Positions 1-64,000 of a stretch of 64,000 nt of DNA are shown here, in pieces. The notes under the pieces were generated by a model. The model was not told the DNA's origin, searched no databases, and saw only the letters and a program-made list of their open reading frames with translations. This stretch comes from Neelides folsomi (lineage: Eukaryota > Arthropoda > Collembola > Neelipleona > Neelidae), in assembly GCA_034687125.1 (NCBI GenBank), contig JAQGBZ010000074.1:62001-126000 (forward strand), given 5' to 3'. How positions within the stretch are numbered: position 1 is the stretch's first letter; each line of letters begins with the position of its first letter. The translations under genes and the position numbers were made by a program.

Positions 1-1915
1 GTACTTAAAAACTACATTTACGAGTACATTTTACCATGTACGTTATATGAGACGTGTTCCCTGTACTTAAAATATCCAAAATAAATATTAAATATTACAA
101 TTAAATCTGTAAAAGCATTTAAACCTCTGTGGATTACTATGTAAAGTAATTATGAAACTTGACTTGTGTGAATTAATGAATTTAGCATACATTAATTACC
201 ATTAAATATCTACTTATTAAATATGAAAATAGTTTGTAGAAATTAGCATTTAGCTGCGTGATGAAAATGTTAAACTAATCCATAAGCATAAAATATATGA
301 CTTAAATTACAATTCATTAAAAATAAAATGACAAGAATTTTATGTTATAACTACATATTATTATGGGTCATTGACCCCAGTTGTTCTTTCTTTTGTCTGT
401 GTATTTGATATACACTGTATGAATAATTAATTAACCATTGCATTTAGAAGTGTTGAATGATGTAATGATTTTCTTTGTGTTTGGACAAGTCCGTAGTGAC
501 TTTTCCCCGCCATTCAAAAACTATTATCCTAATGATGACAACGGTCCATTAATAAAAGCAATAGCGACCAGTTGAATTTTTGCATTTTTTGGTCCCTTTT
601 ATTATCTTTTCTTTTTTATTATTCTTTCAGCAGTGGAATGGAAAGAGGGGTTTTTCCTCTATTCAACTTTCTATTTAAATATATCTAGATACAAAGAGGT
701 CTTTCCTAAGATTGTAGTAAGTATAATATTAGTATAACTTCATTTAAACTTCATTTGAGTCATATTTATCATTCTTCATATCATATTCTTCATTCACAAT
801 CAAAATGGCACCATTAAAGCACACGAACATGGAGTTATTTCTCAATTCAATTTCTGGATAAGAAGCTTATTTAGGGAGCATTGTGTCTACATGAAATTTT
901 CTAACAGCGGCGGTGGGTTCGTCCAAGTAGTTTTATTTGCACCGTACAATGGTATAACTTTTTATTGGGATATTTTTTACATATTCCGAGCTCTCTTTTT
1001 ATATAATACATATTACTTATTTGATCTTCTTAATACTCCTTTGTAGATGCATGCTTAGGTATATTTGTTACAATTTCTGGAGATATCTTAAACATTCGGG
1101 GGACTATTTTTTATACTCACGGAATAGGAAATTGTATCTTTAATTTGTATGTAAGTACTATATTGTATTTTTTATCATAGGGTTTGGAATTGAAAGGAAT
1201 TTATAGCTTGAACAGGGTTTGGAAGTCTATTCAACGACTATTTTGATCCTCATACAGGAATAAAGTTTTTATTCACTTCAACAGATCTTTTTAAAGAAGG
1301 CTTAAACTTACTTTACTCCACTGTTACATTTTCTTATATTCTTAATTTAAAATTTAAGATTTGATAGCATTGATAAATTTTATACGCTTTAGATAAGTAG
1401 GTATGTGATACAGTTACATATTTACTTACGTAAATACATGCTCATACACCTAAGATAGGTATTTTGTAGTGGCATAAAAAGAGAGCATTTTATATCCTAT
1501 AATTAAAGTACCTACATAGATTGTATTTTCCATATGAATATTTACAATAATGTCACGTACTTAAAATTAACAATACATTGTTAGGTAAGGTATATGTATC
1601 AGTAATTGTATAGCAATTTCATATTATAAAAGCTACAAAAACTAACTTTTATCTTTTAATAACTTTATTGGCTTCAAAGTAAAAAAAATGGATTTCTATG
1701 AGCGTCTTAAAAACATTAGAATTCATCGTAATTCGTCGTAGCATAACAATTCATTTAATTTAGCACGCAATAAAGTGATTTATTGTACTAGAAAGTATCT
1801 TAACTATGTTTCGCGTAGAAGTCGGGGGTCGGAGCAATTACTTTTATTATTCTTGTAAAATATGAATATGTGTCGTAATAAAGATGATCCTATTCAGGTT
1901 GAACCGCAGAGGGTC
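1..1915. other. AT-rich non-coding flank downstream of the GPR158-like gene
   Basis: I see no coding exon, RNA gene or mobile element here. The stretch is AT-rich and full of stop codons on both strands. It lies 3' of the receptor gene on the minus strand, so its right-hand end probably holds that gene's 3' UTR. Confidence 0.6.
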
Positions 1916-4900
1916 TCAGCGCCCAGCTTCAGAATAAGTGGAAGGTCCCTCGATGCTGCACACAGAGTCTTCGATGTCGTCTCCGTGGTAGCGGAAGGAT
2001 CGTTGGTTCTTCCGTTGGAGCGCCTGTTGGGAGTCACAAAAGACAAATCCATAGAAAATATAATCTCCTTTGCGAACTGCTAATTTGAAAGGAAAATGAA
2101 TTCGGAGAGAATTATTTGAATACTTGCCTTCTCTCGGCTCCCTTTCTTCTGCAAGACGGCGACCGGGAAAGAAAGAGAGATTAATATTGGGGGCCTTTCA
2201 TTAGCCGGGATTGGGGAATGTGGGAATGGAGGGTCGTCGGAATATCATTACTTGTAGAGAGAATCGGCGGTGTGTGGGCTTCCTTCCTCCTCTCCTTTTG
2301 GAAATGTGAGGATTGTCCTTTCTCATCGTTTTGTTCCTCAAGAGTTCCAGCTGTGTGTAAACTCGCTTCAGCTCCGTCTGGAAAGACATTACATTAATGC
2401 CAAGGAGTGTGGAGTGAAAGTGTTTTTTGTGTTTACATTGGCAAAAACCATTATTTCCCGTAAAATGAGACAATTTCTCAAAATACATATGAGGGGTACC
2501 CTAATGTCTCCTGGGTCCATGTCGGCGAGATTTATCTCTGCCAAGTCGAGGTCTCCGTTGATGGTGTCGAGGGCCTTGACGATTCGAGTTGTTCCGCCGT
2601 CAGCTCTCCTCACGAGACGCTTCCTCCGTTCCTCTCTCACGTAGTAAAACTGAATATCAACACGCATAAATACTATCATTATTTATGGATTTCTGTCATT
2701 TCCTTGTATAATTTTCACATCTATTTTCTTAAAAGGATTCCCATCATTGGGGAAACCCTCGTACTTATTTACATTAATGTATTAAATGACTCCCTTCTCC
2801 TGCTAAGTATTTTTACATACCGACGTGTCATGAATCTGGAGATTTATTTGTGATAGATTCTCATGAATTGTACTTAACTAATAATTTGGGCTTCCTACAC
2901 TTGATATTCATACTTAATATTCTTTTTGAACCCCAACCCGATCTTTGTATAGAATATTTGAGTAAAATAAGGGAGACATTAACAGATTTTACTCACTCGG
3001 ATTTTGTTATTGGTATAAGAATTTTACCATAATTTTATGCTATCTGTATTGCTGAATCTGTGCTTGAACTATTTATTTTAATGTATTTAGTCTATCCATA
3101 GTTATTGAATTTCGCTTTATATTGAGCCTTTCTCATATTAAATTCATGATCAAAGAAAATATCCAGTCTGAATATTTTGTGAACTAGACAAGAAATTTGC
3201 ATATTTAAATAAAGTTGGTAAATGAAATTGCTCAAACTTGCCGAGCCATCATATTTTGGAATTAGAGTGGATGACCGAAACTGTAGTTTATCAGTTTTAT
3301 CTCATTATTTTTTGAGCGGTTATTCTGTAGTGGTTTCGTACCTTTGGTGCAAAGACGAGGATGAGAATGATGCTGGTTGCGACGTGAGATCGGGCGACAT
3401 AGAGGAGTAAAAGAAACAAGGACTCGTCCTCGGCACCTCCAAACCTCTGCACACTTTCCCGGATGAGGATCGTGGCCACGGAAGCTATCGTCTGGAAAGA
3501 TAAATGCATCTCTCATAAATGACGAGGGTCTGTCGGAGGAATAAAATGAAGAGGGAGAGCTCGGGCTCATAAACCGTTCTTGAATCTCAGCTCTCTTATC
3601 TCTTCAATCTGCCTCCTAGAACGGGCAACCCTAATGCTCACAATAAAATAAAGAATCATAACAGAAGAGGATCGATTTCCTTGTGCAAGAGCCCCGGCTT
3701 TATCCTCCTGATGGCCTCAGTCACGAGAAAAGCTCTGTGAGACTTTTCCACCCTCAAGTTCTCCAGCATTAAGAACCGCAAAAGGATCCCACACACGGCC
3801 CACCAACGAACATCTCCATGCGGAAAAAGTCAGGCCCTCCTTGCCAGTTATTACCCACATTTCCCGTAATTGCTTTCTACCAGCCAAACCCAAGTTGTTG
3901 TGGGAAAGCACGAATGCATACAACATGCATTTATTTTAATACTTTCTTGTACATGGTACATCATATCCGCCCCTCTCGCTCTGAAGAACAACACAAATTT
4001 ATGGGAGGCAAAAGGGTGAATTCCGCCAAACATTAATTATTGAAATTTTGAAAATGTCAGGCCTGTAATTTATTTTTTCTATTCTAGATTTTACTAATTT
4101 GAAGATATTAAAAAACTGGAGTAAACATTGTAATACTGACAAATACAGTACAGTATTTGGAAATACTTCAACTATAGGGTTGGTAGACCCTTTCTAATCT
4201 TCTATTATGACCCTAATATTTCACTCCGTCCCTCCAACCTCGACATCTAATTTGCGGAATAAAAACATTTAGAAGGCCCTCAGTTGTATTTATCAAATTT
4301 TAATGAAATACTTCAAGTCAAATGATCCAATAGACTCAAATGGACTCTAATTCCACATCCAGTCATTCCGGTTCCCTCACAATTTCCGAGTGAAATGAGA
4401 GAGCGCATAACGTCGGTTCATCCGCTGGCCCTTTAATAACTGCGGAAGGAGAGATAGAATAATAATGATCTTCATCAGAATGAGCTTCCCGAGGAACCGC
4501 AGAACTTCGTTGGTTTGGAATTCCCAAAATGAGAGCTTACTTCGACGATCAGAGCGGCGCTGTACCATCTGCGCTCGTTCCATGGGGCCAAGGCGTTCCT
4601 CAGGTGGTACGCCATATGAAGACCCACGCCAAGAAACAGCAACTCTCCTGAACAATTCATAAATGTTCAAAAAGAGATCGTTATGGATTTTCAAATGAAT
4701 GGAGATGGGGGAATTTTCCATACCAATTTCCGTGACTCGATGCCAAGGAGTCACTGGGCAGAACGAGGTCGGGAAACCGCTGGAGTCAGTCACCGTCCAA
4801 GCAGCCATGTAGAAAACGACGACGGCGAAGATCGTCGCGAGGTAACGGATGATGTCCTTTTCTCGAACAACCCATCGATGAGCCTTGCGAGTTCGGAATT

Positions 4901-7900
4901 CAACGAGAGCCCTAGGGAAAGTGAATTTGAAACCACTTCGGTTTTAATCCGATTCCACCCACTTCCACTACAATGAAAACAAAAGTTGAGGAGAAACAGT
5001 CAATTTGCCCAAAAGCCAAATAATGGCATCCAACCTCACGTTTCATATTTCTCTATAAGTAGAAATGTGAAATGGCAATAAATTTTCAATGTGGGTAATC
5101 GGATTATCGCTAAGTTGGTAAATTGTATTTATGCGCTACCTATTACCTAGCGCCATTACATAAAATTCTATTTAATTGAATAACAAAATATTTGTAATAA
5201 TTCAATTCAAATTATTTCATTACTCCATATACCCCCTACTATGTATTTAGATATTCGTACTTACGTACAGAATATGGCCATAATATTCATAATATATTAT
5301 TAAATATCAATCATTTAATTCATCAATTGTAAAGAAATACAAATAACTTAAAACAGAATTGATCTACTAAATATTTATAAAGGAAATGTAAAGGTGGAAA
5401 AAGTTGAATTCATAGATTTCGACTTAAGAAACTGGGATTTATAGCACGTACCTATAGATTTTAAGGACGAGAGCACCGTAGGCGAGAGAAAAGCCAAGTT
5501 CTCTCGACCATGGTTCCAGAATGCAAATGAGTCTTGAAGGGTCTTCAATACTTCTAAACAGCGTCGTTCCGTAGAGGAGAATGGATCCAAGGACGACGAC
5601 CTCTGTGACGGGCCACATGCTGCTGCTCATCACCTGCTCCCGACAACTTTCCCATTTAAGGCTCAATCTTAAAAAGCTCCCCTTTGAGCTACTCAAACTA
5701 AACAGATTCTTATGATTCCTATGTAATGTACACTTAATATACAACGGAGGAAATTGAGACCTTCAGTGCGGGCCACGCATTCAAACTGCGGCTCAAGGAG
5801 GTGAGGAGCGTGTGATAAGGAATGAGCTTTCCCCATCTTGGATTAACTTTTCTTTGAGTAATGAGAAGTGAGAAAGGGCGGTTTGTGGATATTTCGTATG
5901 CTTCTCATCATCTCGTCTCATTATTCTCAACATCCCATACATAATTCCTTCTCCATAATTTGAGCTAGTATATATGCTGATGGTAAAAGGAGAAAGCTCC
6001 AGGGTTCATACATAAATGTATGTATAAATATATTTATAAATATACCTATACCGATACTTATGGTTAGTACATACTGCAATACATATCTACACTTGATCCA
6101 GAGGAACCAGGAAAGTCCATGGAGAAGACAAAATGAAGTGGCCCATTGGAAGTCTCGTTACGTCTTTTATAGCTCACTCTCGAGACATAATTTCCTCTCC
6201 GCCTCCCTCCCTCACTTGCCCTCCACTTGAGGGAAAACAATTTGGGGAGGAATTGATTAATCAAGGACACTCCTCCTCCTTTCCTCTCCCATCATAATTC
6301 ACACAATTAAAAGTTTAGGAACTTTTGACTTGAACAAAAGTTTTTCCAACGTAAGGAGAAACTTTCCTCCAGATTTACATTTCGTGCTGAAGCATGGGGC
6401 GTAATATTAATTAAAAGCCCGTTATGTAAGAGAGTATAACAGAGCTCCATGCTGAGTATGCTGGCTGAAGTAATCCATTCCACCGTATTATTCAACTCGC
6501 CTTTGTTCAAAAAGAAGTAAAGCCCATAGGATCAAATGCCCTAATTACTAAATACAACATTTACTTTGGGTCATTGAAACGTTTGTTATTGAATTTAATA
6601 GTACTTCAGCTACTCAACTCCTTGGAATATTTGGAATTTTGGACAATGTAAATTTTCAAATATTAGTCATACATGATAATATCAGTATTTAGCTAATCCT
6701 TTACAATTTGGAGACCTAGTTTGTTCACCCATCCATAAACGCGAGAGTATTAAAATTAATGAATTTTATTTAAATGGAAACTATTCATCTCACCTTGGTC
6801 TTTCTCTGAGTGAAGACGGCCACGGAGAGAAGACTCGCTACTAAAATGGCGGCCAATTGGACAAGAAAGATGATTTGGCGGGTTGAGGCGTCGCTCCGAA
6901 TGCATGCCTTTCCAAATTCTTCATCCTTCTCATACCATTCTAAGCACTGGCAGGCGTAGGAGTCGAACGAGGTGTTTGCAGCACTCACAGGGCTTTCAGC
7001 CACACACTGTTAAACAATTCATTAAAACCCATAAAAGAACATCCATCAACATCATGAGCTTTTCATCATAATGCACATAAATTGGAGAAGGATTCCTCAT
7101 GCTTCTCTTAACATGTCACGTCATTAAGTCCCTGACTGAGTAAGTGGGTGTGTTTTAGACAACGACTGCTGCCAACAATGGGATTTGATATACAGAATTA
7201 AAGATTCTAAGCTATTTACAATAGCTTACTTTTACTTAATGTTAGATTTAATTTAATTTTATTATTTAAGTTATTACTTTTTAGAACTTTCATTTGAAAA
7301 TAATTTAGGATGCAGTTTTCCAAACGTTCAATAGTTAGCAGAGGAGAAGAAAATAAGAGGACAATGCAAGTAAATTGAAATTGAAGTTAATGAAATCTCT
7401 TAATATGCCTTTGCCCAAATTCCGTCTGGGTGGTTTTCCACTCCTTTGACACTTTCTCCATTGTTCGGTGGATGAAAGAGGGGAAATTGGATTTTACGAT
7501 TGGCTAATGAACGGAAATGGTTTCTTTTCTCTCAATTCATGTTGAGTCAGTAAATAAGGTTCACCACAGTCGCACAATCGGGGGATGGGGGCGGGGGGTT
7601 TCTTTGTGTGAGGAATTCGATTTACAATTTAGACAAGGTATGTCTCCGATGTCGGAGATGGATTTGGGGAAGGTGGGGGGAGGAAACGTCCCTCATCCAC
7701 TTACCTACTTGAGACGGAAAGATGAGAAGAAAGAAATGTGATTATGAGAATTGGATTACCTTTGTTGAGAGCGGGTCACAAGCATGGCCGAATCGGAACT
7801 CTGATTTCGGCCTAGAGCACGGGTCAATAATCCACGCCGAAAACGGGACCCTCAGCCCAATCCGATATCCTATCCCACTTGATGGGGGAAAATAAGAGGG

Positions 7901-9224
7901 GCTCGATAATCTCATCACATTCAAATGCACTATGTAAACCTTATCGACTTACAAGCAAGGCTGGGAAAAGAGACATTTTTTACACAAAACAAGGACCATG
8001 TTGAAGGGAATATTGGATATTGCACCATCAGCATTACTCGGCATTAAAGAAATCCTCCTCAAAAATCATCAGAAAATAACACAGAAAACTTTTCATCCTC
8101 TCTTCCAATTTGGATAAGTTTTGAGCCGCGCCGTGTCGTCGTTCTTCAATTGTTATTTTTTTCTTTTATCCATAAATTTCTCAAATTCCTTGTTTATTTC
8201 CAGTTTTCAGACGGAGTGAAAAGGTTGAAACCGTTGGGTCCTGCGGGAACATCCTTCACTGGATCGATATCCCTTCACTTGAATCCCATTTGTTCCTCCC
8301 ACATTGGGAGGAAGAATAGGAGAATAAATCTGAATGAGGAGGTGTGGAGCCGAGACGTCTCTTGCAGATCAACCATCATCATTTCCCTCTTTATCAGCAA
8401 AGGCAGAAGGCACAAAAGCTCCTTCATTTCCGAAAGGCCGGTTCTCCCTCGGAGCCAAAACTTCTAAGCGATTTTCAAATTTCCCTACCCAAATGGGGAA
8501 GGGAGAGAAAGGAACCTGAAAGGAACGTTCGTCTTCCACACTCCAAAGATTCTTTTTACAAGGAGGAATAAAAATAAAGTCAAACAAAATGCTCGAGTCG
8601 AATCCAATAAGCTTTTAAAGTGAGCCTCTTTCTCTCTCAAACAACTCTCTTCGACCTCCGTGAAGAGCCCATACAAACTCAATTGTGCTGTAACATTCTC
8701 CTGTTACCAACGTCGTTCACTGAGGCTCAGATAAGGAACTGGGTCGAGGGAGAACATAAGCATGCATGGAGAATTTAATAATAAGGCGTTTACCTGATCC
8801 CTCGGGTCTTCCCAACGAATCCGAGCTCTTCGCCTCGTGGAGGAATCCAAAAGAAATCTTTGGAACTGGCTTCCTCCTCTTCCTCATCTCGGAACAACCA
8901 GTGGAAATGCTCACTCGTGTGCAACTTGCGATTCCGTTCCACGACCGTAGCATGGGTCCGATCTTCCTTCTTGACCCAACATGCCTCGACCCGCTCTTCG
9001 GCCGTCAGCAGAAAGTCACAGAGGGCAAAGTTGAAAACGCTCTCGTTCTTGCTCTTCTCCCGCTGAAGCGTGTAGGCCACTGACGTTGAAACAAGCCAAG
9101 GGAACCAGGGAAAGTCGGCCGAGAGGAAACGTTGTAGATGGGCAAATTCCTTCTTCTCTTCGTTCCCCACGTGGAGGCCCCCTGAGGGGGAACAAAGGAG
9201 AAAACCAAACAACCACCACCACAT
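1916..9224 (-). CDS. Orphan class C G-protein-coupled receptor, GPR158/GPR179 (smog/CG31760) type, 10 exons
   Basis: Seen: coding exons in transcript order 9224-8794, 7877-7760, 7006-6794, 5633-5452, 4911-4724, 4647-4541, 3491-3342, 2649-2500, 2377-2252 and 2023-1916. All reading phases match and give about 590 residues. The first exon starts with a signal-like segment (MWWWLFGFLL). Exons 2-3 join into an EGF-like module (HACDPLSTKC ... YACQC). TM1 follows in exon 3 (IIFLVQLAAILVASLLSVAV) and TM2-TM7 lie in the next four exons. Diagnostic for the family are LVEFRTRKAH after TM3, ELLFLGVG in TM5 and, in the tail, VYTQLELLR ... NPHISKRR. Known: relatives are plasma-membrane receptors with an extracellular Cache/EGF region that bind RGS proteins; smog acts in G-protein signalling during gastrulation. 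Inferred: the N-terminus is the least certain part, because a strong acceptor ending at 9182 could make exon 1 internal. The tail is much shorter than in vertebrate GPR158. Confidence 0.88.
2650..8793 (-). other. Introns of the GPR158-like gene
   Basis: The larger introns are 2650-3341, 3492-4540, 4912-5451, 5634-6793, 7007-7759 and 7878-8793. Open frames inside them on either strand show no family signature and do not splice in phase. Their composition is mixed, with GAG/CTC-rich tracts, unlike the AT-rich introns of the 22-46 kb core. Confidence 0.6.
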
Positions 9225-10831
9225 AATAAAAATAATATCACTTCCCCATCCCGAGCTCCGACAATTCCTTAATTGGTATTTGACCCTTCGATTAATTAAG
9301 AGAGGAGGAGGAGAACGCGGGGGGCTGAGCGGAGCTCGAACGGTCCATGTGGGACTTGTGGGCTCTGGTTGTATTCTAGCCAGCCTCTTGGCCAGGACGA
9401 TGGCTGGATGTTGATGCAGATCTCAATTGCTCCTCCACGCAAGAGCCACCGTCTCACCCGAATCCCCGAACCGACCCACCCGGCCGCTCCCTAGCTGCTT
9501 CCCTACCACGAGAGAAGATGAGCCTCTGCTTCCAAGATTGAATTTCTTAAAATTGCCGTCTTCATTTTGGCAGGTGAACTCGATCCCGCTCACGATTCTA
9601 ATTCCCCCTTCGCCCGGCATCGGTTGACACTTCCTCTAATGGAGAAGACCTTTATCACCCGATCCATCTCCACGATCTACAAATGTTCCCTTTGCATGCA
9701 TCCCCGACACAAGGGAAAACAAATGAGGAAAGTCAACTTTACAAAATACTTTCACATTACGGATTTCCATCAAATGGGAATTACGACCATAGCGACGTTT
9801 TCATATAACGCCCTTTGTATGGACATCAATGGTTCCTAAACTTTAATAATTTATAACTACTACATAGCACTTGCATACCAACACAATATCATACATGGTG
9901 GTGAAAGTCGAATCAGGATATCCAATTTTGTAATAAACTCTGTCCATTTTTCAAAGTTTTTTCTCGAGCGTGAGAGATTGGATTATTATTATCGATTAGA
10001 ATCAATGGAGAATTCCATTAAAGACTCTCGCCATTGAGTCCAACACATGTTAAGGTGGAACGGTTCAAGTCTCACAGACAAAGAGTGATGGGAGGATTAA
10101 ACGGGAGCTAATTTTTTTAAGGAGAAAGGATTCAATTTCAATTCGGTGATTGTAACGGCCATTATAGATAGCTTCCTATATCCAACCAAGTTAAGGTTCG
10201 GGTCTGCGTTGTGCACAAACACCTACACTTTATTTAATGGTGAAAAGAACAAAGGAGATGAGGAGTGACGGGGAAATAAGAAGCTCATATAAATACTGAC
10301 TTTCTTCACTCGCCTGCTCACTCCCAGTCCCCAAGGTTCAGCACTTCTCTTCTGAATGTCCTCACACACACACAAAAGGCAGGAGGGGGAAGTGAAAAGA
10401 AGCCGACAAAGGTAAAACTCCCTTAAACATACACGTTTATCTCCCTGTTTCATTCTAAGAGGCCCATGGTGAGCAGATCTTGGGATTCCTTTCGGGTCCC
10501 ACACTTGGAGCAATTATAAAATTCTTTTCTTTCCCTCTCCAGGAAATAAATTTCACCATCAACTTTTTTCACCTAACATAGAAGAAGAGAAATTTAATAA
10601 AATTATCGATCTTAATTTCCCATCCAAACCGCATTCCAAGAGAGAAACAGCCAACGTCTCACTTCCAGACTTCTGTCATAATTCTTTCGACGGATTTCAT
10701 CATTCCTCTCCAAGCGAAGGCCCGCTGACGGCCCATCCTCTCCTTTGTCAACGGAAAGTGAGTAATGGGTTTGAAGTGTAAGTAATAATGGCGGGTTTGA
10801 AAGCCAATTTTTCCCTTTTGCTACATTAGGC
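9225..10831. other. Divergent intergenic region between the GPR158-like gene (-) and the TTC25-like gene (+)
   Basis: About 1.6 kb separates two genes transcribed away from each other, so it probably carries both promoters and 5' UTRs. The part at about 9300-9640 is noticeably GC-rich, a plausible promoter or 5' UTR of the receptor. I could not identify a further coding exon or a specific regulatory site. Confidence 0.45.
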
Positions 10832-13800
10832 ATGGGGCGAGTGAATAAGGGGAAAGAACGGCGGAGCCTCGCTATCCCGCTCCCCCGCCCCAAATTTACG
10901 ACCTACTTCGACGAGGGCGGAATGCACTACAGGGCGGGGGAGTACAGGAAGGCTCTTTCCTCCTTCGACCGAGTTAGTATTTGATTTCCATTACCATCGA
11001 TAAACAATAACAAGGAAGAGGGAGAGGGAGAGAAGTTCCAGGCCACGGGGTCGAACCTCGCTCTTCTCATTTGCTTCCTCCGGCCAACTTTTCTTCAGCT
11101 TCCGTTGGAGCCCCAGTGGAGAACTTAAACCACCTAAACTTTTAGGTTCCCAGAGGACAAAAGACTCCCGCCCCTGTGTACAAGAGGGTATTAAGGAGTA
11201 ATGCTAAACGAGCCTTTCTCTCGCCCTTTCTCTCACTCCACCTCCGCACTAAAAGATTATTATTCCTAGGATTTTCCCAATTCCCAACCCTCCCTTTGTG
11301 TTTGAGCTTCGGCTCAAAGGACAGGTTTTAGAAAAATACATTTTTCATGTAGCATATTTTATAGGAGCAATATGAGAGGTCTTTCACATTGTAGAGGTAT
11401 TTTAGGAAAGTTCATCCAATATTATAAGTCCTCAAAAACTGTAGATTTAATAGAAAAAAGCCAAAATATATCAAGAGAATATACCTATAAAACATATAGA
11501 AAATTTAGTTATCTCATATAAGTAATATCGCGGATAAATAGTAGATTTTATAAGAGGTTCTTTAGGTTTTATAAGCATGGTTTATATCCGACATTTGAAG
11601 TATCAGTTCAGACCCATCCAACATCCAGCAAATAAAAACTCTAGTGAAGTCTGTCTGGATTGTGAAGATAATCCCCTGATATACTTTTATAGGGAAGGAT
11701 GTATAAATACGGAGTAACTACTTGGGGTGAGTGATAATAGCGAATTCGTCATTGTCTCCCAACCCATCTCAATCGCCCATCATTCCTCTCGACCTTTTCC
11801 TTCCTCCACTTGAGCCTCGGGAGTTGATCCATATGGAAATTCCTCAAAGGAGCTAATCTCCCCATTCCTCTTTACTCCCGCCGAGGAAACAAATTGAATT
11901 TGGGGACTGTTGGGCTTCGACGAGTTTCCCTTTGAACAGTGGCCAAAAAGAAAGTTCCATTAGGAGAAGACGGGAGAGAGAAAAGGCAGTCTGAGTGAGT
12001 AATTGGGGAACTGGGAGGAAAAAGAGAGAGATTATGTTCAAGCTGAGACTCTCTGTCGCCCCTAATCGCCGCCTAGATTTCTAATTGAGAGATCCTCTGA
12101 CGCTTTTTCACTCTCACCGGTCGTGAATGAAGCAGCTGGGGCTGTTATGAAAAGGAAACGTCGTTCTTCCACTCCACTTCATCATGATGATGATGAGATG
12201 GATGATTTTAATTTTGTGTTGGCGATATTGGGAAAGTGAGATGGTTTGTGAGAAAATGTCAATTGAAAGTCTCTTTGAGCCTTTTCCACACAATTTCTTT
12301 ATTCGTTAGAGGAAAGAGGGAAAGAAATGAGATATGAGATTTGAGTCATTTGAAAGAGAATTCTGGCATGTGACAGGAACATTCGACGGGAGTTGCTTTT
12401 AAGATAAATAGAATCTACTTTGGTTACGATTTAACTAAGTATATAGGGACATTTTGTATATTGGAAATATTAGAGGTCTTTCTGGTCTTTATATCAACTT
12501 GCGTTTCGAATTCTCCTTGTTTTCCTTCTCCATTGTGGAGAGGTTGATGAGGAGAACCACAGAAAGCTATTGAAGCAGTAATTTTCGAATCAAAGGAAGA
12601 GAGAGCGAAGCTCACTATGAGTAATCTCGTCTCGACTCCTTTTTGGAAACATGAAAGGTCGAATCGGTTTATCTATCATCTCCATTCCGAGCTCGTCCTC
12701 ATTTCGCCATCCGGATCTAGAGAGAGTTTCATTAGCTTTAAGAGCGGCTCCTGCCCAAAGTCCCTGCCTCAATTAATAATTAAAAGGTATGTACATACTT
12801 ATGGATCCTAGGTTTACAGTTTCTCGTTCTATAAACGTTCACTCCAATGTTTTAACTGAAATATGCAAGCAATTAAATTTCGGGAATGTTTCCTCTTCTT
12901 TGACCTGTTAGTTGAAATCCAAAGGATAAATTTAAATTACATATGAAATATAAATTGGCTTCATTTTTGCACAAAAAAGTGAAGATTTTTTACAATGAAT
13001 TATGAATTGGAATTTAAGATCCTAATAAATTTAGCTGCTGAAACACGGAATTTGTTCCATGAAAAAGTGTAGAATGATAAAATCTAAAATTGTTGAAGAT
13101 TAAACTTCACCAGGAAGCCATTGAAAAGATTTTTTAATATTACATTATTACTCCCATTACATTCTTTATTAGATCCAATTTAACTTTTCATAAATTGAAG
13201 CATTACAATTTGAGAAAGGAATAATGTAAAAAATAAAGTCACGACTCGAGGATTATATTTGAGGAAATTTTCCAGAATAAGTAATGAAGTTGTTAAAATG
13301 ATAAGAGAAAGTTTCCCTTATAGAAAAGCACTAAGCATACGCCAGTTAAAAGATATTACACAACTAATTCTCTTGAGCAGCAGGATTGTTCAAATGAGGA
13401 ATCTTCTCATCTCCAACTTTGCTTCCTAATACGCCTTTCTGACTGAGAGAACTTTAGCTCTGTTTGCCAATTGGTTCTCTTTTGAGGAGAAGGTTTGTAG
13501 GAACAGAAGGAAGGAAGTTGGGTAAATGAAATTTTAATCTGTACAAATAGAGCCAGGAGGCTAATTGAGAGTTTGATTCGGTCCGAATCCCAATTACAGA
13601 GATAAGCTTCTTTCAGATGTCCATTCCCTCCCTATGTCCTTATAAATTGAACCATAGAATAATGGGTCTATCTGGAGACTGAATGGCCGAGGAGTAGATG
13701 AGGTATGATGAGAGGAGGAGGGGAAGAACCATCAATTTCTCTATAAAGAACCCTTCGCGTCTTCATTCACTTCTCACTCCATCGTAGGAGGGGGGGGGGG

Positions 13801-16800
13801 AAGAATAATGAAAAAAAGTTGAGTCGGAAAGTTTATTTGAACTTTACAAGAATTTTCTTTTTCTTCGTGCTCGTCGTACCTCTTTGAAATTTTAACTCGC
13901 TCTCTTTTTATTAGAGAAAGGGATAAGGTGGGGATAAGGTAGAGTCAGATGAGTTTAAACCCTATGGATCCTGACCCTTATAAAAAGTCTACTCAGGGGC
14001 TAATATGCCCAATTTGAGAGAAAAGACGGATAAACGACAAATCCCTCTGGTTCTTGAAGCAAAAGAGGTGAAAGTGATCGAACGGTGCCGTCCCTCCTTC
14101 CACTTTTCCCCTCTCTTTTATACACCATAATCATCATTTTCGCCTCGCGGCCGTTTAATTCCTCTCGTAAAAGAATATGAATGATCCAGCATCGATTTTC
14201 AATTTCCGCCCTTGAACTGTGTGTGGGTTGGACATTCTCTCGGCCTCATTGTCTCACTCGGCGATTCTCGATGGGCGGATTGGAATTCGCCCCGCGGAGC
14301 CGACATGAATTCGGGAATAACAATATATGTACACTGGGGTTATATAGTCACATTCAGCACTACGACCATCAGTTGGATATCGGAGGAAATTCAGACCGGG
14401 CAATCGGGCCAACAAGGAATCGATCCCACTTCCGCTCTCGACAGACAAATTGCAATGGTTGAGGAAGAAATGAAAACGTCTTTTTATGTCCGCTTCAATT
14501 TTCTCTGCCTTTATTGTGGGGAGATTATACAGAGGAGATATGAGCTTTGAGCTCTCTCCATTGTTGTTCAAGCGGGGAGGAAGCGGGTCGAATACAATTT
14601 AAACTCCGATGCGGTTAAGGGGGAATTGGGGAACGGAGGAATCTCCCGCTCCTACTACTTAACCGCTACTGTCTTCTCATCAACTCCGTTTCCGATATCG
14701 TCTCCTAGCGACGGCAAAATAGTAAATGAAGCCTTCACGCCCTCCCATCAGGAAAACTGGATCTCTCTGGGCTTAACTCGTCTTAATCTCTCTTTATTCC
14801 CCCATCAACACGTCAAAGTACTGAGAGTTTGATCATCAAAAACTCTCCTTTTGTTTTCCCCTTTCTTTTATCCCTCTGCCCTTTGTTTACTCAGCGAGCC
14901 AATTAGTTACTGGGAAAAAGTCGTTAGGTCGTGGTCGGGCTAATTAGAAGCACAAGAGTGGGGCACTCGAGGTTAATTGTTCACTAATTGATCCGACGCA
15001 AACAGTCAGGGAAGACTCCACTCGAAGACGTTTTGTGTGATTGAGGGTAAGAAGATCGTAACTCGGATATCGCTCCTTCACATCTCTCTGCACATTGGTC
15101 GGTGGGGCATAAGAGGAACGTCTGTTCGAAGCCTATTCCATTTAATGGGAGATTTGTCTGAAGCGGATCCGGATCCTGAACGATCTTCTTTATGGACAAC
15201 TTCCTCCACTTACGCAAATCTCATTTTATCGAGTTGTGATCGGGATGCGTTTTCTCCAGCTTGGTCCACGCCGCGGTCGAGGTCCTTGTCGCCCACCGCT
15301 CCACCGCCTCTTCGTCTCTCTTCTCGAGAGCGGAGGAAGAGAGAAGAGGAGGAAAAGCAAAGGCTCAAGAAGAAGCTCGAGGCAGAGGAAGCGATGAGAC
15401 GAGCCAAACTCCTCACTCCGATTCTAAACCCTTTGGCTCAACTGGAGATGCAGAGGAAAAAAGTGATGGAATTTGAGAAAAAACTTCGAGCTCTCCTTTC
15501 AGACCCACAATGCTTCGAGGGCTTAGTTAGGCAAGAAGAAGAGGGAGAGAGTAATAGCCATTCTTCAACCTCTGTTCCTGGCACCGGGAGGGTTGAGCCT
15601 CGGACTCTTATCCAATTCGAGTCTTTTCATCGACCCCGAGGTGATTTTGAACAGTCTACCTTGAGCCCCGCTAACCACCGGAGTTCAAGTCGATCACCTT
15701 CCCGCCCCAAACGAGTAGAATTTGCCACTGACCTCGAAGCAATTGCAACAATTCCAATGAGGGAAGAAGAGCGAACGGAAGGGTCGCCCGGAAAAGGTAA
15801 ACCCACTTGTTCAACTTCACTACTTATCGCTCCCATTTGCTTCTATCGCTATTGCATTCGAACATACCGTTCCTATTCAATAAATAAATAGGAAAAGTTT
15901 GCTCAGCAGTCAAGTGAAACACGATATGGATTTTCTGGACACTTGAATCTCTCCCCCAGTCCTTTCGCGCTTCTTGGGTAATGGGGCGGCGATAATGCTA
16001 AGGATTTTGGTCGTCGCATCATCCATGGGAATTCCTTTACTTTGAGAATCTGTTCCTACACCTCCGCACTCCTCCCGCGTCCTCATCCTTTTAGGAAGTG
16101 AGGCGAGAACGGGGAGAGATTCACTGCCAGAAAGGATCCACAAAACCCCATCTTTCCTAATTTATATTACGACAGTGTATTCATACTTCTTCTCCCTTCT
16201 CGGTGTAGCAGAGGGGAAAGGAGGGAAAAACGAACGTCGCCGTTCCCGCTCACCTTCAGGAGCTCTTATGCACGAGATTAGAAAAATGTCCTTGGCCTCT
16301 CAAGATGCGGCCGAAGAAAAGAAAAAATCCACAGCGACGGAAGCCCCGAAGAAAGGGAAAAAGCGGAAGAAGAAGAAGAGAGAGGAAGAGTACACGGACA
16401 AAGATCGTGCCGCGGCCGTGACACTTGGCTCCAGAGATATAAAGCTCTCTTTGAAGGCGAAGAAGAAACGAGAGCGGAAACTCAACATTTCCCTCGATCT
16501 TCTTAGCAGTGAAGAATTTTTGGCGGCCATGCTATTGGTAGAGGCTTCTTTCCAAATGAGAGTTAAAAAGGATCCTGGAGCTGCCCTGGCGACTCTCAAC
16601 AAGGTTCCTCCGCTCTTCATCCTTTTCATCTCCGATCTTCCGCTTTTTTAACCAACTTCCTCAGAGAAGTCAGGGGGAATCACATACATATAGCTTACCA
16701 TTCTTGCTTATCGTTAGTATATTATGTAACTAATGTAAGAACGTATAATAATGTATGAGTGTTAAGGTTGACTTGTGTAAGGTATTGGAAAAGAACCTTA

Positions 16801-18490
16801 ATTCACTTTCCGGCTCTCGAACAAGAGCGAAGGGTTCGAATTTAATTTCCTCTTCTTCTTTTCTTAAACTTCCATGTTTAGCTCCAACGGAATTGGAGAT
16901 GTCATTTTCAGATCATGCGAGATTACATTAGGATGAGACTTCGACTTCCATTTCCCCAAATCCACCCACAAACTAGGGAAATTGAATTGAAGTAAAATGT
17001 ATAAAAAATGGCCATAGTTGGCAAATTGACAGGGGGTTATGGGCATATAATATACAAATATATTACCCTTTTCATCCATCCACGTCTCCCTCATTTCTCT
17101 TCCTTTAGTTAATAAAAGGCCTCTTTCGGTCTTTCGGATCTTTTTGATCTATTAAGGTAATTGACTATTATGTTGTTTGGCCTTACAATGTAGTCATTAG
17201 AGTTGCAGCCAGCCCACCGCGGGGCTCTTGTGGCCAGAAGTCAATGCTACTTGAAGCTTGGCGATGCGGAGGCGGCTTTGCGAGACGCCGAGTCGTCTTT
17301 CGAGAACAACGAATCCTTCATCAATGGACTGTTCTGGTACGCGGAGGCACTTTACAATCTCGGTCAATTTGAAAAGGCCCTTATTGCCTTTCACCGCGGC
17401 CACCGGGTCCGGCGTGACATGGAAGGCTTCCGAATTGGTGAGGAGAAAGTCAATGGATTTCCCACTCCCTTCTCATTCTCTTCTCTCATAGGGATTCAAA
17501 AGTCGCAGGAAGCAATCCGGAGGGCCATAGGAGGTCTCATTTCCATTCTTCCTCCTCCTTCCCTGCATTCCAATGACCACGTAACGATTTTTTTTCACAG
17601 ACCGTTCGGCGACGCAGATCGAGGATTTAGACGAGATTCTCCCTATGATTGAAGAAATGGAGGCTGTGAAGAACTGTGAGTCCTCGCCCAGTTTCTTCTC
17701 TCCAGGGAATCGTGATTTATTGCCTTTACGGCCCTTATATTATTAGATAAGGGGATGGACGAGGACGTCGGGCGGAGGCGGCTCACCGGCAAGCTCAAAA
17801 CACCTTCCAAGACAAGGGCCAAATGGGTAGCTCGGGAAGTATTAGGACAGATGTACTTCGACAAAGACTACCTCACAAAGTTTCTCCACCGCCCAGGTAT
17901 TCGATCAAAAGTTACACAACTTGGAACTCCAAGTTGGAATTCAAGTTGGGCTTCGCCTGGGGGAAAGGCCGGAGAATGGAGAGAGCTTTCCATGTGAAGA
18001 GTTCATTAATCGCACCCTTTAATTTATTGAGATTGGGATCTCTATAGGGTCATTAAACATAGAGGACTCCTTATCTCACTTTAGTGATTTTAGATATTCA
18101 GAAGGAGGACAGAGCAGCGCAAGAGCTGAGGGGAAATGTCGTTGAAGCACTCAACTACCTGGAGATTCGCGAGGAGTTCTGGCGCCAGCAAAACCCAATG
18201 TATGCTCGGAAGGCCGGACTCAACATGAATAACAATGTGAGGGAGATCCTTAAAGGAAACCCATTTGTATGGGTTGAAAAGTCCGTTGGTGGATTTGAAA
18301 CCTTATTAAACTTTGAGTAACCATCAGTTGCTCAATTTCATGTTTCACATCTTGGGTATTTTTCCAGGTTGTGCTCGAGTATGAAGAACAGGAGAAAGGA
18401 AAACAAGACAGTGGGAGAAGAGGAAAGGAAAGTTGCGAAAGTCGGATGAAGGGCCGAGGCCATCCAATTCATCCCAAAACCTCCCCATGA
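10832..18490 (+). CDS. TPR protein, outer dynein arm docking complex subunit 4 (TTC25/ODAD4) type
   Basis: Seen: exons 10832-10972, 17194-17437, 17492-17533, 17601-17675, 17747-17896, 18094-18236 and 18368-18490 join in phase into about 305 residues ending in TGA. The first exon holds the start of TPR1 (EGGMHYRAGEYRKALSSFDR), which continues as SLELQPAHRGAL in exon 2. Later landmarks are VARSQCYLKLGDAEAALRDA, LFWYAEALYNLGQFEKAL, GIQKSQEAIRRAIG and FWRQQNPMYAR. These match the order of vertebrate TTC25 blocks. Known: TTC25 is an axonemal protein needed to dock outer dynein arms in motile cilia and flagella. Odd: the product stops soon after the FWRQQ block, so the C-terminal TPRs of the roughly 670-residue vertebrate protein are absent. 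The first intron is 6.2 kb and contains an alternative exon pair, listed separately. Confidence 0.82.
10973..15144 (+). other. First part of the long intron of the TTC25-like gene
   Basis: No exon with a recognisable family match was found in these 4.2 kb. Several open frames of 60-110 codons overlap on both strands without splice support. A run of ten G's lies at about 13790-13800. The sequence alternates purine-rich and pyrimidine-rich tracts. Confidence 0.5.
15145..16603 (+). CDS. Alternative 5' exon pair of the TTC25-like gene, or the 5' part of an overlapping gene
   Basis: Seen: exon A (15145-15796) opens with ATG and encodes a charged, coiled-coil-prone segment (RRKREEEEKQRLKKKLEAEE) and then a Ser/Pro-rich stretch. 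It ends in phase 1 at AAAG|GTAAAC. Exon B (16209-16603) follows a pyrimidine-rich acceptor in matching phase. It encodes a lysine-rich block (KKGKKRKKKK) and ends with LVEASFQMRVKKDPGAALAT followed by LNK. That end is in phase 0 with the exon at 17194, and together they make a textbook TPR with the consensus residues at positions 4, 7, 8, 11, 20, 24, 27 and 32. Joined to the shared downstream exons the protein would be about 607 residues. Weak point: the donor after LNK is AAG|GTTCCT, which is not a strong consensus. The lysine block could act as a nuclear or microtubule-binding signal; that is inference. Confidence 0.6.
16604..17193 (+). other. Intron before the shared TPR exon
   Basis: Non-coding. 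It contains the branch/acceptor region ending ...TTACAATGTAG at 17193, which sets the start of the shared exon. A second AG six bases downstream (TCATTAG) would break the TPR consensus, so the upstream AG is preferred. Confidence 0.55.
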
Positions 18491-18562
18491 AAGATGCCCT
18501 GAAAGATACTCCAAAGATACTCTAAAGATAGTCCAAAAGATATCCTTAAAAGATACCTTAGT
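18488..18562 (+). repeat. Degenerate short tandem repeat, unit about 11-13 bp
   Basis: Successive copies read AAAGATGCCCTG, AAAGATACTCC, AAAGATACTCT, AAAGATAGTCC, AAAAGATATCCTT and AAAAGATACCTT. The array sits just 3' of the TTC25-like stop codon, probably in the 3' UTR. It is imperfect and short; I infer replication slippage. Confidence 0.6.
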
Positions 18563-21500
18563 ACGTATTTATCCCCCCGAGGCTCCCTTGGCCTCATCTC
18601 TTATATCTTACTTAATTTTGTGTTTGAGCGTAGTCTGTTTTCATCTCCTGGTCTCTGAATGTGATTCGTTGGGCGCATCCGTAGGGCCAAGTCGTCGACG
18701 AGTTCTCAATTGCCCCACTTCCATCTCCTCATTTCTCACCAACGTCCGTCCGTCGAAGGGAAAAGGAACATTTATTTCCCTTTCAAACTTCGCTTTTATG
18801 TGACATTTCGCACTTCCTCCCGCCCACCATCGTTTGACGAAAGGAGCTTGAGATAGAGCTCTTAAAATAATGAACCCGGCTCATTCCGGGCTCATGAAGA
18901 ATTGAATCCCTAGCATAGGTCGTGAAGGTTCGCTTAAAATTGCTTGTTAGTAATTAGACCTTAGGCCTCTTCCCAAGACTTCCAACTGAATAAATTAAAA
19001 GGCCTTATTAAGAGGAAGCCTACTAAAACACATAAAACACCATATCATCACAATACTTTAAGTCAAATTATATTTCCCATTTCCATTCCTTTAAACAACT
19101 TTATTCAATTTGCAAATGTGAATACTGAATACATAATGTATAGCATGTAGTTTTATTCAGACATATAAACAGATGTCCTATCTGTTTTACCATTGACCTG
19201 ATATTTATTTTATTAGACATAGAACGATAGTGAAGAGAATAATTCGATTCTTCTTTAATGGTAAATGGCATTCATGCATATTATGCATGAATGTCCGCTA
19301 TACTTTCTCTCCAGACAGGAGAGGAGAATTGAGAGAGATTTAGGAGAGGTTTTCCAACAACGGCGGAGCTCAGGTCGCATTAGTAAATGACAAATTGATC
19401 GGAACATGTAAAAGGTCTTTTGTCTCTCCGGAGCCCTTTTAGCCTCATTGTTTATTGGGCGGAGAAGGATTGAAAGATTTGATGAGACGTTAATCGCGTT
19501 AACTGAAATGAAATGTTCCCACAATATATGTGAAGTAAATGCATAAATTATGTTAGCTGTCTCCTTCACTCATTCCTCCAGACACCCATATTACACACAC
19601 TGCATACATTATAATGTGTGTATTCTCCCTAGGCCTGATGGTGCATGGTGCATAGGTACATTCTGATATAGTACATTAATTTATTATATGAGTATATAAA
19701 TACGTATTAGAATATAAATAACATATTAGTATACACGTAACAAGAAATATAATTCAAACCCGGTACTTCCCGTGGTTCCAATGGGACAGGAGCCCAAGTT
19801 TGGGAAAGAAAAATGTTAATCTCAATTCGTTGAATAAAATTTTCTCTCACACTCACTGACTCACTCCCTTCTATTTCTTTTTTACCTTTGATAATGGGGA
19901 ATGGGGAAGTTAAGGAGTTTAAGCATTGGAGCAGCGGAGCATTTGCAAATGACCACCTTACCCACTTTCCCAACTTTCCGCAAACTTTACCCGGCCCAAT
20001 TCTGTCTCCAACTTTTTTATCGGTCTTTCCGTAAATCCTTCATTTCTTTTCCCGTCTTTCATCGGGCTCTTCTTTCCTTTTACAGCTTTCATTTCCCCCT
20101 TTCATCCTTCCTCTCCTTCCCGTACATTTCCTCCCCGAACCCGCATCGCCACATGACAGGCGGGCAAGGAGGGAAAGTCTCTTGCCCCGCGATCACTCAA
20201 CGAAGAGGGTTTTTGCGCTCAAGAGATTGAGCGATTGGAGCCAAGGCACACACGAGTTATCCTATATGAATGTGTGGATGGTGGATGTCGAAGAAACCCC
20301 TCGAACAACTTTTCAAATAGGTTCCTTAAATACATACCAACCTAATACCATCCCCACACTTATATTCTCAAGTGTCCTAATCCGAAAAGTTGGGAACATT
20401 TTCATTCTTATCGAAATCCTATTATTCCACTCTTATACATTACATTTCCATTCCGAGCTTCAAAAAGAGTGATTTTAGTTATATATAAAATGTAAGTGGA
20501 TTATTAATTATCGCCCTAGATGGAAAATATCCATAGTTGGAGTGAAAGGGTTCATTCAAAGGGAATTTTCATTCAAAGACTTAAGTAAAACTTTGAGCAC
20601 ACATTACGCCGAAGTGGGGAGGTTTTCGATGAAATGTAAAATGAATTGAGGGATCTAATAAATATACAAAGGAGATTTGAAAATTTGGTTTGCTATAAAA
20701 GCGATGGAATGAACGTTTGCACCTTTCCCATTGAAGGCCTCCATTGGGATTTGAAAGAAATAAAAGAAATGAACCGCATGGAACATTCATTCTCATGTGA
20801 AAGGGGGAAGGATCTGAAGAGGATTTTAAAGTTCGCTTTTATCCCTCTACTTTTTTCTCTGAAACTCTTTATGCTCTTATTGATCACTCGAGAGCTTATT
20901 CGGAGAATACGCGGTTTGAAGTGAGATAGACGTGAGGTTGGCACATTGAAATTTCGTGCTGAGAGCTTCTCCTCTGGAAATAAGTGAAAACGATGGATTG
21001 AAACGCTGTTGAAGGCAAGGCGAAGCAGTGTCTGAAGACACGCAGACACGCAGTCGGGACCGGATTCGGATAAATCCGAACTCACATCGCACCGAGTTGC
21101 GAGATGATTCACTGAAGGGCGCCAGTGAAAGGGAGCTTTTCCTCAACAGCCACCACCAGTTGCCCAAGGAGGAGAAAGAAGGGGAGAAATGGGGAATCAT
21201 TTTAAAAATAAATAAATACTTGATTGTTACTTTCCGCCTTTAAATCGTCCCCATTTGACAATTAGAATATTGTTAAAGAACATTAAAGTCTCCGCAAGAG
21301 ACCCAAGTTTTATTTTAGTGGTAAAGTTTGGACAAATTCCTGGATTTAAAATCAATTAGGAAGTAGAACTGGATCAAAAGGGTAAACTTCGTCTCAACAA
21401 CTGAGCTCATCAATAAATCTACACTCAATTCACAAAATCTTTATCTCATTCCACGACACGTATGATTGAACAAGTTGGGCAAGTACAAATTTATTCATCT

Positions 21501-22326
21501 CTGTGAAGATCTATTCATTTTCCTTCCGAGTAGAATTATTAATGCGCATTTTCCACTTTCGGGGCAAATCTGCTTGATGGATTGACGAATCATTAAATAT
21601 TAAATTCAGATTAAATTCCAAGTTTCAATCTTAATCAATCTCTATCAATTTCCAATTTTTAAATCATAAAGAATTAGGGAAAAGGGAATTCCCCTTTATA
21701 TTTCCAATTAATATTATACCATATTGTGATATGTATTGATAAAACATACCGAGAACTTAATTGAATCCAAACACATATTTAACCATTTGTACAAAAATCT
21801 CAAGTAAAATACTTAAGTACCTTTGTTTAATGTTTAATGTTTATTATTCTTATTGTTATTTGAACAAACAATAATAATTTATGTACCTCGATATTAAAAC
21901 TTCACAATGAATATTAATTTATATTTCAATGAGGGTAAATACAAATAGTCAAATAGCTGTTTAAGCATAAATTAGATATTTGATTAAAGAAGGTAATTAA
22001 ACTCGTATGAAAACAAGAATGGCAATTCGTTGAACATTCTAAAACCACAAGAGACATTTCATGCTCAGAACTTTGCCACTACTCATAATATTGAAATGTT
22101 TATAAACAATTTCAACATTGAGTTCATTGGAAAGTGTCGAATCAGCTCCTTTCTGACTTTAACCACTTTGAATTCCATTAAATGAAAACTGAACGGAACG
22201 AAACACGACCATAAACGTACACAATTATTTCCCGACATTTCAAATGAAGCCTCCCTTGAGGAAACTCCGCTCTTCAAATATACTCACAATTAATTAATTC
22301 AGAAATTAAATCAACCCGAATCCGAA
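18491..22326. other. Intergenic region between the TTC25-like and SmydA-like genes
   Basis: No supported gene. Immediately after the TTC25-like stop codon, at about 18488-18562, lies a degenerate tandem array of roughly six units of the type AAAGATACTCC. The rest is pyrimidine-rich at about 19850-20130 and AT-rich toward 22 kb. Open frames of up to about 140 codons exist but show no domain or splice logic. Confidence 0.5.
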
Positions 22327-24999
22327 ATGAAGAATTGCGGGAACCATTGTGTTTTCTTTCCAATCATGAAGGAATCCACCGAGGCGGGTCGGAAAGAGAC
22401 CGAAGAGGGAAAAAAGTCATTGCCATCTGCTTCAGGTCAGTGTCAAGTTTGTGAAGTTGATTGTGATGGCCTTTGCGCCAACTGCAAACTCGTCTCTTAT
22501 TGCTGTCGAGAACATCAGCTCAAAGATTGGCGAACGGGACATCGCTACCATTGTTATCCGGCGTCTGTGGAGGAATCCAAAGATCTCGGTCGTCACCTTG
22601 TAGCTTCGAGGGACATCATGGCCGGGGAGGTTTTCCTAAGAGAACTCCCCTTCATGACCGGACCCAATACCGGCCATGGACATCTCTTTGAACTTGAAAT
22701 GACCCATCATCCTATTTGCCTCGGATGCTTTCAGGTTGTCCGCTCAGGATATCTTTGCTCATACTGCAAATGGCCAATGTGCTCCATTAACTGCGAAAGG
22801 GTAAGTGTTATGTTTTGTATTAATGGGTTTGATTCGTGTGTAGCTTTTACATTTCCAATAATTGCACAGACAGCATAATTTTTGCAACCTTCAGCTCTTT
22901 TGTTTCAAGTTAATTTTTAATTATTCACTTATTTATTTATTATATTAACAATAGGGCCAAGTATTTAATTTCTGTATACATTATAACATTTTTATAACTA
23001 TTATAGCAATATACCTACGTTGCTAAATGGTTCTACTAAATTATATAATAAAAATAAGTATGAGTCTTCACTTTGTATTTTGGTATTAAATACATTTACG
23101 TAATAAATATTATTATTGGAATGTTACAAAATGTCTTTTTATCTATAATTATCAATCTATAAAATTATTATTTAACTTATATATTTATTATATAAACCTA
23201 TTTCTATGTATTTTGTAATACATTTTTAATTAATTTAATAACATAATTAATTTAATTTTGTGTGCAGAACGAAGACCATGCAAATTTTGAATGTGAAATT
23301 TTTTCAATGGCTTCCGTGGAGCCGTTTTCACCTTGGCAAGGGGCCAAATACCAGACAATTTTTGTCCTCCGGTGTCTTCTCCTTCAAAAAGTTGACCCAG
23401 CTAAATGGGAACAATTCATCGAGCTTGGAAACGAAGAAGAATCAGAAGTCAAAGTTGAGCCAAGTCCCACAGGTTACTTAACGAGGAGTGCTGAAGAGTT
23501 CATTAACGAGGTTTGTGGACTCGACCAAGAGCCCGAACTTATCCATAAAGTCTCGTCCATCCTCTGTATAAATGCCATTGGATCTAACGATAGGCCCTCG
23601 ACCTATCCAAACAGGCTGTACAGGTAAAAATCAATTTTAAATCCATTTTTCTAATTAACCGTGTGAAAAATCCATAATTTTATTTCTTCTTCGTATTAGG
23701 GCTGGATCATACTTGTATTACACTGGACGGCTCATTTCTCATAATTGCATCCCAAATGCTGTTCGTGTTATCAAACCAGGAAATTCCGAGCTTCATGTCA
23801 AAGCCTCTACTTTGATTCGTGCTGGAGATGTTGTTTCCATTATGCTAGCTCCTTCCGTATCTCCAGTCGGAACTCGAGTAAATTGACACTTTTTGCAAAC
23901 ATTTACTGATTACTCCCATTTAATTCCTATTGTTAGTACGTAAAAAATATGATTTTATGGCTCTATTTAATCAAATAGACACGCAGAGAACATCTCAAAA
24001 CGGGGCATTTTCGTAATTGCGTTTGCAGGTATAAATTGTTCAATTACATTAACTTGACAAATAAAATGGCAGGAGTCGTTTACGCGTGAATGCATTGTGC
24101 ATCGAGGCATTGAGATTGCAAAAATAAAACTAACATAAAAATATGTTCTGTATTGATTTATTAGTCGATGTCAAGACCCAACAGAGCACAAGACGTTTTT
24201 GTCAGCTATTAAATGTGCAAATGAAAGCTGTGGGGAACTGAGCGATCCCAACTCAGGGTATCTCATAGCTCAAAATCCCATGGAGGAGTCGAGCACTTGG
24301 ATCTGTAATCATTGTGGAGATGTCAAAGAACAAACTTTCATTGCAAATGTTATTGCACAAATCAAGCAGAAGCATTCGCAAGAGCACATCTCGGATGTCA
24401 ACACAAACCTTGGATCAATTGATAAGCTCGAACGGCTTTTGGCTCAAAACAAAGGCGTCACTCTCCACCCAACTCATCATTTTATCTACAATGTGGAGTT
24501 TGACATTGTTCAACGTGTGTCATGTATCCTTGCCTCTTCCACCGTCAACTCGGAAGTGACGAGGGCAAAATTGGCAGAGAAGCTCGTGGCAAATTGCAGG
24601 AAATGTCTGGAAGTATCTGAGATTCTTTTTCCAGGATACAATAACTCCAGAGGTTTAAAAAATATTATGAATTCTATTTATTAAATAATATTTAATGGTA
24701 AAATTTAATTGTATAATTAATTAATAATAATATTTTCAGGTCGACTTTTGTATTTTCTCCAACAAGGACTATTAGTTTTGAGCCTACGTGAGATTTTCTT
24801 GATGAACAAGAGGAGAAATTATAATGCAAAGCCCGAAGCCCGTAAGCGATTTGAAGATATTCTCAAAATCCGCCGTGATGGAACGGAATGCTTGTCGTTG
24901 GAGCCCAAAGGTCGTGAGGAATTCCTCCTTGCACAAGCTATGCGTGATGATGCCATCTCCGATATCAAGAACATTAAAAAGTTTTTCCAAATTAAATGA
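22327..24999 (+). CDS. SET and MYND domain protein, arthropod SmydA type, 6 exons
   Basis: Seen: exons 22327-22800, 23268-23623, 23700-23877, 23979-24028, 24165-24652 and 24740-24999 join in phase into about 601 residues. A later in-frame ATG at 22369 is an alternative start. A MYND zinc finger (CQVC ... CANC ... YCCREHQLKDW) lies near residues 38-75. The SET N-terminal half follows (LGRHLVASRDIMAGEVFLRE). The SET core motif lies in exon 3 (LISHNCIPNAVRVI). The post-SET region has REHLKTGHFRNCVC followed by SRCQDPTEHKTFLSAIKC. Known: SMYD proteins are lysine methyltransferases; arthropods carry a divergent SmydA group. Odd: the usual NHSC is SHNC here, and the aromatic residue after GDVVSI is Leu rather than Tyr, so methyltransferase activity is doubtful. 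Its 3' end converges on the protease-homologue gene. Confidence 0.88.
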
Positions 25000-25009
25000 C
25001 TTTGACTTG

Positions 25010-25015
25010 AATAAA
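25010..25015 (+). terminator. Candidate polyadenylation signal of the SmydA-like gene
   Basis: AATAAA lies 11 bases after the stop codon at 24999. It is the first consensus signal downstream. Cleavage would leave a very short 3' UTR, which fits the convergent gene starting its own 3' end at 25392. Confidence 0.45.
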
Positions 25016-25391
25016 CTTTAGTGCCAATATGGACCATGCATTTATTCTCTGTCCTCTCATAACTTCTTATATCATTCATCTGTAAACAAGATTCTTTCTT
25101 ATCACCACAGACTCAATGAACCGACGATAAATAAGTTATTGTAGTATCGAAACATTATTTATTGTATTAAGTATTGCTATATATTTAATCAAATATTTAG
25201 AGCAGTACAAATTGATAAGTTGAGCTTAAGATTAGAAAAAAAAAGATTATTAAACTGAGAGAAGTTAACATTATTAAAGTTGTGATTACTTACATGAGTA
25301 TGATACATAATCATTGCATTATAATGGTTCCTTTGTAAAGAAATGGAGATAAAGAACAATGAACAATTAGGAATAAACACTATAAATTACA

Positions 25392-27358
25392 TCAATAAGA
25401 AAGTTTCCTATGAAGAGATTTCTTGTATTTCAGTTCCATCTTTTTCAATCCTCCCAAGATGTTTTGGAATGGAGCTGTTAAACAATTTATTTCATCCGAT
25501 CCGTCTCTGCAGTCTTGATATCCATCACATTGATAACTATAAACAAGATGTCATATACCTTGCCATTTTGTTTCACTTTAACTTTATACGAATTAATTAT
25601 AAACTCACGTTTTTGGAAAGCATTTCATATTCGTGTCTTGACATTTAAACTAGAAAAATACAAGTCATTTAAATAAGGAGAAAATTATCCAGAAAAGCTT
25701 TCATTTTTGTTAGAGATGTAATTGTTTTTAAGTACATGAGTGTTTTTGTCGCATTCTGTCGAGCAATGTAAATGTTCATCAGAACCATCAGAACAGTCGA
25801 GGCTCATATCACATTCAAATTCTTTCTCAATGCATTCGCCAGATCCACATTGGAACTATAAAATATTTACATTTAATTAAAAAAAGGCACGAACAAGGTT
25901 TTAAATGTTTTTAAAGAGAATAAATATTCTATTACCCCTCGACTACACTTGGGACAACTCGTATGTTCGTCGGAGTTGTCTGCGCAGTCATTATAGCCAT
26001 CACATTCGTACCAGTCCCGCACACAGTTTCCATTATTGCAATTGAACTGAAAGTAAATGAGGGAAAACATTTCAAGGTGAGTCGTAACAATAACAATGAG
26101 GCAATTAGGAATAGTTTACCAACTCTTCATGTGTATAATGAGCTCGAGGGCCCATTGAGCTTCTTTCCTTCTAATAATAGTACTTAAAGTACGGACGTGA
26201 TCGTACAAATGTATACTAAATGTATTACATTGAGGCCAAAAAGGACAAGGATGGGAAAGCAAAAGAAAGTAAGATTTATACTCACTCCACTACAAGGCTG
26301 AGGAACTCCGCTTAAGACGCTCTGAATAAACGGCAAAACTTGTGAGACAGCAGTGAAATATGCTGGAACGTCTGGGACATCAAATTGGTGAAGAGCGCAG
26401 TTTGTCGAGGAAATGATTCCACACAGTACTCCTTTGCAAACTAATGGGCCTATTAAATTACAAAGTTATTGTCAATTTTCTCTTTGAGACATTTCCTTGA
26501 ATTCAAGAAATTCAAGAAATTCAAGTTGTAAAATAAAGTTGTAGTAATATTGGGCAATGGCTATTATGCAAAATCCTTTACCTCCGTTATCTCCGTAGCA
26601 CGTGTCTATTTTCCCATCTCCGGCACAAATAACTGGTGATGAGAGCGGAACGCCTAATTCTTCATATTTAGCTTGGCAAGTTTTAGAGTCCACGTAAGAA
26701 AGCTGGATTTTGTTGAGTTTGGTCGGCCAGGCGTCGTGCCACCCACCGAGTCGTCCCCATCCGGCCGACGTGCAATTCCCAGGTGTAGGTTGGTGATTTG
26801 GGTGGGGAAGTTTGGCGGGTTGGACGTGGTCGTCAAATGCAAGTTTTTCCGTAAGCTCCAAAATGGCCACGTCATAATCCATTCTCCCATTGTAAGGATT
26901 AAAATTCGGATGGAGGGTGATTTTCTTCACGTAGCGGAATTGCTCTGTCCCCTCGTCAATGTGATTGTCCAAGTCTCCTGCAATGATTTTGTAATATCCT
27001 TCGTTCACTGCATGGACGCAGAAGGCTGCAGTCAAAATGTGACTACGTAAAAATAATAAAATGATAATGTGATGAAAGTTATTCAAATTAGTCGGAATTG
27101 AATTGAATTCATTTGAATGAGATTTGAATGGAAAAAATTAAATTACCTTTCTGAAATGATAATTCCGCCGCATTCATTGAACATCCCATAAGATTGAAGA
27201 GCAACTATAAATGGAAATTCTCCCGGCGTCGCATGTTCTCCTCGGACAATATTTGGTTTATATTCGTTAGTCTTGAGCTTCAAGCCCTTGGTTCCCATTT
27301 GCGAATCGAATCCTATTAAAAGTAGGAGTTCAAAGCTAAAAATCAATTTCAATCTCAT
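25392..27358 (-). CDS. Catalytically degenerate trypsin-like serine protease homologue with three C-terminal LDLa repeats
   Basis: Seen: exons 27358-27147, 27042-26582, 26449-26286, 26046-25936, 25855-25736, 25649-25609 and 25536-25392 join in phase into about 417 residues. A signal peptide (MRLKLIFSFELLLLIGF) is followed by a trypsin fold starting IVRG at residue 37. The catalytic His motif reads LTAAFC, with Phe at residue 78. The Asp is kept in MDYDVAIL (residue 128). The Ser motif reads DTCYGDNGG, with Asn at residue 223. The residue before IVRG is Asn, not Arg or Lys, so the normal activation site is absent. Three LDL-receptor class A repeats follow (CDGYNDCADNSDE, CDMSLDCSDGSDE, CDGYQDCRDGSDE). 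The third is split by an intron after a 41-nt exon. Known: non-catalytic protease homologues act as cofactors or adhesion proteins in arthropod immunity and development. Inferred: a secreted binding protein, not a protease. Confidence 0.9.
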
Positions 27359-28495
27359 GATTCAAGATCGACTTTTGAGACCGACGAGAACTTTTTTGAT
27401 CAAAAGGGCTGGGCCCTGAGAGGTTTGAAACAAATTAGCACTATGAAAGGGGGGAAAGTTTTATGAGGCTTATGCAAGGCCTTCGACCTAAATGATTCAA
27501 GAGCTCTCAATCAAAGGAAAGAGATGAAGGTAATGAAGAGAGACAGAGGAAATTGAACTTTTTATATCTTTCTCTCTCCTCCCTTCGTTCCAGATAACGA
27601 CTTCTTTCTTCTCTCACTTCATTGATTGAGAAAGCCGCAAAAAGTAATTCTTCCCCTTCAACAACATTGAAACAAGGTGAGACGAACCTTTGATTTATTT
27701 CCTATTTCCTATTGAACTAATGGCTTAAAATAAAGCCAATATTTATTTCCTCTTCTGATAAGAGTTGGTGCTAAATAATAATAAACTTTTCCCAAATAAA
27801 TGAAACTTTGAGCCACTTCGTATTTGTTTCAAGTTTAACGAGATGGTCTGGTGAGTAAAATGACATATTTGAAACTTATGTATTGTATGATGTAAATTAC
27901 GTTATTTATTGGTCCTAAACACAACTAACTAGTCATAACACGAATGTTTGCAGGAAAAGTTTAGTCGCATCCGTATTTTCCCCCCAGCTTGCAAAATGGC
28001 CTTATCGGTCATGTTCACGTTCATGGTGAGGGTTGTTAGCAAGTTAAGCTCACTGTATTTACGTATTAGCTATTTGTTCCACTTTCACGCGCAAAAGCTC
28101 ATTGATAAAAACTTATTTAATCAAATAGAGCCGCTTGAGATATTCACAGCCGACTTGAATGAAAAAAGTTGTAAACTCTTCAAATAAATAATGCCTATAT
28201 GCATAGGCGACTGCAGGCCGCTACTCTCAAGTTCATTGTTTACTCGGAATGTTGACTTAAATGGTTAATTCATGGAATTCGGACGGATTAAAAAATAAAT
28301 GAAGGAAATAAACAAAGTTTTTAACTCTTTTAGATTTTTACGATTATGATACTTTTATAATTTACATTTTAATCTGACTATACCAATTTTTTATACATTA
28401 TTAAATACATAGAATGTGTTCAAGAGAATTGGACCTAGCCTTCCGAAAGTTCGGAACAAATAGAATTTGATTGTTTTTAATTGTAGGGGTAAAAT
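27359..28495. other. Spacer between the protease homologue and the kinase gene
   Basis: About 1.1 kb that should hold the protease-homologue promoter and the kinase 3' UTR. I see no other gene. A short open frame on the plus strand at 27948-28187 has no support. Confidence 0.5.
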
Positions 28496-29760
28496 TTAAT
28501 AGCAATCTGGAATGTCGGCATAAAGAGGCTTGAATTCTGGGTCGTATGGATTCATCTTTGTGTTGAACAAACTTTCTCCTAACATCTCCTCCTCCTCTTT
28601 GATATTTTCCTCTTTGATCGGCGGGAATCGTCCGAAATGGCCAATGAACAATTCCTCCCTGTTTTGAGAAATCCATTCGAGGTCCAGAAGTTCATAAGAT
28701 CGAATTCTCACTTTCTCGGGAACGAAGATCCTGGCAAAGACGCCTTGAACGGAGTGAGATGTGACGTCGTCTTCTCCTCCAGTTCCGTGGCTGAACAAAA
28801 CTTTTTCCTTTTCCCAATCCTCAAATACAATCCCAGGCGAAGGGAACTTGCATGTGAGAACGGCATAAAGCACCACGCCCATGGCCCATACATCCCCTAA
28901 AAGGGGAGAATATCTCTCACCAGCCAACATCTCAGGAGACATGTAGCAATCAGAACCATAAATCACTTCACATTTGAGCCACTCCGAGTTTGGGATGTCT
29001 TCTATCCATGGGATGTTGTGTTTGGCAAATCCGAAATCGGCCAATCGGATTCCGCCGTCATAGCTCAAGAGGATGTTCTCGCATTTGATGTCTCTGTGAG
29101 CGATGTGAAAGTCGTGGATGAACTTGACCGCGTTCACGAGTTGTGCGAACCACTTTCTTCCCTTTTCCATTGACTGTTTCCCGTACTTGTGAATGTATTG
29201 GAGAAGATCTCCTTCCTCGAGGAGCTCAAATATCATGTGAACACGGAGATGCGTTTCGATCGCACCAAAAAACCGAACAACATTTGGGTGCTTCAGTTGT
29301 TGGAGAGCATGAAGTTCGTCAGGGATGAGACTCAATACATTGAAGGAATGCTCATGAAGTGACTGATGCTCTTTTTTCTCAATGATCTTTACGGCTACTT
29401 GAATCTTAAATGTGTCCCAAAATCCTTTCTACACAATAAAATATTTTTATATAATTATTCACTTTGTATTTCATTTAGTATTTTGTATAAAAACCAATTT
29501 GGAGTTTGTTAATGACAATGAATTATTGTAATATGAAATTTTAAAATATTTCATACATAAACTTTGGAGAAAGTTCCTTCAGATAAAAACTCTTTAATAA
29601 TAAGCCCGAGGTTTTCAACTATGTGGTGGTTCATCGTATCATCATGAATCTCTTTCCCATCATGCCAAGGAATGGATCTCGAAATGTTCTTCAACGATTT
29701 GTAAAAATAAGGAAGGGGATCAGTTTGAACTAAACATTGGGGATATTTGGAAGCCTGCAT
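28496..29760 (-). CDS. Serine/threonine protein kinase, TSSK-like
   Basis: Seen: two exons, 29760-29557 and 29428-28496, join in phase 0 into about 378 residues. An N-terminal extension of about 50 residues precedes the kinase domain. The glycine-rich loop reads LSEGTFSKVY, the ATP lysine sits in VAVKII and the catalytic loop reads HRDIKCENILL. The Mg motif is DFGFAK, the activation segment ends YMSPEML and subdomain IX reads DVWAMGVVLYAVL. All key catalytic residues are present. Known: HRDIKCEN is typical of testis-specific serine kinases, which act in spermiogenesis. Odd: the first Gly of the GxGxxxxV loop is Ser, and SPE replaces APE. The protein ends with an acidic segment (EENIKEEEEMLGE) after the kinase fold. 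Assignment to TSSK rather than another CAMK-like family rests on the catalytic loop and is moderately sure. Confidence 0.82.
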
Positions 29761-30133
29761 TGTCAATTACTATAATTTGGTCTTAATTTTGATTACGATA
29801 TAAAAGCCGAATAAGATAAATAACGATCAATTTAAAGCTAAAATAATTAATTACTAAAAATATGAGAGATTTTAAATGAAATTTTACGTTTAATATATTA
29901 TTTAATAAAAATGTTACCAAGAATAAAAGTGACAGTGTAAAGATAGTATCTTATATTCTGAAATTAATTATGTAGAAAGACAAAATATTTTTATATGTAT
30001 TCATTATTCAACATTTAATATCAAAAATATCACAATAACAAACTACTTTAGGTAGGAATTTTATATAGTAAGTATAAATTATACAGATTCAGGAACTCCT
30101 CGCGTGTGAACAAAGTTAATAACATCTTAAATC
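29761..30133. other. Spacer between DDX20 and the kinase gene
   Basis: A 373-bp AT-rich stretch holding the DDX20 3' end and the start region of the kinase gene, both on the minus strand. No other feature is visible. Confidence 0.5.
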
Positions 30134-32068
30134 TTATGAAAATCTATTCATGATTTCTTTCTCCTTGGCTTGAGCAGCATCCTGTGCAATTTCCATTTTT
30201 TTCAGCTCAATCAATTTGACAACTTCCTCCATGGCGGAATCAAAACGATCATTTGAAGCTGAAATATCCGGGTAGGCATTAATAGCAAGGGTTTCGAACA
30301 AAGTGGCTTGGTTTAAAGCTTCCATTGGAGCAGCGCTTAAAATTTTGGCCAATTTAGCAAACTCTTCCCTTAATTCGGCTGATATTCCATCTCCTTCGTT
30401 CTCCCCAATTATCTTACTCAGAGTAGGGGCGAAATTCACATTTGAAAACTGCTCCAATTCCTGCATGGTTTCAATGAGCGAAAGCGTAATGCCAGTTTTG
30501 AGTTGAAACTCTGACAGTTTCTTCCATTCTCCAGAATAGGCAAGGAACGTTATGGCAGTTCCTGGAGCTCCAAATCTCCCGGCTCTTCCAATACGATGAA
30601 TATATTCAGAAAGATCCGTTGCAGCGTCGAAATTCACAACAAGATCTACGCTTTCTGCGTCAATTCCTCTGCCAGCAAGCTCAGTAGCTACCATCATCTT
30701 GCATTGGCCTTCTCGAAGCATACGGAATGAATCGATTCGATCTTTCTGATGCATTGAGCCTGAGAGAAGAACAACATCAAGTTCGGCATATTTCAAATCT
30801 TCATAAACCCGCTGGGCTCTAGAAACATCAAAATTTAATATTGACTCATGAGAGGAATAATTCATTTATAATGATAATATAATAATTCATTCAATAAACA
30901 ACATATAACAACAAAATCTACGAATTATTTTACCTCAATTGAGACGATAGGAAAATAATACATTGCTCAAATGGAAGCTGATTGATAATTTCCCGAAGAC
31001 TTTTAAGCTTATGTTGATAAATCAACTCAGTTGACAGACCCTTTGGAGGTTCATTTTCATCAGTCTTTTTAGACTTGGGCTTTCGAACATGAACAAGCTT
31101 GCGAATGTCGACAGCGTAATGAGCAATAGCAATTGGAGCCACGAGGTCTTCGTCTTCATCAGTCATGAATATTTTGTGGGGAGCTTCCATATAGCGGCAA
31201 ATGAAGTCGTCCAGACCATCGGGATATGTCGCACTTGCTGCAATGATCTGCTTGTCCTTTGGAATGAATTTAATGATAAATTGAATGTCTTCAAACATTC
31301 CCTTCTCAAAAAGTTTGTCAGCTTCATCCAAGACCAAAAGCTTCACGCTGCTCAAGTCCATAGAGTATTCTCGTAAAAGGTGGCAAATTCGTCCAGGAGT
31401 TCCAACAGCAATCTGAGTGCGGCACAATTTTACACAATCTCTGTATAGGCCGATACCTCCAATAAAGCTTCGAATCTCAATTCCTTTTAAAAACAATTTT
31501 TGTTTTAGTTTTATGATTTAGATTGAATAAATTAAGATTTCATTTGGGTATATACGATGTATTGTACTCTATATAAAATATGGTATTAATATATTACCTT
31601 CCTTGAATTGTCCAATCGATTTTAAAACAAGCTTGTTCTGAATCGCTATTTCTCTGGACGGAGTGAGAATGAGTACTTGAATGGCTTGACTTGCCATATC
31701 AGTCTTCTCAAGAGCCAAAGTTGAAAAAACGCACGTTTTTCCAGTACCGGACTTGGCTTTAATCAGAAGATCTATATTTTAAGAATAAGATCAATAAGCG
31801 GTTGTCGTTTCATTAATGATATATAATAATCTGTATTTTATAAAATATATAAAAATGTCTGCATGATCTTACCCCAGTGTGCTCTTCCAGCAGGAATAGC
31901 CCTAAGCTGGATTGGAGAAGGCTTATGAAAACCGCATTTTTGAAGGCCGAGAACAACATCTTCGGACAGGTGAAGACCCCGAAAGTCAATGAGACTATCA
32001 TCCCCAACATTCAAGACGTCCAATGACCGCTCTTTCTTTCCAAGATCATGTGCTATTGACGTTGACAT
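30134..32068 (-). CDS. Ddx20: DEAD-box RNA helicase DDX20/Gemin3
   Basis: Seen: exons 32068-31873, 31771-31598, 31483-30934 and 30818-30134 join in phase into about 534 residues. The Q-motif region reads GFHKPSPIQLRAIP. Motif I is AKSGTGKT, with the preceding Asp codon split by an intron. Ia is PSREIA, Ib is GTPGRI, II is DEAD (VLDEADK) and III is SAT (AASATYP). V lies in TELAGRGIDAE and VI is HRIGRAGRFG. The match to DDX20 over DDX6 or eIF4A rests on VQAKSGTGKTCVFST-like and SATYP segments. Known: Gemin3 is a core SMN-complex subunit for snRNP assembly in cytoplasm and nuclear bodies. The tail after the helicase core is about 150 residues, shorter than in vertebrates. An acceptor lies just 5' of the start codon, so an upstream non-coding exon is likely. 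Confidence 0.9.
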
Positions 32069-32486
32069 TTCACCTATAATTGATGTTGAAATATATTTTA
32101 TATAATAACCATACATGCAGATTAAGATAAAATAGAATGGAGAATGTTCAATTTTTAATAATTAAAAAGATACAGGCTGTGACAGACCTTTAAATAATTT
32201 TGTTTTCTGAATAAACGATTAAAATGATTTTACGATAGGATGTTTAATTTATTATAAAAAAATATTATGAAGCATTTAGAATAAGTTTGTAATGAATAAA
32301 TGATAAATATGATTTGTTTAAAAATTTTATAAAAAATGACTATGAACTATTTTAATTAAAAATATATAAATTAAATATAAACGTGAACATCCATCCAGTA
32401 ATAAGGCACAGTTATGGTTTGAAAAAATTTTATTCAATGAACAATATTGAATTTGTTTTTATATGATAAATAATAGTATTTATAAA
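32069..32486. other. Spacer between MCTS1 and DDX20
   Basis: A 418-bp AT-rich region between two minus-strand genes. It carries the MCTS1 poly(A) region at its right end and the DDX20 5' region at its left. No other gene is visible. Confidence 0.5.
32429..32434 (-). terminator. Candidate polyadenylation signal of MCTS1
   Basis: TTTATT on the plus strand (AATAAA on the minus strand) lies 53 bases past the MCTS1 stop codon, at a normal distance for an arthropod 3' UTR. Confidence 0.4.
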
Positions 32487-33035
32487 TTACTTAACAGGTT
32501 TCATGTTCCACAATCCATCATTGAGATAATGAACAGTCTCAACTCCCACTCCCCGATTCGTCTTTACGATATCTTCAGTTGAGAGTGTGGTAATTCCAAC
32601 AGCCAGAGCATGATGTTTCCCTTCAGCCATCACAGCAACAATGGTGTCTTTGGGGACGTCAGCCAGTCGACCACCTTTAGATGTCAAGCCGGGACACATG
32701 ATATTTGCTCCAGAGAGTACGAATTTGATGGCTCCCTTGTCCACTTGATGATGAGCGAGAAGCATCGGATATCTATGAAGTAGCCTCAAGGTGGGGAACC
32801 AGGCGCCTTCACGGTGCTTGAAAAACATCTGTTCTCCGGTAGACGATACAAGGATCTCGATGTGGTCGTGACATCGGACGATCTTGAAATTTTCCTTCTT
32901 TGGGAGGATCCCGTCAATGTACGGCTCGATGTCGGGGTAGAGCTCGAGAATCTTTGTTCTGATGCCCTTCTGTACGGAGCTCTTCAGCTGCTGTGTCCCC
33001 GACACGCTCTCCTTCTCGTCAAATTTCTTGAACAT
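32487..33035 (-). CDS. MCTS1: Malignant T-cell-amplified sequence 1 homologue (MCTS1), single exon
   Basis: Seen: one uninterrupted exon of 182 codons plus stop, the exact family length (human 181 residues). It starts MFKKFDEKE, has [12 protein letters not shown] in the middle and the PUA-domain core [20 protein letters not shown] near residues 98-117. It ends with [11 protein letters not shown]. All are family signatures. Known: MCTS1 pairs with DENR to release deacylated tRNA and recycle or re-initiate 40S ribosomes; it contains a DUF1947 and a PUA domain. The absence of introns is unusual among its neighbours, but the sequence is intact. It is divergent from NDUFA13, whose start lies 648 bases away. 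Confidence 0.97.
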
Positions 33036-33682
33036 CCTGAAACCTCCTTATATTATTGGATGGATGTTCACGTTTCATTATTTATAAATATAAAAGAATT
33101 AAGTTAATTAATAATTAAATTATAAATTAGTCTGATAAATTATAAATTTTTTTTATAAAATACCACATGCTTTTGACAAGCATGCAAGTTATAACAGAGA
33201 GCAATTCCAATAATGAATTATTAAGAAATTTAGATATCAGAGTTAAACAAGTTTAACCGCTTCTCTTTATTCTTTCGCCAAATACTGAACATTAATTTGA
33301 CATATATTAAATTTGGCCGATTCGTGAAATTACCATCTTAGGCCCTATCGTCATAAACACACGTGCATGGAATATAAATTATAAATCAATTACCTCAAGA
33401 TTCACCTTTGGTAAGAAGGAGATTTAATTAATTAATACTTCAGACAGTCGAATAGGCTCCGGTTAATCGCAAATAAAAAATTAGCAAAACTTTTGGATCA
33501 AAACGCCGGAGATTTCCGGAGAAGAGGTGGCGAGTTTATATGATCCGGGAATGGATCACGTGATGATAATGATGCGCAAGTAGGAAAGATTGAACCCCAA
33601 CCTAATTGATACACAAAAATTGGGGAAGAAATTCACTCAAAATCGAAGTCTTGTTGCAAAATTTTAACTAAAAAAGGGGGAG
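33036..33682. promoter_or_regulatory. Bidirectional promoter region of MCTS1 (-) and NDUFA13 (+)
   Basis: The 647-bp interval separates two divergent housekeeping genes. Visible motifs are a palindromic pair CCGGAGATTTCCGG at 33506-33519 (two ETS-type GGAA/CCGGA half-sites), a TCACGTGA E-box at 33556-33563 and TGCGCA, an NRF1-type half site, at 33573-33578. All three lie 105-177 bases upstream of the NDUFA13 start. Motif identity is seen; function is inferred. Confidence 0.5.
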
Positions 33683-34264
33683 ATGTCGAATTACAAACAA
33701 GACATGCCTCCCCCAGGGGGATACAAAAAGCTTCCATTTGAAAGAGTTCCAATGAAGACTTTCTTTAAAGGTAAATCTTCCTCCAACTTATAAAACTTTA
33801 GATAAGGTTGTTTTTTAAAAAAAAAGACTGGCAATTCTAGTTGTAGCCATTAAATAAATAATTTTTTTACAGGACGCATGTTAATTGTCGGCATTGGTGG
33901 GATGACCCTCTTTAATGGATTCTACTTCGTCCCAAAAATTAATAGGAAATGGGACAAGATCAAAACGGAAGAGTCAAGCGCAAGGCTCGTTGTTCATCCG
34001 CTTCTCATCGCTGAGCGAGACAGAGCGTATTTGAAGCAACTTAGGAAGAACAGAGATTGTGAAGCTGAGCTCATGAAAGACGTCCCGGGATGGGTTGTTG
34101 GGACTTATTGGGGAGAACCCGTGTACCTCTCCCGACCTAAGGATGAATGGCACGACCCTGCTCCATGCGAATACTGGGCCCACACGTCCGAGTTCAATCA
34201 CAGAGTCTACGCCACGATTCAACATTACTTCATCACCGGGATGCCGTTTTATAACCCGTTTTAG
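33683..34264 (+). CDS. NDUFA13: NADH dehydrogenase 1 alpha subcomplex subunit 13 (GRIM-19), 2 exons
   Basis: Seen: exons 33683-33770 and 33873-34264 join in phase into 159 residues. The start MSNYKQDMPPPGGYKKLPFE matches the conserved KQDMPPPGGY start of the family. A single membrane segment (GRMLIVGIGGMTLFNGFYF) is followed by a charged helix (LLIAERDRAYLKQLRKNRD) and the conserved MKDVPGWVVG. Known: GRIM-19 is an accessory subunit of mitochondrial complex I in the inner membrane, needed for assembly and membrane potential. The start is supported by the conserved N-terminus. Its 3' end converges on the unrecognised Asn-rich gene. Confidence 0.96.
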
Positions 34265-34305
34265 AATCAACATCCTGATCCTATCCAAAGTCAAATGTTA
34301 ATAGA

Positions 34306-34311
34306 AATAAA
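34306..34311 (+). terminator. Candidate polyadenylation signal of NDUFA13
   Basis: AATAAA lies 41 bases after the stop codon, at the expected distance. Confidence 0.5.
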
Positions 34312-34614
34312 CTTGTAAGTACTAACAATCTAAAAAGTAGATTTTGGTTTAATTATTCCTTACTCATTTAATTTGCAATTTTAGCATATTTGCATTTAAA
34401 ATAATAATTAAGTTTAATAAAATATGGCTATTTAGTATTTAATGGGGTATAGCAGACTTTATTTCAGTTTTAGAATATTATCCACTTGAAAAACATTTCA
34501 ATTGGATTCAGGTTATTGTTGACTTATATACACATAATTACACCTATTATGTTCAACCTCAAAATCATAGTTAAACTATTGATAACTAAATTATACAAGA
34601 ATATGAAGAACAGG
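34312..34614. other. Convergent spacer
   Basis: About 300 AT-rich bases between the 3' ends of NDUFA13 and the unrecognised minus-strand gene. No gene or site beyond poly(A) signals is visible. Confidence 0.5.
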
Positions 34615-36315
34615 CTAGAAAGATTGGGTTTGTTGTGGTTCTCCAGCACAAGGTGCAAGTTGAGCTCTTAAATTCACAGTTGGTTGACATACAAAATTAT
34701 CTCTGTTGTCTGACGGTTCTTTTGGAACTTGGTTGCAGGGATCCATTGGGGGATTTGGATCGCAAACTAGAGTTGGATATCTTGGGCATTCAAGGTATGG
34801 AGAAAGTCTGTAAGCGGTTGGAAGCGGAGTTTGGCTTAAAGTGCAAATAGGATTGCTAACAAATCCAGTGTTCGAAGATCTATGTTTAATAGGCTTCACT
34901 CGGTTCTCATAAACTTCTTTCGGAAATCGTCTGTAAAAATATTAACTTTAAGAATTAATTTTAAAGATTATAAATATTAATTTATTAAAAAATATTTAAT
35001 TATTATTCTTGGATTGAGAATGAATTCTACATGTAATCACGTTGGTTAACCGAAACGGGCTCCCATGGGTCAGTCCGATCGAACACATTCTTTACTTTGG
35101 AAATTCGTGGGGCTATAAAACTTTTATACCCACCATGGCTGATAAAAAATTGTGAATGATCAATATAATTTTATAGCTTTTAATTTCTTTTAATATATAT
35201 ATTGTACTATATTGTATTGCTTATATTGTAGTAAATATAAAATGATACAGACAAGAGAAACTTACCCAGGAATCATTTTATCAAATGGATATCTCAGCAT
35301 GTCAGTTTTTGCTAATTCAATATTTTCAGGCTTCGGTAAATCATGATCAACAATCGGTCTTGCAAATCTAAAACCAACATAAAAATGAATTAATTTTTGA
35401 TATTTTAAAACCCTTATGTAAGACCAAGAAAAAATGTAATTAGGTAATTATATTTAATCATCCTCACTTGTGTCTTTGAAGATTATGTTCTTGAAAATAG
35501 CTATCATATCCGAGTCGTGGACAATTGGCCATAGTTTCACAACGTCCTGCATTTGTTCTGACTTGAGGACGATCCCAATTTACAAAATTATTCACATTCT
35601 CTTCAATTATAGGTTGAGGCTCAGGAATTTTTAACGCTGCTGCAAGCTACAACCAAAATTGGAAATGAACAATCTGATAAATAATTCAGAATATGTATTA
35701 AATATAAAAAAGTATGTATACAAAACTTGTACCGGGTCCTTGTGGTAATCAACTAGCTTCTTTGGGACGGTTTTAACCATAACTGGCCCAGCCGCTCCAT
35801 CCTTGATCATGTCTCTATACGTGGTTGAATAAACGTACTTCTTGACCAAGTTCTGCATGCAGGAGGAAGTTGCTTCATGAACCCAAGCATTCTGATCTGG
35901 AATATTCTGACCATTCTTTTCATTTTGGCAATTCTGTCCATTATGAGAATTCAATCCATTCTGGCAATTTTTTGGGTTTGGATAATTTTCAATATTTTGA
36001 CAGTTGTCCATTTGGCAGTTTTCATTTATGTAATTCTCATCGTTCAGATAATTCTTATCTCTATTTTGTAAATTCTCATTTTGGCTCTTGTCTCTTTCTT
36101 TTATTTCTTCCATACTGCTGTAATTATCCATCTAATCCAATGCATTAAATCACTCGTATTATTTGAACATTGATTATAAATTGCATGTATGTCTGATTAT
36201 TTGCATGAATTATAAAATGAATGAATAATAAAATTAGCAACAATGAACAAATTACTACCCGTAATTTCCCCATTTTAAATTCGTATGATCCATTTCGAAA
36301 TTCCATGTTATTCAT
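34615..36315 (-). CDS. Unrecognised protein with Asn/Gln-rich N-terminus, 5-6 exons
   Basis: I do not recognise this family. Exons 36131-35733, 35646-35468, 35367-35266, 35138-35031 and 34930-34615 join in phase into 367 residues. An upstream exon at 36315-36259 ends in phase 0 and could add 19 residues, since an acceptor lies directly before the ATG at 36131. The N-terminal part is a degenerate repeat of Asn/Gln-rich units such as NCQNIENYPN and NCQNGLNSHN. After it come ordinary proline- and tyrosine-containing segments: VPKKLVDYHKDP, CETMANCPRLGYDSYFQEHN, RYPFDKMIPGHGGYKSF, TDPWEPVSVNQRDY and PLPTAYRLSPYLECPRYP. There is no signal peptide or membrane segment. The short proline/aromatic motifs resemble microtubule-inner proteins of axonemes, but that is a weak guess. 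Consistent splice sites across five introns make it a real gene. Confidence 0.7.
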
Positions 36316-36922
36316 TTTGATCTGGTTTTTTCCTTTACTGATGCCGTTCACGATGAAAATATAAAAGAATAAAGTAATTAGGATATTGAGCTGCGTAATT
36401 AAAAGATTATGTAAATGCTGAAACTAAATCTCTAGTCCAAACTCACGAATGTTAATTTTTTGCGACTCTTATTTTATTCACTTTAAATTCTCTACAAAAG
36501 TCAAAATAAACCAAACTATGATTTTTTGATAATTAACGATAGTTTCTTTAGTAGGTATTATTATTCGAGATAATTGGGCAATAATTTGTAAGATCGACGA
36601 TTAAACATAAATGTATTATTAACATTACTACATAGTATATACAAAACTGTTAAATGAGTTGAGTGACTTGAGTGATCAATAAGTTGAATCGATGCCTAAC
36701 CAAAAAGTTTATATACAAAAGCTAAAAACTGTATAGGTAGTAGTAATAACAGTAATAAGTCATAAGATAATGTACCATATACTATATGAAATAAAAAAGT
36801 TTATAGAGTATACGAAAGGTACGAGTAAATTGATTAAATATTGAACAAACTTAAAAATAACGGTCGAATTAAATAACTTAATTAAAAACAATTAATAACA
36901 ATTAATAAAGGACCTTAAAATT
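36316..36922. other. Spacer between the Asn-rich gene and the ASTE1-like gene
   Basis: About 600 AT-rich bases containing the 5' region of the Asn-rich gene and the 3' end of the ASTE1-like gene, both on the minus strand. Nothing else is visible. Confidence 0.5.
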
Positions 36923-39256
36923 TCATCCATCCAAAGTCAAATGTTCAAAGTCGGTATTTAGGAGTTCGAACCGGTTGAATGTTTGGTTTTTTCCCAATGT
37001 CCGTTTCTCTTTCTTCTTCTTAGCATTAGTCTGGTCATTTTTTTGAACCTTCAAAGCGGCTTCAGACGCTTCAACCCAACCGAGATGCTCCAGAAATTGA
37101 AGGAGTAAAAGATGAAAAGGAGAATTTTCAACAATCTCTTTTTTCAAAAAATCGAAAATACTTTGCTCAACAGTCTTGCACATAATGTTGTAAATGAGGA
37201 AAGGATTGAGCCAGTGAAATCTTGGTTGTTTGAAGGGTTCCCCAAGAACGTGTAACATCACAGTTCCGTGGTAGACAACGGCCCGCAATTGGCAAAAATC
37301 ATAAACGTGGGAAATCTGATACGACTTCATGAATTTCTTTGTTCCCAGATCCCGAATGGCTCTCATTTTTTTGTAAAATTTGATATTCATTGTAGAATTT
37401 TGGTAAATTTCAGAAATCGTCATCTCCTTCCTTTCATCTGTGGGTTTGGCCATATGGGGATTGCTAAGAGGGAGACAATGTTCTAATACAGAAATCAGTA
37501 CAGCAAGTGAAATTGAGATCCCTCGTTTACGTTCACCTTGCGGCTTCATCTGATTGTAATAAAGGATGCAGATGATCCAATATTTAAGTGCAGGTGGCCA
37601 TTCTTTCACAAAAGCCTCTTGATCCTCGTTTATTTTAAAAGTTTCTAAAAAGACTTTAATGCGATCTGAAAATTGAAGAGAAAATTTATAGCTCGTCGAT
37701 GAATCCAAAATTGAGGTTGGAATTGTCGGAGGCATTTTGGTCTTAAGAGTTACACGCTCAAGTTGAACCCTTTGACGAGAAATTAATGTGATCATTGCAT
37801 CGCCCAAAAGAATTCCTGAGGCAACTTGAAGGAGCGGAACGGCGAGTGCGTGTGTACTTGGACTGGATGGAATTTCCACTTGTGGGGGAAGGAGAATTGT
37901 TTTATTGTGAAGAATGGTCAGAATGCACGCAGGAAATCTCGCTTTATAATGAAAGTCCATCACCCAACTAGGTAAAAGATTCAACTCAAAATTGAATCCA
38001 AAAGACTCGTCTAACATTTCATCAATTTCCACTTCATTTAAACTTTCATCGCCTTTAATATTCATTTCTTCTAATTCCTCAACAAGACTTTGGATTTCGT
38101 TTTCCCTGTTTGAATCCACACTTTCAGATCTTTCATTCAACATTGAACTGATCTTAGAAATTTCAGTGACGTCTAAATATTTTCCTAATGGTGTACAATT
38201 CCTGACCCGGTTCAATATCTCGTCATCTCCACCTTCGCCTTGATAAGAAGCAACGATTTTGACAATTTTATCTTCAATCTTTCCACGATTACTTTCTTTG
38301 ATCGAGGCTAAGAGTTTGCTAAGAGCCGACTCGTACGTTTCTCTTCCAAGCCACTCAAATAATTTAGTAATCCGGTCTGAAGTATTCATCTTATTTCCTC
38401 CTTTAAAGCCTTTGAAGTTGTTGAAGATTCTGGAGTCAATGAGATCATTCCCAAGAACTACAGCTGCGAGTGGGAGTAGGCGAAAATCCTTGAGACCAAA
38501 TTCTTTTTGGCATATCTTCCGAAGTGGAGTTGTTTTCGTTATCATTGCAAAAACCTTCCGTTTTCCATTGGAACGTCCTTGGTCCTTTTTTAATTGAACT
38601 TCCCGAAATTCAAGATTGTTAAGCGGAATAATTGGCAAACTTGTGTAAATGTGAAAGTCTGAGTCATTGCTGAGAATGGGGCAGTTCAATTTAGCAGCAA
38701 GGGAAGCAATCGAATCATCTGCTTCAAATTCAGCTTGAAAATGAGTAATTTTCTGCTCGACTAGGATCTCATAAAATACTTGCTGTAAATAAGATGTAAA
38801 CTTTATTAACTAACATGTAAAATAAATCTCCAAATTTATAATATGAATTAAGTGTATTTGATATTTTATTAAATATTATATATATATTTCACTGACGGAA
38901 AAACCACAAGCTCTGCAGTGAGCACCAGGAGTGTAGTCTCGAACATTTTTCCTAATTGTCTCTTTCAATCGGTTAATACTCGTTTTAATCTTTCCATTAT
39001 TCTCATACGCGCCGTCGAGTATGACAAGAGGAACAATTCCAGCTCGTTGCAAACTGAGAAAGAAATTTCTTGCATTCTGGCCAAACGCCGCAAGGTCGCC
39101 TCCAAGTAGATATGAGCAATCATGAATGTTGTGCATACATAAATGAAACTTTAAATTGTTCCCGTCAATTACGACCGGCGAGTTCCAGAGGTAAATATAT
39201 TCACTGTACTTTTTCTGGTACTCTGACAAGAATTTGGTTAGTCCGTGAACGCCCAT
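36923..39256 (-). CDS. ASTE1: Asteroid homologue 1 (ASTE1)-type XPG-like nuclease, 2 exons
   Basis: Seen: exons 39256-38897 and 38782-36923 join in phase 0 into about 739 residues. The XPG-N region starts MGVHGLTKFLSEYQKKYSEY and contains VVIDGNNLKFHL and VILDGAYE. The XPG-I region reads EADDSIASLAAKLNCPILSN and then DSDFHIY, with the acidic metal-binding residues kept. The remaining 480 residues are family-like, with an acidic linker and a lysine-rich end (KKKKEKRT). Known: Asteroid proteins are structure-specific nucleases of the FEN1/XPG clan; Drosophila asteroid affects EGF-receptor signalling in the eye and human ASTE1 acts in end resection control. The start directly follows a 3' splice acceptor (TTTTCAG|ATG), so a 5' UTR exon lies upstream. 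The donor of exon 1 is TCC|GTCAGT, a weaker GT site chosen because it alone restores the frame. Confidence 0.88.
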
Positions 39257-42026
39257 CTGAAAATAAACCATCATTCAGTTAATTACTCAATGATTAAACA
39301 CGTTTGATAAAAGCGTTATTTTGGGTTATTTAAAATAATGATATTCTATTTAAACAGCTTTTAATACTCTAATCCTCAAATAATTTTATAAAGGCATTTA
39401 ATTAGAGAGTTAGACAAATGTAATATATTACATGTACTGTACTTGAATAGTGTAAAATAACTCACCATTAACCATCAATTGAATTTAAGCCTTAACAAAA
39501 TATAAAATGACTTGAAACGAAATCTTTTCGGCCATAAATATATAATCATAAACCAAATATTGTCAATAATAATTGACTAAAGATTATTAAGAACACGAAC
39601 TTTGAAGAACGCAATACGCAATATGCAATAAATGCAAAAACCATGTGCTTTCGAATTTCTATTTCAATTTGATCATTGTGGACTGGAGGAGTTCGATATG
39701 TGAAATCAAATATTAGTTTCATTATAACTATCAAAATCTCGTAACGCCCTTGAGACCTATACCATCTCTAATTGCCAATCTCAAAAGCATGCTAAGACTA
39801 AAGAGCAACCTAAAATGCTTTGTGAGAGTAATCCTTCCTTTAATATTCAACTAAGGTTTGCCGTGGGTTTATTAGAATCATTCACCTTCATCAATTGATC
39901 AATAAATAACTTTCTTTATCATAATCTCAATATTTTGATTTTATGATTATTGTTAAACCATTTTGAAGGTCTTTCTCTTGCACTTTTTGACATTTAAGAG
40001 ATCAACTAAATTTTTTATGCTAGTTAGCAGTTAGCACGCAACTGTCAAATTGTTCAAAAGGAGTAGAATAATAAATAATAATTTATTTAAAAAATAGTGA
40101 ATAATAATTTAATAATATATATAAATGAAACGTACAATTAAAAGTGTGTACGGGCTTTCTTGATTGAGTTTCAAAGGATTCGAATCCTTTGAAACTCAAA
40201 TAAACCAGTTTTTAATTGTATCATGTGAGGATTGAAAGACTGAATAGAGAATCATATGTTTTCTTTATTTGAATCAATTAGACCTTCACCTAATTCATAT
40301 TATATTATATTATAGCATCGATTGCATTTTGGCACTGAAATGTACTGTTGCATTGTAGGATTTTTCACTTCCCATATTTATACCAAATGTTGGTAAAATA
40401 TTAAAATAAGGATAACGGCTATATAGTAGATTATAAAATAAATTATGATAAATATTGATACGATACACGTATTTCTAATTCAATAGGATTTTGATAGAAT
40501 TAATTAAAAATATATAGAAATATTCTTTAACTATCGACTCCTTTAACTATCACATGTTATATGATAGGAACTACTTACATATTACACACGTGTTGCAAAT
40601 AAGTGATATGTGAAATTAAGTTTATACTTAATCAGTCCAATCATAACCAGTCTAGAGCGAAAGTAAGAGATAGGGAAAAATAAAGTTTTTTCACTGAAAA
40701 CAAGGATAATAAATGCCATGTTTATTTGTTGAAGGTCAAGTTCATATTTAAGCATTTCGAGTAATATATAATAATCACTTTAATATTTAATGTTTTAAAA
40801 ATCGTATCTTTTGAAATTTGATACAATTATCATAAGGTTTTCCTTACATTAACACATTTATAATATTAAAAAGAGTGTTGAATAATTTAAATATTCATAT
40901 GTATTTGTATGTATGTATGTATTATTTGGACATTGGCTCAATAATAACATAATGAGAATAATGATATACACAATTAGTACCTATATTATATGTATTGTTA
41001 CATATTCTCGCTGAGTTAAAGAATAATTTGATCGAATCCAGCAAGTAGCACACCATTGGCAATTTAAAAAATGTTTCTCACAAGAAATTAAAAATCTCCC
41101 ATAATGAATGTTTTATAAATTACAATTAATTACATAAACTATGTATAAAATTAAAATAATGGAATCGGCTGGAATAATTCATCGCGTGTTAAAAATTAAT
41201 AAACCAAAAAACCACCTGCACTGTATTTAATTTGCTAATTGTTTTTATGTACTTATGTCTAGTTTTAATATACATAGTACATTGGAATCATATTAAACTT
41301 TTCTTAATTTGAAGTACGCTGTTTAATACGATAATTAAATATCGAATCAACTTCAGGTAGCATTAAGAAGGTGGTGCAGTTTTTTGCTCCTGATATTTAT
41401 GTAAAATAGCATTTATTTGATATACAGAAGATTTGTAATATAATCAGCGTATGAGCTTCTATAAATTATCTAGCGAACAATATTTTTTGCCAATTACAAC
41501 GAGGATGTGTCGTCCTTACATTTAACCACTCAGAGATATACTTCTGATTAGCGATGTTACAGGTTAGCAATGAAAGTTAATGAAACTGAAACAATACATA
41601 AATGATCTTACTTGAGGCTGTGGAGTTCCCCATGCACATTTGGGAGATTTTTCTTTTACACTCTTACCTGTTTCTTTATCTTAACCATCCTTCCAATCGC
41701 ATAATAACCTCTCCCGATCCTCAGCCTTCTGTATTACTTACGTAGGCAATACCTCACTATTGGCGTCTCGGAATATTAAACTTGAATGTATGAGGTACAA
41801 GAGTAGAGCAAAAGAAATTTCCATTAACTCCAGTGCTTTGATTTGATGGACCTGATATGATTCGAGATCTCAACAATTCCATTGCATTTTTCTCCAGTTG
41901 ACATTCAGTCGTCGTCGAGTGTTGGCCTCTTCTTAACATATCAGATTTTAAGACCGGGCTGCTTTGGTCAGAGTCAGCTAAATAATATTTAACAAGTTTT
42001 TATTATATAAAATATACTGAGTTAAA
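39257..42026. other. AT-rich divergent intergenic region between ASTE1-like (-) and carboxylesterase (+)
   Basis: About 2.8 kb without a supported gene. It holds the presumed promoters of both flanking genes and a short TATG microsatellite near 40909-40921. It also holds the nested inverted repeat at 40133-40220, listed separately. A 60-codon open frame on the minus strand at 41757-41939 has no splice or family support. Confidence 0.5.
40133..40220. repeat. Nested inverted repeat with a perfect 36-bp palindrome
   Basis: The core at 40164-40199 is a perfect palindrome without spacer: an 18-base arm TTGAGTTTCAAAGGATTC is followed at once by its reverse complement. Outer 11-base arms, TACAATTAAAA at 40133-40143 and TTTTAATTGTA at 40210-40220, are also complementary. 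No coding capacity or target-site duplication is evident. Confidence 0.85.
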
Positions 42027-45000
42027 ATGACTATAATCTCATCAACAGTGTTTCTGTTGGACGTTCTTTGTTCCTTTGTTCCTTATTGTCAATTGCAATT
42101 TGCAATTCCTGAGATTAGTCCCCCGTCAAATGACATTTCCTTACGATCACTCGACTTGCCATTTGAACCCAGAGAGAAATATCCTATTGTCCATACAAAC
42201 ACGGGTTCTCTTCAGGGATACACAATGACCACAACAAATGCTAGAGAAATTTATGCATTTGAAGGAATTCCTTTCGGTAAGACAATTATTGCTATTAAGC
42301 TAAAAATTTTATTGTATTAGTTTTTCAAATAAAAACTGTAATCATATTTTAAATACTAAACATGATTTTTAAAAATATTTGTATATGAATTATTACACAC
42401 TTGAGTAAAATATTAGTCTCGGAATTTGAACTACTGATTATCATTGTTAATTAACCCGTAAGTGTCCATTCTTTCTGCCAATCTAATGCAGTCTATTGCA
42501 CTTATTGCAAATAAATACTTGAATATGTGTGTACTGCTATATAATACGGTAAAATGCAATAAACAAATGCTTACTTTTAAATATTAGGGGAGGCACCAAC
42601 TGGCGAAAGGAGATTTAGGGTAAGTAAATTGCATTATGTATTTTGAAGATTTAAGGAAAAAATCAATAAATAATTTTATATAATCCAAAATAGTCGGCAT
42701 TTCCGAAGAAGCCATGGCATGGTGTGAGAAGTGCGATGAAGCCTGGATCAATTTGCATTCAGCTTCATGCCGTTAAGCTCCTTCGAGTGATGGGATCAGA
42801 AGATTGCCTCTTTCTCAATATTTACACACCTGAGCTTCCTAGAGGAGAGAAACACCCCAAAATCCCAGTTCTCATTCAAATGCATGGAGGTGAGTCAAAC
42901 CAAGAAGGTCATTTTTTAAATAGCGTAAACTCGAATTGGTAAATAATCTCCACTTTATGAAATAATGTTAGTATTTAATCCAATTGATGCGTACGTGAAT
43001 ACTTTACTTTAGTTGCAAAGCAGAGTTACAGTATAAAATATGTAATTTACGTATGTTATCAATATATAATTATATTATGCACGTGCTTTTATTAACTTGT
43101 ACTGGAAATTTGTACTAATGGTAAATAGTAGTAATATACCTAATGCAAGATCTCAACATAACAAAAATAATATCGTGTACATTACATACCGACTACCTAC
43201 ATATGTATATGGTAGTTCATACGTTTAAATATGCTTGATTTCCTATAGGATCTTACTTGTTTGGAGCTGGATCAGAATATGGACCAAGTTACTTATTAGA
43301 CAAAGAACTCATATTTGTTACCATCAATTTTAGACAAGGAATAATGGGTAAGGTGTTTCTATTATAAAAGCTAATTAGAACTTTTGTTTTGTTTTGCTAT
43401 AAGATTGAGCATCAAAGGTTATCAACTTATCAATAACAAAGCATTTACCATTTTCAGGCTTCTTAAGCACTGGAGACATGGCAAGTCCAGGAAACTACGG
43501 TCTTAAAGTAATCCCTATACCGCTGTATAGTAGTTTTTATTATATAAGAAACATTTTAGTTTTAGTTCAATATTATCATTAATTACAATTTAGAATTATT
43601 GTTGAAATATAAAGGATCAAGCATTAGCAATGAAATGGGTGCATGAAAACATTGCGGCTTTTGGAGGAGATCCGGACAGAATTACAATCATGGGTCAAAG
43701 TTCTGGAGCTGTCTCTTGCCATCTCCATTTGATCTCCAATGTGTCTCGAGAATATTTTTCTGCAGCGGTTTCTCTTAGTGGATCAGCTTTTCTCCATTGG
43801 GGCGTCGTCAAGCAATTTAGACTTGATGCATTTGCAAAGAAAATGGCCCAACAGCTCAGCTGCCCAACTCATCCGAGCCAAGCGATGGTTGACTGTTTTC
43901 GTAAAATCAGCCCAGCAAGGCTTGTAGCTCCACATTTGGCACTTTGGGTAATTATGAATGATTATGATCTACTCTACAAAATTAACCTCATCAAATCATC
44001 ATAAATTTGATGTTAATTTATATTTGAAAAACACAAAAAATTTTATCACGCAGGAATGGTTTCCGTTTCCATTTGTGTTCTTTGGCCCTGCTATTGAACC
44101 AGAACATCCAGATGCTTTCCTCACTGAAGATCCAGAGGTTATTTACGAGCGTGATGGAGTCGCCAAATATCCATGGATGACCAGCATTATGTTAAATGAA
44201 GGTTATGCTGGACTTTACGGTGAGTAAATTCAAAACAAATTTTCATCCAAATAAACCTTCCCATGAAATATTTTAATGTTAGGAATATTGAATATAGAAC
44301 TTTATATACTGATATAGAGAATAATTTTATTTTTAATAACTTTTTTATTCTCATAATAGCCATGAACATTCTTTTGCGATATCAATCATTGAGGCGAAAT
44401 CCTGAAAAATACATTCCACTCTTATTGGACTTTGCCTATTTGAATGGCACCAAAGAGCAAACGAGGGAGTACATTAAAAAAGGAGGAGACTTTTACTTCC
44501 CTAATAAAACTATTCATGAAGTTTCAAGGGAAACTTTTGGCGAGGTAAACGTGCTCACTGAACTATCTCTTTAATATCATATCATGCAAAAATGCAAAAA
44601 TTCTTATTGCTTGTACTATACAGATATATTTTTCTATCCTATCATTAGTTATTATTTATAAACTCTGTAGACGTACATATTGTAAAAATACGTTATTTGA
44701 CAATCATAAAATAAGGAAAAGTGCAAGGGTTTATTTATCAGAAAAAATGAAATAATCTTAGAACTTTGATAATCGTTACATTTGTATGCATAACAGCTTG
44801 GAACTGACCGCTACTTTGCGACGGGAATTGAAAAGGGAATCAAAGCTCACATGCAAGTTGCTCCAGTTTACTCCTACATTCTCTCATACTTGAGCCAGTA
44901 TAACATTGGGACGATAATTGGGCAAATACCGGAAGAACAAGGTTAGCCACATCTTTAAAAAATACGTCCTTAATCAATTGGCTAATCAATGATATTTTTT

Positions 45001-45598
45001 ATTCGCTATCTTTTAGGAATTGCACATGGTGAGGAAAAGAGTGGTTTTGTTTGACGTCTGTAAAACCTTTTTTTATTTATTTCTTTTATCTAAACTTTCC
45101 ACGCAAAATTGATAAATTGGTAAATTGATATTATGTAAGTATAATGTTGTTGTTTGAAATGATAGGAGAAGATATGTTCTTTTATTTTAACTCGACCCAT
45201 TACTCGACCGGTTTCCGTCACAAGGATCCAGAATACGAACTTTCTCAAATCATGATCAATCTGCTGAGTAACTTTGCTCACAAAAGGTGATTTGTCTGAT
45301 TACGTCTTTTACCTACGTCCAAATCCTCCAAATTTTCCGCTTCATCCAATTCCGCAATTTTGTTTTTTAATTAATTCTCTCTCATCCAAGGGAGCCTTTG
45401 TACACGGAGGGTGGCGAAGATAAAAGAATATGGGAGAAGCAGAGCCATCCTTTAAAGCTGAGATTCCTCAACCTCGCAAAGGAGATTAAGATGATTGACG
45501 ATCCATTTCATGAGCGGGTTCAATTCTGGGAAAGTCTTGGGCTCGCCGATGCTCTTCCGCTTAGATCACTCAGCAAATTCAAAAAATATAATCGATAA
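42027..45598 (+). CDS. Secreted type-B carboxylesterase, 12 exons
   Basis: Seen: exons 42027-42276, 42588-42619, 42694-42889, 43249-43347, 43458-43507, 43615-43947, 44054-44219, 44360-44544, 44797-44941, 45017-45028, 45166-45286 and 45391-45598 join in phase into about 598 residues. A signal peptide ([16 protein letters not shown]) precedes [12 protein letters not shown]. The family block [16 protein letters not shown] is intact, as is the oxyanion region [12 protein letters not shown]. The nucleophile elbow is GQSSGA (Ser codon 43699-43701). The acid residue lies in NEGYAGLYG and the histidine in GIAHGED. Known: such alpha/beta hydrolases include juvenile hormone esterases, esterase FE4 and detoxifying esterases. 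The full triad predicts an active hydrolase, but the substrate cannot be read from sequence. Odd: the catalytic His is encoded by a 12-nt micro-exon. Confidence 0.92.
45017..45028 (+). other. 12-nt micro-exon of the carboxylesterase with the catalytic histidine
   Basis: The exon lies between TTTTAG and GTGAGG and completes the residues G-I-A-H-G across two phase-1 junctions. Reading through its donor reaches a stop codon 9 codons later ([10 protein letters not shown]), so splicing here is required for a full-length product. The downstream exon at 45166 supplies EDMFFYF, the normal continuation in esterases. Confidence 0.75.
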
Positions 45599-46820
45599 TC
45601 TCCTATTTTATGATATCGTATATAGGCACATGTGCTACATGCGTGATTTATGATTTGGTGTTTGACTTGATGATAGATACTATGAAGTTATAAAGTATGG
45701 GGATTTATTTAATTTTTTATCTTGAGGATTTTTATTTCAAATATCGTTTCAAAATCAATATTGTTTTTCTTCTTTCAGATTAAGTTGACTCAATTTCAAT
45801 TTTATATTCATATATTTTGCTAAGCCATAATTGTGTCAACATAAATGAAAAACTTGTAAATACAGACAAATCTACACAATAATAAATAAATTAAGAATTA
45901 TCAAAGCTGAAAATAAGAAATTGAGGATGACTCTCTGACATGTTCACTTTTAAATAATAGGTGTTTTTTAACTTAACATCAAGTTTTCTCTAACAAGAGA
46001 TTTAAATTCTACATTTATTCATAAATATGAATAATACTCCTTTAATTAAATCTACACTTGTGAATGTGAATCTTAAAACACTCTTTGCAACATTAATTGT
46101 GTATCTTTGTTTAACAAAAATTATTTTTTCTATAATATTTGAACCAAAGGACTTTTATATAATTAAATCACAGTAAATGGCAAAAACATGAGGGAACTAA
46201 CAATTAAAGACATTTAAAAATGGCTTTGACATTGAAACTGGAGAATACTTACAGATGAAAGTTTTGGGATATTTTGTATCGTCTCTTGCACATTGATTTC
46301 ACATTTGTCTACTTATTCATTTAAATAAGTTAAAAAAATCTAAAAATTAATTTACACGGCTCCAATAAATTATCCACTAAATCATACAATGGATAACTAC
46401 TAAATCCTACAATGATGACAATGAGCTAATATTTTAAAATAAGCTAACCAATAAGATAAATTGTATCACCTAACATAAAGATTACATATGTATACCATCC
46501 GGCATAAATGAATTACAATTTAGCATTGTACACACTACGTAATGTTTGTTGAATTCATCTTAAATTAATGAATCTGCAAGGACTAGACGCATCGTAATAA
46601 TATTGATCTAATGTTATATATAGTATTTTAGCATATTTAGGTATTATGATTATTTAACAAGAAGCAAAAACAATTTGAAAGTCTTATGAGCTCGTAATAT
46701 TAATTATAATTACATATATAATACACAATTATTTATAATGTAGTTTAAGGAGTAAATGTAAATTTCTAATAGTTAATGATGATGTCTATTAATGTGATGA
46801 TAGTGATGAGTCGGAATCAT
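45599..46820. other. Convergent 3' region of the carboxylesterase and u-shaped-like genes
   Basis: About 1.2 kb of AT-rich sequence between two stop codons facing each other. It probably holds both 3' UTRs. No other gene is visible. Confidence 0.5.
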
Positions 46821-49800
46821 CTATTGCACGGGCGTCTCCGCTCTCTTTGGTGGAGAATTGTTCGAGTCAGTGGAAATCTGTGAGGCGGCATTGCAGTAAA
46901 ATTTCTTATGAGCGAGAAATGAGTCAGTGAAATTGAAAGAGATTTTGCAAAATTTGCAATACTTGATCTCCAGCTCATCCTCTGAGTTTTTCCCATTGGT
47001 TGTTATCTTGTCCTTATTAAGTTTCTCCTTCCCGCTCCCATTGGAATTGTCTGAAGAATTTCCTTCAGTCCCATTCTCTTGAGGATTGAGGAGCAGGAAC
47101 TCGTCCGCAACTTCCTCAGAGATCTTATGAACGAGCTTCATGTGGCGGACCACGTTGCCCTTGTAGGATGAGGAATAATTGCAAAGGTTGCAAAAGTGAA
47201 GTTTCCCTTCGCTCTTCCCACTCCCCGGAGACATGAGGAGAAGCGGGTCAGTCGACGGTTGGTCATCGTCCGGACTACTCGGCTGCTTCTTATCCTCCAA
47301 CATTGGTTCGAGGTCAGAGGCTGTGATACAAGCAATATAGTCCCCCTCCTGGAGGTCGCACACCTTCTTGTCAAAATGCATCCGAATATGAGTTCGCATT
47401 CCTCTGAGGGTATTTCCGCGATAACCACAAAGGACACATTTAAATGCACGGATCCCCGTATGAGACTCGAGATGTTTTTGGGCCGCAGACACAGACGGGG
47501 AAAAGATGTCACAGCAGGGGCATTTCCATCCAGTTCCACCGGAACAAGCAGCAGCGTGGGAGGCCATGTCCTCTTCTCCAACTGACACTTTGCATTTCCC
47601 ACATTTGAGAAAAGTCTTGTCCTTTTTCCCTCCGACCATCTTGTGGTTCTCGTTCTTATTCTTCGTACAGTAGAAACTCTGATGAGTTTGGAGATTGTCG
47701 AGTGATGCGAATTTGACTCCACATTTCCCACACGCTCGCCCTTCCTTTTCCACTGGAGATAGTAAGGCGGGCTTTTCCGCGGCCTTTTCGGGAGATTTCC
47801 GCTTTTTGTTCACCGGGCTGGCGGACTCTGATCGTTCACTCGCCTCGCTCTTGATTGAGAGAACTGGCGAGGGCGGCGGCGGGGCTTTGTCTGATGGTGG
47901 CCCTCCACGAGCCGCACAATAATGCTCTTTATGCACCAAGTAATTCTCGTATTTGTAAAATACAATATCGCATTCCACGCATTTGGAAACTCCCCGCTTC
48001 GTCCCGGACACTTGTGGAGCCTGGGCCGGAGTCGCCTGACTGATTGAGTGTTGGAGTGATGCTAAATAGTTCGGATCAAGGAACCGCATGACGATTTCGG
48101 GGCTGAGTGCGCTCATGAGAGCTGCCGTCGCACTCGGCGATCGGCTATTCATTAAAATTTGAGGGTTCAATTTGGCGAGACTCTCGTTGAGTTCCGGAGG
48201 ATTCGACATGAGAAGTTCTGCAAGGCTCTGACCTCCAGCACTTGTAAGAATAGCTCCTCCAGGCAGCTGAGTAGCAATTGGGCTCAATTTCCCTCCTTTT
48301 ACATCTTTTCCCTTTCCCCTCAAAATCCCGTTTAATTTGCTCGGCTCCCGCTCCGGAGTCATTGAAATAACCAAGTTGGAATTAGGCGGTGATGAGCAGA
48401 CTGAACTAATTGATGTAGATGAAGGTCGAGAAATTCGCTTCCCACTCCCGTTGCTCGAATGTCGCTCAGAAATCGGGCTTTCTCTCCCTACCCGGTTTTC
48501 TTTTTCGTCTTCTTCAGGACCCAATGAGCCGCTCCGGATTGTAAGGTCAATCGCAGGGAATTCTGACTCGGAATTTTCAAATTCCATTTTCACTTTCGTC
48601 ATCATTTCTTCTTCCTCGTCGGAGGATCGCGGATGGATCCGCCTGATTGTGTCCTTTGGGTCGTTGAAGACATGGGACGAAGGGGGCGAGGAAGGGTCAG
48701 GGTGCGGGGACAGAAGCGGTTGAAGAGGGGTTGAGGGCAAAGCCTGAACGACTCCATTGGGAAGAACGACAATTGCATTCTGAGATGGGAGAACGTTTCC
48801 AGGAAGGATTTGGGCTCCTTGGATGAAACAATATGGCACAATTATGACTGGATTGGTGGGGAGGACCAGGAATGGCTGTTGAGGGCTCACTTGAGGGCTT
48901 GGGCTCTTGCTACTGTTATTTTCCTTGGTCGTCGTCGTGGACAATTGCGAGACTTGTTGAGCCTTTAAAACGTGGCGAGTAGAGCAGTAGTACTGCTTGT
49001 GAACTCGGAAAGTCTTGATATTAGTAAATTGAATGTCACAATCTTGACAGTATCTATCCAGTGCATTGACCTCTACTCCGCCACTCTTCACAGAGGCCTG
49101 AGACTCTTCGTCGTTCCCGCTTCCCGTGCTCGGAGTCACCGGGGGTCCAGAATGCATCCGCATGTGACGGTTCAAGCTCACTTTCTTGTCAGCTGAATAT
49201 GAACAGTAAATGCAGGCATAGAGTTTCCCCGTTTTCCCATGTTTCCCACTAAGGTTTTCTGGGGAGTCTTCGGGGCGGTCGTCGACGCTTTCCCTCTTAC
49301 TTCCCTTGGTGCTCCCCTCAGGCTTCTCGTCGTTCTCACCCTTCTCACTTGCCTCTTTTCCTACAAATCCATTAATTGTTTAGTACTATGAACTAGATAG
49401 TGTAAATAATATCATGATTACAGATTAATTGGAAGAATGATTTATTACCGGAATCTTTTCTGAAGGAGCAGTAATAGGTTTGATGGGCTTCGAGAGTCCG
49501 TGCAGAGCTGAACTTGATATTGCAAGGTTCACACATAAAGAGTTGTGCTGAAAAAATGAATAAGTATCAGTATGAAATAAAATACCTACACCAACAAATT
49601 ACAAACATCCACATTATACACAAAAGGATGCATTACATATAGGAATAATTTTTCTACAGGAACTCTCGTCCTCGCACATAAATCTTGAGAAGGGTAAATG
49701 GTGAATTAAAAATTTACAATGGAAAAATCTCTATATAAACCTATCGTCTGCTCCTCATTATGCTCGCATTTGATTTTGAACAATTTCCCTAATTTTTTCA

Positions 49801-51417
49801 CACCAAATAACAATCATAATTCATCACCTGACATATAGGATTACAATGATTATCCCCTCCATCGTAATTGAGAGATGAATTGAGAGGAGACGAGGGTGGT
49901 TATTGATACAGGGGCACCAGGGGCTATAAATTATTCTTATTACTCTCCACAAGAATTTGGCGAGATAGGGAAATTCACTAATTAAGATTATTCCATCATC
50001 CGTTCAGCTCCTTCCTTTCTCGCTCGCCTCGTGGAAAGCTTGTGGAGTTGATTACAACGCGATTTGGGTTCTCGCAACGAGAAACGAGCTCTTGTCTTCA
50101 TTGTTATGGGCCGAGAGTCGTGAAATAATGGAGAATAAATAAATAATATGGCGGCTCATTTTCTGGAAAAACCTGCTTGAGAGGAATTTGATTCCTTCAT
50201 CTCACTCGAAAATCGGAGGTCTCCCTTCCGATATTAATTAACTTAACAGCCCCTAATCTTTTTCCCATTACGGGAATCTGCCAATTAATTATAATTATTA
50301 ACTCACCACTTCTGCCCGACTCGCTCTTTTCGCTCTTGTTACTTGACGGTGTTCCGGCGGGCGCTGGGCAAAGTTCCGCCCCAACCATCGTCGGCGAAAG
50401 GAAAAACCTCGCTGCATCTAATTCACAAAAAATACAGTTCATTCCCCATTCATTCATATTCTATTAATTAAGCTGAAAAGTCCAGGAAATCATCTTTTAT
50501 TGGTCGTTCAATCATTTGTGTCCATTCCATAGTTGAATTATTAAAAATATTACAAAATGCCCAAACGGGGCTGAGATTGGTTTAGTAACCAAAATGTATA
50601 GAAATTAGCAAAATCCCTATCAGAGCATTTATTTAATATTTTCATTAGTTAATAATGCAACTAGGGGTCCTTGGACACGCAAATCGAAGCAGACAATAAT
50701 TAAAGACATAAAATTTAGCCTAAATTGTTAATTATCGTAAATATATACTAAACAAGAACTTTAATCCAAAAATTAACAACTAAATCGAAAATAAAATTTA
50801 AGTTCCCATCAAACTTATATAAGTTTATAAAGAATAAAGCGATAGTTTATGAGTTGTAGGAGCTAGAAGTTTTAAAAATCAACCACTTTGCGACGTTTCA
50901 CAAGAGTATTGAAGAACTTTTAACCAAAATCAATAACTAAAGCACTTCAATTAACCAAATCTGAACAACTTATGTATTTGAAGTTTTCTAAAATATTGAG
51001 CCAGAAACTTATTGTAGGAGCTAGACTTAATTACCTTTGTGTACTTTGAACGTTAATGATTCATGGTTTTAATGTTGTTCTTAATATATAGTTTTAAAAT
51101 TTAATGTAATCATCAAAGGATCGAATTACCATTTCTTATATTTTGGGGAAGTAGGTGAAAGTAGGGGAGACCAGCTTGTAGAAGATGCTGAGGAAAAGAC
51201 AAGGGTGAGCCATTGAGTTCTGAAGGGGGTCGCTCTGGTGATCCGCTTCCTCGCCGACTTCGGGAATTCTTCTCGTCGGAAGGGGGACTTGGGGTATTTG
51301 CGGGTTCCTCCTTGATTGAAATTCCTTCATCGTCGTCCTTCTCCTTCTTGATGGGAAGCCGGAGGTCGAAGTTTCCTTCGGGTCCGCCCTTCCCATCCTC
51401 TGCGGCCGCCTCCTCGA
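46821..51417 (-). CDS. ush: U-shaped/FOG-family multi-zinc-finger GATA cofactor, 3' part (4 exons; start outside the window)
   Basis: Seen: exons 51417-51130, 50417-50307, 49547-49449 and 49360-46821 join in phase into about 1012 codons; the first begins mid-codon, so earlier exons exist. Fingers in order: C2HC (FMCEPCNIKF ... HQTYYC), C2H2 (YACIYCSYSA), C2HC (YCQDCDIQFTNIKTFRVHKQ), C2HC (KCVECDIVFYKYENYLVHKE), C2HC (ACGKCGVKF), a degenerate finger (KCGKCKV), three C2H2 (WKCPCCDIF, FKCVLCGYRG, HFCNLCNYSS) and a last C2HC (YCKFCKISFNFTDSFLAHKK). A CtBP-type motif appears as PAIDLTIR. Sumoylation-like sites appear as PIKKEK and SIKEEP. Known: FOG proteins bind GATA factors through C2HC fingers and recruit CtBP and NuRD; Drosophila ush controls blood cell and bristle fate. 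The N-terminal repressor motif is not in view. Confidence 0.88.
49548..51129 (-). other. Introns of the u-shaped-like gene
   Basis: Introns at 49548-50306 and 50418-51129 have canonical borders and contain nothing coding. The first is of mixed composition and the second is AT-rich. Confidence 0.55.
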
Positions 51418-54400
51418 CTAAAGGAAAAGAAAATGAAGAATTGTAAGAATATTTTTTCCAATCCGGTCATCAGTGAATTAATGGGCTCAGATGGAGAAGA
51501 TAGCTCTCCACACCACGTCCAACAAATGCAGAACAAGTTGGGAGCAGACAATTTGACTAATAAGAAGAGTATAATTAAAACTCAACTTCCCTTCCTTATC
51601 TTCTCCTCATTTACCAAAAGGGCTTAGTACAAGAGTGAGAAACAGGTGCAAATTCGCAAAGTTGGAAGGCAAAGAAAGAGAGGCAGAGAGAGAAAAAGCT
51701 CATGTTCCGATCCGATCAAATGTAAGATAAATTACGATTCGCGAAAACAGGTTTATTTCCTTCACACTTATCAGATTCAGAAGAGATAAAGGAGTTGAAA
51801 TTTAGTTTTAGAGCCATGAAGGTTTGTTATTCGCGAATGATGGGTTCTAACAAGCCGGGGTCTCCTCATTGGCACGTCGTTCTCTCCCCTGCTTCCTCTT
51901 TGTCTTCACTAATTAACATGGGGAGAGAGAGCGGGAGCCTTTGAAGGAGGATTTATGAGTCCGGTCGGTCATGTTCGGGTGACATGAGAGGAACCTGTCA
52001 GGCCACAAGTGACATCCAAGAGGCGAGTCCAACCAGCGACCTCGCAGTGCCTTTTTAATCCTGCTCGCATATTTGCATGGGCTCAACCCTCGTCACGGAC
52101 TCCTCGCACGGCTAATGAAATGAAGCAAATGCAATTTGAATTAGGGAACAATGGATTAGACTCGGGAGGCTTATCGGCAGATCTGCACGAAGAATCAGCC
52201 GAACGAACTCGGGAGCTTATCTCCCCAAGTCTCTCCACAATTGGCTTCCAACCAAGGCAGTGAATAGAGACCCTGCATAATACCTTGCCAGCATGAACCC
52301 AACGCTTCACTCTTCTCGATATTCTCAGATTAGCGTGGCATAGGAGCAGATATGGCAGAAAGGGTTTCCATTAATTTTCAGCAATCACCCAGATATCAAT
52401 CTCCCTATCACCTTCATCAGACATACAATTAAAAAGGTTCGCTGTAATGGGGATGGTAATCTCTCGCGGCTCCACCTACCACTCCAATCCCTCTTACATA
52501 AATAAAGAAGAATTTGTGTTATAATGAGAGTCTTATGACCTTGCGGGGTATCGAGGACTGATCTAAATTGAAGTAGATTCACAATGTATAAATCTCCTCC
52601 CTTCTCATCCGCGGAGATATCCGTCGTCTCAAACCACCAAGTTCCCAATAACAAATCATGCTTCACGAATAAACATTACTAATCTCACATTCCTCATCTC
52701 GAATCTACTACTTGGGGAGAAGGATAAGGAGACGGGGGCTATTAATTACTCCAGCCCGTAAATTTCACTCCATATTATAACTCATAACGAAAGTTGAAGT
52801 TTGACTCTTACTAATGTGTAAGTATAAAATTGGAGCGGGCTTCTCCTATCACTTCCATCTGAGATAAGCTAACTCTGACTCCGCTGCTGGTGGTGCTGGT
52901 GAGGAGGAAATGAGGGTGAATGGGGTACGAGATTCTGACGAGGAGTCGAGCTGAGGGTATTTCGTAAAGTGTTATTTATAACATTTAATCTCTAAGTCGA
53001 ATCGAAGCAGGGCCATTTAATCTCTCCAATCTTCACTCCGACTCCTTTCCAGAGAAGAAGAAGAGAAGAGAATTGTTCTCTCCTTAATATTCGCTCCTCA
53101 TCCTCATCCAAACTCTCCCCAATAGATCTCCATCTCGTAATAATGTTTAAGGACCATCCGAGCCCAATTCATTTGTTTCCTCCAAGACGAATGTAGAGGA
53201 TTCGGAGATGTGTAGGGCTATTATTCCCTTTTTACTCGCCCATTAGAAGGGGTGCTTTGTGGGCGAACGGCCCTTCACCCACTCCATTCCCACCTCTCTT
53301 TTTTCCACTTCCCTCCTTTCTCATTTATACAAATGGGAGATAAGAGTTATTATTCTTAGAAAGTGAGTGAAGGAGGGAGAATGAGATGAAGGCGGAGCAG
53401 AGGCCTCCTTCTCATCTCCCTCTTTTATACCTGTCAACTTCCCTAGGCCTGATAACTTTATGTCTTTATCACTCCAACTACCATTTTTATTATGCAGCCC
53501 CATTATGCTTCGGAACGTGTGGAGGACTTTAGCTTCATTCCGTCCGATTGATAATTCCCTCCTTCCCCATTCAAACCGATTGAATAATTAGTGGGTGGAT
53601 GTGTACCAATGCCCATGAAATGAGAGTGACCGTAATTTGCTGACTCACATGGAGCATGGGTTGCTTAAGCCAAGGAGTTGTAGGAGTGAATAATGCAAAC
53701 CCTCCCGCCCTACCTTATTGTGTATCTTTGTAATTTTGAATAATAAAGTCGGTTGGGGAATAAGGAGGAACCACGTGTCAGTCAATCAAATCAATAATGA
53801 GATGGCCGATGGACGCGATCAACAAGGCGAGCTCTCGAGCTTCCTTTTCCTAACCGATAATAATCCGTCCGGGCATTTGAGTGATCGATTGGACTCTCCT
53901 TCTCCATATCTCAAACCTATATTATTATAGTCAGCATAATAATAAACAAGTTATAAAATGGTTTGAATTATTTGATATCAATAAGCTTCTAACCCTTCCA
54001 CCCTCTCCGGCCCTCCCTCCAACCGATGAAGATCGACGAATAACAATTTGAGTTTAAGTTTATATAATGTTATCGAGCCCTCGTTCCATATCATCACCCA
54101 CTTCCGGCTCCCTCGTCCCGGGCCCCTTTTCTGAATAAATAACTACATGGGCTCTCTACACAGACAATCAATTCGCTCTTGATATGAAGAGATACTCCTT
54201 CGCCATTTACAAGTCATAATAGAATGCATTGGAGAATAATAATATAAGCTTTCTTCTTCCTTATCACACTCCTTGCACAATGCCTTTCCTCCCTCATCGG
54301 TCTATCAGTCCCGGAGTCTCCTGACCAAAGTAATTCTAATGGCCACACGAAGTCGGGTATTGATAAGGCATAGGTTCTCCTGGTGTAATTACTCCCCCAG

Positions 54401-57400
54401 GAGCCTAGTTAATATAAATACGTATGTATTTATTTAAAGATGGCCCAAACTCAACGAGATTCCTTCATAACCCAAGAACTAGTAGACGTCCATTAAGGAA
54501 TCATGACCTTGATTTAAATATAAATGGAATGATTGAAGAACACACACGCGATGAGTATCTTCAACCCCCATTCTTTGCCGTGTCACTCGTCGAAGAAGGA
54601 ATTCGAGCAGTCAGAGGGAGATGAGAATCTTTAATCTCCCCTAATCAGCCATTAAATTCTGTATTTACTCTACAACCTATCCATAGTTAAATGCTTTAAT
54701 ACATTCCATTCAAGCGATCAATCACACTCGAGGCCCGGTTCTTTGTCTTGCTTATTATCGAATTTTACCATCTCACCTCCCTATCTCCATCTCCTCCCCC
54801 TTCCATCTATCAGCCTTCCATTTTCACCTCCCAATAAACATAGAGAATAATAAGAGAGAACCATTTAGCAAGAGAATAATAATAATAATTCTAATACTAC
54901 GAGTAAATGCCTCCTTCACCACTTCCAACAAAAGGCTATCTACAGTTATTATAAATACTATGATACGTAGAACCTTGGGCAAGAAGATTCGACTAATTTG
55001 TAATGTAATTTATAATTCCCAAGCCTTGCCCTTACTCTCCATCCATTTCCTATTTCCATGTTTAATAAATGAGTCGCGATGGCCAAGAGATGAACTTCCC
55101 TGTGATGAAGGATATGAAAAGGGAGTGTCTGAGACAGGTTCGCCGCGGCTCTGACAGTCAGACACGGGATCTTTAACTTGATGACAGAAATGGCCATACT
55201 TCATCTTCAGCCATAACTCCCCTTCAAGGGAGTGAAAGGAAGGGGAAAGCGAATGGAATTTTCATTTGTTCCCCATCAGCAGAAAGATAAAGAACATAAA
55301 AAAGACTTTGTTTGAAAATTATCATTCAATCCATTATTTTTTATTTATAACCCAAAACATAATTGTATAACATAATCCTTTAATTAGCAAAAACAATTTA
55401 TATGTGTATTTATTAATTTTAATTAAAAGTACATCTATACATATTAAATTTAATTGAATAAAATAACAATGTTATTATTTTAATATTTTTTGTAAATGGA
55501 GTATTTGTATTCAAATTTAGATTGTATTAGAACAAAAGGGCAAAGGCTTTGTATTCATAAGTGGCTTTAAGGTGAACATAATTGAATAAAAGTAAAATGT
55601 CGAGTGTCAAAATTATTGAAGCTGCACAGTAAGATGCTTGTAAGATGTAAAAGGATTGTGAAAAAAATAGTCGTTAAAATTGTTTCCTTTTTTACATGAA
55701 ATTCAATCCTCGGAGACCTGAGACCCTTTTTAAGGCTATAATAACGTTCGTAATGGAGATATTATTTGATTTCATTTTTTGTCTTCCGTGAGAGGGTAGA
55801 GGGATTGAAGAGTTGTGAGGAGGTTGTCATAATAGAAAGAGTAGGTGAATAATATAAGGTTTCCTAAATGGTGAGGGTCTTGGAGATAAGCAGAGGAATG
55901 CGAAGGGGTTCGAATTATGAGCAGATATGTATGTTATAAATGGTGAGGTCAGAGGAGAAAAAAGGGGTTCCTGTTGACAGTCTCTGTCTAGGAAAGGAAG
56001 GTGAGGTATATCAATTGCTCCAACTCTTGGCAGATTGGTGACACCCAAATGCGCTAAACGACTTGATAGTCATCGGCCGAATCCTCCTTCGACCCTCACA
56101 AGGCCCATTCTCTCCATCCAAACTTCTCCTCATTATCGTCATTATCTGGAGCCCGAAAACAACCCATCACGGTTAATGGGACTCTTAGCTATAATTGTCA
56201 GTTGGACCTTTCACCCCCTTGGCCCCCATCATACCCAATTTGCCGGGCTCAGGTGAGGCCTTTCTTCTCCTGACCTGCATACAAAATGGGCAAAGGGGAG
56301 AAGCTCCTCCCGCAATTAGTTTCCATTTGGTCCAATCAACCGGTTTGAGAGGAGTCATCCAAACTCGCTCTTAGAGATGAGTACAAGATGTGAATCACAG
56401 AGCCACTTGACATCAAGTCACCTCATCAGTCACTTCCATGGCCGAATTCACCCGACGAGCGACGGCCATCGACACATTTTCAATTTTTGATGAGAAGATC
56501 TCGAGGGTGATTATGGGGCCTTCTAATTACGCTTTGGTTCAGTCACACACACAGAACTGGGGTTCGCCCATTATTGCGGGTTCGATTTGGAACTTGGCAG
56601 GTCTCTTGGATTTGGCATTCGCAGAGGGCTGATGAAGCGGATTTATCTTTCCTGGAATCACCGTTCCCCGTTCTCCCGGCAGAAGAGAATGAAAACCGGG
56701 CCTGGCAGCTTCGCTATCAACTTTGCTTATCTTCCCGAGGCAGGCAGAGTTGGATTTTATCATCCTATATAGACTCATCATACCGAGCCATTCCTTATCT
56801 ATAATACCTTATTAGAATTTCTATTTCTAATCTTAATGCCATCCAACCAAACAGGAAAAGATAGCAGGAGCCTCCTCACTCACTCTGTTTGAACAAAAGA
56901 CGTTTTTCGACCGAATGCGCCGGTTCGAGCTAAAGTTAATCAGGAGGAGTCCATCACACCTAGGCTCGATTGCCATCACTAGTAGTGTGAGGATGAGGAA
57001 GGGTCCCTCGCCTATCCCTGCTCCAATTTGCTGACAAGGGAAATGACACTTCTAATTACCATCTCCCCCAAGAGAAGATGACACCCGTAATTAAAAGGAG
57101 CTTAAAATGGAGATCTCCTCTCAAACTCTCTCAAGCCCTCAACGTCGCTCCTTTTCAATTGTATATAATAAATACAGTATTTATTAAATTTTACAAATCT
57201 ATTAAATAGTTAAATACTAATACATGGTCATTACTTTATTTAGCCTCTGCATTTATTTCATTCCTAATAAAACTAATGATAATGATACATTAATGCAAAT
57301 CTTGCGATCTGACAGAACGGATTCGCAGAAATCTCTCCAATGAAATCATGATGGAGTCTTGGAGAGATAATGGGACATGCCGAGTGCGTGATCTCGACAC

Positions 57401-60400
57401 TCATCTCTCGAACTTTGTATTTGTGCACTCGATCGGCGGATGTGAGGGGATGTGTGGGGAGAATGACAGCGAAGGTCCAAGACCTCGGCAGGTCATCGTC
57501 TTTATGCATTGAAATTGCGGAATAGTCTATCAGCCCATCTATCTCCGTGATCCAACACGGGCTGCTCTTTCTCTGTCAAAAGGAATCTCCTTCGCAGTGT
57601 CAATAATATCCTTGCACACTACTTCGCTCCACATTCCGCTCCGGCTCAAGATGGAGAGATGAAAAACTGGAAAGACGCCTCCTCCTTCCACCACAATCTT
57701 TGTCATCGGCTTCACTTGTGGAGCCCGAGTTCGAGGCTAGTGATTAATGTAGGTGATGGATTGATAAACGCACGCGGATCTTTTTTGCAAAAACTTCATT
57801 AGCCTCACCTCAATGTACCTGTCTCGGCGGACAATGTCTTGCTTCGCCTCATTTGAAGGAGCTCAGGAGAACAATTCAATGACGAGTGGAGGAAAGAATG
57901 TTTTGACAAATTCTAGAAATCCATTAGCGGATGCTCTAACTATCTTTCCTTATACATTAAGAGCCTCGTAAAGTTATCAAGAGAGAACATTTAGGAAAAG
58001 ATAATCTTTATGTGATTCCTTCGGCTCGCTCAAGCAGTGATCTTGGGCCCATTAGATGCCAAACTAGTTCTGCCCCAGCAGTATAGCAGAGGACGAGTGT
58101 CCGAGGAATTGGAAATGCGTCTACCGCCCATAAAAAACCCAATATGTAAATCCAATTGTGTCTTACATAGCTTTCCCTCCTTTATATAATTTGGCACTAC
58201 AAATTATTTAGCTGAGGATCGCTCAATCTTCACCATCTCATCTCTCCACCACTTTACTTAAACCTAGCCTTGAGTCTGAGACAGATATGACCCCTGATAC
58301 GGCGCAATTAAAGTAATGTTCAGCCGAGCCTCGTGGAGGGGATGAGGAAGGGGAACGTTTCTAAAATGGAAAAAGATAAGGGACTGTCAGGGGAAGAGAG
58401 CGATTTTCCTATCGTTTCATCTCGAATGCTTCGCTGATAAAATCTTCATTAATTCCGAGTTCTAAGGGTTGAGAAGACAGCTGGGTATCTTCTCGAAGAA
58501 GAAGGGCCTTATCCGGTTGGGCATCTTCCTGGCCCTTATCAAAAGATCCCATCTTAGATGTCTGCCCAAAAACTCCTCTCTCCAGCTCCTCTCCAGCTCC
58601 CTTTCGCACACGCAAGGCTATTACGGCTGCATTATTATCTTGACAGCACACTTGGTGAGCCATAGGAGCCCTCATCTTACTCATCTTACCCAAATTCCTA
58701 AATGCTCCTATAATGCAGAATGGGAGAGGGCCGGAAATTCCGTCCCGGTCGCTTAAATAAATTCGACAAAAACGTAAATTCGAACATAAGCTCAATTTTG
58801 AAAAATATAAGCCCAATCATTCAATAGCCATTACTAAATAAATGATGTATCGTGAGGGCAAATCGTTAAACTCATTCTTTTCCCCCCAAAGATAAATCCA
58901 TATCGATAGATTTTGTAATACTTGATTACATTTAGATTGTAAATTGTGTTCGTTATCGACTGTGCAGAAATTCCATTTCATATCTTATTATTTTATAAAT
59001 ATCCACCAGTCATATAAATATAGAAAGACCTCCACAAATAATATTATTTAAATAATAAACCCTTATCATCTCCACTCCGCAGATTGGTTCTTCAAATACG
59101 CTGATACATATCGCAAGTGCTCGTAACTCCAATTTGAAATATGATTCAAAAAAGTGGCCATGACTTGTCGACCATTAACTGCTAAAAGGTTGATGCAGCA
59201 ATAACAAAGCGCGTTTGGGTATTGAAAGAATGAAGTTCGAGAGATCGCCATTCATTCTGGGCCCATTCAAACGGCCCGAGGACCGTTTGAATGACTTCGA
59301 CTTTCTTCGGGGTTTATTTGAGGAAAAGCGGTCGATGGTATCATCGGGTTTGTAAACATGAGGTAATTCAGCTATAAATCGGCCCAGTTGTCGCCGAGGA
59401 CAAGAGAAGGAGGCATTAAGAGAGAAGGGAAAATCCGTCTTCCCCACGTCAGCCCTTAATTAAGAGGCCCCCACCTTACCATAAATCTAAAGGTGGGAGT
59501 GTGGGAGCAAGGCCGGGAGGTGCCGGGAGCCTCTCCGTCTCGACTGATGTCCGATAGTGAGCGGAGGAGTATCGGTGATTTATGAACTATTTTTATCTGC
59601 CAAAGGAAAATGTGGGCTGATTACCATAGAGGATAATGACGTGCCATTAAGCCATCCAAAGTTATTTTGGATTTCCCTATTCTCTGCTTTCTTCTCCCTG
59701 GGCCTTATCGTACGGTGGCTGAGAGGATTCGACTCGCCCGTGCCAGACCGCCTCTCTCTCCTTAATGCATCATGCACCGGGGTACGGTGGAGGTATTATG
59801 CAGGGGGCAAGATAAGACCCCGTCCTCCCGCTTTCAATCAAATGGCCCTTTAATGGGGAGCCCGGAAAGCCGCCACGAAGCCCGAAGAAAAGATACGGGA
59901 CAGAATAATAAACCCAAAAGAGAGAGAGAGTTATCTTTCCCCAAGTGTGGGAGAGCCGTAAAGGAGAACTAATAAGTTGAGACTTTGCTCGACTTTACCT
60001 ATCGCCTTCTCGAGAATGACTCTAAAATATGATAATCTACAAGAAGAATGATCTTTGGCTGGAGGACGGAGATGAAGGATGTGAGACAGGAAGATCTAGC
60101 CCTTTACGACCCCTTATTAATGAAACTATATCTCCTGTTTCAACGGGGAGGCAGAGAGAGAGAGGAATCGGACCCAGAGGTCCAATCAGGAGAGACGGAT
60201 CAGAAGATCCAAGGCCTTTGGCTTCTTATTCTTATAATCGAAAAGTAAGGAGCGGGAGTCGGAGCCAACCTCGCGCTCGTAAATCGGCGAACGTGTATGA
60301 ATCTCTCTCCGCTGAAGGCGAGAATAGTTAAGAGATTTTAAGAAAGGAAAAGCAGGAAAAGCCATATCGGAGGGGGCCGTGTGTGAAGCCGGAGCTATCT

Positions 60401-63400
60401 GGACGTCTATACATCACCAACATTGACGCTATCGAATCTCCCATTCTCCGTCCTCCCTCACACGCTCCCAATGCCTATCCATAGCGCAAATGACACTCTG
60501 CTAATGCAATGTGAGATTCGAAGATCCCAATCGTCGTCTTCTTCCTCCCAAATCCATTATCCTCAAACCGACACCACAGAAGAGGAGGATGAATGTGGCT
60601 TTCACTGTGAGGGGAAGGTCCCCCTCAGGGGCTCCGCCACATATAATTACCCCCCGTCTGGCTCATTAAAAACGGCCCAGAAGGTGGGAGCCTGAATTTT
60701 TAAATTAAGCCCCGATACCATTCAGGGCGGAGAAAGTTATTCCCGTGTTTATGAATACAAGGCCCGGATTCTTTATGGTGGTTATCGTAGAACCGGGTGC
60801 GGGAATGGAATTGGGCAACGAAGCAAGATCCTTTGTGTTCGGGCCTCAAAGAACCCGAGCCCTTCAGACGGGGTTGGGTGTGGGAGAGATGATAATTTGG
60901 AATTCGGCCGCGTTGGGGCAGAATGGTACTCCGGCGGGGAAGATATAGGATGAGGTAAGGTGGGAAGGCGGTTTTATCTTCCTTCACAGGAGAAATTCTC
61001 CCACCATTGCATTTTTCACATGTGAGAGTCCGTGTCAATAGGAGGGATATCAGAGTGGGACAGCGGGGTAACCGCAGGGTTGGGCCTTGAAGATAACCAA
61101 CGGCTGGCTGGCATAATGGCTAACCTGCATAATACCACCAGACCCCCACTGGCCACTAACTAGAGAACCAACGAGGAGGCGTAATCGGACCATCATGAAC
61201 GAGAAACGCTGCGGTTAGACCCGACTCCCTTTGTTTCCTTCGACAATGGACCCACAGACTTGACCTCCAGCCCGGTTAACGACGTGCTTCTCTCATGATG
61301 GGCGAGTTGAGGAAAAGCGAGTGCATTAACGAGTCCTCGAGGTTTCCGCGCTCCATTGAGGGAATTCCTTGATGTCGATTAGAAGAGGAAGTTCCTCCGT
61401 GCGAGGGAGCTCCACAGGGACCATCAATAGTCCTTGCTAATAAGGAGGAGCAATTTCCTTAAGCTCTTACGATGAATGACAATATCTTTGGGAGCAGAAG
61501 TGAAGGGAATAAGGTGCGCCTTCAAAATTCTCCTTTCCCCGATATCGGAGAATGAATGATGTGGGCCCCGGAAAAAATTTCCATTTTATCATCATTAGAC
61601 TCGGAGTGTGTAGAGTCCGGATCAGTCACTACCCACGGAATATACTCTCGCTATCGCTCCCGCCTCCCACATTCACGAGAAAATACAGATATGAACTCCC
61701 TGACTGACACCTGAGACTTATTGTTATTAAAAATCCAAACTTTTCCCAACTTGGCCGGTTGCCGATAAGAGTCACGAAGAGCAGAAATTAATATCGAAGG
61801 GAAATAAGGGCTCTGACACTTAGGCAAGGAAACCCCCACCAGTCCCATTACTGTACTCATTTTTAAAAACCAAGCGACACTTCCTCTCCTCTCAAATCAA
61901 GTTTTGCAGGGAGAGGGAAGATAATGAGTTTTTAATTAAAAAACTCCTCCAACAGACCAGAACTCCACCATTATGCCTTCATTCTCTTATGCCCAAGGAA
62001 GACACAGGGACTGAGAGTGAAATTTCATGAAACTAAAATATACAACCCAGAAAGTCCTTTCAAATCCATCACTCCTTCTTCCGCCCATCCACTCGCCTTC
62101 TTTATCATTACCATTTATCGCTAGATCTCGTTCCTTCTCGATCAATTATTTTTCTTCTGCTCGCTCCCCTAATGAGCTGAAAAGCCTCTTAACATGGAAT
62201 TGGAGTGGCAAATCTGACATGAGCTTCTGGGGTGGGAGAACAAGTCATTCTCACCATTTTTGTAAATAAGAAAAGAAACTAAACTGGAAGTTGGCTAGCT
62301 CTCAGTAAGAACTTCATGTCAATTTTTTAATTTATGAAAGCACATGTAGAATTGATAAATAATATGACTCCACTTTGTAGACTTTGTACTGATAGGTATA
62401 TTATCACTGTTGTAAATGGGAATGAATGTGAGAATTAATTAAGAAAGTTATTCTCAATTTCGATAAGTGTACTTTAAGTACTTATGTAAGTAGGTAGTAA
62501 GGAATGAGAAGTCTATTACCTAGTCTAATTAACCAACGTTGTGCATGTTTTAGTTATTTGCGTCATCAAAGAATTTTCAGACTGCCGGTCGTATTTGCAA
62601 AAATTTTTATTCTAAACAATTAAATTCGTAGAGCTAAATCATCCTTCTAAAATTCTAAATTAATTAACCTAGCTTCTGTTGTATTAAATATGTACTGCAC
62701 TTGAATATTATGTATATAATGTATCTACATATGTCATTTTTCATGTAAAAATTCAGAACCTGGTTGAAATCTTTAATTATTGTTAGGTATGGAGATGGAC
62801 ATTATGTAATTATATAGTATTTTAGTCATTCATGAATGAAATTACGATTCATTGTCAGTAAATTATAAAGTTTCAATGCAGCCACTTTTGTCACAATAAG
62901 TACTATAGGATAAACCAATTACATAGTTAGCTCGTAAACAACTTACTTCGAATCGAAGGAAAAATAGAAAGAAACGCTTCAGACCTAAATATCCCCCGTT
63001 ATAAGAATAAAGTGAGAGGAATATTGAAAAGTAAATGGAGTTATCTCTTTGATCGATTTCCTAAATGGTATGTGATGTAGACAAAACCGAAGATTCATTG
63101 AGGGAGCGAAGACGCTTTGGAAAGTGGCGGTTTAGAATGTGGAGGCCGAAGATGTGAGCTGGATAGGAGACAGATAGGAGAAAGGGAATGCGGAGATGGG
63201 AGCCAAATATTTACACAGTCCATTTGAGTCTAAATTATCAGCGGCTCGTAGGTCCATTAGCGTTGGTGAATAAATAGATTCATCGGCCATGAAATAATAT
63301 CTAAATAGCAATTCTTCTTGAGCCCAGCCCCAAAGGTAGGATCTCTAATAGGAGAAGATGAGGAGTTTGAGGATGGACGAGATTAATCGGGATTCATGAG

Positions 63401-64000
63401 GGTGAGATTGGTCCACCCTTAATACGCAAAGAACTCCTCACTACATTTATAAGAGTCCATTAAAGGGCCCATCATCGTCTCTTCTCGAAGGGAGGGAGAT
63501 AGGGAGAGAACACATTACTCTCGCCACATTCTGATAATTAGCGAGATACGCGGAATCCATCAGAGGACCACTCACTCCCTAACTGATACCTTAGCCCAGT
63601 TTTGGGCCCTTAAAAGCCGTCGTTTTTACTCCATGCTAATGTCCTCCCTCTCGTCCGTATCAAGATCCTAGACGACGATTTATTCTCTTCGGCCGATGCC
63701 AAATGAAATGATCATGATGCATGGGGCTCTCCGGAATTAAACTATTATTTCCTATTCAAATGAGAGAAGAGTAAATAGGCCGGCTGAGAAGAGATATTTA
63801 TTCGTGACGTAGTTCCTAAACCTCTCACCCCCAAACACGTCAGGGTTCGATTAAAAGGAATTACAAACAACCTCCATTGGGTGACCTCGCCAAGGAGGGA
63901 GAAAACCGAGCGGCCTGAAGAGGTCAGAGGAGAAATGCAATTCCAATTAAGTACCGCCTGGAAATAATGAAGTGAGGGCAAAAGGAAATGTTCGGGGCAC
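51418..64000. other. 12.6 kb without recognisable genes, probably upstream intron/regulatory DNA of the u-shaped-like gene
   Basis: No coding exon with family similarity was found on either strand; open frames are short and overlap at random. The sequence is more GC-balanced than the 22-46 kb core, looks non-repetitive and is rich in short motifs (TTAATTA, GATAAG/CTTATC, GAGGAG). AT-rich patches occur at about 55280-55700 and 62280-62960. A short perfect hairpin is at 59264-59293. The reading phase of the exon ending at 51417 shows that at least one more exon lies to the right, here or beyond. Confidence 0.5.
59264..59293. repeat. Short perfect hairpin
   Basis: CATTCAAACGG and its reverse complement CCGTTTGAATG are separated by the 8-base loop CCCGAGGA. 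It stands in otherwise featureless intronic DNA; a role as an RNA or protein-binding site is unknown. Confidence 0.6.

Follow-up and report, generated by a model that had tools for sequence, protein, structure and literature searches.

A half-length ODAD4/TTC25 paralogue in Neelides folsomi with additional coding exons, possibly a nested gene, in its first intron

Results

The window analysed here is a stretch of 64,000 nucleotides from the Neelides folsomi genome (contig JAQGBZ010000074.1, positions 62,001 to 126,000, forward strand). It contains a gene related to ODAD4/TTC25, which encodes outer dynein arm docking complex subunit 4, a protein that helps to anchor the motors of motile cilia. 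Six shared exons follow a first exon from which they are separated by a long intron, and within this intron lie two further exons, A and B (Table 1). Joining the exons gives a product of 305 amino acids when exon 1 is spliced to S1 and of 607 amino acids when A and B precede S1. These lengths, the start of S1 and the coordinates, frames and phase-0 ends of exon 1 and of exon B (...AALATLNK) all agree with an earlier reading made from the sequence alone. Exon A can be joined in frame to exon B at a tandem acceptor (tagcag), at either 16209 or 16212, and the start of B is uncertain because an alternative in-frame acceptor at 16047 scores higher than either. Expansion of intron 1 by a transposon was also considered and rejected, as no second genomic copy of 10973-15100 was found (E≤1e-5; very common words were skipped by the search).

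Table 1. Features of the ODAD4-like locus, in window coordinates (a slash marks the exon-intron boundary).
Feature	Positions	Strand	Description
Exon 1	10832..10972	+	begins with ATG; TPR1 as far as ...ALSSFDR; phase 0, donor gttagt
Intron 1	10973..17193	+	6.2 kb
Exon A	15145..15796	+	coding, ATG, charged, low-complexity; donor AAG/gtaaac, phase 1
Exon B (limits of the sequence-only reading)	16209..16603	+	coding, lysine-rich; TPR-like half repeat at end; weak donor AAG/gttcct
In-frame continuation of B	16604..16651	+	15 codons and TAA; A/B C-terminus if a separate gene
AATAAA, candidate poly(A) signal if A/B is its own gene	17111..17116	+	
Shared exon S1	17194..17437	+	starts SLELQPAHRG; rest of TPR1, TPR2, TPR3
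Shared exon S2	17492..17533	+	42 nt, phase-symmetric; atypical donor GAG/gtctca, position conserved with the paralogue
Shared exon S3	17601..17675	+	paralogue match
Shared exon S4	17747..17896	+	paralogue match
Shared exon S5	18094..18236	+	FWRQQNPMYARK region
Last exon S6	18368..18490	+	short paralogue homology, then a tail of its own with a TGA stop; C-terminal TPR exons missing

The likeness to ODAD4 that had been proposed is borne out by the structural matches. The window protein matches a chain of PDB 7rro over residues 19-259 (E 6e-50), and ODAD4 is represented in PDB by 7rro, 8j07 and 9cpc; the best non-ODAD4 match in PDB is a designed TPR protein (E 8e-30). Together with TPR matches in Pfam, these results identify an N-terminal TPR domain homologous to that of ODAD4. 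Against an approximate human ODAD4 sequence, 93 of 231 aligned residues are identical. Used as a query on the window and the 20 kb upstream, the same sequence found no counterpart of the C-terminal TPRs (E≤5).

A full-length, compact ODAD4/TTC25 gene is found elsewhere in the same genome (C137:116422-119555), and its C-terminal half matches only C137 across the genome (E≤0.01). The two copies are 71% identical in amino acid sequence over 298 codons, with identities of 0.77/0.84/0.42 at the three codon positions, a dN of 0.21 and a dS that is saturated (NG86) or 1.6 (LWL85). Within the shared domain 188 of 240 residues are identical, as are 21 of 26 in the TPR part of exon 1, where changes fall at 7 of 52 first and second positions versus 11 of 26 third positions (Fisher p 0.009). 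A recent duplicate or allele was rejected because third positions agree at only 0.42, and a pseudogene was rejected for exons 1 to S5 because the frame is unbroken and positions 1 and 2 are conserved. From these comparisons, the window gene is almost certainly an old ODAD4/TTC25 paralogue that has been reduced to its N-terminal half and is still constrained.

A mixture of two species was considered as a source of the second ODAD4 and found no support, an MCTS1-like gene and COX1 giving one match each. The COX1 of this genome reads through under the invertebrate mitochondrial code.

The C137 paralogue also bears on the first junction. The position of the exon 1 donor is conserved in it, and six intron positions are common to the two genes. 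Because exon 1 of the C137 gene meets the counterpart of S1 at an identical position, the junction of exon 1 to S1, proposed in the sequence-only reading, is on this comparison the ancestral one and exon 1 is a maintained 5' end. Intron 1 of the compact, full-length C137 gene measures 79 nt, in contrast to 6.2 kb in the half-length window copy. The surroundings of the C137 gene are AT-rich (GC 0.327 over 40 kb, versus 0.397 over 114 kb). No A/B was found at the C137 gene; a candidate homologue approximately 4.3 kb upstream of it proved to be a 13-residue match amid stop codons and was discarded.

Exons A and B are coding, as had been claimed. With a model trained without A and B, exon A scores +32.6 bits in its frame (−22.5 and −69.7 in the other frames) and exon B +30.2 bits; these scores are reached by none of 3760 and none of 4352 unassigned windows, respectively. 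Searches for A/B found no relative in Pfam or PDB and no second copy in the genome. Residues 327-414 of the long product have a weak match on C6 (E 0.11, 29%).

How A/B ends is a matter for which several readings have to be weighed. We tentatively, and only narrowly, favour, at a probability a little short of even, the reading in which A/B is a separate gene nested on the same strand in intron 1. Such a gene would run from 15145 to a stop at 16651, with a splice at 15796 and polyadenylation near 17111; with exon B as delimited in Table 1, its product would comprise 364 amino acids, and the TPR-like end of B would be due to chance or be a remnant. The donor at 16603 scores below all but about 1 of 162 donors of a small self-trained HMM gene finder, and in a set of 52 donors from genes that could be recognised only 3 score lower. 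The latter set consists of HMM junctions of recognised genes chosen by eye and 16 ODAD4 donors, with other HMM junctions omitted and an alignment check that covers part of those kept. Indeed, the 16603 donor is no better than the average GT, since its score is equalled or exceeded by 1340 of 2808 GTs. Against this, some odd donors are used by this species, as at the conserved position that ends S2.

Past 16603, the frame goes on much as it does in B. The 15 codons score +3.6 bits without the stop, a value as low as which is seen in 66 of 116 windows of B and as high as which is seen in 221 of 4056 open unassigned windows; with the TAA counted the score is −3.1 bits, the stop codon alone contributing −6.7. 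The GC content is 0.47 in these codons and falls to 0.36 only past the stop (16652-17193). A/B has an ATG of its own, a coding-like frame to a TAA and an AATAAA downstream, each of which can be explained otherwise; by our estimate, chance alone would place an AATAAA in roughly every kb of such sequence.

The gene finder also ended A/B at the stop. It is unreliable here, as it left exon 1 unconnected to 17194, missed S2 and placed the start of B at 16047 instead. Its site models are also impure, since they yield some introns of an implausible 1 to 30 nt and give a low score to the established acceptor at 17194. Unsupervised intron finding from the coding score alone was too noisy, and the HMM was used instead. 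Given a weak donor at 16603 and a frame that is coding-like as far as the stop, a separate gene is at least as likely as splicing to S1. It corresponds to the alternative of two overlapping genes offered in the sequence-only reading, except that here the second gene would share no 3' exons.

It is also quite possible, without reaching an even chance, that A/B serves the half-length ODAD4 gene as an alternative 5' end, as suggested in the sequence-only reading, with a promoter before 15145 and 16603 spliced to 17194. The last 26 residues of B would then replace the half of TPR1 encoded by exon 1, and the 607-residue protein would have a long charged N-terminus. Exon B and S1 are equal in phase and strand with 590 nt between them, and the low GC of 16652-17193 is like that of non-coding sequence. 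The earlier claim that either junction can complete TPR1 is confirmed, with unequal strength: the first repeat of exon 1 alone matches TPR_2 (E 6e-6), and that of B, in register but the weaker of the two, alone matches no Pfam family at E≤10. In context, the TPR_19 score climbs from 22.9 bits to 31.2 with B (+8.3) and to 34.4 with exon 1, and TPR_8 gains 6.7 bits with B.

In a fixed register on a small TPR matrix, the end of B scores 0.33 and exon 1 scores 5.1. Only 6 of 12,347 other 26-mers from predicted proteins reach the score of B, as do none of 704 located just before an in-frame GT, and the 26-mer of B ranks second of 324 within its own protein. Similarly, on an earlier matrix the tails as good as B numbered 10 of 12,614 and 0 of 715 before a GT, B came third within its own protein, and shuffled tails equalled it in 48 of 20,000 cases. 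All 17 repeats of the matrix, each left out in turn, nevertheless outscore B (12.9 to 41.4). Given these control counts and the lower score, the fit of B in register is closer than chance would usually provide, yet B would make a poor TPR. This poor repeat, the weak donor, the coding-like frame to the stop and the failure to find A/B at the C137 gene all count against a second 5' end; the fit itself, with the gain in TPR_19, counts against a separate gene.

It is improbable that A/B leaves B by another donor or acts as a cassette flanked by exon 1 and S1, either of which would give a protein other than the 607-residue form. Several donors do outscore that at 16604 (0.74), namely 16538 (TTG/gtagag, 3.39), 16562 (AGA/gttaaa, 2.83) and 16509 (GCA/gtgaag, 4.51), and in-frame acceptors that exon 1 could use are present within A and before it (best 15046). 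However, joining at 16538 gives a TPR score of −14.3, 16509 cannot join 17194 in frame because it is in phase 1, and B is coding-like through to the stop. Finally, the lack of relatives in Pfam, PDB and the rest of the genome would suit an untranslated A/B, a chance open frame or a decayed gene, but two long phase-compatible open frames, the good donor of A and the coding scores make this very improbable.

Discussion

What is new here is the presence of a full-length ODAD4/TTC25 and of a reduced duplicate in the same genome. The window copy has the N-terminal TPR domain in common with ODAD4/TTC25 and differs from it in lacking the C-terminal TPR half and tail and in having a long intron 1 that contains A/B. 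Overall, the interpretation given in the sequence-only reading is partly supported.

Same-strand genes nested in introns and genes with alternative first exons are both known kinds. Like the former, A/B lies wholly within intron 1 and has its own start and stop; its frame instead crosses a point that resembles an exon end and fits the next exon of the host. Like the latter, the locus has two 5' coding exon sets that agree in phase and precede a single shared exon, whereas here the second would take the place of half a folded repeat and would rely on a weak donor. Among the literature matches listed, at the level of titles and abstract openings and with subscription literature mostly outside, no published TTC25/ODAD4 gene of such a type appears.

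In mammals, as described in PMC8595878, TTC25 and ARMC4 form an alpha-solenoid bridge between copies of CCDC114/151. In Drosophila, docking-complex proteins are reported to differ between sperm and chordotonal neurons (PMC6367277), and the TTC25 orthologue CG13502 is given as Ch only in one table and as Ch and Testis in another. We consider it unlikely that the truncated paralogue gained a lineage-specific N-terminus of approximately 350 residues, the last exon of which evolved to substitute for half of a TPR, so that two promoters swap the first solenoid helices, and hence the partner or the ciliary address. If the long form is true, it clearly exemplifies a new first exon that supplies half of a structural repeat already present in a ciliary gene after duplication, which would offer a concrete route to cell-type-specific docking complexes. 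If the nested gene that we favour is true, what remains is more modest, a half-length ODAD4 paralogue under selection, together with a caution that automatic annotation may merge the two genes into one.

Results

A half-length paralogue of ODAD4

The exons proposed in the sequence-only reading, in which exon 1 or a block A/B leads to the exon at 17194, were confirmed from the window sequence in the frames claimed, and yield products of 305 aa via exon 1 and 607 aa via A/B. The 305-aa product matched ODAD4/TTC25 chains in the PDB (7rro, E 6e-50, residues 19-259). Outside the window, a search of the species' own assembly (75.1 Mb, 840 contigs) with the 607-aa product returned four matches of 69-82% identity on contig C137, as well as a weak one on C6 (E 0.11). 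We modelled C137:116422-119555 as a full-length ODAD4 with C-terminal TPR exons, a compact gene in AT-rich surroundings. The end of its exon 1 coincides in residue and phase with that of exon 1 in the window, and from there it splices over an intron of 79 nt to the counterpart of the 17194 exon; the corresponding intron in the window is 6.2 kb. A genome search with the C-terminal half of the C137 protein matched C137 only (E<=0.01), and, with a human ODAD4 sequence as query, neither the window nor the preceding 20 kb showed a match to the C-terminal TPRs. Because a full-length copy exists on C137 and no second C-terminal half was found, the window gene is, judging from sequence, an ODAD4 paralogue reduced to its N-terminal half.

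Features of the window, in window positions; genes from 22294 onward were recognised by eye
Feature	Position	Strand	Remarks
Exon 1	10832-10972	+	ATG start, phase 0 end
Exon A	15145-15796	+	ATG start, good donor AAG/gtaaac, in-frame with B
Exon B	16209 or 16212 to 16603	+	phase 0 end, donor AAG/gttcct
Shared exon S1	17194-17437	+	reading frame
Shared exon S2	17492-17533	+	42 nt, phase-symmetric
Shared exon S3	17601-17675	+	reading frame
Shared exon S4	17747-17896	+	reading frame
Shared exon S5	18094-18236	+	reading frame
Shared exon S6, last	18368-18490	+	contains stop
SMYD-like, putative	22294-24684
Serine protease and kinase, putative	26472-29428
DEAD-box helicase and MCTS1-like, putative	30134-33047
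Nuclease-like, putative	36923-39274
Carboxylesterase, putative	42736-45597
Zinc-finger protein, putative	46821-49379

Across 298 aligned codons the two copies share 71% of residues, with identities of 77, 84 and 42% at first, second and third positions; dN was 0.21, and dS was saturated by one method and 1.6 by another. The duplication is an old one, and purifying selection has continued to act on the window copy. The same holds for exon 1 by itself: among its 26 TPR codons, changes fall at 7 of the 52 first or second positions and at 11 of the 26 third positions (Fisher p 0.009). Given this constraint, the 10972/17194 junction is very likely in use despite its 6.2-kb intron.

Skipping of S2 would leave the frame unchanged; most of the residues that it encodes are conserved in the C137 paralogue. 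Short imperfect tandem repeats, AAAGATACTCC-like by eye, occupy 18490-18560; they directly follow the stop codon of the window gene and lie close to where its homology to the full-length copy breaks off. The second ODAD4 is unlikely to come from a mixture of two species, since an MCTS1-like gene has one genome match. Contig C742 (15,157 bases), in which COX1 reads through with the invertebrate mitochondrial code, is probably the mitochondrial genome.

Coding content of A/B

In a coding model for which 15 other long open frames served as the training set, A scored +32.6 bits and B +30.2 bits, each coding-like in its own frame only. These scores were reached by 0 of 3760 and 0 of 4352 same-length windows, respectively (overlapping, both strands, window contig, outside predicted genes). 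GC was 0.51 in A, 0.49 in B, 0.49 in 17194-18236 and 0.40 in the intron ahead of A; per 2 kb it runs from ~0.29 to 0.48 across window positions 1-64000, with A, B and the shared-exon stretch near 0.50. The best matches of A/B were at E 0.69 in the PDB and E 0.59 in Pfam. No second copy of A/B was found among the 840 contigs with the 607-aa product, nor one of the intron stretch 10973-15100 in the genome. A tandem acceptor, TAGCAG (16206-16211), offers two in-frame starts of B that differ by one residue. In the acceptor model of a small self-trained gene finder (HMM) this pair scored 0.39 and 0.61 versus 7.26 for an in-frame site before 16047; exon B may therefore begin upstream of 16209.

Discussion

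Our tentative first choice is that A/B is a separate gene nested in intron 1, which would end at a TAA after 16603. The donor, the tail, the GC content and a poly(A) signal each lean weakly toward it. About 1 in 162 HMM donors is as low as AAG/gttcct in the donor model, which gives at least as high a score to 1728 of 2808 GTs on the window + strand; when the model was limited to donors of recognisable genes, 3 of 52 fell below it and 1340 of 2808 GTs were as high. Odd donors are nevertheless used in this species: GAG/gtctca after S2 stands at a site that the C137 gene shares, there as GAG/gtaagc. Past 16603 the frame of B runs 15 codons to the TAA, scoring +3.6 bits in-frame versus -3.4 and -0.2 in the others. 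This lies inside B's own range (66 of 116 B windows do no better), and a score at least this high occurs in 221 of 4056 open windows taken from unassigned sequence. The tail has a GC content of 0.47, against 0.36 between the stop and 17193, and AATAAA occurs at 17111, 3' of the stop. Being 84% pyrimidine, the tail could also pass for an intron start, and its 45 nt are too short to decide. The HMM likewise ends A/B at the TAA; this carries little weight, since it also leaves exon 1 unconnected to 17194 and misses S2.

A credible reading, ranked second, makes A/B another 5' end of the half-length gene, with 16603 spliced to 17194; the same four features lean weakly against it, and the TPR fit of B is its only positive evidence. 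In a TPR matrix built from 17 repeats, with the register set by SLELQP, the last 26 residues of B scored 0.33, a value matched by 6 of 12,347 control 26-mers from other HMM-predicted proteins and by 0 of 704 preceding an in-frame GT, and ranking second of 324 within the A/B protein. With an earlier form of the matrix the corresponding counts were 10 of 12,614 and 0 of 715, plus 48 of 20,000 for shuffles, and B's end ranked third in its own protein. B raised the Pfam scores of TPR_19, TPR_8 and TPR_2 by 8.3, 6.7 and 4.3 bits, and exon 1 by 11.5, 9.4 and 21.1 bits. All compared repeats scored higher, however: 12.9 to 41.4 for the 17 matrix repeats (leave-one-out), 5.1 and 5.3 for the two exon 1 sequences, and 1.3 to 13.4 for C137 protein stretches read as TPRs. 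If spliced to 17194, B would therefore be the poorest TPR of those scored. The claim that both junctions can complete a TPR holds, with unequal strength: the isolated repeat of exon 1 matches Pfam, and the repeat from B is in register but the weakest, and alone had no Pfam match at E<=10. Of the earlier proposal of alternative first exons or overlapping genes, the coding nature of A/B and its TPR-like end in register held up, and alternative first exons now rank narrowly behind the nested gene. It is unlikely that A/B leaves by other routes, and highly improbable, as no control window reached its coding scores, that it goes without translation.

Among the titles and abstract openings listed, we found no description of this arrangement; a half-length ODAD4 paralogue whose first intron holds a coding block, possibly a second 5' end, may be new. 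Of the two copies, the full-length one on C137 is the stronger candidate for the role of canonical docking subunit. In mammals, TTC25 and ARMC4 are described as an alpha-solenoid bridge between CCDC114/151 copies (PMC8595878). A half-length protein could retain an N-terminal contact but would scarcely reach across such a bridge. For the Drosophila TTC25 orthologue CG13502, one table of PMC6367277 gives chordotonal neurons only and another chordotonal neurons and testis; docking proteins are there said to differ between chordotonal neurons and sperm. It is a reasonable guess that the full-length and half-length copies may divide their labour by cell type.
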